A stretch of DNA of 60,809 nucleotides, from contig QZIR01000004.1 in assembly GCA_003604975.1 (NCBI GenBank), positions 1 to 60,809 of the forward strand, in the 5' to 3' direction. Below the pieces are notes generated by a model. The model did no database searches and was not told the DNA's origin. It saw only the letters and a program-made list of their open reading frames with translations. This stretch comes from Desulforudis sp. (lineage in GTDB: Bacteria > Bacillota > Desulfotomaculia > Desulfotomaculales > Desulforudaceae). The translations under genes and the position numbers were made by a program. Shown here piece after piece: positions 1-60,809 of this stretch. The first letter of the stretch is position 1. Every line of letters starts with the position of its first letter.

Positions 1-104
1 CCCCCAGGAAGTGCTTAATTAGCACAAAGCCTGCCCGCCGTGCCAACATGTTCTTCAAGGAAGCCGCCCTCCGGAGTCGAATTAGTTATCCGGAGGTGAT
101 CACA

Positions 105-332
105 ATGGTCTGTCCGCGTTGTGGATTGATGATCTTCGGGTTCCCCGAAGGGGCCAAGGAAATCTACTGCAAGCACTGCGGTCAACCCATTGTGCTCCGG
201 GACTACATTCCCGGTATACTTAAACCCAAAGAAAATTCGTCCCAACAACCTTCGAAGTGGGAGCAGGTCTTATGCAGGTGGGGCAAGCGGTGGTTCGAAC
301 TGCTGATCCCCCCGGAGCGTGTGGCAAAGTAG
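105..332 (+). CDS. Small zinc-ribbon protein
   Basis: A 75-residue protein that opens with a CPRCG motif and has a second CKHCG knuckle about 20 residues later, a C-x2-C...C-x2-C zinc ribbon. The C-terminal half is charged and rich in W and P with no recognisable fold. The start at 105 is preferred over an in-frame upstream ATG at 48 because a strong GGAGGTGAT ribosome binding site at 92-100 sits just before it and the first cysteine follows at once. It is alone on the plus strand, facing the DUF3006 gene tail to tail. No function can be assigned; nucleic-acid binding or a structural zinc role are both possible. Confidence 0.65.
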   Translation: MVCPRCGLMIFGFPEGAKEIYCKHCGQPIVLRDYIPGILKPKENSSQQPSKWEQVLCRWGKRWFELLIPPERVAK

Positions 333-389
333 AAATTGGATAATTGATTAGCCAATTAGTAAACTTATAGGATAGAAGCCTGTATCCGA

Positions 390-641
390 TCAGCGGCGCT
401 GCCGGAGCCGGTTCAGAAGGTCGTTGACCCTGGCCCTGGCGTCTCCTATGGCCTGGCGGTTGATGCTCGCGGAACGGACCTGGCCGTCCCTGATCACCGC
501 ATCTACGATATCACCCTCCCGGACACCGGGGGGGAGAGCATCAACGGACATCACCAGGGAGACCCGTTCGTCGTCACGGAGGAGCAGGCGGACCATTCCT
601 TCCTCGATGGCGTCCACCGTGTATTGCTTCACGTTATCCAT
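390..641 (-). CDS. DUF3006 family protein
   Basis: An 83-residue protein starting MDNVKQYTVDAIEEG. It has the pattern of DUF3006: a short beta-rich domain (VDAIEEGMVRLLLRDDE...) with a central Pro-Gly-rich LPPGVREGDIVDA turn, then a basic helical tail. Its ATG sits inside the last codons of the upstream metallo-beta-lactamase gene, an 8-base ATGGATAA overlap that implies translational coupling. DUF3006 genes are commonly found directly after ComEC-like beta-lactamase-fold genes, as here, so the two probably act together. The biochemical role is unknown. Confidence 0.75.
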   Translation of the reverse strand: MDNVKQYTVDAIEEGMVRLLLRDDERVSLVMSVDALPPGVREGDIVDAVIRDGQVRSASINRQAIGDARARVNDLLNRLRQRR

Positions 642-1521
642 TCTCGTTCCTGGAAGTCCATACTTTATAAGTCCGCCCGTCCGAGCGGATGACAACATCC
701 CCGTGCCGGTCTGTTCGGTAGACACTCAACCCGGACAGCCTCTGAAGAGTCTCAGGGTGCGGGTGACCGTAGCTATTGCCCGCTCCGGAGGAAATCACGG
801 CCGCTTCGGGAGACACACGTTGCAGAAACTCCTTGCTGGTCGAGGCCCGGCTGCCGTGATGCCCCACTTTGAGCACGGTCGAACGGACGTCGACGTTAAG
901 GTCACAAAATGTCTTCTCGGCCTCCTCCATCATATCCCCCGTGAAAAGCACCGAAAAATCACCGTTCACATAAGCCAGGCGGATCACAATGCTGGAATTG
1001 TTGAGATCCTCCTCGGAAACCTCCACCGGGCCGTAAATCTCAAGGGTGATTACCGGGTCAACTTCGATCTCCATTCCGTGGCCGCCCTCGATGAATTCCA
1101 CGTCCTTTTTAAGCAGCAGGGTCAGGTACTCCTCGTAGGTCTGCGTGGTGTGCGGCACTCCGGGGTCAACCACCTTCTTGACCGGGAAGCGCTCCAGGAC
1201 CGTGATCAGTCCCCCGATGTGGTCGGCGTGGGGATGGGTGCTGACCATCACGTCGATGGTGTCAACCCCCTGTTTCCGGAGGTATTCAACCACCTTCTTC
1301 CCGGCTGCCCGGTCGCCCCCGTCGATGATGACCGTACCCCCGGAAGGCGTCTGCACCAAGGCGGCGTCGCCCTGCCCGACGTCGATGAAATGGACCGCCA
1401 GCCGACCGTCCGGGCCAGGAGGCCCGTCGGGAGCCGATAACGACACTGTACAACCAACGAGCACTAGCAAAGACAGAATCAGCAGCAGGACAAGAAAGCG
1501 GCAGCGATTAAGCCTCGGCAT
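634..1521 (-). CDS. ComEC-like metallo-beta-lactamase-fold lipoprotein
   Basis: A 295-residue protein with an N-terminal hydrophobic segment ending in a lipobox-like LVGC at about residues 21-24, so probably anchored outside the membrane. The body is a metallo-beta-lactamase fold of the ComEC/Rec2 C-terminal type: VHFIDVGQGDAALV, then STHPHADHIGG (the HxHxDH metal site) near residue 95, FTGDM near 195 and KVGHHGS near 220. Free-standing versions are usually called MBL-fold hydrolases; nuclease or phosphodiesterase activity is plausible but the substrate is unknown. A GAGGAG ribosome binding site precedes the ATG. It is the first gene of a two-gene unit with the DUF3006 gene. It lacks the ComEC channel domain, so it is not a DNA uptake pore by itself. 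Confidence 0.85.
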   Translation of the reverse strand: MPRLNRCRFLVLLLILSLLVLVGCTVSLSAPDGPPGPDGRLAVHFIDVGQGDAALVQTPSGGTVIIDGGDRAAGKKVVEYLRKQGVDTIDVMVSTHPHADHIGGLITVLERFPVKKVVDPGVPHTTQTYEEYLTLLLKKDVEFIEGGHGMEIEVDPVITLEIYGPVEVSEEDLNNSSIVIRLAYVNGDFSVLFTGDMMEEAEKTFCDLNVDVRSTVLKVGHHGSRASTSKEFLQRVSPEAAVISSGAGNSYGHPHPETLQRLSGLSVYRTDRHGDVVIRSDGRTYKVWTSRNENG

Positions 1522-1693
1522 CTGGTGGCTCCTCTATGCGAAATTCATCCATTCCCCGCTTACGAACGGTAGGCCCCTTCAAACACAATAAAGGCACACT
1601 TCCCCCTGACCACTTCCCGGATCAGCGAAGGTGTCTGTCCTACCATACCGGTTCCGAATTCAATGCCAACGCTCCCCGCCCCTCCGGAACCGT

Positions 1694-2020
1694 TTAGGGC
1701 TGGTCGTCAGACGGTCCGCCGACCTCCCTCAGCAGTTCCCTGATGGCTCGTGAGGCGGCCTCGTTCTGTTCGAGGACGATACCTAAGCGGATTCCGAGCA
1801 GCAAAAAAGAGCGCAGGGCTTCCGGCATCGCCCCCGGGTTGTCCGGATCCAAGACTCCAAGCGTTCCGGGAGCAAACTCGTGCAGGAACTCGATGGTCGC
1901 CCTCGAAATAAAGCACTCCAGCCCGGGGCACTGGTTCAGGACATCTTCGGCACTGGGCGCGTCTGCAAAGATACGGGCATACTCCTGGATGGCGCGAGTC
2001 CCAAAACTACGGTGTTCCAT
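1694..2020 (-). CDS. Hypothetical protein
   Basis: A 108-residue acidic, mostly helical protein (MEHRSFGTRAIQEYARIF... ending in a REVGG-rich tail). I do not recognise the family. It has two cysteines in an NQCPGLECF segment, no signal peptide, and one hydrophobic stretch (SFLLLGIRLGIVLE) that could be a buried helix. The start at 2020 is chosen over an upstream in-frame start because GGGAGG lies 8 bases ahead of it. It stands between the lipoprotein gene and the Agr-type module with about 200 bases free on either side, so it is probably its own transcription unit. Confidence 0.6.
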   Translation of the reverse strand: MEHRSFGTRAIQEYARIFADAPSAEDVLNQCPGLECFISRATIEFLHEFAPGTLGVLDPDNPGAMPEALRSFLLLGIRLGIVLEQNEAASRAIRELLREVGGPSDDQP

Positions 2021-2235
2021 CGTCTGAGCCTCCCTTTTGCTCCCCGTGAGCCAATCAGGCCAATAAACGCGGCTATGATCACTTACCGGCCGAACAAACC
2101 TCACAGATCTATATCCTGATGTTATCCGGAATTGGCGACAATATCAAGTTCATGGGCTTTTGTGCACAAATGACAGGGAAGCTTACAAAAGGAAGGAATT
2201 GAAGGGGAGCGTCTACCGACCGGTACCGGGTTCGT

Positions 2236-4125
2236 CTACGGGTTTGTCCGGGGTAGCGCAATCCGGAAGGTAGTGCCTTCGGGGGAGGAATCGACGGTCA
2301 GGCTGCCCCCGTGGCTCCTGATGATTTCGCTGGTGATGGCCAGACCGAGACCGGTGCCGGATTCCTTAGTGGTAAAGAAGGGTACGAAAACCTGGTCTAC
2401 CTTCTCGGGCGGGATGCCGCACCCGGTGTCGGTCACCGAAAGGCAAACCTGTTCCCGGTCACCGCCGCAGGAGATTGTCACCCGCCCACCGGCCGGGGTG
2501 GCCTCAAAGGCGTTGTTCACGAGGTTCAGCACCACCTGCCGCAGCAGCTGGGCGTCGGCACGGACCGGTAAGAACTCGGATGGAAGCTCTTTCACCAGTT
2601 CAACCTGGCAGTTCAGGCTCTCGTTGTAGATCAGTTCCCAGATCCAGAGCACGGTTTCCCGGAGGTCGAGGTCCCGGAAAGCAGGTTTGGACGGCTTGGA
2701 CATCAACAGGAAGCGGTTTAGGATTTCCTGCATCCGGCTGATCTCCTCAAGGACAACGGTCAAGAACGGGGCGGCCGTTTCCGCGTTCCGTGACTCAACA
2801 GCCAGCTGGGTAAAGCCCTTGATGGATGTCAGGGGATTACGCAGTTCATGCGCCACTCCGGACGCAATCTGTCCGAGCGATGACAGGTTACGGACCCGCT
2901 GTAGTTCCAGTTCGTGCTTCTTCTGCGCGGTGATATCGTTTACGGTTAAGATAGTCCAAACCTGACCGTCGGGAGCGTTACTCCAGGTACTCCGGTTGAT
3001 CATTAGATACCGGTCGTTTATGGAGAGTTCACAGCCGGCACCCCGCTCCTTCAGAATCTCCTGTGGAACGCAGCTATTGTGCATTTCCAGGATGTCCGTG
3101 CCGTCTCTCCCGTCCAGGTTCCCATCCAGACCCAGGTACCGACAGGCAGCGTCGTTATGGACGCGGATCCGGCTCTTCCCGTCCAGGAAGATTACCCCGG
3201 TGTTCCACTCGGCCAGCAGCCGGTGCAGGAGAAGCTCCGACTCCCGGCGCTTTTGCCGGTCCGTCATGTTTTGGACCAGGATAACGTCCACCTTTTCTTC
3301 GCCGAAGGAAACCCGGTGACGGCTGACCTGAACCGGCACCGGCAAACCCTGTTCACCCGACAGTTCACCCAGGCAGACATGGCCTTCCGGTTGGGCGGCC
3401 AGAGCCCGAATCGCATTCAGGTTATGCTCCGCTTCCCTGTTCGCACCGCCGGTCAGCCGGTCCAGGTAGCGGTTCGCTGAAATGGTCCGTCCCTGCCGAT
3501 CCACGGTCAGGACTCCGACCGGGAGGGCATCGAACACAGTCTGCAGAAGAAGTGAGGTGTCGACCAGGTCCTGGTTGACCTTCCGGTTGAGTTCAGTAGC
3601 TTCCGCCAACAGCCAGGCTACAAAGACCAGCACCGAACAGGTCACCAGATAGTCGGCAACCTCCCACTGCGTGAATGAAGCCCTAAAAAGGAAGCCTATT
3701 CCCAAGATAGAGACCACGGCAATCGGTACGGCCAGCATTCCCCGACGGCCCAGCATCAGTGTGGAGATCACGACCGGGAAAAGAAAGAGGGCAGTCAAGT
3801 AATTCAGCTGGTAGGGAACAAACAATACGAGCACAACCACTGAGAACAGGGAGAAAACGGGGAAGGCAAAATGGCTGGGCGTATACTCCGGACCGATGCG
3901 CACCAGGCGCAAGCTTACGAGGCAGACAACCAGAAAAACCAGTGTGAGGACAAGGCCCTCCGTCGTCCTAACCGGGGGGTATACAGGCCGATCCGGAAAG
4001 ATGAGGGAAACCACCATCACGACCGCAAAGAAATTGACCAGCGTAGCAGTCAGAACCGCTGTCGAAAAGAGGTTACTGTAGCGCGGATGCACACTCTCAT
4101 GATTACGGATTTCAGGGGAAATCAT
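2236..4125 (-). CDS. Membrane PAS-domain sensor histidine kinase
   Basis: A 629-residue kinase. Residues about 20-180 form several membrane helices; two PAS-like regions follow (about 195-300 and 310-400); then HisKA with the phospho-acceptor in VAHELRNPLTS near residue 418, and an HATPase domain with N-box NLVNNAFEA, GCGIPPEK and ESGTGLGLAI. All catalytic boxes are intact. It resembles the sporulation/KinB-like orphan kinases of Clostridia more than AgrC, which lacks a HisKA domain of this kind. Its start overlaps the stop of the preceding membrane-protein gene by ATGA, and that gene lies downstream of agrB-agrD. I infer it belongs to the peptide-signalling module, possibly as the receptor or as a kinase modulated by the membrane protein. 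No response regulator is encoded next to it. Confidence 0.85.
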   Translation of the reverse strand: MISPEIRNHESVHPRYSNLFSTAVLTATLVNFFAVVMVVSLIFPDRPVYPPVRTTEGLVLTLVFLVVCLVSLRLVRIGPEYTPSHFAFPVFSLFSVVVLVLFVPYQLNYLTALFLFPVVISTLMLGRRGMLAVPIAVVSILGIGFLFRASFTQWEVADYLVTCSVLVFVAWLLAEATELNRKVNQDLVDTSLLLQTVFDALPVGVLTVDRQGRTISANRYLDRLTGGANREAEHNLNAIRALAAQPEGHVCLGELSGEQGLPVPVQVSRHRVSFGEEKVDVILVQNMTDRQKRRESELLLHRLLAEWNTGVIFLDGKSRIRVHNDAACRYLGLDGNLDGRDGTDILEMHNSCVPQEILKERGAGCELSINDRYLMINRSTWSNAPDGQVWTILTVNDITAQKKHELELQRVRNLSSLGQIASGVAHELRNPLTSIKGFTQLAVESRNAETAAPFLTVVLEEISRMQEILNRFLLMSKPSKPAFRDLDLRETVLWIWELIYNESLNCQVELVKELPSEFLPVRADAQLLRQVVLNLVNNAFEATPAGGRVTISCGGDREQVCLSVTDTGCGIPPEKVDQVFVPFFTTKESGTGLGLAITSEIIRSHGGSLTVDSSPEGTTFRIALPRTNP

Positions 4126-4601
4126 CTCAGTACCTCTTGCCTTTCTTTAAACGGTCTGATTCCGCCGCGCCGGTACAACCGCCAGGCGATCAGAGCAATC
4201 ACTAAGGTGTTCGGCAGTCCGATAAGGGCCAACAACAAGGGCTGAGTCTTCAGCTCATCCATGGGGAGCCCGACGGCGGACACAATTGCCGTGGTCAGTA
4301 CAGTCTCCAAAACAACTAGCAGTATCAGAGTAAAGGCCCACGCCAGGATCACCCTCTGCAAGGCGATGCGTTCCCAGGTGCTGATGGTTACGGACATCAC
4401 CACAAAGGTAAACAGGGTGTGAGCCGGGAACGGGGCGCCGCTGTTTCGGATAACATAAACCAGACTCAGGAACAACAAACCCAAACCCACTATTCGTGCC
4501 GGACCGGTCCTCAATCCTAGCAGGGCATAGACCATAAAGACTGTGGCCAGGCATTCCGGAATCCCCAGCACAAAAGCCGTTACAACCTCAAAAGGCAGCA
4601 T
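4122..4601 (-). CDS. Small multi-pass membrane protein of the Agr-like module
   Basis: A 159-residue, very hydrophobic protein with four or five predicted membrane helices and a short basic C-terminus (RLYRRGGIRPFKERQ). The ATG at 4601 has GGGGAGGAA directly ahead. It overlaps the following kinase gene by 4 bases (ATGA), so the two are co-translated. Small membrane proteins of this shape are often found between agrD-like genes and PAS kinases in Desulfotomaculum relatives; I believe this is the same arrangement but cannot name a characterised homologue. It could be a peptide-sensing partner of the kinase or a structural membrane subunit. Confidence 0.7.
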   Translation of the reverse strand: MLPFEVVTAFVLGIPECLATVFMVYALLGLRTGPARIVGLGLLFLSLVYVIRNSGAPFPAHTLFTFVVMSVTISTWERIALQRVILAWAFTLILLVVLETVLTTAIVSAVGLPMDELKTQPLLLALIGLPNTLVIALIAWRLYRRGGIRPFKERQEVLR

Positions 4602-4701
4602 ATCATTTCCTCCCCGCATACCTGTAAGACCGGACCGGTTCTCGATAAAGTCCGAATTGCGTCACGGAACGCTCTTACAGAAAAGGTACCTTCCACAGAG
4701 A

Positions 4702-4731
4702 ATGGGGGACGAGTTTCAAACCGTCCCCCAT
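4702..4731. repeat. Perfect GC-rich hairpin (REP-like)
   Basis: A 30-nt inverted repeat whose arms ATGGGGGACG and CGTCCCCCAT pair perfectly over 10 bases, closing a loop of 10 bases. It lies between the agrD-like gene and the membrane-protein gene. There is no T-run after either arm, so it is not a standard intrinsic terminator. It may trim or attenuate the mRNA between agrBD and the kinase genes, or be one copy of a dispersed REP-like palindrome. Confidence 0.6.
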
Positions 4732-4744
4732 CTCTCCCTCAGAC

Positions 4745-4870
4745 TCAGATCCTCTTAGGTGGTTCGGGCTGATAAAGACTCCAAACGCAGGCCGAGGCTG
4801 TTCCTACCATTGCGAAGAGTGAGAGCACAGTCGTAAGTGTTAATAGAAAAGCGATTTTCAGTCTGCCCAT
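4745..4870 (-). CDS. agrD: AgrD-type cyclic lactone autoinducer peptide precursor
   Basis: A 41-residue open frame: a basic N-terminus (MGRLK), an amphipathic/hydrophobic helix, a TASAC segment, and the tail CVWSLYQPEPPKRI. This matches the cyclic lactone autoinducer peptide pattern of Clostridia, in which a cysteine within an SAC motif forms the thiolactone and a YQP-x-P tail is removed by AgrB. The expected signal is a small ring starting at Cys28 within CVWSLY; the exact cut is inferred. Its ribosome binding site GGGGGTGA contains the stop codon of agrB and the ATG follows six bases later, so translation is coupled. Peptide and processing enzyme thus form one unit, and the gene is easy to miss because it is so short. 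Confidence 0.85.
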   Translation of the reverse strand: MGRLKIAFLLTLTTVLSLFAMVGTASACVWSLYQPEPPKRI

Positions 4871-4876
4871 CCAAGG

Positions 4877-5524
4877 TCACCCCCTCTCCTTTGCGACTCC
4901 TCCTAATACGGCAGCGCCGTATCTCATTACGCGATCCAAAGCGTCCGTCAGGAGATGGGCGGGACGGGTCAGCACGAACGCGCTGCAGACCAGCCCCAAA
5001 GCACCGGCCGGTACCAGGGTCGGGGACGAAAACACCTGCAGGAGGCCGACCAACACCACTGAAACAGACAGTACGGCCAGGATACTGTATCTTTTCAGTC
5101 GTAATCTGCGTTCCGGATCCCGGATCGGATTGACCGGGTTGTCAACCGGGGCCAGCTTTGCCGTAAGACAGAGGGTAACAGCACCAGCAACCAATACGAA
5201 GTAGAGTTCACTGCCCGGCATGTGAGGGGAGAGTACCACCGCTGATTTCCCCAGGGCCGGGAATATCAGGGCCGACGAAGCCGAGCAGCGCCAAGGGGTT
5301 GAACAGTGGGCACCGCCGGCAAAGTTGCGGACCACGGCATAGGCCCCTAAAGCCACCAGAGTCTCCGGGAGACAACCCAGCAGCCAGGCCGTAATCACCA
5401 CGGCCAGGGCGGCGAGTAACGTGGATAGAACGCTTTCCGCCCCGAACCTTAAGACATCGGTCTTTTCCTCGTCCAGGGACAACTCTTTGGCCAGATACCG
5501 GGCCAGCCTATGCGCGCTCTCCAC
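4877..5524 (-). CDS. agrB: AgrB-like peptide-processing membrane endopeptidase
   Basis: A polytopic membrane cysteine endopeptidase that trims and cyclises AgrD. The family signature is present as RNFAGGAHCSTPWRC, with the catalytic pair His73 and Cys80 spaced by seven residues as in staphylococcal AgrB (numbering from the chosen start). About six hydrophobic segments follow. The start is uncertain: the GTG at 5524 lies 11 bases after a GGAGG and gives the usual amphipathic N-terminus (ESAHRLARYLAKEL); an ATG at 5542 is the alternative. The open frame runs further upstream to 5710, but that part covers an unrelated repeat and the hcp terminator. It is followed at once by agrD. Confidence 0.85.
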   Translation of the reverse strand: MESAHRLARYLAKELSLDEEKTDVLRFGAESVLSTLLAALAVVITAWLLGCLPETLVALGAYAVVRNFAGGAHCSTPWRCSASSALIFPALGKSAVVLSPHMPGSELYFVLVAGAVTLCLTAKLAPVDNPVNPIRDPERRLRLKRYSILAVLSVSVVLVGLLQVFSSPTLVPAGALGLVCSAFVLTRPAHLLTDALDRVMRYGAAVLGGVAKERG

Positions 5525-5617
5525 GGTGACATCGACCTCCATAATATGCCATAGCATACTAATACCTAGAATTTCTTCGTCAATCCCCAAATTCCTCTGT
5601 AAATTGGACAGAAATGC

Positions 5618-5678
5618 TGTCGTTTCATGGCGTAATATCACGGACAGCAGGTATAAACCCCAGATCCTGGGGTCTTGG
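5618..5678. repeat. 61-nt dispersed repeat, copy A
   Basis: An ungapped 61-nt stretch that matches 11092-11152 at about four positions in five, including TCATGGCG, AATATC, GGAC and a TATAAA-CCCA core. It lies between the hcp terminator and agrB, so it would be in the 5' leader of agrB. It contains a GCTGTC/GACAGC stem and a CCCCAG/CTGGGG stem on this copy, but these pairings are not preserved in the other copy. Read on the minus strand both copies also give a similar peptide (P-x-I-W-x-L-Y...ILRH). Its nature is unknown. Confidence 0.5.
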
Positions 5679-5682
5679 TGCG

Positions 5683-5708
5683 AAAAAAGGCGGGGGATCT
5701 CCCCCGCC
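5683..5708 (-). terminator. Intrinsic terminator after hcp
   Basis: On the minus strand a 9-base-pair stem GGCGGGGGA/TCCCCCGCC with a two-base loop is followed by six T. It starts about 40 bases beyond the hcp stop codon and separates hcp from the agr-like operon. Confidence 0.9.
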
Positions 5709-5750
5709 AATGCTAACTCTTATATTCTTTTTGCTGTTTCAATCATACGC

Positions 5751-7358
5751 TTAACTCCCGAGGATAGCGGCCAGGTCCTCATCCGGGGTGGTGATCGGCT
5801 TGATGTCAAAGGTCTTCACCAGTACATCCAGGACGTTTGGCGTGATGAAGGCGGGCAGGCTCGGCCCCAGACGAATCCCCTTGATCCCGAGGTGCAGCAG
5901 GGTCAGCAGAATCGCCACCGCCTTCTGCTCATACCAGGAGAGCACCATCGAGAGCGGCAGGTCGTTCACGCCGCACTCGAAAGCGTTCGCCAGTGCCACG
6001 GCGATCTGGACGGCCGAGTAGGCGTCGTTGCACTGCCCAATGTCCAGCAGGCGCGGGATGCCGCCGATGTCCCCCAGCTTCTTGTCGAAGAAGCGGAACT
6101 TGCCGCAGGCCAGGGTCAGTACGACCGTATCCTTCGGGGTCTTATCCACGAACTCCGCGTAGTAGTTGCGGCCCGGCTTGACGCCGTCGCAGCCGGCGAC
6201 CAGGAAGAAGTGCTTGATGTCCCCGTTCTTCACGCCGGCGATGACCTTGTCCGCCACGCCCAGCACGGCATTGCGAGCAAACCCGACCATGACGCTGCCC
6301 TTATCCTCGTCCGTGGTAAAGCCGGGCATCTTCAGGGCCTTTTCGATGACGGGAGCAAAGTCGCCGTGCTCCAGATGCCTGACCCCCGGCCAGCCTACCA
6401 CGCTGGTGCTGAAGATGTTGCCGAAGTAGGAAGCCTGTGGCTCCTGGATACAGTTGGTGGTCATCAGAATCGCACCCGGGAACAGCGGGAACTCCTTCTT
6501 CTGGTTCTGCCACCCGGTACCGAAGTGTCCGTAGAAATGCTCGTACTTCTTCAGCTCCGGGTAGCCGTGGGTGGGCAGCATCTCTCCGTGAGTGTAAACG
6601 TAGATGCCCTTGCCCTCGCTCTGCTTGAGGATCTCCTCCAGGTCCTTGAGATCATGGCCCGATACCAGGAGGCACTTGCCCCGCTTGTGTCCAAGGGGAA
6701 CTTCGGTCGGCACGGGATGGCCGTAGGTTCCGGTGTTCCCGAAGTCCAGCAGTTCCATCGCCCGTAGGTTGACCTCACCACACTTGAGGGCCAGCCCGAC
6801 CCAATCGCTGAGACCGAGGTTCGGGTCGGTCAGGGCGGCCAGACCCTCATGCATGTAGGCGTAAACCTCGTCGTCCTCCTGACCCAGGATCTGGGCATGG
6901 TGAGCGTAAGCAGCCACACCCTTGATTCCGATTACCGTGGTCAGCTGCAGGGACTGGACGTCGGCGTCAGCTCTATGATCACAAGGAAGGCCAACCGCTT
7001 CACCCTGCCGGACCAAGCCGTCGAGATCCCCAAAACTCACATTGCCGCCGGCGCTGGCCACCTTTTCCTTGATCTGTGCGGTGAGCTCAGCGCACTGGCT
7101 GATGAGCGCCTGGAAGCGGGCCGGGTCAAAGTCGACGTTGGTAAGGGTGGCAAACAGGCCCTCACTGGTGAACCGGTTGACGGCTTCGTCCACGACGCCC
7201 ACCTTTCTTCCTTCGTGGGCGTAGAGCGACAAGCCCTTGAGCGCATGGATCAAAAGGTCCTGAAGAGCAGATACCTCGGGCTTCTTCCCGCAGACTCCCA
7301 ACACCGTGCATCCGATACCTTTCGCCGTCTGTTCACACTGGTTGCAGAACATACTCAT
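5751..7358 (-). CDS. hcp: Hydroxylamine reductase / hybrid cluster protein
   Basis: A 535-residue hybrid cluster protein. The N-terminus has C-x2-C-x8-C-x5-C (CNQCEQTAKGIGC...GVC), the [4Fe-4S] ligand spacing of class I enzymes from anaerobes. Hybrid-cluster ligands are visible later in VAGCDG, LACGK and IGQCND. Hcp reduces hydroxylamine to ammonia in vitro and is now mainly seen as a nitric oxide reductase and NO-stress protein. The ATG at 7358 is preceded by GGGAGGAGAGAGG. No hcr reductase gene follows; the gene ends in its own terminator. The Rrf2-type regulator directly upstream on the same strand probably controls it. Confidence 0.95.
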   Translation of the reverse strand: MSMFCNQCEQTAKGIGCTVLGVCGKKPEVSALQDLLIHALKGLSLYAHEGRKVGVVDEAVNRFTSEGLFATLTNVDFDPARFQALISQCAELTAQIKEKVASAGGNVSFGDLDGLVRQGEAVGLPCDHRADADVQSLQLTTVIGIKGVAAYAHHAQILGQEDDEVYAYMHEGLAALTDPNLGLSDWVGLALKCGEVNLRAMELLDFGNTGTYGHPVPTEVPLGHKRGKCLLVSGHDLKDLEEILKQSEGKGIYVYTHGEMLPTHGYPELKKYEHFYGHFGTGWQNQKKEFPLFPGAILMTTNCIQEPQASYFGNIFSTSVVGWPGVRHLEHGDFAPVIEKALKMPGFTTDEDKGSVMVGFARNAVLGVADKVIAGVKNGDIKHFFLVAGCDGVKPGRNYYAEFVDKTPKDTVVLTLACGKFRFFDKKLGDIGGIPRLLDIGQCNDAYSAVQIAVALANAFECGVNDLPLSMVLSWYEQKAVAILLTLLHLGIKGIRLGPSLPAFITPNVLDVLVKTFDIKPITTPDEDLAAILGS

Positions 7359-7387
7359 TCTTCCTCTCTCCTCCCAAGAATTTATTG

Positions 7388-7401
7388 GTTATCCAGTTAA
7401 C
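7388..7401. promoter_or_regulatory. Possible operator upstream of hcp
   Basis: A 14-nt imperfect palindrome with outer arms GTTA and TAAC lies 30 bases before the hcp start. Its form recalls binding sites of CRP/FNR-type and Rrf2-type regulators of hcp genes, but there is no match good enough to name the factor. A weak candidate. Confidence 0.3.
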
Positions 7402-7490
7402 ACAACGTACCATTGAGAGCGTTTCATCATCCCCCCTTAAAGAGATTTATTGGATCATCTTAATCCCCTATCTGGGTAAAAAAACTGGCT

Positions 7491-7919
7491 TTAATGCGGA
7501 GCCTGTTCAGCAGATCGTTCCATCTCCACGATATCGGCAAAGGTCCTGCGGTTCAATTCATCCACCAACGCCTTCTGGGCCCCTTGCAGGATCCGGTGTA
7601 CCTGGCAGGTGCCTTTATCGGGGCACTGGTTCCCGTAAGCCAGGCAAACATTTATCGCCAGTGGCCCCTCGATTGCGGCGATTACGTCTCCCAACGTGAT
7701 CTGGCTGCTGGGCCGTGCTAATCGGACGCCGCCCTGGGTACCCCGCTGGGTCTGTACCAGACCGGCCCGGGCCAGGATTTGGATCGTCTTTTTCAAGAAG
7801 TCTTCCGGAATCCCCTGCCGCTCCGAGATCGCCTTGGTCTGCAGGAGTTCGCCGAAAGGAACCCTAGACAGTTCCAGGAGCGTATGGATCGCATATTCAG
7901 TTTGACGGGTAATCTGCAT
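7491..7919 (-). CDS. Rrf2 family Fe-S transcriptional regulator
   Basis: A 142-residue Rrf2 protein: winged helix with the typical opening MQITRQTEYAIHTLLEL, QTKAISERQGIPEDFLKKT, and a wing QRGTQGGVRLARP. Three cysteines (92, 99, 105; C-x6-C-x5-C) in the effector region match the cluster ligands of NsrR/IscR-like members in number and place, although the first gap is one longer than in IscR. The start at 7919 uses GGAG eight bases upstream. Being directly upstream of hcp on the same strand, it is probably a nitric-oxide or redox sensor for it; IscR-type Fe-S control is the alternative, but no suf or isc genes are nearby. Confidence 0.88.
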   Translation of the reverse strand: MQITRQTEYAIHTLLELSRVPFGELLQTKAISERQGIPEDFLKKTIQILARAGLVQTQRGTQGGVRLARPSSQITLGDVIAAIEGPLAINVCLAYGNQCPDKGTCQVHRILQGAQKALVDELNRRTFADIVEMERSAEQAPH

Positions 7920-8088
7920 CTCGGTTTTCTCCAATAGGGGACTAATTATGTCCTTTTTATCTTATTCTACAACAGTAGTACTATTCCTGCAAGCCCGAAA
8001 ATATTCTTTCACCGTTGCGCAAAAAGGTACCCGCACTGCCGTCACTAACAGACCGATCAAACCGTATCATAGACTTGCCAGTGACACC

Positions 8089-8116
8089 ATAGCCCGGCGC
8101 TGAGACGCCGGGCTAT
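8089..8116. terminator. Hairpin downstream of the SLH gene
   Basis: A near-perfect inverted repeat ATAGCCCGGCG/CGCCGGGCTAT with a six-base loop, 34 bases past the stop of the SLH gene on the minus strand. There is no clear T-run, so it is a weaker terminator candidate that could also protect the mRNA end. Confidence 0.55.
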
Positions 8117-8149
8117 GTGTGCACCGCTTTTCGAATGATTTTAATCAGC

Positions 8150-10369
8150 TCAGGGCTGGTCTTTCAGGGATCGCACCAGGACCTGGGCCGCTTCGCCGCG
8201 GGTGATGCCGTCATTGGGCCGGAACTTGCCCTTGTCCAGGGTTAGCAAACCGAGGCCCACGACGGAGGCCACGTAACCTTTGTCGGCGGCCGGGACACTC
8301 CGGGCGTCGGCAGCTTCAAGCCGGAAGAGGGACGCCTTCCTGGCCAGGGGACCGTAACCCTGCACATTGATCAGGAACCGGGCCGCCTGCAGCCGCGTCG
8401 TCTGGGCGTTGGGCTTCACCTCGTCCTTGCTTTCGATGATCCCCATTGCCTCCGCCCGGTCGAGGAAGGACTCATACCAGGGAGCACCTTTCTTAACCTC
8501 GGCTATCGGGTAGCGATAACTGTCACTGTAAGCCACCACCAGCATGGTTAACAGCTCGGCGTTGGTGATCCGGTCATTTGGACGGAACCGGTCCTCATTC
8601 CCGGTCACGATGCCGGCATTAAAGAGTAGGAGGATGTCCTGTTCCGCTGGGTGCCCGGCGATATCGGTAAAGGTCTTCTGGCCGCGGTCAGGGATCGGGT
8701 TACCCTGCCGGTCGGTGACCTGACCGGTACGGGCGTCCACGAGCAGATCGGTCCGCCCGTTCAGGCGGTAGACCAACGCGTACTTACTCTCCTTCTGGGC
8801 CCGGCCCCCGCGTGGATAGACCTTGGAATACTCCAGGACTGGCGGGGCTTTCGCCAGGAAAGCCGCATTCGCCCGGTCCTTACCAACAATCCCGTCTGCT
8901 TCGGGGAAAACGGAGTCCCACCAGTTGAGGCCATAACTGGTTACTTCACCGGTGGTGGAATCCACGGTCACGTGGAAACCGTTGTCCGGATAGGGAATCC
9001 CGTTCACCAGGCGCACATAGCTGAAGCTGTAGGCCCGGGGCAGAGCCTCGCCAAGTTCAACCCAAGGGCCCAGTTCGCGCTGGGTGTCGCGCAGGGTGAC
9101 CTGTTTGGTTTTTTCCGGGTGGAGCCGGCGCATCAGGGTCTCCGCCTTGGAACGGGCTTCCGCCTCGCTGACATTTACCTCGGGAGTCTTGAAGTAATCC
9201 ATCTTGTCCTGCATCCAGTAAACGCTGTAGCGTAGAAACTCACCCGTGCGGGCATCTACGGCTAAAGAAACATTCATCTGCTGTTCCTCGTCGGCATAAC
9301 TAAAGTTCCAAACCTTGTTCCCCGGCGCGTTCCAGTTGGGGGAGAGCTCGGAACGGTTCAAAGCGACGCCGGAAGGCAGCTTGTAGGCCGCTTCCGCAGC
9401 CTTACGCGCTGCATCGGCACTGAGCAGGCCCTTGGTCTCTTCCACTACGGCGGATTCTTCCGGGGTTAGTCTATTTGAGACCAGGTTTTGCGCCTCCCGG
9501 CCTCCCATTCCTCCTCCGAGATCACCAGCATAATAGAAGTCTCCGTCGGGGTCAACCGGTTTCCCGGTGATGGCGTCGATCAGGAAACCCCCGTCGCGCA
9601 GGCGGTAGGCCAGGTACGGCCGGCTGCCGTCATCCCGGTCGCGGACCCCGGCGTACACGTAAGCCAGTTCCAGGCCGTCCTCATTGAAGATCTGCCGTGC
9701 CCGGGCCTGATCGATCCGTCCCCTAGCGGACGGCAGCTTGGCGTTTCTGTCCCACCAAGCATTGAAGTTCTGGACTTCACCGGTTTCCCCGTTTACTTCC
9801 ACGTTGATCATGTTCTCGACCACCGGGATTCCTTCATTCAGGCGTTGAAAGCGGAAATGATACATCACCGGGTAGTCGCGGGCTCCGGGACCCGGCAGCG
9901 GCTGGATTTCGTAACCCGGTTCAGGCATCAGCCTGGACTGGGCAAAGCGCTCCGGCTGCAGCTCCTGCGCCATCTTTTCCGCGATCACCTGAGCCTCCTC
10001 GCGGCTGTACTTCGGGAACCCGCTGTACCTCTTCCCGGGTTGGAAGTCCTTGTAGTAGGAGACATCCAAGACCTCACCGTCGATGGCGCTGACGGTCACG
10101 TGAAAGGTCCCGCCGGGAGAGCCTTCACTGGACCACCGGAGGTTCCACATGGCAAATTCCGGACCGGAGGCGTACTCAGAACTGAACTGTTTGAACTCCG
10201 CCGGGATGGTAAAGATACCCTTGGCGATGCCGATCGCCTGCTCGAGAGAGACCTTGGCCTTTGCACCGTCAGGCTCGGCTGCCGGGGCGGGAATGACCAG
10301 GAACAGACAGGAGTACAACAGAACCACGATAAGGATAGAATAACGGAACACTCTCTTTAGCACCTTCAA
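8150..10369 (-). CDS. YcdB/PepSY-like surface protein with two SLH domains
   Basis: A 739-residue exported protein. Residues 1-31 are a signal peptide ending in PAPAAE. The body consists of repeated YcdB/YcdC (PepSY-like) units marked by ATGEV/ARTGEFL/GEVTSYGLNWWD turns, at about 40-130, 135-275, 310-390 and 395-550. The C-terminus carries two S-layer homology domains (FTDIAGHPAEQD...FRPNDRITNAELL, and FRPNDGITRGEAAQVLV) that bind secondary cell-wall polymers. Such proteins sit at the cell surface; protease-inhibitor or sporulation-linked roles are suggested for YcdB relatives but not shown. The start is TTG at 10369, or GTG at 10363, which has better spacing from AAGGGG. Two SLH units are fewer than the usual three. 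Confidence 0.85.
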   Translation of the reverse strand: MKVLKRVFRYSILIVVLLYSCLFLVIPAPAAEPDGAKAKVSLEQAIGIAKGIFTIPAEFKQFSSEYASGPEFAMWNLRWSSEGSPGGTFHVTVSAIDGEVLDVSYYKDFQPGKRYSGFPKYSREEAQVIAEKMAQELQPERFAQSRLMPEPGYEIQPLPGPGARDYPVMYHFRFQRLNEGIPVVENMINVEVNGETGEVQNFNAWWDRNAKLPSARGRIDQARARQIFNEDGLELAYVYAGVRDRDDGSRPYLAYRLRDGGFLIDAITGKPVDPDGDFYYAGDLGGGMGGREAQNLVSNRLTPEESAVVEETKGLLSADAARKAAEAAYKLPSGVALNRSELSPNWNAPGNKVWNFSYADEEQQMNVSLAVDARTGEFLRYSVYWMQDKMDYFKTPEVNVSEAEARSKAETLMRRLHPEKTKQVTLRDTQRELGPWVELGEALPRAYSFSYVRLVNGIPYPDNGFHVTVDSTTGEVTSYGLNWWDSVFPEADGIVGKDRANAAFLAKAPPVLEYSKVYPRGGRAQKESKYALVYRLNGRTDLLVDARTGQVTDRQGNPIPDRGQKTFTDIAGHPAEQDILLLFNAGIVTGNEDRFRPNDRITNAELLTMLVVAYSDSYRYPIAEVKKGAPWYESFLDRAEAMGIIESKDEVKPNAQTTRLQAARFLINVQGYGPLARKASLFRLEAADARSVPAADKGYVASVVGLGLLTLDKGKFRPNDGITRGEAAQVLVRSLKDQP

Positions 10370-10652
10370 GACCCCTTTCCAAATGGCATACCACTTTTAT
10401 CCATCATGACGCATACGGGAGTGTTTCGGTTTTCCAAAAAGACAAAAAGCCGATAACCAAGCTCGGCCAGGATGCGGTACCCGATGGAATGCAAACCAAG
10501 ATACCTCGGCATTCCGAGACCGGGATTCTGAGGCGCCGATTTCCAAAGGCATCTTTTACGGTGCTGCTTTTTTGTGGTTGTGGATGGTAATAATTACGGA
10601 AGGAACTGGATATACTGATGGTATAGCGTTTCATAAAACAAGGTTGTTTTGC
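10370..10652. other. Intergenic region without a recognisable gene
   Basis: About 280 bases between the SLH protein start and the next promoter. Short frames exist on both strands, but none has a ribosome binding site and a protein-like sequence. The upstream control region of the SLH gene should lie here; no clear minus-strand promoter was picked out. Confidence 0.5.
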
Positions 10653-10682
10653 TTGACACAAACATTATTCTTGGGCTAAGAT
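10653..10682 (+). promoter_or_regulatory. Sigma-A-type promoter for the zinc-finger gene
   Basis: TTGACA at 10653-10658 and TAAGAT at 10677-10682 are separated by 18 bases. The coding start follows at 10743. The same TTGACA/18/TAAGAT arrangement occurs before the gene at 31033. Confidence 0.7.
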
Positions 10683-10742
10683 AGATCAGGGTAAATGAGG
10701 AAGATTGCTGGCTTGACACTAAAAACAAGCGAGGTGAGAAGT

Positions 10743-11000
10743 ATGCAATGTCCTGCTTGTGATGCGGAGTTAAGGATGACCGATCGACAGGGGGTCGAAA
10801 TCGATTACTGTCCTAAATGTCGTGGGGTCTGGTTGGATCGAGGGGAACTCGATAAGATTGTCGAGCGGGCACAACCAGCGTCTTTTGAAGAACAGGCAGA
10901 CAGACATCCGAAAGATTTTGGACGCCACGAAGAGCGCTACGAACCTAAAAAGCGCAAACGCAAGTCGTCATTTTTAGGAGAACTATTCGACTTCGACTAA
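10743..11000 (+). CDS. TFIIB-type zinc-finger protein
   Basis: An 85-residue protein with a zf-TFIIB domain at residues 1-42: CPACDAEL then IDYCPKCRGVWLDRGELDKI, giving a C-x2-C...C-x2-C zinc site followed by the family's GVWLDRGEL signature. The rest is a charged linker with many K and R and a C-terminal FLGELFDFD, the usual end in this family. AGGTGAG precedes the ATG. The family is widespread and its function is unknown. It is a single-gene unit behind a good promoter. Confidence 0.85.
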   Translation: MQCPACDAELRMTDRQGVEIDYCPKCRGVWLDRGELDKIVERAQPASFEEQADRHPKDFGRHEERYEPKKRKRKSSFLGELFDFD

Positions 11001-11091
11001 ATGCAAAAACGGTGAGCAGCCCCTCATGCCGGTCTAGCAACCTGTGCCACGTAAGGATGAAAATGGTCGTTTGTCTTGAGATGCCAGCTTT

Positions 11092-11152
11092 TGTCGTGTC
11101 ATGGCGCAATATCGTGGACTGCCGATATAAATCCCAAATCGCGGGGTTTTGG
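11092..11152. repeat. 61-nt dispersed repeat, copy B
   Basis: The partner of 5618-5678, ungapped and about 79% identical by eye. Its right end coincides to the base with the 3' end of the group II intron remnant at 11153, so the repeat is the downstream flank (3' exon) of the intron. In copy A the intron is absent and the equivalent position lies just after the hcp terminator. Confidence 0.5.
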
Positions 11153-11238
11153 ATCGAGTAGGAGGGATCAGCTAGCCCCCGTCCTCTCACACCACCATAC
11201 GTACTGTTCAGTATACGGCGGTTCGCGCTGTGGAACAA
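11153..11238 (-). mobile_element. Group II intron 3' end (domains V-VI) remnant
   Basis: Read on the minus strand, a GAACCGCCGTATAC...GTACGTATGGTGG hairpin is followed by GTGAGAGGACGGGGGC, a CCCTCCTAC arm and CTCGAT. This is the pattern of a bacterial group II intron domain V, then domain VI with its bulged A, and a final AT. Only about 86 bases remain: the next sequence upstream on this strand is a response-regulator stump, not intron RNA or a reverse transcriptase. It is a dead remnant. Confidence 0.75.
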
Positions 11239-11265
11239 AGTTGATCATATCGCTCGGTTAGAGAG

Positions 11266-11460
11266 TTAGTGGATCATCTTTGTTTCCTGTTGCCTAACAC
11301 ACCGAAGCGGGTTGCCGACAATGACTTTTACGTGTTCCAGCAGCTCTGACACATTAAACGGTTTTTCCAGAATACCCACAACGGGCAGATCAGCCTCGAG
11401 CTTGCCATCGATGGCATCGTCGTAACCGGTCACAAGCCGCCGGGAAGTCTCCGGCTTGCG
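11266..11460 (-). pseudogene. Response-regulator receiver domain fragment
   Basis: The minus strand encodes RRLVTGYDDAIDGK..., then VVGILEKPFNVSELLEHVKVIV, followed shortly by a TAA stop at 11266. This is the second half of a CheY-like receiver domain: strand 4 with the TGYDD switch Thr, strand 5 with the conserved Lys-Pro, and helix 5. The half with the phosphorylated Asp is missing, the upstream frame runs into a stop with no start signal, and a group II intron tail lies just downstream. It is a remnant of a larger gene removed by rearrangement. Confidence 0.7.
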
Positions 11461-11526
11461 GGTAAATTGCCTCTTTCCCGAACGCCGGGGAGAAACTATG
11501 CTGGGTCATAGCAGAGGATGAAACCG

Positions 11527-12162
11527 ATGAATGTAATTGACCTGACCCACCCGATCTCTCCGGAAATGCCGGTCTACCCGGGTACGGAACCGCCCGCCTT
11601 CTCCATACCGTGCACCATCCAGCGGGACGGGTTTGAGGAACGCCGAATCACCCTGTTCTCGCATACCGGCACACACCTCGACGCCCCCTCACATGTATTC
11701 CCGGGCGGTAAGACCCTGGATCAGCTGCCGGCCGGTCATTTCTACGGACAGGGGACCGTGTTGGATTTTGCCAACATCCGGAAGACAACTATTGATCCGG
11801 AGGATCTGGAGCCCCACCGGCAGGAGGTCTTACAGAGCGATTTTGTAATACTACGTACCGGCTGGGATCGGTTGTGGGGCCGGGACGAATACTTCGAGGG
11901 TTTTCCGGTGTTGTCCCTGAAGGGGGCGGAGTGGCTCAGCCAATTTACGTTGAAAGGACTCGGAGTGGACGCGATCTCCGTAGACGCCGTCGGTTCCACG
12001 GCATTTCCCATTCACAAAGCACTATTACGAAAGGATATCCTGATCATCGAAAACCTTACCAATCTGGACCGATTGCCCGGTCATTTTACCTTTTGCTGCT
12101 TCCCCTTAAAGATTATCAAGGCCGACGGATCCCCGGTAAGAGCCGTGGCCGTACTCGAATAG
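11527..12162 (+). CDS. Cyclase family protein (kynurenine formamidase-like metal hydrolase)
   Basis: A 211-residue protein of the cyclase/KynB superfamily. The metal-binding motif HTGTHLDAPSH is intact, with ligands His46, His50, Asp52 and His56. Upstream is DLTHPISPEMPVYPGTEPP, the usual first strand. Members hydrolyse amides such as N-formylkynurenine or isatin; no tryptophan-degradation genes are nearby, so the substrate is unknown. The start at 11527 is chosen because AGAGGATGA lies before it; an in-frame ATG at 11518 is directly against that site. It ends two bases from the convergent hydrolase gene. Confidence 0.88.
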   Translation: MNVIDLTHPISPEMPVYPGTEPPAFSIPCTIQRDGFEERRITLFSHTGTHLDAPSHVFPGGKTLDQLPAGHFYGQGTVLDFANIRKTTIDPEDLEPHRQEVLQSDFVILRTGWDRLWGRDEYFEGFPVLSLKGAEWLSQFTLKGLGVDAISVDAVGSTAFPIHKALLRKDILIIENLTNLDRLPGHFTFCCFPLKIIKADGSPVRAVAVLE

Positions 12163-12163
12163 T

Positions 12164-13078
12164 CTAAATCCCCAGAATTGAGGCTAGGGCTTCCCGCGCC
12201 GTGGGGTGGTTAAGAATCTGAACGTGGCCAGTACGCCTGAGCCAGGTTCCGTGACTCCGGCCCGCACTGACGACGGCCCCGTCCGAGGCCATTCGGCCGT
12301 CGGGACGTGTGGCCACCGACCATCGGGACGAAACAACCAGGTCATCACGGGAGGCCAGGGTAATAACCTGGATATTCTTCAGGGCGAGCGATTCAATGGT
12401 ACGTACCACTTCCCTTTCCCTGGCGAATAGCTGATCGTGGGAAACCAGGAGCTGCTCCACGACTGTCTGTTTTTTGGCAGGGGCCAGCTCCAGGATCAGT
12501 ACGGGAATAGTCAGTGCCTGGTGGCCGATGCCAAGCAGCGGTGCATCCAGGGTAACCAATCCCCTGATTCGCTCAAGCTCCTGATCGTCCGCGGTGTCCA
12601 GGTAATCAAAAGCGATTCTCCCTCCCAGACTGTGCCCGACCAGCACGAACCCGGCATCGGGGTGTTCGCGGGCGGCCTCTTGCACCAACTCTCGCAGGTG
12701 AGCAACACTGGCGGCAATGGGTTGAAAGGTGTCGTCACTGGTGTAGGCCTGCGGGAACCAACGCCCGTTTCTGAATTGGCCGCCAGTGTAACTGTACATC
12801 AGAAAGCGTGTGTCGTAATAACGATAATGACCGGTCTTGACCAGATGCCGACGTATTGACCTAAACCCCATGTTCCGGTAAGGGGACCCGTCACAATCGG
12901 TGGTCAACCCGTTCAAAAAGACGATGAACCAGTTACGCGATTCAGCAGCCGCTTGATCGGCCACCGATGGGGGGTATGGAGGCAGAGGTTTAAACTGTAG
13001 GCCCTGGACATAGGTGATCAGGGGTTGAATAATTAAAACCGTCAAGGCCAGCAGGACCACTAGAAATCGCTTGCGCAT
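12164..13078 (-). CDS. Membrane-anchored alpha/beta hydrolase
   Basis: A 304-residue protein with an N-terminal membrane anchor or signal (MRKRFLVVLLALTVLIIQPL) and an alpha/beta hydrolase domain. The nucleophile elbow LVGHSLGGR is near residue 150, an Asp in VTLDAPLLG follows, and the likely catalytic His lies in the C-terminal GRSHGTWLRRTGHVQILNHP region. A lipase- or PGAP1-like esterase acting outside the membrane is likely. An AGGAC sits just before the ATG at 13078; the ribosome binding site is weak. It converges on the cyclase gene with one base between the stop codons. Confidence 0.8.
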   Translation of the reverse strand: MRKRFLVVLLALTVLIIQPLITYVQGLQFKPLPPYPPSVADQAAAESRNWFIVFLNGLTTDCDGSPYRNMGFRSIRRHLVKTGHYRYYDTRFLMYSYTGGQFRNGRWFPQAYTSDDTFQPIAASVAHLRELVQEAAREHPDAGFVLVGHSLGGRIAFDYLDTADDQELERIRGLVTLDAPLLGIGHQALTIPVLILELAPAKKQTVVEQLLVSHDQLFAREREVVRTIESLALKNIQVITLASRDDLVVSSRWSVATRPDGRMASDGAVVSAGRSHGTWLRRTGHVQILNHPTAREALASILGI

Positions 13079-13245
13079 AGTCCTAGTTTCCCAAGAAACA
13101 AGCCCGGAATATGTGGTACAGCGACCACGCATCGCCGGGCTCGTGCTTATCCCTCTTGACTGACCTGCAATTTACAACCCGCGAGATCCACCGGATCTCG
13201 TATGATCTAGGGTAAAAGGAAGTAGAGGATAAGAACAGCTATCGC

Positions 13246-13995
13246 TTAGGGGGCGTCGGAAAGCAGGCGGCACTGGTCGCACTTGAAAGTATAAATCCCG
13301 TGCAGCTTGCCATCCAGCTTCCATTCCTGACCACACCCCGGACACGTTGACTCCTGGGGCACGTAGTGCCGGTGCAGAAAATAGTAAAAAGGCCGTTTGC
13401 TTTTCTGACTCATTTCCCTACAGATTTCCAGGCCCTCCTTGGTCAGAGGGCTTTCTATCTCCGAGATCTCCCGGTAACCAAAGCCTTCACCGACACCGGA
13501 CAGGACAAACAGGGAATCGCAGGCTTTATATTCCCCCTGCCATTGCCGGAGGGCGTAATACTCGTCCTCACTGTCCCCCGGTAGCTTGTACAACGGCACC
13601 GGGAGATTGCAATCCCCGCAACTGACTGGGGAATACTCGGCAACAAAATTACTGAAGAGAACGTAGTAGCTTGGGCTCTCGCAGGCACAGGCGTCGGAAA
13701 GACCGAGGGTCTTGCCGATTACTCGGAACACAGGAGGTCGGAGGGACCTTTGGATCAACCCACCTAGGGCCTCAAGGCCATACCGATTGTAGTGTCTGGG
13801 TTCGAGGGCGTCTTCATCCGGGGCAATGCAATACAGTTTCACGACCCCATTTTGCTCGACGAGGTTCCAATGCTGTTCAATGAGCTGACCGTTTCTACGA
13901 AGCGTGTGGAGAAAGACCGCCAGTTCGCCCTCGTAAAATTCGGAAAGGCTGGCCTTTGCCGGATCTGGGAAAAACTCGCCTTTAAAGGTAAACAT
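13246..13995 (-). CDS. DUF2310 family zinc-ribbon protein
   Basis: A 249-residue soluble protein that matches the DUF2310 pattern (zinc-ribbon-containing, possibly nucleic-acid-binding). It has CGDCNLPVPLYKLP around the middle and a C-terminal zinc ribbon CPGCGQEW...FKCDQCRLL. An extra CACESPSYYVL pair lies near residue 110. The start at 13995 follows GGGGGAG by four bases, and a TTTACT/16/TATAAT promoter lies upstream at 14063-14090. It is a single-gene unit; the function is unknown. Confidence 0.8.
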   Translation of the reverse strand: MFTFKGEFFPDPAKASLSEFYEGELAVFLHTLRRNGQLIEQHWNLVEQNGVVKLYCIAPDEDALEPRHYNRYGLEALGGLIQRSLRPPVFRVIGKTLGLSDACACESPSYYVLFSNFVAEYSPVSCGDCNLPVPLYKLPGDSEDEYYALRQWQGEYKACDSLFVLSGVGEGFGYREISEIESPLTKEGLEICREMSQKSKRPFYYFLHRHYVPQESTCPGCGQEWKLDGKLHGIYTFKCDQCRLLSDAP

Positions 13996-14062
13996 AATGC
14001 TCCCCCTCTTCCAAGGGTACACGGCGTCCGTAACCTGCCGCGCCGCCCTGGAACTTACAAAA

Positions 14063-14090
14063 ATTATACTCATTCACCAAATTGAGTAAA
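14063..14090 (-). promoter_or_regulatory. Promoter for the DUF2310 gene
   Basis: On the minus strand TTTACT (14090-14085) and a perfect TATAAT (14068-14063) are 16 bases apart, about 70 bases before the coding start. Confidence 0.6.
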
Positions 14091-14372
14091 CTGTTTCGTT
14101 TGTCTATTGTAGCACAATGCCCGCCCTGGGGGGAAATCGATATCCCGCCATTCCAAAAACAGGAAAGCCCCCGGTCTCCCAGGTACTTTCTCAGACTCTG
14201 CCTGTTGTACGGCGAACCAGTTTCCTACCGCCTGAAACGGTTCCATTACGGATTCCTCCTCTGTTGGTATCTTACCCGGTCAAGGGCACCATTGCCCGGG
14301 TGACAAAACGCTGTCACCATGGGGTAAACCATTCTAAAGAGCCGTCACGCGACCCTATTCACGGTGGGCTGG
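14091..14372. other. Intergenic region with a small hairpin
   Basis: No gene was recognised in this stretch. A 7-base-pair hairpin (GGTGACA/TGTCACC, loop of six) at 14299-14318 lies about 55 bases beyond the stop of the DUF2892 gene and may end its transcript, though it lacks a T-run. Confidence 0.4.
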
Positions 14373-14537
14373 TCAGCAGCCGGTCAACCCGACCACCAGC
14401 GGCACCAGACCGACCAGGCCCAGCCAGGCCAGCGGTGACTGCGGTCCCACGAGGGCCAACGAGACTAGAGCGAGCAGGAACAGGCCGACCACAATGCGCA
14501 GGATCCGAACCCGTAGCGTCAGGTTGGGCCTCATCAT
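14373..14537 (-). CDS. DUF2892-like small inner-membrane protein
   Basis: A 54-residue frame starting MMRPNLTLRVRILRIVVGLFLLAL and ending PLVVGLTGC. It has two membrane helices (about 14-30 and 36-52) and the family's arrangement of a basic R-x-R-I-L-R-I start, a G-L-x-x-L helix, and a final G-L-T-G-C; DUF2892 proteins share this YgaP-like tail. A GGGAGTGGTGA segment precedes the two ATG codons. It lies downstream of the lipoprotein gene on the same strand. The function is unknown; some relatives are fused to rhodanese domains. Confidence 0.65.
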   Translation of the reverse strand: MMRPNLTLRVRILRIVVGLFLLALVSLALVGPQSPLAWLGLVGLVPLVVGLTGC

Positions 14538-14700
14538 TCACCACTCCCACTTACCCGGTTCGTTCCCCCGGAGCACTTAAAACAGCACTCCATGGTTTTA
14601 AGGCGGGCCGCAGGCACTCGATAACCCGGCACCGGAAGGTGTCCAGACTGCTGTCGTCCAAACCGTTGAGTCCGAGGAAGGTGGGAAGAAGCGTCAGGGT

Positions 14701-16026
14701 CTACTGCGAAAGCGCCAGGATGTGGTCGGAGATGTCCACTTTCCAAACACCGTCCTGCATGGACAAACCGAAGGGCACATCCTCCCGCACGATTAGCCTG
14801 CCGTCGTACCCGGTCTGCTTGTAGCTGACCTTAACCGTAGCCTGGTCACCCTCAGCGGCCGACTCTCCGACCGCAAAGGCGATCACCATCCAGCGCCCCC
14901 GCTGCCACTCGTACTTAGTCTGGACGAGCGCCTCAGTTACACCGCCCACTTCCGCGCTGTCCGCCAGCAGCACGCCCAGTGCCTCCAAGCTCCGCTCCTG
15001 GCGCGCCCGCCAGTATAGTCCCATCACTTCCGCCGGGCCAAGGTCTTTCAGCCGGTCTGTACTCAGCCCGTTCAGGTCATCCGATGTGTTCGGTTTGAAC
15101 TCCACTACATATACCAGGCCTGTCCCCCGCAACACGGTCGCCACGTGGTAGGACGCCCTTTCCCTCAGCCGTATTTCCACCCGTATTGAAGGATGCTCAA
15201 AGTCAATCTCGCCCTGCCATCCCACCCCGTAAGGGAGACCACCCCTCAACAGGGGGATCTTGTCGACCGGAAAGAGCGCCGATAGGTCCTTGCAGGAGAT
15301 GCGCCCGACAAGCGACTCTTCACCCGTGGTGGGGAGCGTCCCTTCGGGTGCGGTGGCGTTGTAGATACGCAGGGACAGCTTTTTCCCGGAATAGTCCGCA
15401 ACCGTCAGCGGCCTGGTCCCGGAGGCTGTCTCCCCCTTAGCGTAGGTAAAGTCCAGGACCACGTCGTCCCCCCGCGGGTAGATGCCATTCAAGGTAAGGC
15501 CGGGGGATCCCAGGCCGCCAAAAACCACATCCCGACGGATGAAGACGTCCTGCTCCCGGAAGACCTTGTATGTGCCGAGGTCAAAAACCAGCAGGTGCGG
15601 AAACGCCTGCTCGCCAGCCTCGTCCACCTCCTTGGCAACAAAAAACAGCCGCTCACCAGCCACCTTTTCCAGGCAGGCGTTTTCCTTTGGCGGCACGATC
15701 AGGAGCAGTTTCCCGGTGTCGGTATGGTACAAGTAGTAGCTGATCTCCTCCCGATGGACCTGTTTCAGCAAGATCAGACGGTTGCTCAGCTGCCACGCCT
15801 GCCGGATTTCCCCCTTGCCATCCCGCTCGTCCGCCAGAATGCCCAGGGAGTCAAGCCAATCCAGCTCCCCGCTTCCCCCGGCCTCACCGCCGGGTTCGGT
15901 TCCTGGTCCACCCCCTTGCAGTTCCAGGTCACCATAATCACAGCCGGCCAAGGCAGCCATCGTCAGGGCCAGTAAGAAAAGCCAGAGGGCCAAGACCCTC
16001 GTTATCCAATCGCGTGTCTTCTTCAT
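14701..16026 (-). CDS. Hypothetical secreted lipoprotein
   Basis: A 441-residue protein with a lipoprotein signal peptide: basic MKKTR start, a hydrophobic core, and a lipobox LAGC at about residues 26-29. A Gly/Glu/Pro-rich linker (GGGPGTEPGGEAGGSGE) then spaces the body from the membrane. The central part is beta-rich with no family I can name. The last 110 residues (AEVMGLYWRARQERSLEALGVLLADSA...WKVDISDHI) look like an NTF2-like/DUF4878 domain. It probably sits on the outer face of the membrane as a sensor or assembly factor. Confidence 0.75.
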   Translation of the reverse strand: MKKTRDWITRVLALWLFLLALTMAALAGCDYGDLELQGGGPGTEPGGEAGGSGELDWLDSLGILADERDGKGEIRQAWQLSNRLILLKQVHREEISYYLYHTDTGKLLLIVPPKENACLEKVAGERLFFVAKEVDEAGEQAFPHLLVFDLGTYKVFREQDVFIRRDVVFGGLGSPGLTLNGIYPRGDDVVLDFTYAKGETASGTRPLTVADYSGKKLSLRIYNATAPEGTLPTTGEESLVGRISCKDLSALFPVDKIPLLRGGLPYGVGWQGEIDFEHPSIRVEIRLRERASYHVATVLRGTGLVYVVEFKPNTSDDLNGLSTDRLKDLGPAEVMGLYWRARQERSLEALGVLLADSAEVGGVTEALVQTKYEWQRGRWMVIAFAVGESAAEGDQATVKVSYKQTGYDGRLIVREDVPFGLSMQDGVWKVDISDHILALSQ

Positions 16027-16068
16027 TAGTGTATAGGATTCCTCATAGGCCCGTCAGTATTTCACCCC

Positions 16069-16216
16069 CTAGATGGAAAACAAAACCACGAAGGCCTGTG
16101 ACAGGAAAACCAGCCAGGCTAAGAGCCCCAGCGGCTAGCTAAGGAAAAGCACCAGCAGGGCCACCAGGCAGCCCGACTTGTCTCTCTTCTCCGCATCACT
16201 AAACGGCTTTGGGTTC
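16069..16216 (-). pseudogene. Small membrane protein frame with an in-frame TAG
   Basis: The minus strand reads NPKPFSDAEKRDKSG, then a hydrophobic CLVALLVLFLS, a TAG at 16137-16135, and in the same frame PLGLLAWLVFLSQAFVVLFSI and a second TAG. Without the first stop this would be a two-helix membrane protein of about 47 residues. There is no clear start codon or ribosome binding site: a TTG at the beginning is possible. It is most simply a decayed gene. It lies between the activase terminator and the lipoprotein start. Confidence 0.35.
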
Positions 16217-16222
16217 AAATAG

Positions 16223-16260
16223 AAAAACCCCACCGGGCCCATCCTTCCGGCAGGGTTTCC
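16223..16260 (-). terminator. Intrinsic terminator after the dehydratase-activase gene
   Basis: On the minus strand the sequence folds as AAACCCTGCCGG / CCGGTGGGGTTT with a small loop and ends in TTTTTC. It lies 25 bases after the activase stop codon. Confidence 0.8.
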
Positions 16261-16284
16261 TGATAAAACCGCGTTCCTATTATC

Positions 16285-17052
16285 CTAGCTGACGCGGTCA
16301 CGCCCGATGAGGGCCGCGCCGATAGCGCCGGCATACTGGCACAGATCCGGCACTTCCACCGGTGCACCCATCTCCCTTTCCAGGGCACGGCACACCCCCT
16401 CGTTACGGGCCACGCCTCCGGTAAACACTACCTTGGGTGGCTTTCCCATCCGGGCGGCCATTCCGGCCACCCGTCGGGCAATGGACTGGTGCAGACCCTG
16501 TACGATCCGCTCTTTCGGCACGCCTTCGGCGAGGAGTCCGACCACTTCCGATTCAGCGAATACGGTGCACATGCTGTTAATCTTAACGGGCTCCGCATCT
16601 TCGGTCATCACCCCGAGTTCATCGACTTCGCACCCCAGAGCGTTCGCCATCACCTGCAGGAACCGCCCGGTTCCTGCCGCGCACTTGTCATTCATAATGA
16701 AGTCCTCAACACGGCCGGACCCGTCGACTCTGATCACCTTGCTGTCCTGCCCGCCGATGTCAATCACCAGCGACACCCCTGCGCTGAGGTAGTGTGCGCC
16801 GCGTGCATGGCAGCTGATTTCCGTTACGCTCCGGTCGGCGAAGTCCAGGGAGACCCGGCCATAGCCGGTGGCCACCACATACCGCACCTCTTCAGCGGCA
16901 CAACCGGAACGGGCAAGCAACTCCTGGTAGGCTTCCCGCCCGGCCTGTCGCGGGCTCCAGCCCGTAGGGCATACGATCCGGTACATCTCGGTTTGATTGA
17001 GCAGAACCACTTTTGTAGCTACCGATCCAATGTCAATGCCGACCGTCAACAC
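16285..17052 (-). CDS. 2-hydroxyacyl-CoA dehydratase activase / ATP-driven reductase
   Basis: A 255-residue member of the BcrAD/BadFG/HgdC family. It has an ASKHA ATPase fold: GIDIGSVATKVVLL at the start, DIGGQDSK near 98-105, and VFTGGVARN near the end. Cys124 (NDKCAAGTGRF) and Cys162 (NSMCTVFAESE) match the two cysteines with which the homodimer holds its bridging [4Fe-4S] cluster. ATP hydrolysis lowers the potential of the electron passed to the partner. The partner here is the double-cubane protein encoded 43 bases upstream, so the pair matches a DCCP plus reductase system rather than a hydroxyglutaryl-CoA dehydratase. The start is GTG. Confidence 0.9.
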   Translation of the reverse strand: MLTVGIDIGSVATKVVLLNQTEMYRIVCPTGWSPRQAGREAYQELLARSGCAAEEVRYVVATGYGRVSLDFADRSVTEISCHARGAHYLSAGVSLVIDIGGQDSKVIRVDGSGRVEDFIMNDKCAAGTGRFLQVMANALGCEVDELGVMTEDAEPVKINSMCTVFAESEVVGLLAEGVPKERIVQGLHQSIARRVAGMAARMGKPPKVVFTGGVARNEGVCRALEREMGAPVEVPDLCQYAGAIGAALIGRDRVS

Positions 17053-17095
17053 TGCCTAAACACCTGCCCCCGCCCCGTTGTGTTTCAGCTTCCGG

Positions 17096-18256
17096 TTACT
17101 TCTGGATCATCTCCAGGAAGGCAGCGATGCGCACGTTCAAGGTTTGGACGTCGCTCTGTGAGTAGTCGGTTTCCAACTGCAGGAAGGGCAGGTCCTTCTC
17201 CTGCTTGACCAGTTCAGACACGGTATATGACTCCACGTTATAGGTATGGCAGGCCTGCCAGGTGAGGTCGATCACCCCGTCCACCTTGAAATCCCGGATC
17301 ATGTCGGAAAGCAGTTCCATCCGGCCTTTATTCGGGCTCATGCAGGAGCAGGGAATACTCAGGTACTTACGTGCCAGCGCATCCATCAGGTCCGGCGCAT
17401 CCGGGTCCGTTATCAAGCGCAGCGTCTTGTAACCGGTACAGTTCTCCAGACCCACGACCGCCCCGCCGTTTTCCTCCACCAGCCGAATCACCTTCTCACT
17501 GCCCAACCCGACTGGACAACCGGTAATCATCACCCGCGGCGTTTTCTCATCGCCAAAGGCCAGACCCTGTTCCGCCAGGGCCAGTGTCTCGTTAGTCAAC
17601 GCCTCGAGAGCCTCGATGATTTCTTCCTTGTCAATCGCAAAACCGCTCATCCAGGTCGCGGTCATCACCTTCATCCCCGAAATGACCGCCGGTACACGCT
17701 GGTTGAGGTCGTGTACCCTCCTCCGGGCTTCTGTTTCGCGGTTCTTGACGCGCATGGCCTCACGCAGCTTCTCTTCGGTGATCTCCGTCCCGAACGTTTT
17801 TTCCAGTGCGTCCTTCAGACGATACAGTTCAGACTTCCAAAGGTTTATAGAGCTATCGGTGTCCGGCATCTGGGGCAGTTGCATGACGTGTACCGGCTTG
17901 ATCTCAGACATAACCTCAAACATCTTCTTCTTCCCGTCGCAGGTGGTTTCGCCGATGATCAGGTCCGAGGCCTGAAAATACGGGCAGGTGCCCGTCGCGG
18001 CGAATCCATAAGAGGACTTGATAAGCGGGCAGAGATTACGCGGAAGAACCTGCTCCGCAGCCGCGATGGGATCCTCTTTCGTACCGCAGAGCCCAAAAGG
18101 AGCGGCACCCGCCGCAATGATCAACTCCTCAGGGCAGAAGGTACAGTATACTCCGGCAAACTTTTTCCCTTTCTCCCGGGCCTCTTTCAATCGCCCGGCG
18201 TTGGCGGTGCGCATGGTTTCAAATACTTCGAAAGACTTGATTTCCCCATTCTGCAT
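17096..18256 (-). CDS. Double-cubane-cluster-type reductase (HgdB superfamily)
   Basis: A 386-residue single-subunit member of the 2-hydroxyacyl-CoA dehydratase D superfamily (YjiM-like). Cysteine segments are visible in YCTFCPEELIIAAGA, LCPLIKSSYGF, GETTCDGKKKMFE, ITGCPVGLGSEK and IPCSCMSPNKGR. Proteins of this length and motif set, paired with one activase, include the Carboxydothermus double-cubane protein, which holds an [8Fe-9S]-type cluster and reduces small molecules such as acetylene in vitro. No acyl-CoA genes are near, which supports the double-cubane type over a true dehydratase. The natural substrate is unknown. The activase gene follows in the same operon. Confidence 0.85.
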   Translation of the reverse strand: MQNGEIKSFEVFETMRTANAGRLKEAREKGKKFAGVYCTFCPEELIIAAGAAPFGLCGTKEDPIAAAEQVLPRNLCPLIKSSYGFAATGTCPYFQASDLIIGETTCDGKKKMFEVMSEIKPVHVMQLPQMPDTDSSINLWKSELYRLKDALEKTFGTEITEEKLREAMRVKNRETEARRRVHDLNQRVPAVISGMKVMTATWMSGFAIDKEEIIEALEALTNETLALAEQGLAFGDEKTPRVMITGCPVGLGSEKVIRLVEENGGAVVGLENCTGYKTLRLITDPDAPDLMDALARKYLSIPCSCMSPNKGRMELLSDMIRDFKVDGVIDLTWQACHTYNVESYTVSELVKQEKDLPFLQLETDYSQSDVQTLNVRIAAFLEMIQK

Positions 18257-18420
18257 ATGCTAAAAAGCCCCTTTCAGTGAGGTCTAATACATGATCAATT
18301 CGATAAGATGTATTTCTCTCCTCTATGGCTCCTATAGCGTTTTGTTATATATCGCGACATGGCCTAGGAAGCCCTTGAACAGCTCCAAGGAACAAAGCAA
18401 TCTCAAGACCAAAATAATCG

Positions 18421-18448
18421 AAAACACCCCAGCTGGTTTCGCTGGGGC
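18421..18448 (-). terminator. Terminator downstream of the LysM gene
   Basis: A CCCAGC/GCTGGG stem with a seven-base loop, followed on the minus strand by GTGTTTT, about 35 bases after the LysM gene's stop. The T-run is short. Confidence 0.65.
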
Positions 18449-18480
18449 ATTTGCAATTACGACATGTGATGAGAGATGAG

Positions 18481-19122
18481 TTACCGGCTTTCCACCATGC
18501 TTGAGCCGTTCCAGACATACGACGTTTGCCCGGTTGATGAACCGACCACCAGCCGGCTCCCCTCAACCCGGACCGTACCCTGGGGAATCGGGGTGTGGAG
18601 GTGGTTCACCAGTTCCACCACCTGGTCGTTGTGCCACCCCAAGACCATGAAACAAAGGCCAGGGTTGTTTCTGGTTACCGACATGCCGCCGATTATCACC
18701 TGTTCCCGGTCATCTCCCAGCAGGCAGCATGTATCCATAAACTGCAGGGGGAGGCCGATGTCGTCACGCCGGAAGATAGTCTGCCATCCCAGTGCACAGG
18801 TAAATCGGATGACCACGATGCAGCTGATCACCCTCGTGCCTCTGACCCGGCAAATGAGTACCCGTTCGGGGATGCGCCGCCTGGTCAGACTTACGATCCT
18901 AACGGTCACCCCAGCCGCAGTGGGAATGATCCGTTCCAACACCGGCTCCGGGACCGGACAGTCTACGACCACTGTGGCCGGCAACCGGATCACCTGGCCG
19001 ACCACGAGACGGTGATGGACCGTCCTGATCGACGGGTTGATCCGCAGGACGTCGTCCACTTCCACCCTGAAACGTTGGCATATGCTAGGGAGCGTGTCTC
19101 CCACTTTGACCGTGTAATGCAT
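18481..19122 (-). CDS. LysM domain protein
   Basis: A 213-residue protein that begins directly with a LysM domain (MHYTVKVGDTLPSICQRFRVEVDDVLRINP...LVVGQVIRLP, residues 1-50), the peptidoglycan or spore-coat binding module. The remainder is beta-rich and not recognised; it has GLCFMVLGWHNDQVVELV and a C-terminal VRVEGSRLVVGSSTG. There is no signal peptide, as in spore-coat LysM proteins such as SafA or YaaH, so a spore or mother-cell role is possible but inferred. GGAGAAG precedes the ATG; a longer frame upstream is not protein-like. Confidence 0.8.
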   Translation of the reverse strand: MHYTVKVGDTLPSICQRFRVEVDDVLRINPSIRTVHHRLVVGQVIRLPATVVVDCPVPEPVLERIIPTAAGVTVRIVSLTRRRIPERVLICRVRGTRVISCIVVIRFTCALGWQTIFRRDDIGLPLQFMDTCCLLGDDREQVIIGGMSVTRNNPGLCFMVLGWHNDQVVELVNHLHTPIPQGTVRVEGSRLVVGSSTGQTSYVWNGSSMVESR

Positions 19123-19336
19123 TTGAGCACTTCTCCAATACGCGTTGTGCCCATCATATGCAATACCACGGCCGTTTGTACCATTTATTGACAAGGCGGG
19201 GGCATCGTATCAGCTTGACACTGACCATCGGGGTTTTGGACAGGAATGGGGGTAATAGGATTGATCATTTGTAAAGCTAATGTCCTGGCAGTACTGGCCA
19301 GCAGCATTTACCCAGTCGGAAATGCGGATGTAAGGC

Positions 19337-21844
19337 TTAGAGCTCGACCGCCTTAAACCAGCGCAGTCGCAGTGAATTTAGCACAACGGAAATGGAACTG
19401 AACGCCATGGCCGCGGCCGCGAGCATGGGGTTCAACAAAATACCGTACAGGGGGTAAAGCACCCCGGCCGCCACCGGAATGAGTACGATGTTATAGGCAA
19501 AGGCCCAAAAGAGATTCTGCTTGATCATCCCGATGGTGGCCTTTGATAGCTGGAGAGCGGTAACCACACCCCGCAGATCGCCGGTGATCAGCGTCACATC
19601 AGAGGCTTCAATGGCCACGTCCGTACCCGTGCCGATGGCCACCCCGACGTTCGCCTGGGCCAACGCCGGCGCGTCGTTGAGGCCGTCGCCGACCATGGCG
19701 ACGGTCTTCCCTTCCTCCTGCAGCCGTTTGACCTCCTGCGCCTTGTGTTCCGGCAACACCTCGGCCAGCACCCTTTTAATGCCCACTTTTTTAGCGATCG
19801 CTTCCGCCGTCCGGCGGTTGTCCCCCGTCATCATGATCACTTCGATACCGAGCCTTTGCAGCTCCTTAACGGCCTTGGCCGAGTTTTCCTTTAACGTGTC
19901 GGCCACCGCCACGGTACCGGTACCGCTCCCGTCAATGGCCACGAATACCGGCGTTTTCCCTTCACCGGACAGGCGTTCGGCGGTTTCTTCCAGGTCTTCG
20001 ATGGCGATCTGACGGTCGGCCATCAGCTTACGGTTTCCGATCAACACCGCGCGGCCGTCCACCCGGGCACGCACCCCGTGACCGGGAATAGCTTCAAATT
20101 CTTCAGGCTCCACCAGCGGGAGACCGCGCTCTTTAGCACCGGCAACGATAGCTTCTCCCAGCGGATGCTCCGACCGGGATTCGACGGAGGCGACCCATTT
20201 CAAGACATCATCCTCTGAGAAACCTCCCCGCAGCACTAGGTCGGTCAGTGCCGGTTTACCTTCCGTCAGGGTACCGGTCTTGTCGAACACCACCGCCTGC
20301 ACGCGATGGGCGGTCTCCAGGCTCTCCGACCCCTTGAACAGAATTCCGTTCTCGGCCCCCTTGCCGGTGCCCACCTGGATCGCCGTCGGCGTAGCCAGAC
20401 CCAGGGCGCACGGGCAAGCAATGATCAGCACCGCGATAAAGGTGGTCAGGGCAAAGATCAAGGCCGGCGGGGGACCAAAAATGAACCACAACACAAAGGT
20501 CAGAGCGGCGGTGCCCACCACCGCCGGGACGAAATAGGCGGCAACCACATCGACCAGGCGCTGGATGGGCGCTTTTGATCCCTGGGCCTCCTCAACCAGC
20601 TGGATAATCTGGGCCAGCACGGTATCGCGGCCGACCTTGGTGGCCTCAAAAGTAAAGCTGCCCGTCTTGTTGATGGTCGCACCGACCACCTCGTCCCCAA
20701 CCCCTTTTTCGACGGGGATGCTTTCGCCGGTCAGCATCGACTCGTCAACGGCCGACTGGCCGGAGGTGATGACCCCGTCCACCGGCACCCGTTCCCCGGG
20801 GCGCACGCGGATAATATCGCCTACGACAACCTCTTCAATGGGAATGTCTGCCTCATCCCCGTCCCGGATCACCCGGGCCGTCTTCGCCTGCAGGCCCATC
20901 AGCTTCCGAATTGCTTCCGACGTCTTGCCCCGGGCGCGGGCTTCCAGCAAGCGGCCCAGCACGATCAGGGTGGTGATTACGGTAGCAACGTCATAGTAGA
21001 GCTGGTACGGAAAGCCCAGCCCGGTGAGAAAGTTGGGAAACAGCGTCATGGCCGCGCTGTAGCCCCACGCCGTGGTCGTGCCCATGACCACAAGGACGTT
21101 CATATCCGCCGTGCCGTGACGCAGCGCCGCATAACCGCCGACGTAGAAGCGCCAGCCGGAACCAAACTGAACAGGTGCAGTCAGCAGTAGGAGCGCCAGA
21201 GGCGCGGTGAGGATGTACGGGGCGAATTGGCCCCAGGGCGGGTACATGTGGGGCAGGCTGCCGATCAAGACAATGGTGGTGAAAAAGGCGCCGACGGTAA
21301 AGTCCAAGGTCAACCGGCGCAGGGCACGTTCCCGGGCAACCCGTTCCCGGTCCTCGTCCGCCTGCTGCTCAAGCGCCTCCACTTGGTAACCAGTGTCGCG
21401 GACCGCTCCCTGTAAATCAGCTACGGAAACGACGGACGGGTCGTAATCCACGGTCGCCTTTTCCGTGGCAAAATTAACGTTGGCACGATGCACCCCGTCG
21501 ATACGAGAAAGGACTTCCTCCACGCGCTGGACGCAAGAAGCGCAACTCATGCCCCGGATAGGAAAGGTCACCCGCTTGCGGTCGGCCAAGGAGGCCTTGT
21601 ATCCGGCCTCGGACACCGCCTTAACAAGCTCCTGGTCCGTGACCTGGCCGGGATCATAGGTAACAGTGGCTTTCTCGGTCGCAAAGTTGACGCTGGCGTT
21701 TAGCACGCCCGGGACCCTGGATAGCGCTTGCTCGATCCGCCGGACGCAAGAGGCGCAGCTCACTCCCTCCACCTTCAGGTTCAAGGTTTTGGTGGTCAAA
21801 CCTTCATTGTCTTGTTCAGAAACGCCACCATGATCAAGTGTCAT
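19337..21844 (-). CDS. copA: Copper-exporting P1B-type ATPase
   Basis: An 835-residue P1B ATPase. Two heavy-metal-associated domains come first (residues 20-85 and 90-160), each with the CASC metal motif. Membrane helices follow, then the actuator TGES loop, the transmembrane copper site CPC (about 477-479), the phosphorylation motif [11 protein letters not shown] (Asp near 521), and the hinge [10 protein letters not shown] near 718. Helix residues YN and MAFSSISV near the end fit the Cu(I) subgroup. It exports Cu(I) from the cytoplasm. GGAGG stands before the ATG. It follows the SHOCT gene in the same operon; no CsoR or CopZ gene is in the window. Confidence 0.95.
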
Positions 21845-21866
21845 ACCGATGCCTCCGGTAGGGGTG

Positions 21867-22100
21867 TTAATCCTTGAGGTTTCCCTTGATACGTGCGTAC
21901 TCCTCGTCGGAGATCTCGCCCCGTTCCAGCTTCGTCTTGGCTACGGTCAGGACGTCATCCACATTATCAGATGCCGGTCCGTGGCCCGGCCGTTGCCACA
22001 GAATCCAAAGATAAAGGAGACCGCCTGCGATAATCAGGACCAGAAGCGCGTCCATCAGGAAGCCGAAAGGGCGAAAGGAGCCGCGTAGCAGGCCACCCAT
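21867..22100 (-). CDS. SHOCT-domain small membrane protein
   Basis: A 77-residue protein with one membrane helix ([20 protein letters not shown]) and a C-terminal SHOCT domain ([18 protein letters not shown]). It lies 22 bases before copA and shares its operon. Small SHOCT membrane proteins are common beside copper ATPases, where they may be copper-handling or oligomerisation partners. The ribosome binding site is weak; an internal ATG at 22055 would remove the basic N-terminus. Confidence 0.8.
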
Positions 22101-22134
22101 CCCGCAACCCGAATGTTGTTTCCAGGTTTAAGCG

Positions 22135-22165
22135 ATTGTACCACGTAACTTTCACGTCCCGTAAA
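22135..22165 (-). promoter_or_regulatory. Candidate promoter and operator of the copper operon
   Basis: On the minus strand TACAAT (-10) at 22140-22135 and TTTACG at 22165-22160 are 19 bases apart. An ACGT-7-ACGT inverted repeat at 22143-22157 fills the spacer. A long spacer with a palindrome inside it fits metal-responsive regulators, but the factor is not known. Confidence 0.4.
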
Positions 22166-22413
22166 GTTTGATGATCAATAGAATATCCTGCCCACCGTAG
22201 GCGGCTCAAACTCGTACGGGACAAGTATCTTTTTCCAATCTATTTTCAGCCTACAAAGCCAAATTCCTTTTCCTAACCTTTCGGGATTACCAAATCTGAA
22301 CTGTACTTGTATAGGGTCTGTATGTCTTGGGTATCCTTCCTCTGTTGTTTTCGAACGGCCATGATGATAAGACGAAAGGCGGTAATGACGGTCTTAAAAG
22401 ACACTTTAACCAT
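22166..22413. other. Intergenic region without a recognisable gene
   Basis: About 250 bases between the copper operon promoter and the broken nifS. A frame continues from the nifS homology into this region ([13 protein letters not shown]...), but it no longer resembles a cysteine desulfurase. Nothing else was recognised. Confidence 0.4.
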
Positions 22414-22701
22414 TGGTGCGATTACCGGTTGCCGGCCCCGTTTCTGATGGGCCCAAGCCACCCCCTTGAGCGCCATGTTGTTCGACTCAGTGCCGTACGA
22501 CGTAAAGATGATCTCCTGCGGCTCGGCGCCGATCAGTTCAGCGACCTATGCCCGCGAAGTCTCCAGGGCCTCCCGCCCTTTCTCGCCCAAACCGTGAATG
22601 CTGGACGGATTACCCCAGTGTTCACGGAAGTAGGGGAGCATGCCTTCATATACTTCAGGGAGTACCAGAGCCGCCGCCATGTAGTCAAGGTAAATTATTA
22701 C
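22414..22701 (-). pseudogene. Cysteine desulfurase (NifS/IscS-like), truncated with in-frame stop
   Basis: The minus strand encodes the N-terminal quarter of a class V aminotransferase: [23 protein letters not shown], then [24 protein letters not shown], a TAG stop at 22548-22546, and [21 protein letters not shown]. Such proteins normally have Gln or similar at the stop position, so a single CAG to TAG change could explain it. Homology ends after QPVIAP, so the PLP lysine and active Cys regions are gone. It starts 27 bases after the AIR-synthase-like gene, a pairing known from other Clostridia, and was probably its operon partner. Confidence 0.8.
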
Positions 22702-22727
22702 TGTTCACCGTCCCTTAGTAAGAGTAA

Positions 22728-23798
22728 TTAAGGCTGCATGACTTTGCGATGCTCTTTCAGGGCGAGGTCGAAGGCCTGCCAAAACGGATCCACCTCCGGG
22801 TGTTCCAGCCGTTTCTCCCTTCCGCCATCCACGATGGTCATCCCCTTCTCCGGCACGGTCAGTTCACCCACCACAGATGATTTAATCCCTTTACGAGACA
22901 AGGCCTCAACAATCGCCTGGGCCTTGTGTTCCCGGCAGGCCATAATCAGCGTTCCCTCGCTGATGGCCGAATAAGGATCGATATCGAAATAACGACAGAT
23001 CTCGATCGCCGCCGGTTCAATCACGATCTGTTCCTTCTCCACCCGTAATCCCAAGCCTGCCGCCTGGGCCAGTTCATACAGGCCGCCGAGGACACCGCAC
23101 TCGGTTGCGTCGTGCATCGCACAGACTCCGTTTTCTCTTACCCCAACTGACACAGCTGTCAGGGCATCCTCAACCACGGACATCTTAAAGAACAGGTCCG
23201 CAGCCTCCGCTTGAAAATCACGACCGGATTGTCGGGCAAGGAGTTCCGGGAAAACCGTGGCCAGGATACCTGCGGCCTCGATGGCCGGTCCCTTTGTAAC
23301 AATCACCTTGTCTCCCGCCCTCGCCAACCGCGGGGTGACATATTCGTCCTCGCCGCCGATGCCAATCACCGTCGCCCCGCCGACCATCGGATAGTGACAT
23401 TCCTTGTATCGGCCGGTGTGCCCACAAATGATGGAGATATCAAGCCTGGTGCATTCACGATGAATAACATCCCAGAGAATGGTCAGCTCTTCTTCGCTAA
23501 TCTCCATCGGCAAGTTCAGATCGATCGATAAGAACCGGGGCTTTAGAGCACAAGTCACAGCGTCCGATACAAGGATATGCACAGCGAACCAGGCCGCCTT
23601 CTCCCAGCCGAACGCGGGTACCACGAAAACCGGGTCAGTGGTCAGGGACAACACTTGGTCGCCCATTTTGATTATCCCTACGTCGACACCGTTCTGCGGA
23701 CCGACCAGGATGTTGTCAGCCGGGGCTCCCAAGCGGGGATAGATCAGCTCGCTAAAAATCTCCGGTGATATCTTCCCGATAGTCGGCAATTTGGGCAT
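22728..23798 (-). CDS. AIR synthase-related protein (HypE/SelD/ThiL superfamily)
   Basis: A 356-residue member of the PurM/HypE ATP-binding superfamily: N-terminal TDPVFVVP, then the DAVTCALKPRFLSIDLNLP segment, ICGHTGRYKECHYPMVGG, KVIVTKGPAIEAAGILA, MHDATECGVLGGLYELA, and a C-terminal SEGTLIMACREHKAQ. It is closest in shape to the stand-alone AIRS-like proteins that accompany nifS-type genes in anaerobes and may activate a carboxylate or hydrogen-chalcogen compound with ATP. It is not a normal SelD (no Cys/Sec loop at the N-terminus). Its likely partner, the downstream nifS, is broken. No hyp genes are present. Confidence 0.8.
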   Translation of the reverse strand: MPKLPTIGKISPEIFSELIYPRLGAPADNILVGPQNGVDVGIIKMGDQVLSLTTDPVFVVPAFGWEKAAWFAVHILVSDAVTCALKPRFLSIDLNLPMEISEEELTILWDVIHRECTRLDISIICGHTGRYKECHYPMVGGATVIGIGGEDEYVTPRLARAGDKVIVTKGPAIEAAGILATVFPELLARQSGRDFQAEAADLFFKMSVVEDALTAVSVGVRENGVCAMHDATECGVLGGLYELAQAAGLGLRVEKEQIVIEPAAIEICRYFDIDPYSAISEGTLIMACREHKAQAIVEALSRKGIKSSVVGELTVPEKGMTIVDGGREKRLEHPEVDPFWQAFDLALKEHRKVMQP

Positions 23799-23950
23799 CC
23801 CTAATGATCTCCCTTTCTGATGGTAATTCCTTGTGCGGCCCTCTTATCGATAAATTCGACAGATTTCTTACTATTCCTGTCGGGTTAATCAAAGAGGTAG
23901 GAGAGATCAGGGCAGGCTTGTGACAAACCGCTTCCCTGTAGATGACCGAC

Positions 23951-25354
23951 CTATTTGCGCCAGAAACCGGGGTGCAGTAGGGCTAGCACCGTGAACAACT
24001 CCAGGCGGCCAACGAGCATGCAGAAAGAAAGGACTAGTTTGCCGGCCACCGGGATAGCGGCGTAGTTGGCTACCGGCCCGACCACACCCAGACCAGGACC
24101 GATGTTGCTGAGGGTGGCCACCACGGAGGTAATGGCACTAATCAGGTCAAGTCCGAGCATGCCCATCACAAGTACAGCCCCGATGAAAAGACCCAGGTAT
24201 AGGATCAGGAAGGCCTGGATGCTGTCCGTAACCTCTGGAGGGATTACCGACCGGCCGATCCGTACGGGAATTACTGCCTGCGGGTGAATCAGCTTCTGCA
24301 GTTGTCGGGTGCCCAGCTTCCACAAAACCATGATCCGGATGACTTTAATCCCGCCGCCGGTCGAACCCGCGCACGCACCGACAAACATCAGGAGCACCAG
24401 GACAAGGCGGCTTAGATCTGGCCACTGGTTAAAGTCCACGGTGGCAAAACCGGTAGAGGTAACAATGGACGCGACCTGGAACAGGGAATCTCGTACCGAT
24501 GCGCCTAGGGATGTTCCGGTGACCGAAATCAAGTTTGTGCTAATTACGGCTACCGCGACAAGTGCCACGAGGAGAAAGACCTGCGTCTCCCGATCCCTCC
24601 AGAGGACTTGGGGCTTACCCTGCATGGCTCTGATATGCAGGGCGAAATTGATGCCACAGAGCAACATGAAGAAGACGATGATCAACTCTACGGCCAGGCT
24701 GTTGTAGGCCCCAACGCTGAGGTTCCGGCTGGAGAACCCACCCGTGGCAACCGTACCAAAGGTGTGGATTACGCTGTCAAACCAAGGGAGCCCCGCAAAG
24801 CGCAGGGCCACGACTTCCAGCAGCGTGAACACGACGTAGACCTTAAAGAGCTGGCGCGAGGTCTGTGCCACACGTGGTAAAGCCTTCGTCTTGGTAGGCC
24901 CGCTAACCTCAGCCCGGTAGAACTGCATCCCGGCGATACGCAGGGAGGGGATCAGGGCTACGAGCAGGACGACCGTGCCGATCCCTCCGATCCAGTGGGT
25001 CGTGCTGCGCCATAACAGGATTCCCAGGGGCAGGGCTTCTATGTCTGTAAGGATCGAGGCCCCAGTGGTGGTAAAACCGGACATCGTCTCGAAAAAGGCG
25101 TCTATGGGGTGGGGTATGGCCCCACTTAGGACAAAAGGCAGGGAGCCAAAAACGGCCGTGAGAAACCACCCGAGGGCAGCGACGGCAAACCCCTCACGGT
25201 AGCCAATATCCTGGTAATTCACCTGTCGCCCGGCCAGGATCAAGCCAGCTAAGGCTGTAATTCCGAAGCTCACCACCAGCGCCGGAATATCCCGGCCGTG
25301 ATGGTAGAGGGCCAGTCCCAGGCACGGTAGCATACCTGCCGCCTCAACGAGCAA
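23951..25354 (-). CDS. trkH: Trk/Ktr-type potassium channel subunit TrkH
   Basis: The membrane pore of a Trk potassium uptake system. Selectivity-filter loops are visible as MSGFTTTGASIL, FGTVATGGFSS, IVTSTGFATVDF and TLSNIGPGLG, the four P-loops of the family. At least eight hydrophobic segments surround them. The stated start is TTG at 25354, but helix 1 clearly begins further upstream: the same frame from CTG at 25393 reads LNRALISKILGILLLVEAAG and has GGGAG eight bases ahead, so a CTG start overlapping the trkA stop is attractive. It is partnered with trkA, which lies directly upstream. Confidence 0.92.
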   Translation of the reverse strand: MLVEAAGMLPCLGLALYHHGRDIPALVVSFGITALAGLILAGRQVNYQDIGYREGFAVAALGWFLTAVFGSLPFVLSGAIPHPIDAFFETMSGFTTTGASILTDIEALPLGILLWRSTTHWIGGIGTVVLLVALIPSLRIAGMQFYRAEVSGPTKTKALPRVAQTSRQLFKVYVVFTLLEVVALRFAGLPWFDSVIHTFGTVATGGFSSRNLSVGAYNSLAVELIIVFFMLLCGINFALHIRAMQGKPQVLWRDRETQVFLLVALVAVAVISTNLISVTGTSLGASVRDSLFQVASIVTSTGFATVDFNQWPDLSRLVLVLLMFVGACAGSTGGGIKVIRIMVLWKLGTRQLQKLIHPQAVIPVRIGRSVIPPEVTDSIQAFLILYLGLFIGAVLVMGMLGLDLISAITSVVATLSNIGPGLGVVGPVANYAAIPVAGKLVLSFCMLVGRLELFTVLALLHPGFWRK

Positions 25355-25385
25355 TAAAATTCCCAGGATTTTGCTGATCAGCGCT

Positions 25386-26744
25386 CTATTCAGAAAGACA
25401 TCTCCCTACGTTAAGCAGACCGTCAATCTCGGAGGCGTTGTGACCTACGGTGAAAACCACAAGCCGGTCGTGACCGCTCAGTACGACATCGCCCTTGGGA
25501 ATGACGATCTCGTTCGCTCTCTTGATGGCCCCGATGATGATGCCCTGAGGAAGCCCCAGTTTGCTTAGCGGCTTCCCTACGGTGTGGCTCTCCGGATGCA
25601 GGATCAGCTCGATCACCTCAGCCTGGCCGTTCAGTAAGAGCACCAGGGAAAGCAAACGGCCGCCCCTGATGTAGCGGAGGATGGCACTGGCCATGATCAA
25701 GCGCGGGCTGATGGCGGCGTCTACACCCAATTGCTCCACCAGGGACGTGTAGTTCGGGCGGCTCACCTTGGCGATCACTTGTTTGGCACCTAACTGTTTA
25801 GCAAGTAAGGAAAGGAGCAGATTTTCCTCGTCGAAACCGGTTACCGCGACAAACCCGTCGGTGTCTTTGATCCCTTCGCGCTTCAGCAATTCGATGTCCG
25901 AACCGTCTCCCTGCAGGATCAGGGCATCCGGTAAATGCTCCGCCAGTTCCTGGCAACGCCTGGGATTCTGTTCAATGATCTTGGGACGGATGCCGAGAGA
26001 ACAGAGCTTTTCCCCCAGATAGTAACCAATTCGGCCACCCCCCAGGATGATCACGTTGGTCACATTATGGTTACGCTTGCGCTTAAGCTTTGCTGCAAAC
26101 CGCTTGATACTGTCAACGTTCCCGATCAGATACAAGGTGTCCCCGGGCAGGATCACGTCCGCCCCGCCGGGAACGATCATTTTACCCTTTCGTGAAATAC
26201 CCACTATAAGGCAAGACAGCGGGATGTCAATATCCATAACCCGCCGGTTCACGATATGCCGGTGGGACTCATCAATGGTGATGTCCGCCATCTGGACCTT
26301 ACCATCCGCAAACGGTTCGGTATGCACCGGTAGTGACACCGTCAGCAGGCGGGCGATCTCCAGGGCGGCACTGTACTCTGGGTTAATAATCAGGTCCAGC
26401 CCCAGGTCCTCCTTGGACACCACCAGGTCCCGTGCGTACACGGGGTCGCGGATGCGGGCTACCGTTCGGGGCACCCCCAGTTTCTTGGCCATTAGACAGG
26501 CAATCATGTTGACCTCATCTGAGTTCGTCATCGCCGCGACCAGATCACTCTGCAGAACCTCGGGGAGCTTGAGCACGGAGGCGCTGGAGGCGTTTCCCTT
26601 CACGCAAAGAACGTCCATCTGTTGTTCAATCTGAAGCAGCTTACTCTCGTCCCGGTCGATAATCACGATGTCGTGATTGTCCTTGTCCAGGCGACGCGCG
26701 ATCTCCAGACCTACTTTACCAGCCCCGATGATGGTTACGCGCAC
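25386..26744 (-). CDS. trkA: Trk potassium transporter peripheral subunit TrkA
   Basis: A 452-residue cytoplasmic regulator with two RCK units. Each has a Rossmann nucleotide-binding site (RVTIIGAGKVGLEIARRL at residues 1-18, and NVIILGGGRIGYYLGEKL near 230) and a TrkA-C domain (about 135-215 and 370-450). It gates TrkH in response to NAD(H) or ATP/ADP. The start is GTG at 26744, chosen because the nucleotide-binding motif begins there and GAAGG lies upstream. Its final codons overlap a possible CTG start of trkH. A TTGCTA/17/TATACA promoter stands before it. Confidence 0.93.
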   Translation of the reverse strand: MRVTIIGAGKVGLEIARRLDKDNHDIVIIDRDESKLLQIEQQMDVLCVKGNASSASVLKLPEVLQSDLVAAMTNSDEVNMIACLMAKKLGVPRTVARIRDPVYARDLVVSKEDLGLDLIINPEYSAALEIARLLTVSLPVHTEPFADGKVQMADITIDESHRHIVNRRVMDIDIPLSCLIVGISRKGKMIVPGGADVILPGDTLYLIGNVDSIKRFAAKLKRKRNHNVTNVIILGGGRIGYYLGEKLCSLGIRPKIIEQNPRRCQELAEHLPDALILQGDGSDIELLKREGIKDTDGFVAVTGFDEENLLLSLLAKQLGAKQVIAKVSRPNYTSLVEQLGVDAAISPRLIMASAILRYIRGGRLLSLVLLLNGQAEVIELILHPESHTVGKPLSKLGLPQGIIIGAIKRANEIVIPKGDVVLSGHDRLVVFTVGHNASEIDGLLNVGRCLSE

Positions 26745-26779
26745 AGGAACCAACCTTCTTCCCGATACTGTTGTTCTAA

Positions 26780-26808
26780 TGTATAACTCCGCACTTACAA
26801 AATAGCAA
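26780..26808 (-). promoter_or_regulatory. Promoter for trkA-trkH
   Basis: On the minus strand TTGCTA (26808-26803) and TATACA (26785-26780) are exactly 17 bases apart. Transcription would start about 30 bases before the GTG codon, leaving only a short leader and no room for a riboswitch. Confidence 0.6.
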
Positions 26809-26880
26809 GTAAAAGATTTGGGTAAACCGGACGAAACAAGATCGGTAATAACCCCTACTATCCCCATAAACCACAACAGA

Positions 26881-26910
26881 CAAGGCCGGACGATGTCGAC
26901 CGGCTCCTTG
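26881..26910 (-). terminator. Hairpin between trkA and the GGDEF/HD-GYP gene
   Basis: CAAGG...CCTTG and CCGG/CCGG arms form a bulged stem with a ten-base loop; the minus strand then reads TCTGTTG. It is a fair terminator candidate for the HD-GYP gene, which ends at 27079. A second perfect hairpin GAGGGTT/AACCCTC with a four-base loop lies at 26959-26976. The rest of 26809-27078 holds no gene that I can see. Confidence 0.4.
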
Positions 26911-27078
26911 CCTTGGTCCTGAATGATCTAGTATTTGATTGTGGTTAACGATTATCGGGAGGGTTCGGTAACCCTCGGCTCAACCTCGCTCCTCCGGGCT
27001 TCACGGGCATGTATCACTTCATTCGAAACATAACAGAAACATCTCTGTGTTTCCTGTCCATTCTTCTAATTTGTGGAT

Positions 27079-29034
27079 CTACTGGTCAAGTAGATTTACG
27101 GAAGTCGTAAGACGTAATGATTCCAAGAATCTGGCTGCAAGCCGCGGATCAAACTGTGTTCCGGCGCATCTTATGATTTCTTTGGCCGCCTCTTCCGGGG
27201 CCAAAGCTTCCCTATAGGGTCTGCCACTCACCATCGCGTCATAAGCATCGGCAATAGCCAGGATGCGGCATTCCAAGGGAATCTCTTCTCCCTTTAAGCC
27301 TAGAGGATACCCTTGCCCGTTCCACCATTCGTGATGCCGTAGTATCCACTCCGAAATGTGTGCCAAGTCCGGGGATGCCTGAGCGATGCGGTATCCGATC
27401 TCGCAATGCCTTTTCATCTCTGCATACTCTTCAGGGATAAGGGGACCTTTCTTGAAAAGGATCCGGTCAGGAATGCCGACTTTGCCGATATCGTGAAACT
27501 GGGCTAAAGTCCGCAGGTCGTTGATCCGGTTACTAGGCAGGTCTAGTAACTGAGCAAGGTTTACTACCAAAACCTGCAGGCGGTCTGCGTGCCCTTCGGT
27601 GATATAATCGCGTTCTTCCAGGGCCTTCATTAACGTGTTGACGATGGCGCTTCGAGCACTTTGGCTTCGGTGTAACTTCTCTCGATAAACGTTGTTGTCA
27701 GCTTCTTTGAAAAGGTCGTTCATCAGGACATCGGGGGATGTACGTACGGCATATCCTATGGAAACGCTAAGCAAGAGATTGGGTTCTTGGGCATTGTACC
27801 TTTCGATGGCCTGCCTGATCCTGTTACAGGATTCCTGAGCGGACTCTTCGTCGGTATTCGGAAGCAAGATCGCAAATTCATCCCCGCCGATCCGGGCTAC
27901 CATGTCCTCTTGCCGGAAGCAAGACCTAATCACTTTAGCCACCGTATCCAACAGTTCGTCGCCTTCACTATGCCCCATAGTGTCGTTGATGAGCTTCAGC
28001 CCATCCACATCAGACAAGATAATCGTCACTGGAACAAACCGCCCTACCTCAATTCTGTTCATTTCCTGTTCAAAGTACGTTCTGTTATAAAGCCCGGTCA
28101 GGGAGTCGTGCAGGCTTAGAAAATGGAGTCGCTGTACAACCATTTTGCGGTCTGTAATATTGCGGACAGAGCCAATGGCCCCGACGATCTCCCCTTTTTT
28201 ATTGTAGAGTGGAGATGCCATCTCGTGCAGGTGTATACTGCTTTGTCCATTGAGCTGAATACATATCTCTGCATGTAGCGTGTTGCCTGTGCGATAAAAA
28301 TTATTGTATTCAGGAGCAATTATGTTGTCCTCGACTCCAATATAATCAACCAGCAACTTCTGGTTCTCTTCGTAAAACGGGATGGCGTAAGCATAGTTGC
28401 TTGTCCCCAGTATGTCTGCTTTCTTAATGTTTGTTATCAGTTCGATAGCCTTATTCCAAGCGATAACCTTTTTATCCTGGTCAATCACGAAAGTAGCATC
28501 GGGCAGGAACTCAATAATGTCTTCAAGCTTTTGGTGGGCTAGCTCCAGTTCTTCCCGATGCTTTTCAAGAGCTTTTACGTTATACCTTAGCTCATCCTCG
28601 ATAGCCACTAGCTGTTCATTGGCCACTGCCAGCTCCAGGTTCGTTCTTTCCAGTTCCAGGGTGCTCTTTTTCAACTCCTTTTTCCAGTTTAGCAGGCTCA
28701 AGGCTTTCTCCAGTTGCTGAGTGTAGATGTATAGCAGGCGACCTTCGACTTCGGTGAAGTCTTGCTGTTTCTCAAAGTAGACGTATCCAAGTTCATCTAA
28801 GTTATTGATAAAGGTGTTCGGTGTTCTGTTCTCTGGCTTCTTGTTCGGCTTCTTGCTGCCGAACCCCCAATGCAGAAAAAACCTTTCGTGGGCAATCGTG
28901 ATGTCAAGAATCAGCCGTTCTACCCCAAAGAGCCTGCCCGCCCGGTCAACTATATCGTCGAAAAAATGCTCAACATTGTCATAAACAGACTCAGCAGAGA
29001 TTTCGTACAATACGGCCAACTCATTGAATTGCAT
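27079..29034 (-). CDS. PAS-GGDEF-HD-GYP cyclic-di-GMP enzyme
   Basis: A 651-residue protein. The N-terminal 110 residues resemble a degenerate GAF-like sensor; a coiled coil follows (about 120-175), then a PAS domain (about 180-290), a GGDEF domain (ILSDVDGLKLINDTMGH...ARIGGDEFAILL, motif near 383) and an HD-GYP domain (FHDIGKVGIPD near 514, ILRHHEWWNGQGYP near 570). GGDEF and HDIGK/GYP are all intact, so the protein could both make and degrade c-di-GMP. There is no membrane segment. The ATG at 29034 follows AAGGTGG. The FIST sensor gene ends 14 bases upstream, suggesting that FIST-sensed signals feed into c-di-GMP. Confidence 0.9.
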   Translation of the reverse strand: MQFNELAVLYEISAESVYDNVEHFFDDIVDRAGRLFGVERLILDITIAHERFFLHWGFGSKKPNKKPENRTPNTFINNLDELGYVYFEKQQDFTEVEGRLLYIYTQQLEKALSLLNWKKELKKSTLELERTNLELAVANEQLVAIEDELRYNVKALEKHREELELAHQKLEDIIEFLPDATFVIDQDKKVIAWNKAIELITNIKKADILGTSNYAYAIPFYEENQKLLVDYIGVEDNIIAPEYNNFYRTGNTLHAEICIQLNGQSSIHLHEMASPLYNKKGEIVGAIGSVRNITDRKMVVQRLHFLSLHDSLTGLYNRTYFEQEMNRIEVGRFVPVTIILSDVDGLKLINDTMGHSEGDELLDTVAKVIRSCFRQEDMVARIGGDEFAILLPNTDEESAQESCNRIRQAIERYNAQEPNLLLSVSIGYAVRTSPDVLMNDLFKEADNNVYREKLHRSQSARSAIVNTLMKALEERDYITEGHADRLQVLVVNLAQLLDLPSNRINDLRTLAQFHDIGKVGIPDRILFKKGPLIPEEYAEMKRHCEIGYRIAQASPDLAHISEWILRHHEWWNGQGYPLGLKGEEIPLECRILAIADAYDAMVSGRPYREALAPEEAAKEIIRCAGTQFDPRLAARFLESLRLTTSVNLLDQ

Positions 29035-29048
29035 AAGCGCCACCTTCT

Positions 29049-30197
29049 CTATAACTCACATCCAAAAGCAATGCAGATAGACTTGTTGTGTAAAAGGGGG
29101 ACGCGCCCGTAAGCCCCAATCTCGCCAAAGGTCAGACATCCCAATACCGGAAAATCATTGCTTAAGGGGTGTAGTAAGGTTTCGATTTCCTGTTTGTAGT
29201 CATCTTGCAACAGCAGGGATCGTGAGACACAGTAAAAAACCAGCGAGAAGAACGGGTTTTTTGATTCCTTATATGTCTCACTAAGAGACTGGGCCAGGGC
29301 GAAAGATCTTTTGCCGTCAGGCTCTAATACACAAGCGATAGCGCGACTCGGAATTTCTGAAACGAACACTATTGCGTCATCGTCAATCACCTTTAACGGA
29401 TCTCTTACGATTTGCTTCCCGAAAGCATCCGTTATACCGATCGGGTTTTTCATAAAGTAGTAAGAGGAATCGTCTTTATCAATGCCAAGGATACTGGAGT
29501 AAACCTGAAAGGCTGGCTTTCCATCGATCTTTCTGACGATTTTACCTTCGGCATCAGTAATAACCAATGTCTTGTTTTGCGGTATCCAGTCGTGGTCTAC
29601 CTTTGAAACAAACCTGATCCCTTCGATCAAAGCCGCCACAATCGAATCGGAATAGACACCGTTTTCGGTGAGTTGGTAAGTCTGAACAAATCTCAGGTTA
29701 TCCCCTGTTCCGCCACCGGCATATACGTAGCGGGGACCCATTTCGTTGTATAGCCCGGAAATCGCTTTGGCGATGTTTGGCGCCAGGCCGTCGGGGAAAC
29801 AAAAGATAGCGCCGGTCTCATTACTACCCTGTGCCAGACTCAGGCCGACTTTTGCCCCGGCTTTTTTGGCCGAGTTTTCGGAGAAACTAGCCATGGCTGT
29901 TTTGGCAGATAGATTTTTTCCTGCTAACGCGAGTACCCCGACCCCCCTTGTAAGGACTTCATTGCGGGTAAACAGCCCGGCCATACTGGCCCCTGCGATC
30001 TTTGCTCCGCCCACGACTTTCTTTACGCCGTCCAACACGGCACTGGGAGTATACTCGTCTGTCAAAAACAAGAAGACAATTACCGGTAGAGCAATGTCCC
30101 CACAGGCAATGGCCGCCGCCTCTTGGCCTGCTTCATAAGAGTCCGTCTTTACACTCACTCCCACGCCCGCAAAATAGTCTTTGTCAACTTGACTCAT
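29049..30197 (-). CDS. FIST domain sensory protein
   Basis: A 382-residue cytoplasmic protein with FIST N (about 25-210; PVIVFLFLTDEY, GASMAGLFTRNEVL, and GGGTGDNLRF) and FIST C (about 220-365; VYSSILGIDKDD, CLTFGEIGAYGRVPLLHN) domains. FIST proteins are predicted to bind small ligands such as amino acids and are usually linked to signalling enzymes, here the GGDEF/HD-GYP gene just downstream. GGGAGGAGAACG precedes the ATG. That ATG overlaps, as ATGA, the stop of an upstream small frame that carries a frameshift. Confidence 0.88.
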   Translation of the reverse strand: MSQVDKDYFAGVGVSVKTDSYEAGQEAAAIACGDIALPVIVFLFLTDEYTPSAVLDGVKKVVGGAKIAGASMAGLFTRNEVLTRGVGVLALAGKNLSAKTAMASFSENSAKKAGAKVGLSLAQGSNETGAIFCFPDGLAPNIAKAISGLYNEMGPRYVYAGGGTGDNLRFVQTYQLTENGVYSDSIVAALIEGIRFVSKVDHDWIPQNKTLVITDAEGKIVRKIDGKPAFQVYSSILGIDKDDSSYYFMKNPIGITDAFGKQIVRDPLKVIDDDAIVFVSEIPSRAIACVLEPDGKRSFALAQSLSETYKESKNPFFSLVFYCVSRSLLLQDDYKQEIETLLHPLSNDFPVLGCLTFGEIGAYGRVPLLHNKSICIAFGCEL

Positions 30198-30369
30198 CGT
30201 TCTCCTCCCTCAATTCCGACCCGCTTGAGGTTCCGGTAAGAAAACAACTGCTCTTCAATGGATGCCTGGCGCTCGGCCAAGAAGTCGAGCGCCAGATAGA
30301 AGGGGTGAGGTACAGATCACCTTCTGCTGGATCTTGCCGGCAACGCTCGACAATCTGGAGGTAATTCAT
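30194..30369 (-). pseudogene. Small gene before FIST with a one-base frameshift
   Basis: One frame starts MNYLQIVERCRQDPAEGDLYLTP at 30369; a second frame, offset by one base, continues FYLALDFLAERQASIEEQL...YRNLKRVGIEGGER and stops in the ATGA that starts the FIST gene. The switch falls in a run of four C: one more C would join both into a 58-residue protein with a charged helical C-terminus. The ATGA overlap and GGGAGGAG at its end look like a true operon partner. I do not recognise the family. A 10-base-pair hairpin (30266-30295) lies inside the coding part. The break could be a mutation, slippage, or a sequencing error. Confidence 0.55.
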
Positions 30370-30476
30370 AGATAGTACAGTTCCGTCCTTATTAGCGTGC
30401 GTCTCACAATACGTGCAAACCGAGGTGTTTTATCATAGTATCCTTAACATGTCTAGCCACATATTGGGGCATCAAT

Positions 30477-30848
30477 CTAATCTTCTTCGTATGGCGGACT
30501 GTCTTCTGCTACATTGTTCTGCTTTGCTGAGCGGGACTGCTTTAAGAGGGCATCGATCACGAGGTAAACGGTGGTTCGCTGTTCGGGTGTCAGTTGGCGG
30601 GCTTTTTTCAGGATTTTGGCCAGGTCTTCGGGTAGTGGTCCGAAGACGACGCCGGATGGTGCAAAAAAGTCGGCCAGGGTAATGCTCAAGGCCTGACAGA
30701 CTTTTTCAAGTATACGTACTCCGGGGGTTAACTTGCCGGATTCGATTTCACTGATTGTTGACTGGGCGATGCCAGCTTTCGTAGCCAGGGCCTTCCCACT
30801 AAGCTCAGCATTTTGACGCAATTCCTTGAGACGTACTCCGATGTCCAT
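30477..30848 (-). CDS. XRE family transcriptional regulator
   Basis: A 123-residue protein with an N-terminal Cro/CI-type helix-turn-helix (residues 5-60: RLKELRQNAELSGKALATKAGIAQSTISEIESGKLTPGVRILEKVCQAL), followed by ITLADFF and a 55-residue C-terminal part with a helical PEQRTTVYLVIDALLK segment and an acidic tail. This looks like the SinR-type or phage-like short regulators. The start at 30848 follows GAGGG. It is divergent from the transposase-like gene at 31033, and the shared 180-base gap may hold its operator. Its targets are unknown. Confidence 0.88.
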   Translation of the reverse strand: MDIGVRLKELRQNAELSGKALATKAGIAQSTISEIESGKLTPGVRILEKVCQALSITLADFFAPSGVVFGPLPEDLAKILKKARQLTPEQRTTVYLVIDALLKQSRSAKQNNVAEDSPPYEED

Positions 30849-30975
30849 GCTATCCCTCATTGCTGCTCAAGTGATTTTTCTGCCCGGTACTTACCTTATG
30901 ATAGCGTATGGTCCAATAAGTAGGCAATTATATCCTGATTATTCCACATCTGCTATCTAAATATCGATAGAACTC

Positions 30976-31005
30976 TTGACAATAATTAGTTAATGGCGAT
31001 AAGAT
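30976..31005 (+). promoter_or_regulatory. Promoter for the Y1 transposase-like gene
   Basis: TTGACA at 30976-30981 and TAAGAT at 31000-31005 with an 18-base spacer, followed by the ribosome binding site AGGAGGGA at 31021-31028. Such strong signals suggest the gene is expressed. Confidence 0.7.
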
Positions 31006-31032
31006 CTATGCCAAAATATCAGGAGGGATATT

Positions 31033-31848
31033 ATGACAGGGGGTCTTAATGGTTTTAAACACGAGCAGATTTATCACGTCATTATTGAAGGCTCCAAAGA
31101 AGCCGTATTTAAGCAACAATCGGACTACGAGACATTACTCAAGTTTTTGGATAGTAGTGCAGACCGGGAAGGTCTTTTGGTTCTGGCTTACCTTTTGATG
31201 CCGGATCACGTACATCTCGTCGTTCGACCACACGACAACTGCCTGTTCAGTCCGAATGTCCGCAGCGTTGAACAATGGTGTATCGCCCTCAAGCGCTTTG
31301 CGCCTGCCCTTGAGAACCATCGGATTCAACGGATACAGGGGTATAACCGGTTGACAAGCCTGATACGCTACCTTCGTTTGGAGCCGGTCAAGGCCGGGTT
31401 GGCTCCTGTTCCGGAAGCGTACCGCTGGTTCGGCGAGGGTGTGGAGAAGAACATGGCTGGAGGCAAAACGCATCGTTCTAAGACAATGCGTACTGTTGCC
31501 GAAGGTGAATACCCCGCAAGCCGAAAGACGCGGGGCCGTGAAGTACGAATGAACCTCTTGTTGAAAGCCGTCTGTGACCGGATGCAGGTTTCTCCGCAGC
31601 AGATCCGTAATCCCGGACCGCACGAGCGTTCTCGTGAGGCCAGAGGGCTATTCATTTATGTCGCACGATATTCTTTAAGCTATCCCATAGCGGTTATCGG
31701 CCGGTTCCTGGGGGTGAGCAGCGCGTTCATCGTTCGTTCACTGGCTCATACTGAATACAACCTGGAGCAAGACCCTGAAAAAGCTGCCGCCTGGCAGCGA
31801 TTGGTTTCGGAGCTATACCTGGCCACAATGCCGAACTGTGAGGATTGA
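31033..31848 (+). CDS. REP-associated tyrosine (Y1) transposase-like protein
   Basis: A 271-residue protein. The first 140 residues are a Y1 (IS200-type HUH) nuclease domain: IYHVIIEGSKEAVF, then LLMPDHVHLVV, which carries the HxH metal-binding pair, and IRYLRLEPVKAGL with a nearby Tyr. The C-terminal 120 residues (REVRMNLLLKAVCDRM...ARYSLSYPIAVIGRFLGVSSAFI) are a DnaA-like helix-turn-helix seen in TnpREP/RAYT proteins. These are usually single-copy, domesticated relatives of IS200 transposases that act on REP palindromes. No IS ends or TnpB gene are next to it, in keeping with a RAYT. It converges on azlD with 11 bases between. Confidence 0.82.
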   Translation: MTGGLNGFKHEQIYHVIIEGSKEAVFKQQSDYETLLKFLDSSADREGLLVLAYLLMPDHVHLVVRPHDNCLFSPNVRSVEQWCIALKRFAPALENHRIQRIQGYNRLTSLIRYLRLEPVKAGLAPVPEAYRWFGEGVEKNMAGGKTHRSKTMRTVAEGEYPASRKTRGREVRMNLLLKAVCDRMQVSPQQIRNPGPHERSREARGLFIYVARYSLSYPIAVIGRFLGVSSAFIVRSLAHTEYNLEQDPEKAAAWQRLVSELYLATMPNCED

Positions 31849-31859
31849 TGCAACAGTAT

Positions 31860-32183
31860 TCACACACCGAACCACCGGAGGGCGAACATCACCGCCAGGC
31901 CCAGGGCTATGGTGGCGATAACACTGCGGGTTTTGTAGGCGGTTACCGCCGTAACGCAGCCCGCCAACAGGTAATGGTTGTCCGGGCTGAAGTCCAGGCT
32001 GCCGCCGGGCAGCAGGAGAGCAGGCGCAATCAGGGACGCCAGGATGGCGGTAGGCACATGCTTCAGCCATTTTTTCAGCCAATCGGGGACGCCGCTGCGG
32101 TTGAAAAGCGCCAGACAGGCGAACCGGGTGAAAAAGGTGGCTGCGGCCATTCCGAGGATGATGAGCAAAATCTCACTGCGCAT
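31860..32183 (-). CDS. azlD: Branched-chain amino acid exporter small subunit AzlD
   Basis: A 107-residue membrane protein with four hydrophobic helices: MRSEILLIILGMAAATFFTRF, then VPTAILASLIAPALLLP and two near the end. This matches AzlD/YgaH family length and pattern. It pairs with AzlC to export branched-chain amino acids or analogues such as azaleucine. Its ATG overlaps the end of azlC by 11 bases with GGAGGGG inside the azlC coding part, so translation is coupled. Confidence 0.9.
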   Translation of the reverse strand: MRSEILLIILGMAAATFFTRFACLALFNRSGVPDWLKKWLKHVPTAILASLIAPALLLPGGSLDFSPDNHYLLAGCVTAVTAYKTRSVIATIALGLAVMFALRWFGV

Positions 32184-32898
32184 CGTTCTTCCCCTCCAAA
32201 AGGCCGCCGGCGACACTGGCCGCCAGGCAGGCGATGATGATGTACCATTTCCCCGGCAGGTACAAGGCCCCTAAAACTGCCACCACTGCAGCTATGGCGC
32301 AGACGGTGACGCCGGTCCGGTCCGTGAGGCGGGGGACGAGCAGGGCCAGGAACATGGCCGGCATGGCGAAGTCCAGTCCCCAGGCCAGCGGGTTGGCAAT
32401 GCGTTCCCCCAAGTGAGCCCCCGCAGCGGTGGAAGTCACCCAGACGACGTAAAAGGACAGGTTGCTCCCCAACTGGTAGCCGGCGTCATACCCCTTTTGC
32501 CGTACGCGGTCCATGGTCAGGGCGTAGGTTTCGTCCACCATGCCGAAGGCCAGTAGGGCCTTCACGGATACAGGCAGGCGGCTCATGTACGGGGCCAGCG
32601 AGGCCCCCATCAGCAGGTGGCGTAAATTAATCAGTAGCGTGGTCAGAACGATCATGCCCCATCCCACGGGGCCCACACCCAACATGGTTATGGCTGCGAA
32701 CTGGGCTGCGCCGGCAAAAACCAGGGCGGACATCAGTACCGTTTCCAGGGGTGTCAGGCCTACCGTAACCCCCATGATGCCGCAGGCCAGCCCGAAGGGC
32801 ACAATCCCCACGATTACCGGCAGGCTGTCCCGGACGCCGGCCCGGAATTCCGGTACCGCTTCGATGTTCAAATTGGACACGGTTCTGGCCGTACTCAT
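32173..32898 (-). CDS. azlC: Branched-chain amino acid exporter large subunit AzlC
   Basis: A 241-residue AzlC (YgaZ) family protein with about six membrane segments. The family motif region PVIVGIVPFGLACGIMGVT is near the N-terminus; AAQFAAITMLGVG and LINLRHLLMGASLAPYM follow. With AzlD it forms an exporter of leucine, valine and isoleucine or their analogues. The ATG at 32898 follows GGAGGGAG. The divergent MocR-type regulator and a palindrome in the shared gap point to control by that regulator. Confidence 0.92.
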   Translation of the reverse strand: MSTARTVSNLNIEAVPEFRAGVRDSLPVIVGIVPFGLACGIMGVTVGLTPLETVLMSALVFAGAAQFAAITMLGVGPVGWGMIVLTTLLINLRHLLMGASLAPYMSRLPVSVKALLAFGMVDETYALTMDRVRQKGYDAGYQLGSNLSFYVVWVTSTAAGAHLGERIANPLAWGLDFAMPAMFLALLVPRLTDRTGVTVCAIAAVVAVLGALYLPGKWYIIIACLAASVAGGLLEGKNDAQ

Positions 32899-32956
32899 AT
32901 GCTTCTCCCTCCGGATACTGGTTTTTGTATCTTACCCGGAAGGAAAAACATCGTAA

Positions 32957-32993
32957 ATATCCAATTAGTACTATTGTTAGGTGAATTGGATAT
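32957..32993. promoter_or_regulatory. Inverted-repeat operator between azlC and the MocR gene
   Basis: Two perfect 10-base arms, ATATCCAATT at 32957-32966 and AATTGGATAT at 32984-32993, are separated by 17 bases. They lie in the 115-base divergent gap and cover the likely promoter region of both genes. The centre-to-centre distance of 27 bases is near two and a half helical turns. This is the best candidate site for the MocR regulator encoded next to it. Confidence 0.6.
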
Positions 32994-33013
32994 CAAGGAG
33001 GGACTTACGCAAA

Positions 33014-34543
33014 ATGGATATATCCAAAATGCTTTCCGGTATTCAACCAGATCCTCTTTCCCGGCAGCCGATATACCTGCAAATCGCCGGCATCATCGGG
33101 GACAAGATTATAAACCTGGTTTTTCCAACCGGAACCAAGCTGCCGCCGGAGCGGGAGCTGGCCGCGCTTTTCGGGGTCAGCCGTACCACGGCCATCAATG
33201 CTTACCGCCACCTGGAACAGCAAGGGATGGTGGTCACCAGGGTGGGCAGCGGCACTTACGTGGCCGAGCTGGCCGACGGGCGGGAAGACGAAGGCCCGGC
33301 TGTCCCCTGGGTACAGCTTATGACCCCGTTCCCCCAGATGCCCCTGTCCACGGTGCTTAGGGAAATCCTAAACATCAGCGTCTCCGACGGCAGCATCTCC
33401 TTGGCGGCGGGCATGCCGGATCCTGCGCTGTACCCGGCTGATATTTTGCACCAGATTGTTGCCCGAAGCGATAAAGGCATCAACCCAGCCGACCTGGGCC
33501 ACATCGCCACTGAAGGCTACGGCCCCCTGCGCCGCCTGGTGGCCGAAATGCTGGCTGACCGGGGCATCAGTACGGGTACGGATAAAGTGATGATTACCGC
33601 CGGGTCCCAGCAGGGGCTGTACCTGATCAGCAAGGCCTTGCTGGAGCCGGGGGACTACGTGGTGGTTGAGTCACCCACCTTTATCGGCGCCCACCAGGTG
33701 TTTAGGGCCTCCGGCGCCAGGATCCTCAGCCTGCCGCTGGGGGGGCCGTTTCCCTTCGCCCTGCTGGAGGATTACCTGGTTCGCTACCGCCCCAAGCTGA
33801 TGTACCTGATTCCCACTTACCACAACCCAACGGGGCGGGTTATGCCGGAGGCCGAACGGCGCGAACTGCTAAGGCTGGCCGCCCGGCACCGGCTGGTGGT
33901 GCTGGAGGACGACCCCTACAGCGATCTGTGCTACGGGGAAAAGCCCCCCGCTTCCCTCAAGGCTATGGATACTTACGGAGGTGTGGTTTACCTGAGCACC
34001 TTTTCCAAGATTCTTTTTCCCGGGCTGCGCACCGGATACGTGGCCGCCCACCCGGCACTTTTAAACCGGATGGCCATGGAAAAGCAGTTCATTGACCTGC
34101 ACACGAACAACCTGGCCCAGTGGCTGCTGTGTCGGCTGCTGGAAAGCGGCGCCCTGCCGGTACATCTAGAGCTGGTGTCCAGGGAATACAAGAAGCGGCG
34201 GGACGCGCTGGCCAAAGCGCTCCGCCGCCAGTGTGGTGATGACCTGTCCTTTGAAACGCCCCAAGGGGGGTTTTATCTGTGGTGCCGCCTTAACCGCCTG
34301 GTTTCATCAAGCCGGCTGCTGCACGAGGCTACCAGGGAGGGGCTGTCGTTTGTACCGGGCGAGGCGTTTTACGCTTACCCCCCTGAAGGCGAAAGGGAAA
34401 TACGCCTCTGCTTCGCCACCCACACCGAAGACCAGTTGCAGGAAGCCACCCGCCGGCTGGCCCGGGCACTGGCCGGGGTCAGGAAGGCGGGTAAAGAAAA
34501 AGAGGTTCCGGCAGCAAACCAAACGGTTAAACCGATTATTTAG
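33014..34543 (+). CDS. MocR-type PLP-dependent transcriptional regulator
   Basis: A 509-residue fusion of an N-terminal GntR winged helix (about 12-85; KLPPERELAALFGVSRTTAINAYRHLEQQGMV) and a class I aminotransferase domain (about 115-480). The PLP site shows as VIEDDPYSD-like VLEDDPYSDLCYG and the Schiff-base lysine in STFSKILFPGLRTGY. MocR/PdxR/GabR proteins sense PLP or an amino acid through this domain. The start at 33014 lies 11 bases after GGAGGG; an earlier in-frame GTG at 32981 overlaps the palindrome. Being divergent from azlCD it probably controls that exporter. About 20 C-terminal residues (KAGKEKEVPAANQTV) are an unrelated tail. Confidence 0.9.
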   Translation: MDISKMLSGIQPDPLSRQPIYLQIAGIIGDKIINLVFPTGTKLPPERELAALFGVSRTTAINAYRHLEQQGMVVTRVGSGTYVAELADGREDEGPAVPWVQLMTPFPQMPLSTVLREILNISVSDGSISLAAGMPDPALYPADILHQIVARSDKGINPADLGHIATEGYGPLRRLVAEMLADRGISTGTDKVMITAGSQQGLYLISKALLEPGDYVVVESPTFIGAHQVFRASGARILSLPLGGPFPFALLEDYLVRYRPKLMYLIPTYHNPTGRVMPEAERRELLRLAARHRLVVLEDDPYSDLCYGEKPPASLKAMDTYGGVVYLSTFSKILFPGLRTGYVAAHPALLNRMAMEKQFIDLHTNNLAQWLLCRLLESGALPVHLELVSREYKKRRDALAKALRRQCGDDLSFETPQGGFYLWCRLNRLVSSSRLLHEATREGLSFVPGEAFYAYPPEGEREIRLCFATHTEDQLQEATRRLARALAGVRKAGKEKEVPAANQTVKPII

Positions 34544-34599
34544 AGCAGGATAATTTCTCAAGCCTTTCCCTTGCCTCAGGGGCGAATTTAAATATCTCT

Positions 34600-35003
34600 T
34601 CCAGTTTGCCGCAACTGGAAGAAGTTCTTGGTAAATCTGTCGTCATCATCCCGCAGGGTACGAGCGAACTCGATCGGGCAAATACGATAATCACCTGGCC
34701 CCTTGCGATCTTAATGCGTGCATTGCGGCACTGATTCCTCTTATTGAGGCGGAGGCTATCCAATTTGACAAGTGCGTTATAACGGATCTTGGAAACATCC
34801 CTCACATTGTGATTGATGAAAAGATCCGCCAGTTGATCTTAAATCTGACGGGTAACGGCTTGCAGGTGATGTCTGACGGTGGAACCCTGGTGATAGGAAC
34901 GTATCGGAGCAGTGAAGAGGTTGTGTTGTTTGTCAAAGATGAAGGACAGGCCTGGGACTGGCTGTCTGTTACCGCGTTGCCCAACGGCATGACGCACGGA
35001 TAA
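34600..35003 (+). pseudogene. Truncated histidine kinase (HATPase part)
   Basis: Fragments of one kinase are visible on the plus strand: LPQLEEVLG...IIPQG, then ELDRANTIIT (the segment after the HisKA helix), a short frame change, DLNACIAALIPLIEAEAIQ, and IDEKIRQLILNLTGNGLQVMS with GGTLVIGTY and VVLFVKDEGQA. These match the PAS-kinase family of sporulating Firmicutes, but the N-box Asn is followed by altered residues, the G2 box is missing and a stop comes early at 35003. The N-terminal part is absent. It lies just outside the left inverted repeat of the defence unit, so insertion may have broken it. Confidence 0.7.
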
Positions 35004-35018
35004 CGGTCGACACCGGGC

Positions 35019-35040
35019 ATGTAAAATATTTTGTGTAAAT
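35019..35040 (+). repeat. Left IS256-type terminal inverted repeat
   Basis: The 22-nt sequence ATGTAAAATATTTTGTGTAAAT. The reverse complement of 54112-54133 is identical except for one base. Many IS256-family ends have this TGTAAA...TGTGTAAA form, with the outer end on the left here. It lies 12 bases from the stop of jetD. No IS256 transposase is in the window, and no target duplication is evident next to the two ends. Confidence 0.7.
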
Positions 35041-35052
35041 GGTGACGTCGTC

Positions 35053-36336
35053 CTATCCCAGTACATCCTTGATATCATCCACCAGGTCCTTGACGAGATA
35101 CTCTTGATAACCCGCCTTCCGCACTGATCGCATTATGTCCCGTACGGGTACCAGGAGCGGATGGTCGATTGTGTTGACTCTCTTCAACCGGGACTCGGAG
35201 AGAGTAACCTCGGACATACAGTGCCCGTAATCATCTACCGTATAGCGCCAGGGAACAGCTTGATTGGGATAGCGCTGTAGAAGCCGGACAGCCATCTGCA
35301 GTCCTTCCGGGTCGAAATCACCTGAGTAGTAGATGATCGTATTGTTGGCAACAAGCTTATCTAGAAGCATCAGACAGGCCAATTTAAACTGCCCGTGCGT
35401 ACATACAACCGGCGGGAGGTATGTCCCGCTGAAGCCATCCATGATTTCTGAAAAGACACCGGAGTTTTCGACAACAAACACCACCCTTGGCTGATCCGGG
35501 TGATCGAAGGATGCAGCCGGGACAACTGCACGTATTCTGGCGATCTCCCTCAGGGGAACGTTTAGCACTGCACCATCGTCCCAGGACGCACGCCATAATG
35601 CAACCGGTTCGTTGCCTTCTCTAAGCGCCAAGAGGCCCGCGCAGGTGACGAAGTTCAGTAAATCATCCCGGATGATCCCAAAGTAGCCGAACAGCTCTGT
35701 TACTTCTTCTGCGGACAGCCGGCTGCTGATGGAATACCCTTGGTCCTGTTGGCTCCGGACTAGTTGAAGAGCCGCGATCAGGTAGCGGCCCTGGTCGGTA
35801 TCCAGGTCGAACCCATGCGGATCATGGACCGTCTGACTGGCGAAGACCGGTAGTCTCTCATATGCCGCGTGCTTTCCTGGCTCGCCCATCCGTGTTAGCC
35901 GGCTGAGTGCGGCCAGCACGTTTTCCAGTTGTCCGGACAAGACATCCGGGTGCTTTTCGAAAGCCAGATGAATTCCCCGGGTACCTGGGCCTGATCTCTC
36001 GATGTGCTCGAGCCATAACCGCCCATACGTACTGTCATGCTTACCGGCCAGATCCCGGAAAAACGAGACTTTCCGGCTCCTGTGACCTTCTTGCTCTTCC
36101 ACCCGTGTCAGGACATCGTGCCCCACATATCCATCCAGTAATTCCTTAAACCCTATCCCTGAGTATTTTGTTTTGCCCAAGGCATCGGTGAAGGTTTCCA
36201 AGGATACAGTAGCCGACATCCGCCCCGTGTAGTCCCGGCCCAGGAACAGGGAGAGTGCCTCCCGCTCCTGATTAGTCGGATTCTTAAGGGTGACGCTCCC
36301 ACCGACTCTCCCCAGTCCCTGATATTTCTTCATCAT
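35053..36336 (-). CDS. jetD: Wadjet type II subunit JetD (TIGR02679-type nuclease)
   Basis: The nuclease subunit of Wadjet, which cuts circular plasmids extruded by JetABC. The body of 427 residues fits the TIGR02679 family, with a toprim-like core: VVENSG (Glu near 289) and YYSGDFDPEGL (Asp pair near 340). The stated ATG is the first conventional start, but the family-like N-terminal segment RDAVRYFRDNRGFHRLFNL lies upstream in the same frame, up to CTG at 36438, three bases after the jetC stop. No ATG, GTG or TTG exists there, so a rare start codon or coupled re-initiation is likely. It is the last gene of the jetABCD operon. Confidence 0.88.
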   Translation of the reverse strand: MMKKYQGLGRVGGSVTLKNPTNQEREALSLFLGRDYTGRMSATVSLETFTDALGKTKYSGIGFKELLDGYVGHDVLTRVEEQEGHRSRKVSFFRDLAGKHDSTYGRLWLEHIERSGPGTRGIHLAFEKHPDVLSGQLENVLAALSRLTRMGEPGKHAAYERLPVFASQTVHDPHGFDLDTDQGRYLIAALQLVRSQQDQGYSISSRLSAEEVTELFGYFGIIRDDLLNFVTCAGLLALREGNEPVALWRASWDDGAVLNVPLREIARIRAVVPAASFDHPDQPRVVFVVENSGVFSEIMDGFSGTYLPPVVCTHGQFKLACLMLLDKLVANNTIIYYSGDFDPEGLQMAVRLLQRYPNQAVPWRYTVDDYGHCMSEVTLSESRLKRVNTIDHPLLVPVRDIMRSVRKAGYQEYLVKDLVDDIKDVLG

Positions 36337-36440
36337 AAGGTTGAAAAGCCGGTGGAACCCTCGGTTGTCCCGGAAGTAGCGTACAGCATCCCTAAGCAGG
36401 GCGCGACGCTGGGCCTCTTGATCAGATTGGGACTGCAGGG

Positions 36441-39400
36441 CTACGGTGTCCCGGTACGGGCTTCTCCCACTACGAATTGATGGTCGCCCCCCTCCTTACT
36501 TAGTAGATGCCTGATCTTCCCGTCCCAACGATAGTGAATCACGGTAACGTAGGGCTCATTCTGGGGCCGGACCAACTCAGAGATGGAGAGAGCGGACACA
36601 GTATCGTAATCGCCCCACAAGACCTGGGAGTTAATAATATAGTTGAAGCCCAGGTTTTCCATCAGATCAAACATATCCCGAATGTTGTGCTCATCAACCC
36701 CGGCAAAAGCCTCGTCTAGGGAAATGATGTATGGGGCGTCATCCCGGGCGTCCAGGTAGCGGGAATAGGCCGCTGAAAAGAGGGGGATGTACATCGCCAT
36801 CGCCTTTTCTCCGCCGCTGAACTTGTAGAACGCGTTGTTGGTCAGCTCCTTGCGCTGGTCCCCGGTCCGCCGGTAGTATAGGGTAAAGGCAAACCATTTC
36901 CGGTAGTCCAGGATCTCCTTGATGATCTGGTGAAAAGTCTCTCCATAGCCTTTGTCCTCAAGCGCCTCCCTGGCCCTGCCCACTCTGGACCGGAAGTGCT
37001 GGGTAACCCGCTGGACATCCTCTTCCTTATATAGCCGGGGATCACGCTGCAGCAGCTCGACCATGTCCTGCGTGTCCATCTCATATTCGTGCTCCGCTGT
37101 CCGCGGCCTCCAGCGAATTGAAAAGGTCAGCCCGCTGGAGGTGTTCCTCTCTTCCATCAGCCGGTTGATCTTCGCCACCCACCGTTCGGCACGGTTGATC
37201 CGGCCACGGATGATGCGACCGACACTGTGCATGATCACCTCTTCGTATAGCTCCCGGTCCCTTTCGGTGAGGATCGTCCTTTGGGTGTCAATGTCCTTTT
37301 CCATCCGGTTCAGCACATAATACGGGCTGACCCGTTTGCCATCGTATTCCATCAGTAGTTGAACCCTGCGCGCCTTTTGCCTTAGCTGATCGAGATGAAT
37401 GGTCAGTTCCTCGTCCTCTTCGTCCACCGTCTTGTCATCCATGGCCAGTACCGTCTCCTGCACCAGCCGGTACTCGATAAGCACCGCCTGTTCCCTGAAG
37501 AAAGCCTCGCTCAGCCGGGCGGTTACTTTATCCCGGTCAAGCTCCCCGGAAGTCGCGCCGTATTGCTGTACAACAGATTGGGCGATCCTGGAAACATCGT
37601 TATCCGCCGGGTCAGAGCCGATCTCCACCGAAACGGTCAGTTCCAGCTTGAGTTCGTCCAGGAAGGTCCTCTTCCAGAGCCCGTGCAGGAAACGCGCTGC
37701 TTCCTGTTTCCTACGCGTAACCCCAATCTCCTTCCTGGTGTCTTCGATCTTATGCCGGGTATCCCCGATCTTTGTGTTCAACTCCTCGATCGTCCCCGGT
37801 AGCTCTGCGAGGCGTTTCAGGACCTCTTCAATCCGCGCCCGTATTTCGTCAGCGCCCAGTTCTTTCAGCCGTCGAATAATCTGAGCCCGGCGTTGGCTGT
37901 TCGTCTCGAGTTCCCCGTTCAGAGCGGCAAGCTCCTTCTCCAAAACGCCGGCATCCCTGACCACCTCATCGAGGCTCCAGCGGCAATGAACGATACGGCT
38001 CCGGCAGTTGGTAAAATCCTTATGGGCCAATTCCAGCTTGTGCAGGTAATCGCGGTATCCGCGCATGTGCCTGAGCGCTGTGTCATAGGCCTCCTCGGTA
38101 CCCGGCAGCGTAAGACCCTCGGTCAGGGTACGCAGCCTGGCCCGCACCTCCTGGAGCCGCTCCATAGCCTTCCTGAGCAACTCGTCCTTCTTCTGGACCT
38201 CTTCGCCCCGTATTTTGACCTGCTGGCGAGACTCTTCCCGCATTCCATACGCTGCGCTGACATCGGCATCGCCTGGAAGCTCTGCATACTCTTTACGGAG
38301 CTGACCAAGACAACCCTGCAGTTGCTGCTCCGTCTGTTCCAGGGCGGCACGCTCGCTCTCGAGGACTTCAAGTTCGGCCGCCAACCGGTTGATCACCTCC
38401 TGCCGATACCGACGCCGTGCCTCCTTGCCGATATAGATCGACCGGTCCTGGCGGGGAGCATGTCCCTTGAGCAAAGCCAACCGGTAGCTCCCGTCCTCGT
38501 GTAGGAAGGCCTGGTCCCCCCCGGTATCGTCAATCAACACGCTGCGCAGCACATTGTCAATATCCTGCGTTGTGATGGCAGAGCCTACTGCGGGCGTAGG
38601 GATCAGGAAGTCGGCCAGCGTGTGGGCAAAAAGCTGTGGGGCGGGCCTGATCACCCGGTCGTGCCGGTCCACCCGGTCCAGGAAACGCTCCGGGACAATC
38701 AAGGCGTCAAGAAGCCCCATCTGGGTAATCGCCGCCTCAATGCGTTCCCTCTCCTCCTCGGTTACCCGTTCGTGGAACTCAACGGCGGCAAAGAAAGGCA
38801 GATAAGGAATCCCGGCCGCGTCAAGCCCGGCCCGCGCTGCCTCCGTATCCGGGTGGCGTTCCGGTTCCGGGTCCTTCTTCCTCTTCCACCCGTTCAGTTC
38901 TTTGTTCTTCTCCAGGATCGCCTGCTTCTTGACCTTGATCTGTTGCCTCTGGTCCGCCAGCTCTCCCCGCAGCCGTTCGGAATGGCGGACATAGGCCTCC
39001 GCCACCGCCTCCCGCACGTCTTCGAAGCGGTACGGTTCAAACATCTGCAAGGCCCGCTCGGATGTCCGCTGGATTTCATCTTCTGACAACAGCATTTCTC
39101 GGTTCTGCTTAACCCAAAAGTGGAAGACACTCAGGAAACGACCCCTTTCCTCGTCGAAGAACGCATCGGCCTTGGACGCTTCGTGTTCGGCCTGATCCAG
39201 CTGACGCTGCGCCTCGCCCCGGTCGCGGTCGGCCTCTTCGAACTTCTCCCTGGCCCGGCTCTGTTCACGAAGCACCTTCAGGATGCCGTCCAGCCTGGCC
39301 AGGTAGTCTTCGGCCTCTTTCTTCCAAAGGATAAAGGTGAACTCTTCCTTGTGTTTCCGACGGAACTCTTCTGCCGCGATATGGTGACCGGTAAACAGGG

Positions 39401-40628
39401 CTTCACCCGCTTCAGTGGCCAGGTTGTCCAGTAGGCCCTTCATTGCTGTCTCCGCTTTGGTGGTCTTGGCTTCTTCCCCTTCGATTTCGCGGCGCAGTCT
39501 GAGTTCGCTCTGTCGTTTCTGCTCCAGTCCGTTGGTCTTCTTACGAATGTTCTCCTGAAGGGTGGCGATATTCCTTTCGATCCCCACCTTGTCGGCCTCG
39601 GCCTTAAAGACATCATGCTCCTTCAAGGCTGCCTCTTCACCCTTAAGGACCACCTCTTCACGTTTAAGCTGCTCCCATTCGGCTGTAAGCCGGGCATGAT
39701 CCTCGCGGTCCTGTTCAAGGGAATTCAACAGTTTCCTCTCCCTGATGTCCAGGTCGTCACCCTTCTTCTGTGCCCGTAGGTACCCATCAGCCTTCTCGGC
39801 CAGGACAAACCGGTTGTACACATCATATTGCCGGCACAGATTTTTCAGCGAGCGCTGGTCCCGCAGCAGCTGGTCCAGCTGCTGTTTAGTCTGGTCCATG
39901 TTCTCAATGGTCTCTGAGAGTGGACGCAGTTCATCGTCCGAAAGGCCCGGCAGGGAATCGTTAAGGATCTCGTAAATAATTGTGGGTTTGAAATCCTTGG
40001 AGAGCTTGGGGCTCCTCAGTTGGATCAGGAGCTTGATCAGGTCCTCAAAGGCATCCAGGGACTCAAAGCCAAAAATATGCTTATTAACAAGCTCGACGTA
40101 CTCCTTCTGCGTCCGTACCACCCTGCCGCCCTGTCCCAGCCTGTTTTCCAAATCCCGTCTGACCAGGGGGATCTTCTGTTCCTTCCCGTCTTCCAGGCTG
40201 TACTCGGTCTTGTACAACACCAGGTCACGGCCGATGCGCCTGTTATCCAGGATGATAAAACCCCAGAACTGCAGGTTGCTGTCGCGCTTAGCGCGTAGAC
40301 CGATACCGGTGGTCAGGTACTGATCCATTCCCTGCCGCTGATACTCCAGATAGAGGTAGCCGGTACGCTCGTCACGGTCGACCACTCCTTTCTCACCAAG
40401 GAGATAGTCCTCCATTCTCCGTGCCCGGGAACCGAATGGGTCTAAGCGGTCCGGGCTTTTTCTGCCGTCCAGCAGCACCGGGATAAGGCTCTGCATCGTG
40501 ACCGACTTACCCGATCCGTTGCTTCCACGGAGCAGTAGCTTGCCGCCCGCAAAGTCCAGTTCTTCGTCGTCGTAATACCAGAAGTTGAAAATGCCGGCCC
40601 GATGCAGTTGCCACTTATTCCTTCGCAC
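36441..40628 (-). CDS. jetC: Wadjet type II subunit JetC (SMC-like ATPase, TIGR02680-type)
   Basis: A 1395-residue SMC/MukB-like protein that extrudes DNA loops. Walker A GSNGSGKS is at residues 35-42; long coiled coils span about 250-530 and 770-1010 with a hinge-like segment between (VSAAYGMREE...); the ABC signature FSGGEKAMAMY and Walker B IISLDEAFAGVDE are near the C-terminus. The start is GTG at 40628, overlapping the last 14 bases of jetB, with GGGAGGGGGAAA ahead; an upstream ATG gives a charged stretch unlike the family. In the type II Wadjet set it works with JetA (kleisin-like), JetB (KITE-like) and JetD. Confidence 0.93.
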   Translation of the reverse strand: MRRNKWQLHRAGIFNFWYYDDEELDFAGGKLLLRGSNGSGKSVTMQSLIPVLLDGRKSPDRLDPFGSRARRMEDYLLGEKGVVDRDERTGYLYLEYQRQGMDQYLTTGIGLRAKRDSNLQFWGFIILDNRRIGRDLVLYKTEYSLEDGKEQKIPLVRRDLENRLGQGGRVVRTQKEYVELVNKHIFGFESLDAFEDLIKLLIQLRSPKLSKDFKPTIIYEILNDSLPGLSDDELRPLSETIENMDQTKQQLDQLLRDQRSLKNLCRQYDVYNRFVLAEKADGYLRAQKKGDDLDIRERKLLNSLEQDREDHARLTAEWEQLKREEVVLKGEEAALKEHDVFKAEADKVGIERNIATLQENIRKKTNGLEQKRQSELRLRREIEGEEAKTTKAETAMKGLLDNLATEAGEALFTGHHIAAEEFRRKHKEEFTFILWKKEAEDYLARLDGILKVLREQSRAREKFEEADRDRGEAQRQLDQAEHEASKADAFFDEERGRFLSVFHFWVKQNREMLLSEDEIQRTSERALQMFEPYRFEDVREAVAEAYVRHSERLRGELADQRQQIKVKKQAILEKNKELNGWKRKKDPEPERHPDTEAARAGLDAAGIPYLPFFAAVEFHERVTEEERERIEAAITQMGLLDALIVPERFLDRVDRHDRVIRPAPQLFAHTLADFLIPTPAVGSAITTQDIDNVLRSVLIDDTGGDQAFLHEDGSYRLALLKGHAPRQDRSIYIGKEARRRYRQEVINRLAAELEVLESERAALEQTEQQLQGCLGQLRKEYAELPGDADVSAAYGMREESRQQVKIRGEEVQKKDELLRKAMERLQEVRARLRTLTEGLTLPGTEEAYDTALRHMRGYRDYLHKLELAHKDFTNCRSRIVHCRWSLDEVVRDAGVLEKELAALNGELETNSQRRAQIIRRLKELGADEIRARIEEVLKRLAELPGTIEELNTKIGDTRHKIEDTRKEIGVTRRKQEAARFLHGLWKRTFLDELKLELTVSVEIGSDPADNDVSRIAQSVVQQYGATSGELDRDKVTARLSEAFFREQAVLIEYRLVQETVLAMDDKTVDEEDEELTIHLDQLRQKARRVQLLMEYDGKRVSPYYVLNRMEKDIDTQRTILTERDRELYEEVIMHSVGRIIRGRINRAERWVAKINRLMEERNTSSGLTFSIRWRPRTAEHEYEMDTQDMVELLQRDPRLYKEEDVQRVTQHFRSRVGRAREALEDKGYGETFHQIIKEILDYRKWFAFTLYYRRTGDQRKELTNNAFYKFSGGEKAMAMYIPLFSAAYSRYLDARDDAPYIISLDEAFAGVDEHNIRDMFDLMENLGFNYIINSQVLWGDYDTVSALSISELVRPQNEPYVTVIHYRWDGKIRHLLSKEGGDHQFVVGEARTGTP

Positions 40629-41826
40629 TGATTTCCCCCTCCCGCACCGTACTTGGGTCAAAATCAGATGGATAACGGCCGGTAGTCCGGGCCAGCAGGG
40701 GCCTTAAGTGCACGGCCGCTGTCTCCGGGTCACGCTCCGCCATCTTCCACTCCACCAAAAACGCCAGCAGTTCCTTCGCCGTTTGGGAAATACCGGCCTC
40801 ACGGTACTGCTTGCTCCATCCCGCCCCGTATCGCTCCTTGCAAATCCGCACCCACTTCTGGAAGTCCGGGATGGTCAGGCCAAGAATGCCGTCGAACTGT
40901 AAGGGGATGTCGTCCTCCGCCCGCCGCTCACGCGCAACAGCCGCAAACTGGATGGCGATGTCGGAAATGGCCTTGTTGTCGGGGAAGAGGGTGAAGCGGA
41001 CCCGCTGCTCGGGAAGGGTCAACAGGGCCGCATTCCTGTACAGTTCGAAGCAAAAGCCGGTGTGCTTCTCGATGTCCTCACGGACCCGGTGCCTGTAGTT
41101 GCGCAGGTACAGGAAATCGGCCTCCACGGTGTCCCTACTGTACATGACCGGCGAGAGCAGCAACCGGCGGTACACCCTGTGCCGCCGCTTCAAGGCCTCA
41201 TCCACCCCTTCCGGCCAATCCGCCGCCAGGATCTCCTCTTTGGTGGCGAACTGGAAGAGGTCTTTCGGGTAGGAGCGCATAAAGTAGCGGGCGACCACGG
41301 GCACTTCGTACAGTACCTCGTTGTCTTCGGCGTAGTTGAACCCCTCGATCGTACCGTCTACGACCTTGAGAATCCCTAGATCAGCGGATGTGCGTAGGAC
41401 GCGGACCAGTGACTTGCGGTGTTCGTAGTGCGTCCAGTCCAGGGCGTCATCCCCGGGGTAGACCGCCCGGAGTTCTTCGCACAGGTCGGACAGCAGGAAC
41501 TGCTCGTCCACGGCCTTACTCTCCAGGTAGGCCAGCAGGCAGCAGAAAACGGCATAGTCGCGGGGATGATGGAAGGTCTGGATTCCCATCCAGGACTCGG
41601 GCTCGGCCGGGATTTTCTCCAGTTTGGCAAAATAGCGGTGGAGGATGAGACGGAATCCCGCCTTGTCCAGGAAATAGCTGCGCAGGACCTGCTCCCGTTC
41701 CCGAACAGACTGGTACTTTTCCGGTTCCTCATCACGCCGGATCCAGAACTGCTCCAGGAGATGCTCGGCGGCTTCCCGGGCGGCGTTGTCAAACTCGGAT
41801 TTGGACTGCTCCCGCTCTCTTCCCAA
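40615..41826 (-). CDS. jetB: Wadjet type II subunit JetB (TIGR02678-type)
   Basis: A 403-residue protein of the TIGR02678 family, the winged-helix (KITE-like) subunit that bridges the JetC heads and JetA. Typical segments are FWIRRDEEPEKYQSVREREQVLRSYFLDKAGFRL, TFHHPRDYAVFCCLLAYLESKAVDEQFLLSDLCEELR and VLRTSADLGILKVVDGT. The start is TTG at 41826 with AGGTGA just before it, eight bases after jetA. It overlaps jetC at the other end. It stands in the usual jetA-jetB-jetC-jetD order. Confidence 0.92.
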   Translation of the reverse strand: MGREREQSKSEFDNAAREAAEHLLEQFWIRRDEEPEKYQSVREREQVLRSYFLDKAGFRLILHRYFAKLEKIPAEPESWMGIQTFHHPRDYAVFCCLLAYLESKAVDEQFLLSDLCEELRAVYPGDDALDWTHYEHRKSLVRVLRTSADLGILKVVDGTIEGFNYAEDNEVLYEVPVVARYFMRSYPKDLFQFATKEEILAADWPEGVDEALKRRHRVYRRLLLSPVMYSRDTVEADFLYLRNYRHRVREDIEKHTGFCFELYRNAALLTLPEQRVRFTLFPDNKAISDIAIQFAAVARERRAEDDIPLQFDGILGLTIPDFQKWVRICKERYGAGWSKQYREAGISQTAKELLAFLVEWKMAERDPETAAVHLRPLLARTTGRYPSDFDPSTVREGEISAKE

Positions 41827-41834
41827 GGTTTCAC

Positions 41835-43349
41835 CTACTCCATAAACTGCAGAACATAATTGGGCATCCGGAGATTCCCGTCTTCAGAACGCAGGACTAC
41901 CTCGTGGTCATCGATCTTTGCCAGGCGGAAGGATCGGCCGGTCTCTGTCTTCCCGACCCAGTCCCGGCTGCCCATGCACCTGGCAATCCAATACAGCAGG
42001 GTCTTACGGACGTGGGGATCAACCACGGGCAGTTCCCCCACCACAATCCGATTGCCTCTCATCAATCGTTCAATCAGTGTTCTTTCGGCCTCTTTCTGCC
42101 GCAGGTACTCCGCCATCACTCTGGCCTTTTCGTCCTTGTGGCTGGCAGCGGCATTGGGCCTGGTTTTCTCCCGGTACATCCGTATCCGGGGGTTCAGCGT
42201 AATCTCTGTGGGCGGCTGGTCCCATATCTCGGCGTAGATGTCCTCGGTCTCTTTGGGGGCGGCGTACAAGTGACGGGTATGAAAAGCACCGAAAACAACC
42301 GCCGACAGTTCGTGCGCCGCTTGCAGGTCGGTACATGCCGCGAACCACCCGGCGATGTGCAGGTAGTCCCGCTTGCGACTGCGGAAGCTGTGGTGCTGTT
42401 CCCCCAGACGCTGGGCAAAGCGGGTAATCCGGCGGATCGTCTCGTTGGTGGCGTTCTGAAGGTAGACGAGATCACTCTCACGCCCGCCGCTGCCCAAAAA
42501 CCAGTCCTTCAGGGCCTGCCACTGGACCAGATATCTTTCTGCCACATCTTCCCGGGGCCGAGGTTCTTCAAGACGAGGAATGCTCAGGTAGTGATCGGCC
42601 AGACGCCCGGCCACCCGCTCGATCAGGCTTGGTGGGGTCTCCCTCAGTAACGTTTCAATGTGTAGTGAGGTCCGTTGCAGCACGGTCATAAAATCGCGCA
42701 GGTATTGTGTGATGGCCTCCTTGTAAGACAGAAAGGCTTCCGTCATCATCAATTCTTCGACGCGCTCGCTTTGCAGGTGGGCCAGATAGTCAGTCGCGTT
42801 TTCGGTCAGCTTGCGGAAGCTCTCATATGTCTCACTCCATAGAGCGTTCAGGGCCTCGCCGGTTAGTCTGTCAACGGCATACTTTTTCTCCTGGTCACCC
42901 TTTACGGGCCGGCCCTGTTCGGCGACAAGCCTGTTCAGTGAGGCCAGCAGTCGATCAAACAATGTCTTCTCAAGAGAGCCGCCAAATGACTCTCCCATCT
43001 GTTCCAGTTGTTGTACCATGCGTTCAATTTCGATTGTGTACGGGGTCGACTGGTAACGAAACCGCTTCTTCTTAAACTCCTCGATAGAAGTAACCTTACC
43101 GGTGTCCTGCCTGGGAATCAGATTCTTCCACTCTACCAGCTGATTCAAGTCCTGCTGTAGCTGCTCTGCTGAGTAGTCGTGGAAATGCGGGCTTTGCCGG
43201 AGATGTTCCAGGATTTCTTCGGGGAAAAGATAGTGACGAAGGCGCTCGTGTTGGTCATAGAAATAGCGCAAGACAGCCCGGTAACGCCAAGCGTTCCCGA
43301 CAGTAAGATAGGAGACTTCGGAGATGGGCTTGAGAAGTTGCTCATCCAT
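41835..43349 (-). CDS. jetA: Wadjet type II subunit JetA (TIGR02677-type)
   Basis: A 504-residue TIGR02677 protein, the kleisin-like scaffold of Wadjet. The N-terminus VSYLTVGNAWRYRAVLRYFYDQHERLRHYLFPEEI is the conserved helix pair; a helical middle follows, and the C-terminus ends in RLAKIDDHEVVLRSEDGNLRMPNYVLQFME. The ATG at 43349 is chosen; a GTG at 43361 four codons upstream is nearer an AAGG sequence. A weak TTGAGT/16/TAGAAA promoter lies about 40 bases upstream. As the first gene, it carries the operon's leader. Confidence 0.9.
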   Translation of the reverse strand: MDEQLLKPISEVSYLTVGNAWRYRAVLRYFYDQHERLRHYLFPEEILEHLRQSPHFHDYSAEQLQQDLNQLVEWKNLIPRQDTGKVTSIEEFKKKRFRYQSTPYTIEIERMVQQLEQMGESFGGSLEKTLFDRLLASLNRLVAEQGRPVKGDQEKKYAVDRLTGEALNALWSETYESFRKLTENATDYLAHLQSERVEELMMTEAFLSYKEAITQYLRDFMTVLQRTSLHIETLLRETPPSLIERVAGRLADHYLSIPRLEEPRPREDVAERYLVQWQALKDWFLGSGGRESDLVYLQNATNETIRRITRFAQRLGEQHHSFRSRKRDYLHIAGWFAACTDLQAAHELSAVVFGAFHTRHLYAAPKETEDIYAEIWDQPPTEITLNPRIRMYREKTRPNAAASHKDEKARVMAEYLRQKEAERTLIERLMRGNRIVVGELPVVDPHVRKTLLYWIARCMGSRDWVGKTETGRSFRLAKIDDHEVVLRSEDGNLRMPNYVLQFME

Positions 43350-43550
43350 TCTGGCGACCACGAACCTTATCGTTTTCTATGCGAACCGGATCATGACTCA
43401 ATTCTACGACATTCGCCCAAGTCCTTGGTTTAGGGTATCATTTCGGCATTCTTCGGCTGCAACACGTGACACCGATTGTAGTGGTACGTCTGTTTTTCAT
43501 GCCCTGAAAGCCTTGAGTTCCCTGGATTCCCATGGGGCGGGGGGTCAAAG

Positions 43551-43829
43551 TCAGAGCCCCGCCTTTTCCAGCTCTTCGAGCAGGGCGAGGCGTCTCGGAT
43601 ACCTGTACCGCCAGTCATCAGCCACCTTGGTTACCAGCATCTCCTCCCCGCGCCGCGCGGCCGCGCTTTTCGCCCGTGCCAGCAACCCGGCTGCCTGGCG
43701 GTAGGCCTCACGGGTACTTCGCAGGACATCCATTTCCAGCACGTTAATCCACGCGTCCACCGCCAGTCTCCAGTGCCTGGTGCGGGCCAGGGCTTTCGTG
43801 TATTGGTCCGTCAACCCGGCAAGCATCAT
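43551..43829 (-). pseudogene. C-terminal fragment of a SWIM zinc-finger protein
   Basis: A 92-residue frame: YTKALARTRHWRLAVDAWINVLEMDVLRSTREAYRQAAGLLARAKSAA... ending ALLEELEKAGL. This matches the extreme C-terminus of SWIM-type zinc-finger proteins (Ala-rich repeats with W-R-Y-R-x-R-R). The SWIM domain itself is missing, and there is no ribosome binding site before the ATG. It is a leftover between the Wadjet and RM operons. Confidence 0.5.
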
Positions 43830-43851
43830 GCCATAACTTACTTGAAACCAG

Positions 43852-44094
43852 TTGGACGCAGTCAGAAACGCGACGATCGTGGTTTACGATAACCGGGACC
43901 TACCAGTGGTCTCAGCAGAAGACCTCATGCTGCTGAAGCTTAAGGGCGGTAGCCCCCACGACCTCGGCGATGTTGAGTCTATTCTGGAAGTACAGGGCCA
44001 GAACCTGGATATCGCTTCTCTAATAGAGAAGGCTGGGCGAATTAAAGTCGACAAGCGACTACGGTCAATACTCATAGATATGGGACTCGCCTAG
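43852..44094 (+). pseudogene. C-terminal part of a nucleotidyltransferase-like (toxin-type) protein
   Basis: An 80-residue frame with VVYDNRDLPVVSAEDLMLLKLKGGSP, HDLGDVESILEVQ and LDIASLIEKAGRIKVDKRL. The AEDL-x2-LK and D-x2-DV pattern is that of the C-terminal half of MNT/DUF6036-like nucleotidyltransferases, which often belong to toxin-antitoxin pairs. The catalytic half is missing and the TTG start has no ribosome binding site. It faces the minus-strand frame at 44091-44489, which carries a GDIDV catalytic-type motif; the two stop regions overlap by four bases. Confidence 0.5.
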
Positions 44095-44489
44095 TTGTAT
44101 GGACACGGCAATGCCAACGTGACGCAGGTTTCTAGAATTCGTGCTTTGCCCGGCCCGTTCCAGCCACCCGTTCGCCAGAGAGACATCGAAGCGCGGAAGG
44201 CTTCAAATAAAAATTGATTAATTGCGGTATGCGGGGATGGATAACATTTAGTGAGTTCTCCCTTGCCTTCCCAAAATTCTCTGTGTTGCCTTGATCGCCA
44301 TGCGTATTTAGCCGCAATCAACTGGATGGGGAATTCGGAATCGATGGTAATGACATCGCCGAGCGGGTCGAGAAGGTCGCCCTTAGTAATATGTACTCCG
44401 TGTCCCCTTGCTCTAAGTTTCTCGACCACGGCCAAAGGATCCCCGTCGATGATCGCCATAACATCAATGTCCCCCGTCTGGCATGGCAT
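44091..44489 (-). CDS. Possible nucleotidyltransferase fragment
   Basis: A 132-residue frame whose first half reads TGDIDVMAIIDGDPLAVVEKLRARGH and then GDLLDPLGDVITIDSEFPIQLIAAKYAWRSRQ. The T-x-D-I-D-V motif and the later D-P-L and I-Q-L-I-x-A-K-Y segments are typical of the nucleotidyltransferase fold. The last 55 residues (SPHTAINQF...LALPCPYN) look unrelated to the family. The start at 44489 has GAAGGG ahead, so it may still be expressed, but the short C-terminus suggests damage. Confidence 0.45.
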   Translation of the reverse strand: MPCQTGDIDVMAIIDGDPLAVVEKLRARGHGVHITKGDLLDPLGDVITIDSEFPIQLIAAKYAWRSRQHREFWEGKGELTKCYPSPHTAINQFLFEAFRASMSLWRTGGWNGPGKARILETCVTLALPCPYN

Positions 44490-44737
44490 CACTTTCCCTT
44501 CTAAGGAAAGATTATCCCAACCCTGAAGTGGGGGCTTGTGACTAGACTCCCCGGAGTCCGTCTCCAGATCGGCGCCCGTCACATTGGGGCACGCGGAATT
44601 GAACAAGGGAGAATTAGTTTTTCCAGAGGTTCTTTCTGCTGTAACGGTATTTTTGCAAATTGGCTATTGACAACATGGGCGTGATTGGATATATTGGTTG
44701 TAACGTGGTTTCTGCAATTTTTATAACTGGTGATGAG

Positions 44738-45313
44738 ATGAGAGCGGAACTCAAGAGAATCGCATCGATCCAGATGGGGTACTCGTTCCGGACGCGCCTC
44801 GAGCTGATGCAGCCGGGGGAAATCGCGGTCCTTCAGATGAGGGACCTGACGGACGAAAACCGGGTTGATTGCAGCGGTCTGCTGCGGGTTGAGATGGAGA
44901 AGCTCAAAGAGCACCACCTCGTCAGGCCGGGTGATCTCGTGTTTCGTTCGCGTGGACAGGTATCCACCTCCGCTATCTTGACGGAAGACCCGGGTGAAGC
45001 CGTCGTGGCGGCGCCTCTGTTGAGGATCAGGGTTAGTCGCAAGGCTGTCCTGCCAGAGTATTTAAACTGGTTTATCAACCAGCCACCGGCACAAGCCTTT
45101 CTGGCGAGCCGAGCCAAAGGGACCGCGCAAAAGATGATCAGCAAGCAGGCGCTGGAAAGCCTGGAAGTTTGTGTTCCCCCGCTCGACCGCCAAAGAACCA
45201 TTGTTGAACTGGCCGCTTTGGTGGAGGAAGAGCAGAACCTGATGAATCGGCTGGCCGGCAAACGCAGGCAATACGTTTCGACCATTATGATGCAACTGGT
45301 AGAAGGAGAATAA
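44738..45313 (+). CDS. Half-length type I restriction specificity subunit
   Basis: A 191-residue single target-recognition-domain HsdS-like protein: RIASIQMGYSFRTRLE, HLVRPGDLVFRSRGQVSTSAILTEDPGEAVVAAPLLRIRV, the TAQKMISKQALESLEVCVPPLDRQRTIVELAALVEEEQ conserved helix and a YVSTIMMQLVEGE end. Full HsdS proteins have two such units; a half subunit could dimerise. The ATG at 44738 is preceded by GGTGATGAG, and hsdM starts two bases after its stop. A separate full-length hsdS lies further downstream, so the operon encodes two specificity proteins. Confidence 0.8.
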   Translation: MRAELKRIASIQMGYSFRTRLELMQPGEIAVLQMRDLTDENRVDCSGLLRVEMEKLKEHHLVRPGDLVFRSRGQVSTSAILTEDPGEAVVAAPLLRIRVSRKAVLPEYLNWFINQPPAQAFLASRAKGTAQKMISKQALESLEVCVPPLDRQRTIVELAALVEEEQNLMNRLAGKRRQYVSTIMMQLVEGE

Positions 45314-45315
45314 TC

Positions 45316-46854
45316 ATGGCAACTAATCCCCCAAACGGCAACGGGCAACACCAGATTAAACAGGGCGATATCCACAATGCCGCCTGGGCCGCCTGCGATA
45401 CCTTCCGCGGAGTGGTCGATCCGGCCCAGTACAAAGATTACATCCTGGTGATGCTTTTCGTGAAATACATCTCGGACGTGTGGAAAGACCACTATGGGAA
45501 GTACCGCGAACAGTATGGCGATGACGATGTCCGCATCCGCCGCAAGTTGGAACGCGAACGCTTCGTGCTACCTAAAGGAGCCAGTTTCTACGACCTCTAC
45601 GAACAGCGTAATGAAGCCAACATCGGCGAGCTGATCAACATCGCCCTGGACGAAATTGAAGGCGCTAACAAGGCCAAACTGGAGGGTGTATTCCGGAACA
45701 TTGATTTCAACAGCGAAGCGAACCTCGGCCGGACCAAGGACCGCAATCGCCGCTTGAAAATGCTCCTCGATGACTTCAACAAGCCGCAGTTAGATATGAG
45801 CCCGAGCCGGGTTTCCGAGGATGTCATCGGTAATACCTACATCTACCTCATCGAGCGCTTCGCGTCCGATGCCGGCAAGAAGGCCGGCGAGTTCTATACG
45901 CCCAAAAAGGTGTCGGAACTGGTGGCCAAGCTGGCCGCTCCCAAACCCGGTAACCGCATCTGCGATCCGGCCTGCGGTTCGGGGGGACTGCTGATCGAGG
46001 CCGCCCGCGAAGTGGGGGACCGCAACTATGCCCTCTTCGGCATGGAGTCCAACGGCAGCACCTGGGCCCTGGCCCGGATGAACATGTTCTTACACGGGGC
46101 AGACAGCGCCCGCATCGAATGGTGCGACACGCTCACCAGTCCCGCCCTCGTCGAAAACGACCGGCTGATGAAGTTCAACGTCGTAGTCGCCAACCCACCC
46201 TTCTCTCTCGACAAGTGGGGAGCTGACGAAGCTCAGCACGACCGCTACAACCGCTTCTGGCGCGGGGTTCCGCCCAAGAGCAAAGGAGACTGGGCCTTTA
46301 TCAGTCATATGGTGGAAGCGGCACTCGAAAAAGAAGGCCGTGTGGCCGTGGTCGTACCCCACGGGGTGCTGTTTCGGGGAGCGGCTGAAGGCCGCATCCG
46401 TCAAAAGATGATCGAGGAAAACCTGCTCGATGCCGTGGTCGGTCTGCCGGGCAACCTCTTCCCCACCACCTCGATTCCGGTAGCCATTCTAGTCTTTGAC
46501 CGCAGCCGGGAAAAAGGTGGTGTAAACCAGAACCGCAAAGACGTCCTCTTTGTCGATGCCAGCCGGGAGTACCTGCCGGGCAAGAACCGAAACGCCCTCT
46601 CCGAGGAGCACATCCAAAAAATCGTGGAGACCGTCAAGGCCCGGCAGGATGTGGGAAAATACTCTCACATCGCCACTTTCGAGGGAATTCGGGAGAACGA
46701 CTTCAACCTTAATATCCCCCGCTATGTAGACACCTTCGAAGAAGAAGAAGAGATCGACATCGATGCTGTCCAGCAGGAAATCGATCAACTGGAAAACGAG
46801 CTGGCCGAAGTGCGGGCGAAGATGGCCGCCATGCTCAAGGATGTAGTGCGATGA
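45316..46854 (+). CDS. hsdM: Type I restriction-modification DNA methyltransferase HsdM
   Basis: A 512-residue N6-adenine methyltransferase: an N-terminal helical domain (residues 20-155), the AdoMet-binding motif DPACGSGGLLIEA near 216, and the catalytic NPPF motif (VVANPPFSLDKWG) near 295. The C-terminal VQQEIDQLENELAEVRAKM coiled coil binds HsdS. It methylates the host copy of the target. It is downstream of the half-hsdS and upstream of the Bro-N gene in the same operon. Confidence 0.95.
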   Translation: MATNPPNGNGQHQIKQGDIHNAAWAACDTFRGVVDPAQYKDYILVMLFVKYISDVWKDHYGKYREQYGDDDVRIRRKLERERFVLPKGASFYDLYEQRNEANIGELINIALDEIEGANKAKLEGVFRNIDFNSEANLGRTKDRNRRLKMLLDDFNKPQLDMSPSRVSEDVIGNTYIYLIERFASDAGKKAGEFYTPKKVSELVAKLAAPKPGNRICDPACGSGGLLIEAAREVGDRNYALFGMESNGSTWALARMNMFLHGADSARIEWCDTLTSPALVENDRLMKFNVVVANPPFSLDKWGADEAQHDRYNRFWRGVPPKSKGDWAFISHMVEAALEKEGRVAVVVPHGVLFRGAAEGRIRQKMIEENLLDAVVGLPGNLFPTTSIPVAILVFDRSREKGGVNQNRKDVLFVDASREYLPGKNRNALSEEHIQKIVETVKARQDVGKYSHIATFEGIRENDFNLNIPRYVDTFEEEEEIDIDAVQQEIDQLENELAEVRAKMAAMLKDVVR

Positions 46855-46936
46855 GAGGCCAATTCCTAACTCCCGCAACTAGAACAGACCATTTTGTTGA
46901 TCTCAAAGGATCGTTCACGGTCACGGAGGTGACACG

Positions 46937-48007
46937 ATGAGAAAGAAAGACAAGACGGAAGCAACTCAAGCCGAGCGGCTCGTGGTCTTTCAGGAGAAGA
47001 GTATCCGCCGCACGTGGTACAAGGATGAGTGGTGGTTTTCGGTGATTGATGTGGTGGGGGTACTGACTGACAGCCCGGATGCTGGCGCCTACTGGCGCAA
47101 ACTGAAGCAAAGGCTGAACGCCGAAGGCAGCGAAGTCGTGACAATTTGTCACGGGTTGAAACTGGAGGCGCCGGACGGCAAGCAGCGTGTCACCGATTGC
47201 GCCAATACAGAAGGCGTTTTCCGCATCATCCAATCCATTCCCTCACCCAGAGCCGAACCATTCAAGCGTTGGCTGGCCCAGGTGGGCTACGAGCGGGTAA
47301 AAGAAATTGAAGACCCGGAACTGGCCGGCCTCCGCGCCCGTGAGCTTTACGAGGCCAAGGGTTATTCCCCAGCCTGGATTGAGAAGCGGCTGCGCTCCAT
47401 CGCCATTCGCGGCGAACTGACCAAGGAATGGAAAGAGCGCGGAGTTCAGGAAGGACGGGAATACGCCATCCTCACCGCCGAAATCGCCTGCGCCACCTTC
47501 GGCGTGACGCCTACAGAGCACGGCAAGATTAAGGGGCTGGATCAGGTCAAAACCGGCAACAACCTGCGCGACCATATGACCGATCTCGAACTGATCTTCA
47601 CTATGCTGGGTGAGGCCAGCACCACCGAGATTGCCCGCAAGCAAGACGCCCAAGGGTTCAAAAGGAATCGGACCGCCGCCAAGGAAGGCGGGAATATTGC
47701 CGGAAACGCCCGCAAGGAACTGGAAGCAAAGACCGGAACGCCGGTGGTCAGCAGCGAGAATTTCCTGAATCCATCGCAAGGACGGTTTACGCAGACCGCC
47801 ACTGCTGCCTTCATCGAGACCCAGGCCGAAGAACTGGCACAGACCAATGACGATCTGTCCGAGACCCATTCGCGTGTAAAGAAGAAGGTCCGCCAGACCA
47901 TCAAGGAACTCGGCGGTACCATGCCGGAAGACCTCCCCGCACCCGAGAAAAGCGCCAAGCAGTTGGAGCGGGAGCAGAAGAAGCTGGAGGGCGGAAAGGA
48001 TGAGTAG
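46937..48007 (+). CDS. Bro-N/antirepressor-like protein with a DinD-like C-terminal part
   Basis: A 356-residue protein. Residues 20-130 form a Bro-N domain (IRRTWYKDEWWFSVIDVVGVLTDS, then TNTEGVFRIIQS-type helices), known from phage and viral antirepressors. The middle (AILTAEIACATFGVTPTEHGKIKGL...AAKEGGNIAGNARKELEAKTG) resembles the core of the DinD protein two genes downstream. An 80-base leader with GGAGGTGAC precedes the ATG, and the last eight bases overlap hsdS. Proteins of this type often occur inside type I RM operons; control of restriction is the likely role but unproven. Confidence 0.8.
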   Translation: MRKKDKTEATQAERLVVFQEKSIRRTWYKDEWWFSVIDVVGVLTDSPDAGAYWRKLKQRLNAEGSEVVTICHGLKLEAPDGKQRVTDCANTEGVFRIIQSIPSPRAEPFKRWLAQVGYERVKEIEDPELAGLRARELYEAKGYSPAWIEKRLRSIAIRGELTKEWKERGVQEGREYAILTAEIACATFGVTPTEHGKIKGLDQVKTGNNLRDHMTDLELIFTMLGEASTTEIARKQDAQGFKRNRTAAKEGGNIAGNARKELEAKTGTPVVSSENFLNPSQGRFTQTATAAFIETQAEELAQTNDDLSETHSRVKKKVRQTIKELGGTMPEDLPAPEKSAKQLEREQKKLEGGKDE

Positions 48008-49196
48008 AACGGAGGTACCCTTACGCTCATTAGCAGCAGTCAATGGTCTGCAAACCGGACCCTTTGGCAGTCAGCTCAAAGCAGAAGAGTACACGAACAA
48101 TGGCATACCAGTGATAATGCCCAAGGACGTTTTCTCTGGAAGAATTGTTGAGAATGGAATCGCTCGAACATCTGATGATAAAGCCAAGAAACTTGCCAAG
48201 CACCGGGTCAAACCAGGGGATATCATATTCCCACGACGCGGGGATCTTGGACGAATTGGAGTTACTACAGAAGAGAACGCTGGTTGGATATGTGGTACAG
48301 GTTGCCTAAGGGCACGACTCAAAGACGATGTAGATTCCCGGTATATCCACCAGTATGTTCAACTTGAGTCGGTAAAGCGTTGGCTTAAAAGCAATGCTCT
48401 TGGTCAAACAATGCTTAATCTAAACACCGAAATCATTGGCAACCTACCAATATATGTTATCCCAAGAAAGGAACAAACCGCCATCGCCGATCTGCTCTCC
48501 ACCTGGGACCAGGCGATCGAAAAGATCGAGCGGCTGGTCGAGGCCAAGGAGAAGGAGTTTAAGTGCCTCCTCAACAAATTAATAAATGAGGAAAACAAGG
48601 GGGGTAAATGGTTAAGAGTGAAGTTAGGGGCTGTGGCGGAGATTCCGCCCCAGGAAAAACTAGTATCAGTCGAAAGAGAAACTCTTCTGACGGTAAGGCT
48701 CCATTGCAAAGGCATTGAGGAGAATTTGCGCATCGAGCCAAAGCTGACAGAAAGGGGGCGGCCTTACTTTAGGCGCTTCGCGGGTGAACTCTTAATTGGC
48801 AGGCAGAACTTCCATAACGGTGGCTTTGGGATTGTTCCTCCGGAGCTTGATGGGCTGATTGCTTCCAATGCAATTACGAGTCTTCGGGTAAAAAAAGGCT
48901 TGTTGGATACCGACTTTCTGTTTTGCTTCCTTTCGCGACCCAATTACTACAAGCGCATTGGTCGCATCATGGATGGAACTGGACAAAAGGAATTATCGGA
49001 CAAGCAAATACGACACCTCTCATTAACAATCCCACCTCTAGACCAACAAAAGCAAATTGCCTCAATCCTAAACACCGCCCGGCAGGAAATCGACCTGCTG
49101 AAAAAACAGGCTGAAGCCTACCGCAAACAGAAGCGCGGCCTGATGCAGAAGCTGCTGACCGGTACGTGGCGGGTGATTAAGAAGGGTGAAGGGTGA
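48000..49196 (+). CDS. hsdS: Type I restriction specificity subunit HsdS
   Basis: A 398-residue subunit with two target-recognition domains, each followed by a conserved helix: VIPRKEQTAIADLLSTWDQAIEKIERLVEAKEKEF (about 160-195) and IPPLDQQKQIASILNTARQEIDLL (about 340-365), ending with KQKRGLMQKLLTGTWR. These helices are the HsdM-binding and spacer elements, and their length sets the gap in the bipartite target. It overlaps the Bro-N gene by ATGAGTAG. The target sequence cannot be predicted from the protein alone. Confidence 0.93.
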   Translation: MSRTEVPLRSLAAVNGLQTGPFGSQLKAEEYTNNGIPVIMPKDVFSGRIVENGIARTSDDKAKKLAKHRVKPGDIIFPRRGDLGRIGVTTEENAGWICGTGCLRARLKDDVDSRYIHQYVQLESVKRWLKSNALGQTMLNLNTEIIGNLPIYVIPRKEQTAIADLLSTWDQAIEKIERLVEAKEKEFKCLLNKLINEENKGGKWLRVKLGAVAEIPPQEKLVSVERETLLTVRLHCKGIEENLRIEPKLTERGRPYFRRFAGELLIGRQNFHNGGFGIVPPELDGLIASNAITSLRVKKGLLDTDFLFCFLSRPNYYKRIGRIMDGTGQKELSDKQIRHLSLTIPPLDQQKQIASILNTARQEIDLLKKQAEAYRKQKRGLMQKLLTGTWRVIKKGEG

Positions 49197-49212
49197 AGGG
49201 AGGAAATCACGA

Positions 49213-50073
49213 ATGAAAAAAGAGCTGATAATCCAGCTGCACCGGGAGTTTGACGGCATCGTCCAGGTGATACCGAATTCCGAAGTGGAGTTCTGGTATG
49301 CCCGGGATTTGCAGTGGGTGTTAGGATATATCAAGTGGCAAAATTTCGTGGAAGTGATCGAAAAGGCCAAGATCGCCTGCTATAATGCTGGTACCGAAGT
49401 GAAAAACCATTTTGCCGACGTCAGTAAAATGGTCAAGATCGGCTCAGGCGCAGAACGGCCTATAGATGATATTATGCTGACCCGCTACGCCTGTTACCTC
49501 ATTGCCCAGAACGGTGATCCCCGCAAGGATGCGATTGCCTTTGCCCAGAGCTATTTCGCCATCCAGACCCGCAGGCAGGAAATCATCGAGGAGCGCATAC
49601 GGCTGCAAGAACGCCTGCAAGCCCGACAGAAACTGCGCGAATCCGAAACTGAGCTTTCCAAGAATATCTATGAGCGGGGAGTGGACGATCAGGGATTTGG
49701 CCGAATACGCTCCAAAGGCGATGCCGCTCTTTTTGGTGGGAACACCACTCAGAGCATGAAAAACCGGCTCGGTATTCCGGAAAAGCGCCCACTGGCCGAC
49801 TTCCTCCCGACCATCACCATTACCGCAAAGAACCTGGCCACGGAAATCACCAACCATAATGTGAAACACAATGATTTGTTTGGTGAACCTTCCATCACCG
49901 TCGAGCATGTTCAGAACAATCAGAGCGTGCGCAACCTGCTGGTGGAGCGGGGAATCAAGCCCGAGGAACTGCCAGCGGAAGTAGACCTCAGGAAACTGGC
50001 GCGCAGGGTGAAGTCGGATGAGAAAAGGCTGATCAGAGGGACGGAACTCCCGAAGAAGAGGGAGACGAAATAA
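49213..50073 (+). CDS. dinD: DinD-type DNA damage-inducible protein
   Basis: A 286-residue DinD protein: a Bro-N-like N-terminal part (VEFWYARDLQWVLGYIKWQNFVEVIEKAK, then DIMLTRYACYLIAQNGDPRK), the QSYFAIQTRRQEIIEERIRLQERLQARQKL helix, and the family's RGVDDQGFGRIRSKGDAALFGGNT core. In E. coli DinD is SOS-induced and blocks RecA. Here it lies between hsdS and hsdR and ends in a TAATG overlap with hsdR, suggesting a link between DNA damage and restriction. The start at 49213 follows GGGAGGAAA; the preceding 27 bases overlap hsdS. No LexA box was identified. Confidence 0.9.
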   Translation: MKKELIIQLHREFDGIVQVIPNSEVEFWYARDLQWVLGYIKWQNFVEVIEKAKIACYNAGTEVKNHFADVSKMVKIGSGAERPIDDIMLTRYACYLIAQNGDPRKDAIAFAQSYFAIQTRRQEIIEERIRLQERLQARQKLRESETELSKNIYERGVDDQGFGRIRSKGDAALFGGNTTQSMKNRLGIPEKRPLADFLPTITITAKNLATEITNHNVKHNDLFGEPSITVEHVQNNQSVRNLLVERGIKPEELPAEVDLRKLARRVKSDEKRLIRGTELPKKRETK

Positions 50074-53000
50074 TGACAGTTCATCCCATTTCACATTTCA
50101 CCCCTTACCCTTCAACCTTTGCCTCTGACGGCTTCAGGTTCAATGAAAAATACTTATCTCAGATTCCAGCTCTGCAGTTGCTGATAAACCTCGGCTACCG
50201 GTATCTTGAGCCGTCAGAGGCGCATGCCGAGCGGCAGAGGAAAGCCGGCAATGTGTTGCTGGAAGGGATTCTGCGTGAACAGCTTAAACGGCTCAACCGT
50301 ATCAACTACAAGGGCCGTGAGTTCCTGTTCAGCGAGGAGAATATCCAGACCGCCATTCAGAAGCTGAAGAACGTCAAATACGACGGTCTGCTGAAGACCA
50401 ATGAGGCGGTTTACGACCTGATTACCCTGGGTACCGCCCTGGAGCAGACTATTGAAGGCGACTCGAAGAGCTTTAACCTTCATTATATCGATTGGCGCAA
50501 CCCGGAGCGGAACGTGTTCCACGTCGCGGCGGAATTCAGCGTGGAGCGTTCCCGCAGCACCGAAACGGTCCGGCCGGACATCGTTCTCTTTGTAAATGGC
50601 ATTCCGCTAGCCGTGATCGAGTGCAAATCACCCAAAGTGGGAGTAGAGCAGGCCATCTCCCAGTCCATCCGTAACCAGAGCGATGATTACATCCCCAAGC
50701 TGTTCGTCTATGCCCAACTGGTTATGGGGATTAACAAGAATAACGCCCGGTATGGGACCGCCGGGACACCGGCTAAGTTTTGGAGTCGATGGAAAGAGCT
50801 GCTGGACAAAGAGACCGACGTTACCCATAGTGTCAATACCACCCTCTCCGCAACACAGCGGGATCAACTCTTCAGCGGCGAATTCGCGGTGGCCCGTGCC
50901 TTTTTCAAAGCCCAGGAGGCCGAAGGCGAGCGTCTGATTACCGAGCAGGACAAAGTACTCTACAGCCTGTGCCGCCCCGAGCGCTTGCTGGACCTAGCCT
51001 TCCGGTTCACCGTGTTTGATGGCGGCATCAAAAAGATCGCCCGTTACCAGCAGTATTTCGTAATCAAGTCCACAGTGGAGCGAATTAAGCAGCTCGACGG
51101 CGAGGGGCGGCGCAAGGGCGGTATCATCTGGCATACCCAGGGATCAGGCAAGTCCCTAACCATGGTGATGTTGGCCAGAAACCTGGCGTTGGACCCGGGG
51201 GTGCCGAATCCGCGTATGGTGCTGGTAACCGACCGCGACGACCTTGACAAACAGCTCGGCAACACCTTCGCCGCCTGCGGTCTGAACCCGAACCAGGCCA
51301 CTTCGGGACGGCACTTGCTGGAACTGGTTGCGGAACACAAGGCCGGGATCGTCACGACGCTGATTCATAAGTTCGACAAGGCACTCAATTTGAAGAAGTA
51401 TCAGGACGAGTCCCCCGATATCTTCATGCTGATCGACGAAAGCCACCGCACCAATTTCGGCGCATTTTCGGCGCGGATGCGGCTGATGTTTCCCAATGCC
51501 TGCTACCTAGGATTCACCGGCACCCCCCTGCTTAAGAAGGAGAAGAACAGCTTTCTCAAGTTCGGTGGCCTGATCGAACCGCACTACTCCATCAACCAGG
51601 CGGTAGATGATGGGGCGATCGTTCCCCTGCTCTACGAAGGCCGCCATGTGGAGATGGAGCAGAACAAGGCCGCCATAGACCTTTGGTTCGAGCGCCACAC
51701 CCAGGGGTTGAGCAAAGAGCAACAGGCCGACTTGAAGAAGAAATATGCCCGGGCCGAGATGCTGAACAAGGCGGATCAGGTCGTCTACATGCGTGCTTTC
51801 GATATCAGTGAGCATTTCCGGGCCAATTGGCAGGGAACCGGATTCAAAGCCCAGTTGGTTGCCCCGAGCAAGGCAGCTGCTCTGACGTATCACAGCCATC
51901 TTTCGGATATCGGCTTTGTAACCTCCGAAGTGGTCATCTCCCCACCCGATACCCGCGAGGGCTATGAGGAGACCGATGAGGAACCGACCGACGAGGTGGT
52001 CAAGTTCTGGCAGAGAATGATGAAACGCTATGGCAGCGAGGATGAGTACACCAAGCAGATCATCAACCAGTTCAAGCATGGAGCGGAGCCGGAAATCCTG
52101 ATCGTGGTAAGCAAGCTGCTGACCGGCTTCGATGCCCTGCGCAATACGGTCATTTATCTGTGCAAAGAGTTGAAGGAACACACCCTGTTGCAGGCCATCG
52201 CCCGGGTGAACCGGTTGTGCGAAGCCAAGGAATACGGCTTTGTCGTCGACTATGTAGGCTCACTGGGAGAGCTGGACAGGGCCCTCACCATGTACAGTGC
52301 CTTCGAGGGGTTCGATGAGGATGATCTGGCAGGCACGCTGACCTCGGTCAACGCCGAGGTGGAAAAGCTACCCCAGCGTTACTCCGACCTCTGGGATCTC
52401 TTCAAGGAAGTAAAGAACAGCTACGACGAAGAGGCTTACGAGGTTCTGCTGGCCGATGCCGCCTTGCGCGAGGACTTTTACCAGCGACTGGCTGACTACG
52501 GGAAAACCTTGAGGATTGCCCTCTCCTCCGAATCTTTCATCATGCAGATTGACGAGGCCAAGCTACGGCGCTACAAGGTTGACCTGAAACGCTTTCAGAA
52601 TCTAAAAGCAGCCGTTAAGCTCCGCTACGCCGAGGCCATCGACTACCGGGATTATGAGCCGAAGATCAAGAAGTTGCTGGACACCCACATCCAGGCCAAT
52701 GAGGTCATTCAGTTGAATGAGCCGGTAAACATCTTTGATGACCAGATGTTTGACCAGGTGAAGGAAGACCAGGGCGTATACGCCGGGAAAACCACAGCCG
52801 CAAAGGCCGATGCCATTGCTCACGCCACAAAGCGCGTCATCACCGAAAAGATGGCCGAAGATCCGGCGTTCTACGAGAAATTCTCCAAACTGATTCAGCA
52901 GGCCATTGAAGACTTCCGGGCGAAGCGCCTGTCCGACCTGGACTACCTGAACAAGGTCACAGTGATCCGTAACAAGCTCGTCACCCGACAGCGTGACGAC

Positions 53001-53324
53001 ATACCCGAGAAGCTCTCAAGCAACGAAGACGCCATGGCTTATTTCGGCATCCTTAAGCCCTTCTTTGAACAGCATCAATTGGAGAAAGACCAATGCGACG
53101 AATTGTCCGCCGATACCGCCTTAGCAATTCAGGATATCCTGAAGCGTCAATGGAAGGTGCAGTTCTGGGACGATGACGATGCCCAGAAGCAGGTGATCAA
53201 CGAGATTGACGACTACCTTTTCGACGAGATCAAGGGCAACAGGGGCGTAGAAATGAGTCTCGATCAGATGGATGAGATCATCGAAAGGACGATGCAGGTG
53301 GCCAGGCATCGGAGCGCCATATGA
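50073..53324 (+). CDS. hsdR: Type I restriction endonuclease HsdR
   Basis: A 1083-residue motor-nuclease subunit. The nuclease active site PDIVLFVNGIPLAVIECKSP (Asp...ExK) is near 165-185; the helicase part has Walker A in WHTQGSGKSLTM near 352 and motif II LIDESHRTNFG near 455, with ITQ-like motif VI around QAIARVNRLCE near 710. The C-terminal 250 residues form the HsdM-docking helices. It translocates and cuts unmodified DNA. It starts in the stop codon of dinD (TAATG) and ends in ATGA with the next gene. Confidence 0.95.
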   Translation: MTVHPISHFTPYPSTFASDGFRFNEKYLSQIPALQLLINLGYRYLEPSEAHAERQRKAGNVLLEGILREQLKRLNRINYKGREFLFSEENIQTAIQKLKNVKYDGLLKTNEAVYDLITLGTALEQTIEGDSKSFNLHYIDWRNPERNVFHVAAEFSVERSRSTETVRPDIVLFVNGIPLAVIECKSPKVGVEQAISQSIRNQSDDYIPKLFVYAQLVMGINKNNARYGTAGTPAKFWSRWKELLDKETDVTHSVNTTLSATQRDQLFSGEFAVARAFFKAQEAEGERLITEQDKVLYSLCRPERLLDLAFRFTVFDGGIKKIARYQQYFVIKSTVERIKQLDGEGRRKGGIIWHTQGSGKSLTMVMLARNLALDPGVPNPRMVLVTDRDDLDKQLGNTFAACGLNPNQATSGRHLLELVAEHKAGIVTTLIHKFDKALNLKKYQDESPDIFMLIDESHRTNFGAFSARMRLMFPNACYLGFTGTPLLKKEKNSFLKFGGLIEPHYSINQAVDDGAIVPLLYEGRHVEMEQNKAAIDLWFERHTQGLSKEQQADLKKKYARAEMLNKADQVVYMRAFDISEHFRANWQGTGFKAQLVAPSKAAALTYHSHLSDIGFVTSEVVISPPDTREGYEETDEEPTDEVVKFWQRMMKRYGSEDEYTKQIINQFKHGAEPEILIVVSKLLTGFDALRNTVIYLCKELKEHTLLQAIARVNRLCEAKEYGFVVDYVGSLGELDRALTMYSAFEGFDEDDLAGTLTSVNAEVEKLPQRYSDLWDLFKEVKNSYDEEAYEVLLADAALREDFYQRLADYGKTLRIALSSESFIMQIDEAKLRRYKVDLKRFQNLKAAVKLRYAEAIDYRDYEPKIKKLLDTHIQANEVIQLNEPVNIFDDQMFDQVKEDQGVYAGKTTAAKADAIAHATKRVITEKMAEDPAFYEKFSKLIQQAIEDFRAKRLSDLDYLNKVTVIRNKLVTRQRDDIPEKLSSNEDAMAYFGILKPFFEQHQLEKDQCDELSADTALAIQDILKRQWKVQFWDDDDAQKQVINEIDDYLFDEIKGNRGVEMSLDQMDEIIERTMQVARHRSAI

Positions 53325-54049
53325 GCCGATCCGACGAAACAGCCACCTGCGGCACAGTGACCTACGGAAGCGAGACCATTTACTATCAGGTGCTCTATGC
53401 ACCTAGAAAGACTATGCAAATCGCCGTCCACCCTGATGGCACGGTGGTGATCAAAGCACCTGTTGGGACGAAGTCTGAAGAGATTGAAACGCGGGTGCAC
53501 AAACGGGCCGGATGGATCAAAAAACATCTGGACTACTTCCGGCAATTCCACCCGAGAACGCCTGTCCGACGGTATGTCGGAGGCGAAACGCATCTCTATC
53601 TGGGCAGACAGTATCGACTGAAAATCAGTATCGGTGAGCGCGGAGAAGTGAAGCTCATCCGTGGTTACTTTCAGGTCAAGGTCAAAGAGACCAATTCTTC
53701 TGACAAGGTCAAGAGGTTGTTGGAAGCGTGGTATGCAGAGAAAGCTACAAAACGGTTCAAGGAGAGCTTTGAACGGTGCTGGCCTGCTTTCGAGAAGCTC
53801 TCCCTACCGAGGCCCCGCCTGCAAATCAGACGTATGAAAACAAGATGGGGCAGCCTGTCCACGAGAGGCACTCTCACACTCAACACCGATCTCATTCGCG
53901 CCCCCCGGGAGTGCATTGATTACGTGATAACCCATGAGTTGTGCCATCTGCAATGCCCCGATCACGGCCCGGGATTCTATAACCTACTGGAAAAAGTGAT
54001 GCCCGATTGGGAAAAACGGAAGCATAAACTCGAATTGGCCTTGGTGTAG
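53321..54049 (+). CDS. YgjP-like zinc metallopeptidase (DUF45)
   Basis: A 242-residue protein with the zinc site THELCHLQCPDHGPGFYNLLEKVMPDWEKRK: HELCH supplies the HExxH pair and the following DHG the third ligand, in the DUF45/YgjP pattern. The N-terminal part is a predicted beta-rich domain (VTYGSETIYYQVLY...). Such predicted proteases are frequent last genes of type I RM operons, where they may degrade restriction subunits, but this is not proven for the family. It overlaps hsdR by ATGA and is followed 62 bases later by the right inverted repeat. Confidence 0.85.
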   Translation: MSRSDETATCGTVTYGSETIYYQVLYAPRKTMQIAVHPDGTVVIKAPVGTKSEEIETRVHKRAGWIKKHLDYFRQFHPRTPVRRYVGGETHLYLGRQYRLKISIGERGEVKLIRGYFQVKVKETNSSDKVKRLLEAWYAEKATKRFKESFERCWPAFEKLSLPRPRLQIRRMKTRWGSLSTRGTLTLNTDLIRAPRECIDYVITHELCHLQCPDHGPGFYNLLEKVMPDWEKRKHKLELALV

Positions 54050-54111
54050 ATTTGGGAAGAATCTCCCCAGTTCTCCCGTAACAAGGCCGCCCAATCCCAC
54101 CCTATCGAGCA

Positions 54112-54133
54112 ATTTACACAGAATATTTTACAT
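54112..54133 (-). repeat. Right IS256-type terminal inverted repeat
   Basis: ATTTACACAGAATATTTTACAT. Its reverse complement matches the left repeat at 35019-35040 in 21 of 22 positions. The outer end points right. Together the two ends bound a 19.1-kb segment that holds all of the Wadjet and type I RM genes. Confidence 0.7.
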
Positions 54134-54199
54134 ATCCGTTCGAAAGGAATTTCTACAATCGGGAGAAAGAAGCTGCTATAGCCTGAAAACCAAGACCTA

Positions 54200-54227
54200 A
54201 AGTGTCCACGAAACCGGGGCAACTCCA
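54200..54227 (-). mobile_element. IS3-type terminal inverted repeat remnant
   Basis: Read on the minus strand TGGAGTTGCCCC, then GGTTTCGTGGACACTT. The TGGA...CCCC...GGACACTT pattern is typical of IS3-family ends. No transposase stands beside it; an IS3 OrfB fragment is 6 kb away at the window edge and need not belong to it. Confidence 0.5.
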
Positions 54228-54257
54228 GTCCCGGCAGTATAATAAATTCGGCCACGT

Positions 54258-55082
54258 TCAAGCTTCCTGCTTACAACCTGAAACACAAACCACTTCGTAG
54301 GTCGCATAGATTTGTTCGCCGGCACTAAACCGGCGCCGGTAGATCTCCAGCATGTGCCGGACAACCGAGGGCCGGCGGCACACCACCGCCCCGGTCGCGG
54401 CGTTATTCGCGCCTATATGTTTCACCGCCTGCAATAACTCCAGCACGGACGGATAGAAAACGCGGATCTGTCGAACGTCCGTGTGCACTAGGCGCAGGCC
54501 GGCCTGCTCCACCGCCCGACTCCAGAAAGCGGCGGGCAGCAAGCGCGGACCGTGCCGCCACTGTCCGTCCGACCCACTTGTCGCTTCCCCAAAGGCGGCC
54601 CGCAATTCCGGAAACGTCCCCGCCCCAAAAGTGCTAAACAGATACTGCCCCCCGGGTCTGAGAACCTGCGCCAACTTCCGCAACGTCTCCTCCGGATGGT
54701 TAAACCACTGAAAGGTGGCGTTGGAAATGACCAGATCAAAAAAACCCCACGCCGCCAGTTCTTCACCGGCAATATCCTCCACATCCGCCAACCGGAAAGC
54801 GACCCCGGCGTTGTCCGTGATGCGGCGGCGGGCCGTTTCCAGCATGGCCGGCGCGAAGTCGAGGGCCGTGATCCCGGCCTGGGGAAACAACCGCGCCATC
54901 TGTGCCGTCAGATAACCGGTACCGCAGCCGATCTCCAGAATAGCTCCCCGCTCAGCCCGCCGGTCAATCTTCTCCAACAGCCGGTCCGCCAGTTCGTGCT
55001 GCACCCGGGCGTAACGGTCGTAATCCCGGGCATGACGGTCAAAATGTTTCCGGACTAGTTTTTTTTCCACGCCCGCACTCAT
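54258..55082 (-). CDS. bioC: Malonyl-ACP O-methyltransferase BioC
   Basis: A 274-residue methyltransferase with the AdoMet motif ILEIGCGTGYLTAQMA near 40-55, LDFAPAMLE and a later DLVISNATFQWF. The opening KLVRKHFDRHARDYDRYARVQ is the BioC signature. It methylates malonyl-ACP so that fatty-acid enzymes can build pimeloyl-ACP methyl ester. The start at 55082 overlaps the hydrolase stop by ATGA; the GGGAG ahead fits. It is the last gene of the biotin operon. Confidence 0.92.
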   Translation of the reverse strand: MSAGVEKKLVRKHFDRHARDYDRYARVQHELADRLLEKIDRRAERGAILEIGCGTGYLTAQMARLFPQAGITALDFAPAMLETARRRITDNAGVAFRLADVEDIAGEELAAWGFFDLVISNATFQWFNHPEETLRKLAQVLRPGGQYLFSTFGAGTFPELRAAFGEATSGSDGQWRHGPRLLPAAFWSRAVEQAGLRLVHTDVRQIRVFYPSVLELLQAVKHIGANNAATGAVVCRRPSVVRHMLEIYRRRFSAGEQIYATYEVVCVSGCKQEA

Positions 55083-55813
55083 TCTAAAAACTCCCTGCAA
55101 ATCGGCCACACCCGCTCCGGCTGTGTAAGAAAGGGGGCGTGACCGGCCTCTTCAATCTCCAGCCATTCCGCCCGGGGCAGGCGTTCCGCCAGCCAGCGCC
55201 CGCCTGCGACGGGACAGATGACATCCCGCGCGCCGTGTATGACCAGAGCGGGCGCCTTGATTTCACCCACCCGCTGCCGGAGATCGGCTGCGGCCAGATA
55301 ATCAAGGCCCGCCGCCAGAGCTTGATCCGACCAGGATCCCGCATGCGGCGGATCCTCCGGAAGGCGGTCCGGCCAGCCCACCCGGCATTCGGCTTCGGTA
55401 AACATCGCCTCCCGGAAATCCCGCAAGACCCCTTGCCGATTCGCAGCCAACCGCCTTTGCATCCGCTTCAGCACCCGTAACGGCCAACCCGCCCGCCAAC
55501 CGGATACGGGATCCGCGGTAAACTTCGGGGTCGCGGCCATCAATACCAGACGGCGCACTTTGAGCGGTAGTTCCGCCGCCGCCCGCAAGGCGAGCAAACC
55601 GCCCAGAGACCAGGCCGCAATGTCCAACACCCCGGGCACCGCCTCTATCCGGGTCCGCACCGCCCGGTCAAAGTCCGCCGGCACGCGGCACTCGTCAAAA
55701 CTTACGGTCAGCAGCCCGTCCTTCCCGCTGGGACCGGGCCGGTCCGGAAAAATGTTCAATCCCGGGCTCATACTCCAGCCATGGAGCCACAATACGGGGA
55801 TATCAAGGGTCAA
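55079..55813 (-). CDS. BioH-like pimeloyl-ACP methyl ester hydrolase
   Basis: A 244-residue alpha/beta hydrolase that starts LTLDIPVLWLHGWSMSPG. The nucleophile elbow is AAWSLGGLLAL (Ser in A-W-S-L-G, near residue 85); an Asp in HGARDVICPV and a His in IEEAGHAPFL complete a triad. Its place between bioF and bioC, and the BioH-like opening, make it the esterase that removes the methyl group from pimeloyl-ACP. The start is a TTG that shares TTGA with the bioF stop, with GGGGGTGA ahead. BioG-type esterases also fit the context, so no gene symbol is given. Confidence 0.82.
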   Translation of the reverse strand: MTLDIPVLWLHGWSMSPGLNIFPDRPGPSGKDGLLTVSFDECRVPADFDRAVRTRIEAVPGVLDIAAWSLGGLLALRAAAELPLKVRRLVLMAATPKFTADPVSGWRAGWPLRVLKRMQRRLAANRQGVLRDFREAMFTEAECRVGWPDRLPEDPPHAGSWSDQALAAGLDYLAAADLRQRVGEIKAPALVIHGARDVICPVAGGRWLAERLPRAEWLEIEEAGHAPFLTQPERVWPICREFLE

Positions 55814-56982
55814 GAAATCACCCCCGCTGCTCGCGCCATGGCTATGATCCGGCCAGCGGCCCACTCCAGATCATTCCAAGCCATCTCGGATGTCAGCGAA
55901 AAACGCAAGCGGGCCCGCCCCGCCGGAACGGTCGGCGGTCTGATGGGTACGGCAGCCACTCCGGCCTCCTGCAGCAGTTCGGCCCACCGGTTGGTCACTC
56001 CCACCTCGCCCCCGATGGCCGGAATAATCTGAGTGGTACTGGCCCCCGTATTCAGCCCGCCCGCCTGCAACAGCCGGCGGAAACGGTCCGTGTGCTCCCG
56101 CAGCCGTTTACGCCGTGCCTGCGCCCGCTCCACCGCCCGAATGGCCGCGCCGATGGCCGCGACCACGCCGGGCGGCAGCCCGGTGGAGTAGATAAACGAA
56201 CGGGACGAGTTCACCAGATAATCGATCAGCGCATTGGCCCCGGCGATATAGCCCCCCACACACCCGAACGCCTTGCTGAAAGTGCCCATCTGGACCTCGA
56301 CCGTCGTACCGAGCCCGAGAGCGTGGACCAGACCCTGTCCTTGGGAACCGAAGACACCCGCCCCGTGCGCCTCGTCCACCATCAGCCAAGCGTTGTACTT
56401 TTCTTTCAGCGCAACCAGTTCCACCAGCGGCGCCACATCACCGTCCATACTGAAAACGCTCTCGGTCACGATCAGGGCGCGCCGGTACTCCGGCCGGTAT
56501 TTACGGAGCAGGTGACTAAGGTGTTCGCTGTCATTGTGGCGAAAACGCTTGTGGTCCGCCCGGCTGAGCACGATACCGTCAATAATGCTGGCGTGGGCCA
56601 GCTTATCGCTGAACACCACGTCCCCGCGGCCGGCCAGGGCGCTGATGGTACCGACGTTGGCATGATAACCGCTGGGAAAAAGCAGTGCCGCCCCGATCCC
56701 CTTAAAGCGGGCCAGATAATCCTCGACTTCCCGGTAGGCGGCATGATTGCCGACGATCAGGCGCGAGGCGGTGGCGCCGCACCCGCCGGAGACCGTCGCG
56801 GCCGTCATGGCCTCAATTAAGGCGGGGTCACCCGCCAGGCCCAGGTAATTGTTGGAAGCAAGGTTGAGCAGCCAGCGCCCGTCGAGACTTACCCACGGGC
56901 TATGGGCCGCCTGCGCCACCTTCAACCGCCGCCGGAGACCGGCTTCGGCCCGTTGGGCGAGATCCGCTTCCAGAACCTCCAT
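55810..56982 (-). CDS. bioF: 8-amino-7-oxononanoate synthase BioF
   Basis: A 390-residue PLP enzyme that condenses pimeloyl-ACP (or -CoA) with alanine. The family markers are NNYLGLAGDP, FPSGYHANVGTISAL, FSDKLAHASIIDGI, VDEAHGAGVFG and the PLP lysine in GTFSKAFGCVGGYIAG near 234. The start at 56982 follows AAGGAG at about 11 bases; an earlier in-frame start gives an Arg-rich extension absent from the family. The end overlaps the hydrolase start as TTGA. Confidence 0.95.
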   Translation of the reverse strand: MEVLEADLAQRAEAGLRRRLKVAQAAHSPWVSLDGRWLLNLASNNYLGLAGDPALIEAMTAATVSGGCGATASRLIVGNHAAYREVEDYLARFKGIGAALLFPSGYHANVGTISALAGRGDVVFSDKLAHASIIDGIVLSRADHKRFRHNDSEHLSHLLRKYRPEYRRALIVTESVFSMDGDVAPLVELVALKEKYNAWLMVDEAHGAGVFGSQGQGLVHALGLGTTVEVQMGTFSKAFGCVGGYIAGANALIDYLVNSSRSFIYSTGLPPGVVAAIGAAIRAVERAQARRKRLREHTDRFRRLLQAGGLNTGASTTQIIPAIGGEVGVTNRWAELLQEAGVAAVPIRPPTVPAGRARLRFSLTSEMAWNDLEWAAGRIIAMARAAGVIS

Positions 56983-57004
56983 TGCCCCTGCGCTCCTTGC
57001 TTTT

Positions 57005-58084
57005 CTATTCAACCTGACCCCCGCTTGCCGTAGCCGTTCCTGCAACCGGAGCCTGTGCCTCACCGGTGTCACCTTGCGACAAGACCTGCTCTTTTCCGGT
57101 ATCTATCTCAAACCCCAAGTCGGCAATCATGGCGTAGTCCGCCTCGGGAGAACTCCCCCCGGTGGTCAGGTAGCCGCCGATGAAGATCGAGTTGGCGGCA
57201 TATAGTCCCAAAGGCTGCAGCGAACGCAGGTTAACCTCCCGCCCGCCGGAGATCCGGATCTCCTTGGCCGGGCACATCAAGCGAAAAAAGGCCAGGATTT
57301 TCAGGCAGCGCCCGGGAGTGAGCTCCATTTTGCCCGCCAACGGCGTACCCGGGATGGGGTGCAGAGAATTGACCGGGATGGATTCAACGTCCAGAGCCCG
57401 TAGTTCACAGGCCAAATCATACAGATCGTCGTCGGTTTCGCCCGTACCCACGAGGCACCCTGAACACCCGGTCAACCCCGCTTTGGCCACCGACCTGACC
57501 GTATGCACCCGGTCCTGGTAAGTGTGCGTGGTGACCAGGGCCGGGGTATGGCCGGCGCTGGTATTGAGGTTGTGGTTGTAGCGGTCTACGCCGGCCGCCT
57601 TCATGCGGGCCGCCTGCTCCTCGTTGACGAGGCCCAGCGAGAGGCAGACCCGCATGGGATAGCGCTGCTTGATCTCCCGCACCGCTTCAATTATCTGCTG
57701 CAGTTCCCGGTCGCTCGGCGCCCGGCCGCTCCCCACGATACAGTAAGTCTCGGCCTGTAATTGGTAGGCTTTTTCCGCCCCTTGCAGAATGGTCTCCTTG
57801 TCCACCAAACCGTATTTGTCAATCTTCGCTTTCGAAACCACCGACTGGGCGCAGTACCCGCAATTCTCCGAACAAAGGCCGCTTTTCACGTTGATCAGCA
57901 TGTTCAAACGGACCTTGACTCCGAAGAAATGGCGGCGTACCCGGAAGGCCGCCTGCAAAATCGCCAACAACTCCGTATTCGGCGCGCGGAGAACCGCCAG
58001 GGCCTCGTCCCTGGTCAGCATCTCCCCGCGCAGGGCTTTGTCCGCCAGTGATTGCCAATAATCCAGCCGCTCCGTACTGTCCAT
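57005..58084 (-). CDS. bioB: Biotin synthase BioB
   Basis: A 359-residue radical AdoMet enzyme that inserts sulfur into dethiobiotin. The radical cluster site CSENCGYC gives Cys71, Cys75 and Cys78. Further markers are GSGRAPSDRELQQII, the GCSGCLVGTGE segment, and SGGREVNLRSLQPLGLYAANSIFIGGYLTT. The last 30 residues (QVLSQGDTGEAQAPVAGTATA...) are an unusual low-complexity tail. It starts directly after the bioD stop. Confidence 0.95.
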   Translation of the reverse strand: MDSTERLDYWQSLADKALRGEMLTRDEALAVLRAPNTELLAILQAAFRVRRHFFGVKVRLNMLINVKSGLCSENCGYCAQSVVSKAKIDKYGLVDKETILQGAEKAYQLQAETYCIVGSGRAPSDRELQQIIEAVREIKQRYPMRVCLSLGLVNEEQAARMKAAGVDRYNHNLNTSAGHTPALVTTHTYQDRVHTVRSVAKAGLTGCSGCLVGTGETDDDLYDLACELRALDVESIPVNSLHPIPGTPLAGKMELTPGRCLKILAFFRLMCPAKEIRISGGREVNLRSLQPLGLYAANSIFIGGYLTTGGSSPEADYAMIADLGFEIDTGKEQVLSQGDTGEAQAPVAGTATASGGQVE

Positions 58085-60234
<2,150 letters not shown>

Positions 60235-60256
60235 ATGCCACCACCCTCAGACACCT

Positions 60257-60291
60257 ATTGTTAACCAGTTCGACGGCAGGTGGTTAACAAT
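60257..60291. promoter_or_regulatory. BirA operator (biotin repressor box)
   Basis: A perfect palindrome with arms ATTGTTAACCA and TGGTTAACAAT (11 bases each) and a 13-base spacer. The TTGTTAACC...GGTTAACAA form is the known BirA-binding consensus of Firmicutes. It lies just downstream of the -10 box of the bio promoter, so bound biotinyl-AMP-BirA would block initiation of bioA-bioC. birA itself is not in the window. Confidence 0.93.
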
Positions 60292-60294
60292 AGC

Positions 60295-60324
60295 ATTATA
60301 TTGGCCAGGAGCCAGCCAGGTCAA
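60295..60324 (-). promoter_or_regulatory. Biotin operon promoter
   Basis: On the minus strand TTGACC (60324-60319) and TATAAT (60300-60295) with an 18-base spacer. The -10 box is four bases from the BirA palindrome. Confidence 0.85.
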
Positions 60325-60360
60325 GGAGAAATTCTTAGCCTGTTTCAGAGCGATCCCCTC

Positions 60361-60432
60361 TGTCAATGGCCACTTAAAAATCCTTTTGGCCACTGGAAAG
60401 TCATCATTTTTGGCCACGAAAAGTCGTCAACT
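60361..60432. mobile_element. IS21-type terminal repeat remnant
   Basis: A tandem of TGGCCAC units: TGTCAATGGCCACTTAAAAA, then CTTTTGGCCACTGG and TTTTTGGCCACGAA about 20 bases apart. IS21-family ends carry this TGT start and repeated GGCCACTTxAAAAxTCC blocks. There is no istA or istB gene next to it. It overlaps the tail of the IS3 transposase fragment and lies just before the bio promoter. Confidence 0.55.
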
Positions 60433-60809
60433 AGATCCTGGAAACTTCTTATCCCTCCTTATGTCCGACCGCATCAGGCCATCGGAAATATTATCCCGAA
60501 CAGCCCGGTATACTTCCCGCGGCGTCCGGTATTCCTCATAAGAAATCTTCTCCCATTTCAAACTCCGGAAAAACCGCTCGGTAATGACGTTGTCGGTTGC
60601 CCGGCCCTTGCCGTCCATGCTGATCTTAACTCCGTTTTCTTTTAGCAGCTCGATGTAGTCGCCGCAGGTAAAATGCGCACCCTGATCGCTGTTGATGATT
60701 TCCGGCTTCCTTGTAGCCAATGCTTTTCTCAGCGCCCGTAACACAAAGCTCCGCTCCAGGCTCTGGGATAATTCCCAGCTCACGATGTATCTGGAGTACC
60801 AGTCAATAA
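60427..60809 (-). pseudogene. IS3-family transposase OrfB, C-terminal part, running off the window
   Basis: The frame continues to the window edge, reading WYSRYIVSWELSQSLERSFVL, then INSDQGAHFTCGDYIELL and GRATDNVITERFFRSLKWEKIS. This is the second half of an rve integrase core: the D in SDQGxxF and the E in TERFFR are two of the DDE residues. The usual end (YIxFYNxxRPHQxL) is replaced by NISDGLMRSDIRRDKK and an early stop, where IS21-type end sequence begins. The element is therefore damaged at its 3' end; its 5' part is outside the window. Confidence 0.8.

Follow-up and report, generated by a model that had tools for sequence, protein, structure and literature searches.

In the Agr systems of Staphylococcus and Clostridia (AgrBDCA), AgrB, AgrD and an AgrC-type sensor domain are encoded together. 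The locus described here, part of a 60,809-nucleotide stretch of Desulforudis sp. DNA (contig QZIR01000004.1; the window), shares these three components, whereas its sensor is a separate protein (SMP), its kinase is of the HisKA type and carries a six-helix membrane domain (CPL), and neither a GHKL kinase nor a LytTR protein is encoded at the locus (Table 1). How can such a locus perceive its own peptide, and where does the signal go? Own-peptide sensing by agrBD operons without agrC and agrA, and the route from Agr peptides to Spo0A, are both named as open questions in the available text of PMC10602386 and PMC11210211. We favor, with a probability near 60%, a split-receptor Agr system in which the peptide would act on a free AgrC sensor, the sensor on the kinase, and the kinase on Spo0F/Spo0A.

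Table 1. Features of the agr locus and its flanks, in window positions.
Feature	Position	Strand	Basis or remark
Terminator-like hairpin between the upstream hcp gene and agrB	5689..5708	-	Consensus scan only
Promoter-like site TTGACG-16-TAGTAT, just upstream of agrB	5556..5583	-	Consensus scan only
agrB, AgrD-processing membrane protease	4877..5542	-	Pfam AgrB E 4e-37; start ATG 5542 or GTG 5524
agrD, 41-residue peptide precursor	4745..4870	-	NCBIfam TIGR04223, 31 bits (cut-off 19); alignment A3
Predicted signal core C-V-W-S-L, five-residue thiolactone	4775..4789	-	Precedes YQPEPP
Hairpin in the agrD/SMP gap	4697..4737	-	Not a standard terminator
SMP, stand-alone AgrC-type sensor domain	4122..4619	-	165 aa; five predicted membrane helices
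Orphan PAS-HisKA-HATPase histidine kinase	2236..4125	-	629 aa; Pfam; start overlaps SMP stop
CPL, six-helix membrane domain of the kinase	3538..4083	-	Common to GGDEF/HD-GYP proteins of other agr loci
HisKA domain	2692..2877	-	His426; specificity residues TSGFQL

A sequence-only reading of the window had described an AgrB with a His/Cys pair, a 41-residue AgrD, a membrane protein and a PAS kinase on one strand, and family matches and coordinates bear this out. The AgrB pair, His79 and Cys86, is invariant in an 18-row alignment (A2). The adjoining agrD encodes a core with a PxxP-type tail, and in the class set a Cys five residues ahead of a YQPE-type motif is present in all 33 AgrD precursors encoded with a CPL-HisKA kinase. 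These sequence features mark agrB and agrD as genuine genes of Agr signal biosynthesis; the predicted thiolactone is CVWSL, its ring size following the analogous 5-mer of C. perfringens (PMC7492741, in the part available).

The genes are also coupled as had been proposed: agrB and agrD lie 6 bases apart, the SMP stop and the kinase start overlap by 4 bases, and 125 bases separate agrD from SMP. This last gap holds a strong hairpin (fold of 4620-4744: MFE -49.9, z -3.05), which has no T tract, is absent from the terminator scan listing, and recurs on alignment in a locus of the same genus (L039) and, with a different sequence, in one of the same family (L040). Terminator-like sites were no commoner than in shuffles in the consensus scan that gave the hairpin upstream of agrB, and an Rfam search of the window found nothing. 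The order of all four genes is kept in L039 and L040, and of the 118 SMP clusters in the class 36 include a HisKA kinase, in line with the dedicated peptide-kinase module that had been suggested; conservation is not confined to agrBD, nor do SMP and the kinase, whose genes overlap, appear as a separately regulated pair. All four are real genes, and together they make up a conserved system.

The earlier statement that AgrC and AgrA are absent stands in part. No full-length copy of either is encoded at the locus: the kinase is of the HisKA/HATPase_c type and not the SPOB_a plus GHKL type of AgrC, and the window cluster holds no AgrA-type LytTR regulator. As regards AgrC the statement is half wrong, because profile homology identifies the membrane protein as the AgrC sensor domain alone; the sequence-only reading was largely right but overlooked this half of AgrC. 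The profile of stand-alone SMP aligns with fused AgrC-type N-termini in hhalign (prob 99.9, E 1.3e-32, 147 columns; the comparison set consists of AgrC-type kinase N-termini, with Staphylococcus AgrC itself outside it), control comparisons with AgrB and the kinase gave 0.5% and 0.2%, and conserved E, R, H and E residues are common to both groups. SPOB_a and GHKL domains are present in 6 of 6 fused proteins scanned, and hence the SMP-type domain acts there as a kinase sensor. The AlphaFold model of SMP (pLDDT 89.9, pTM 0.85) has no solved relatives that could be found by sequence or by fold (best Foldseek E 0.9), and in the fold comparison (VIA) the top match, at Z 6.0, was a helical protein unrelated to it. 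SMP matches no family in Pfam or NCBIfam; as neither has a model for this sensor domain, many genomes probably list it as hypothetical. The open-licence literature, as far as its available texts go, yielded no description of a free-standing AgrC sensor domain.

The kinase gives Pfam matches to PAS_8 (E 4e-9), HisKA (E 4e-15) and HATPase_c (E 3e-29), and is classed as an orphan, as no response regulator gene was found among the flanking genes checked. Its CPL belongs to a family shared with enzymes of another kind: the CPL of HisKA partners matches that of HD-GYP partners (hhalign, A9 vs A10: prob 99.9, E 2.2e-33), and the CPL tree implies at least 3 swaps of the output. The term KinB-like, which the sequence-only reading used of the phosphorelay, fits the phosphotransfer residues; the membrane domain of the kinase is a separate family common to c-di-GMP enzymes. 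The CPL model (pLDDT 82.7) scores Z 9.4-12.9 against cyclase six-helix domains (nine rows), values that may reflect a common helical-bundle arrangement. It aligns over its full length with six-helix domains of nucleotide cyclases, namely AC9 (Z 12.9, rmsd 3.0, 168 residues) and ImcA, a diguanylate cyclase (Z 12.2, rmsd 3.4, 172 residues), the next unrelated row being at 7.3. CPL may resemble receptor-type six-helix domains; it could sense on its own and might itself be the peptide receptor, with SMP as a co-receptor or modulator. We consider this unlikely: Z below about 13 among helical bundles can arise from a common arrangement, Foldseek returned no significant match to the model, and the domain fused to AgrC-type kinases is SMP, not CPL.

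The wider distribution of these genes bears on the split-receptor reading. Among 80 named agrB loci, retrieved with AgrB and not SMP as the query, 71 have SMP within 1 kb of agrB. Three receptor forms recur, namely a fused AgrC, an AgrC split in two, and a free sensor with a CPL protein, whose output is PAS-HisKA, as in the window, or GGDEF/HD-GYP. LytTR is found in 0 of 60 CPL clusters vs 33 of 48 GHKL-type clusters (22/26 fused and 11/22 split); eight clusters with GHKL kinases fell under 'other' in one cluster classification. Adjacent SMP and HisKA kinase genes overlap or come close to it (median spacing -4 bases, 14 pairs); weighing against the split-receptor reading, 19 of the 35 neighbor pairs that end in a HisKA kinase have agrD and not SMP directly ahead of it. 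Elsewhere SMP often lies directly ahead of agrB and overlaps it (48 pairs, median -4), an arrangement that would suit a role of SMP in peptide maturation, export or self-protection, the kinase being an unrelated neighbor or a sensor of something else. In the same vein, complementation of agrB in C. perfringens is reported to have required two hypothetical genes that lie upstream of it (PMC2706048, available text). Such a role is improbable in our judgment, as SMP is homologous to AgrC sensor domains and its HisKA partners are not random kinases, all 36 in the class set carrying CPL. Co-evolution between SMP and the membrane domain of the kinase was considered as proof of contact and rejected: the distances of SMP, AgrB and CPL correlate equally (0.84-0.86), no higher for this pair than with AgrB, and hence hold no special SMP-CPL signal beyond co-inheritance.

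The genome has a second agr locus, on contig C9, which escaped the sequence-only reading; it combines a split AgrC (a GHKL kinase) with LytTR, an SMP-like protein of its own and a Ser-type AgrD. SMP of the window might in principle partner a GHKL kinase elsewhere, such as this one, and leave the local kinase independent. We rate this as very improbable, given that the C9 locus has its own SMP and peptide, and that the AgrD core residue is Ser in 19 of 20 split-GHKL clusters vs Cys in 33 of 33 CPL-HisKA clusters of the class set, which favors separate channels.

The link to the Spo0 phosphorelay rests on the specificity residues, which back the phosphorelay-type assignment made earlier. The kinase reads TSGFQL vs TAGFQL in KinA (Table 1 of PMC6136694, in the part available) and in Geobacillus KinB (3d36), the position mapping having been checked on Spo0B and KinB. 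The same genome encodes Spo0A and, adjoining obg, a Spo0B with residues QVGLQL, identical to D. acetoxidans Spo0B. Two agr-linked Desulfotomaculum acetoxidans kinases match candidate Spo0F kinases listed in the available part of PMC6136694. GFQL residues are common to other orphan kinases of the genome and so do not single out this one; co-occurrence with Spo0A was set aside as uninformative, Spo0A being present in 105 of 113 class genomes. Specificity residues are predictions, and the module could signal as proposed with the kinase phosphorylating a regulator other than Spo0F/Spo0A. This is not what we expect, as the residues lie at most one change from KinA, KinC and Dtox_1918, the last of which phosphorylates Spo0F in vitro (PMC6136694), and as the flanking genes checked offer no regulator. 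Like KinA, KinB and Dtox_1918, the kinase is an orphan with PAS and HisKA domains and TxGFQL residues; unlike them, it shares its locus with a peptide signal and a free-standing receptor domain and has a distinct six-helix membrane domain.

In the split-receptor reading, AgrB would cut and cyclize AgrD into a thiolactone peptide, as its family suggests, and SMP would bind this peptide in the membrane. SMP may then act on the CPL of the co-encoded kinase through helix-to-helix contact and change HisKA autophosphorylation, with the phosphoryl group predicted from the specificity residues to pass to Spo0F, Spo0B and Spo0A, so that the signal would tune entry into sporulation. C. difficile Agr1 (agrB1D1) similarly ties an Agr peptide to sporulation without AgrC or AgrA at the locus; it promotes sporulation, its receptor is given as unknown, and the available text of PMC10602386 and PMC11210211 reports neither SMP nor a kinase. 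With a free AgrC sensor encoded next to agrBD and a phosphorelay-type kinase in that operon too, both questions posed at the outset become directly testable with few defined proteins.

Relatives have the same cassette with the kinase replaced by a GGDEF/HD-GYP output, which suggests mix-and-match conversion of one signal into different decisions and would connect cyclic-peptide quorum sensing with c-di-GMP, no transcription factor being needed. The available texts of the open-licence literature yielded no description of an agr operon in which the partner is of the HisKA or HD-GYP type; agrC-without-agrA operons are reported in C. autoethanogenum (PMC8748961, available text). Clostridia may harbor split Agr receptors as a large class still without a name, in which a free AgrC sensor plugs into a shared six-helix membrane adaptor bearing a Spo0-phosphorelay kinase or a GGDEF/HD-GYP enzyme, one cassette gating sporulation or c-di-GMP by species without a dedicated response regulator; we hold the chances of this generalization to be evenly balanced. 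If true, the class would supply the missing receptor for many 'orphan' agrBD operons. One such operon, CPE1563-CPE1562-agrB-agrD of C. perfringens, has no agrC or agrA and includes co-transcribed upstream 'hypothetical' genes (PMC2706048, available text); the receptor reported in that species is VirS (PMC7492741, available text). CPE1562 may be an SMP, and SMP stands ahead of agrB and agrD in all 28 Clostridiaceae loci examined (26 with one SMP and 2 with two).

The agr locus of the window (table below) lies in a genome of 3.14 Mb on 75 contigs, and its AgrB is 91% identical to that of a close relative, Desulforudis sp. J_13. AgrB and AgrD are present and a full AgrC and AgrA are absent, for which the system was rated a variant of Agr. 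The genes for the small membrane protein (SMP) and the kinase overlap by 4 bases. Consensus scans placed a promoter-like site, and a terminator-like hairpin behind hcp, just 5' of agrB; a stable hairpin without a T tract, present also in two relatives, separates agrD from SMP and might control how much signal message is made relative to receptor message. Just 3' of the kinase, a 136-residue ORF (1694-2104, minus) gave no match in Pfam or NCBIfam scans. The window's nearest relative (L039) carries a second, 62% identical SMP copy behind its kinase (4879-5481), with an in-frame stop inside the matched stretch and no counterpart at that place in the window.

Genes of the agr locus in the window
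Gene	Position	Strand
agrB	5542-4877	minus
agrD	4870-4745	minus
SMP, membrane protein, 165 residues	4619-4122	minus
PAS-HisKA kinase, 629 residues	4125-2236	minus

SMP matched no Pfam or NCBIfam entry, and among 77 relatives scanned against these no family hit recurred beyond a single member. With SMP as sole query (E ≤ 0.001), relatives were recovered from 72 of the class's 113 genomes, and profiles iterated over the neighbourhoods yielded 139 domain-bearing ORFs, in 26 of which the domain forms an N-terminal fusion with a GHKL kinase; the six fused proteins scanned contain SPOB_a and GHKL domains of the AgrC type. We identify SMP as the sensor domain of AgrC-type kinases, existing as a separate protein, because separately built profiles of stand-alone proteins and of fused N-termini from the class set (21 of the 26) match each other (probability 99.9, E 1.3e-32, 147 columns; controls, 0.5% against AgrB and 0.2% against the kinase alignment), because the fused rows repeat the residue pattern of 30 stand-alone rows (Glu22, Arg58, His67 and Pro136 invariant, Glu105 nearly so), and because the structure model comprises five long helices (pLDDT 89.9). 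Searches of an open-licence library found no account of an AgrC sensor domain that stands free, nor of agrBD partnered by HisKA or HD-GYP proteins; excerpts of PMC10602386 term the receptor for C. difficile AgrD1 unknown, and those of PMC2706048 describe C. perfringens agrBD as co-transcribed with two upstream hypothetical genes.

The domain occurred in 156 of 398 genomes of an even phylum sample (E ≤ 1e-5) and in 119 of 206 genomes of the family of one Clostridium, where SMP precedes agrB and agrD in all 28 loci examined. In the class set, agrB and/or agrD accompany 100 of 118 SMP clusters (82 of 92 with stand-alone SMP), and some clusters lacking both sit at contig ends. Querying named genomes with AgrB gave 80 loci, with a stand-alone SMP within 1 kb of agrB on the same strand in 71, a fused form in two and neither in seven; in one of the seven (L205), SMP and a GHKL kinase are encoded in front of agrB. 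At L093, L096, L100, L074 and L104, a single agrBD is accompanied by two to four SMP genes, some in tandem, possibly for sensing several peptides.

SMP clusters sort into three ARRANGEMENTS and four outputs. The 118 class-set clusters comprise 26 with fused AgrC (LytTR in 22), 22 with a split receptor of SMP and GHKL kinase (LytTR in 11), 35 with a HisKA kinase, 23 with a GGDEF/HD-GYP protein, one with both partners, one with an unclassified partner and 10 with none. The 77 named-set clusters, which overlap with these in species, comprise 18 HisKA, 40 GGDEF/HD-GYP, two GGDEF/HD-GYP plus HisKA, 10 split GHKL, two fused and five without partner. LytTR was found in 0/36 HisKA versus 33/48 GHKL clusters of an earlier clustering (Fisher p 5e-12, kinship ignored). 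A membrane GGDEF/HD-GYP protein comes after SMP-agrB-agrD at loci including L113, L078, L152, L169 and L229 (Moorella, Desulfofundulus, Clostridium and others), which makes an Agr cassette whose predicted output is c-di-GMP.

Every clustered HisKA partner of the class set bears an N-terminal six-helix membrane domain, here CPL, common to the GGDEF/HD-GYP partners; profiles of the two groups match with probability 99.9 (E 2.2e-33, 181 columns; controls 0.7% and 0.3%). None of the 60 class-set CPL clusters contains LytTR. The named set includes one HisKA kinase without CPL, encoded next to a GGDEF/HD-GYP partner. Pfam assigned GGDEF and HD_5 to 9/9 representative GGDEF/HD-GYP partners, the tenth protein scanned being a CHASE4-PAS-GGDEF neighbour; among 57 distinct proteins, the HD-GK motif is present in 56, HHE-GYP in 51 and an intact GG[DE]EF in 45. 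A tree built quickly from 103 CPL domains, with long branches that leave details unsure, implies at least three output changes by well-supported branches and seven by parsimony. SMP, AgrB and CPL distances correlate equally with one another, so the cassette is inherited as one, an equality that is no proof of SMP-CPL contact. The main rival reading makes CPL itself the peptide receptor, and draws on a structural likeness: along its length the CPL model aligns with the six-helix domains found in adenylyl cyclases and in ImcA, a diguanylate cyclase (nine rows at Z 9.4-12.9, against 7.3 for the next unrelated row). This likeness is a lead only, because helical bundles can attain such Z values without kinship and a Foldseek search with the model returned no significant match. 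A PAS-GGDEF-HD-GYP protein without CPL is encoded at 27079-29043 (minus), unlinked to the agr genes.

Signal chemistry, scored at the position five before the YQPE-type motif of AgrD, follows the receptor and output arm in the class set: Cys occurs in 33/33 AgrD of HisKA clusters and 20/23 of HD-GYP clusters (one more has it one place earlier), Ser in 19/20 of split-GHKL clusters, and fused clusters are mixed. The named set has Cys in 15/16 HisKA and 40/42 HD-GYP AgrD; its 10 split-GHKL AgrD are divided among Ser (3), Cys (3) and other residues (4). Contig C9 of the same genome carries a second agr locus (87194-89719; L002, L038) with an SMP-like protein, LytTR, a GHKL kinase of two helices, agrB and an AgrD; the core of this AgrD begins with Ser and is predicted to form a lactone. 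One organism may produce two signals that differ in chemistry.

In the work of Davidson and colleagues (PMC6136694), predicted phosphorelay-kinase specificity residues are TAGFQL for KinA, TSGFQI for KinC and TTGFQL for Dtox_1918, which phosphorylates Spo0F in vitro. Our mapping of these positions gives TAGFQL for Geobacillus KinB, QVGLQL for the Spo0B found here, agreeing with that paper's table, and TSGFQL for the window kinase; the 38 HisKA kinases examined from these loci, including the latter, read TTGFQL (20), TSGFQL (5), TTGFQM (4) or otherwise (9). These residues mark a kinase class rather than the window kinase alone, because GFQL ends five of the nine readable motifs in the genome, other orphans among them; SNTSQI is the motif of a kinase whose own regulator is encoded next after it. 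Spo0B lies directly upstream of obg, and Spo0A is present. Two SMP-kinase-type agr operons occur in a genome taken as Desulfotomaculum acetoxidans (kinases TTGFQL at 3.63 Mb and TTGFQF at 3.27 Mb), and by residues and position these kinases correspond to Dtox_3426 and Dtox_3081, both listed as candidate sporulation kinases in PMC6136694, whose main text lacks the word Agr; Dtox_1918, assayed there, is neither of the two.

On parts, relations and conservation established by sequence comparison, we propose that the cyclic AgrB/AgrD peptide would be released and bound by SMP, which would contact CPL and so control HisKA, with phosphotransfer through Spo0F and Spo0B to Spo0A and sporulation as the putative end output.

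Elsewhere in the window, PADLOC matched JetA, JetB, JetC and JetD of a Type II Wadjet set (35053-43361, minus), and 45316-53324 (plus) holds a Type I restriction-modification gene set that includes several specificity-like subunits, two of them matching candidate system PDC-S13.
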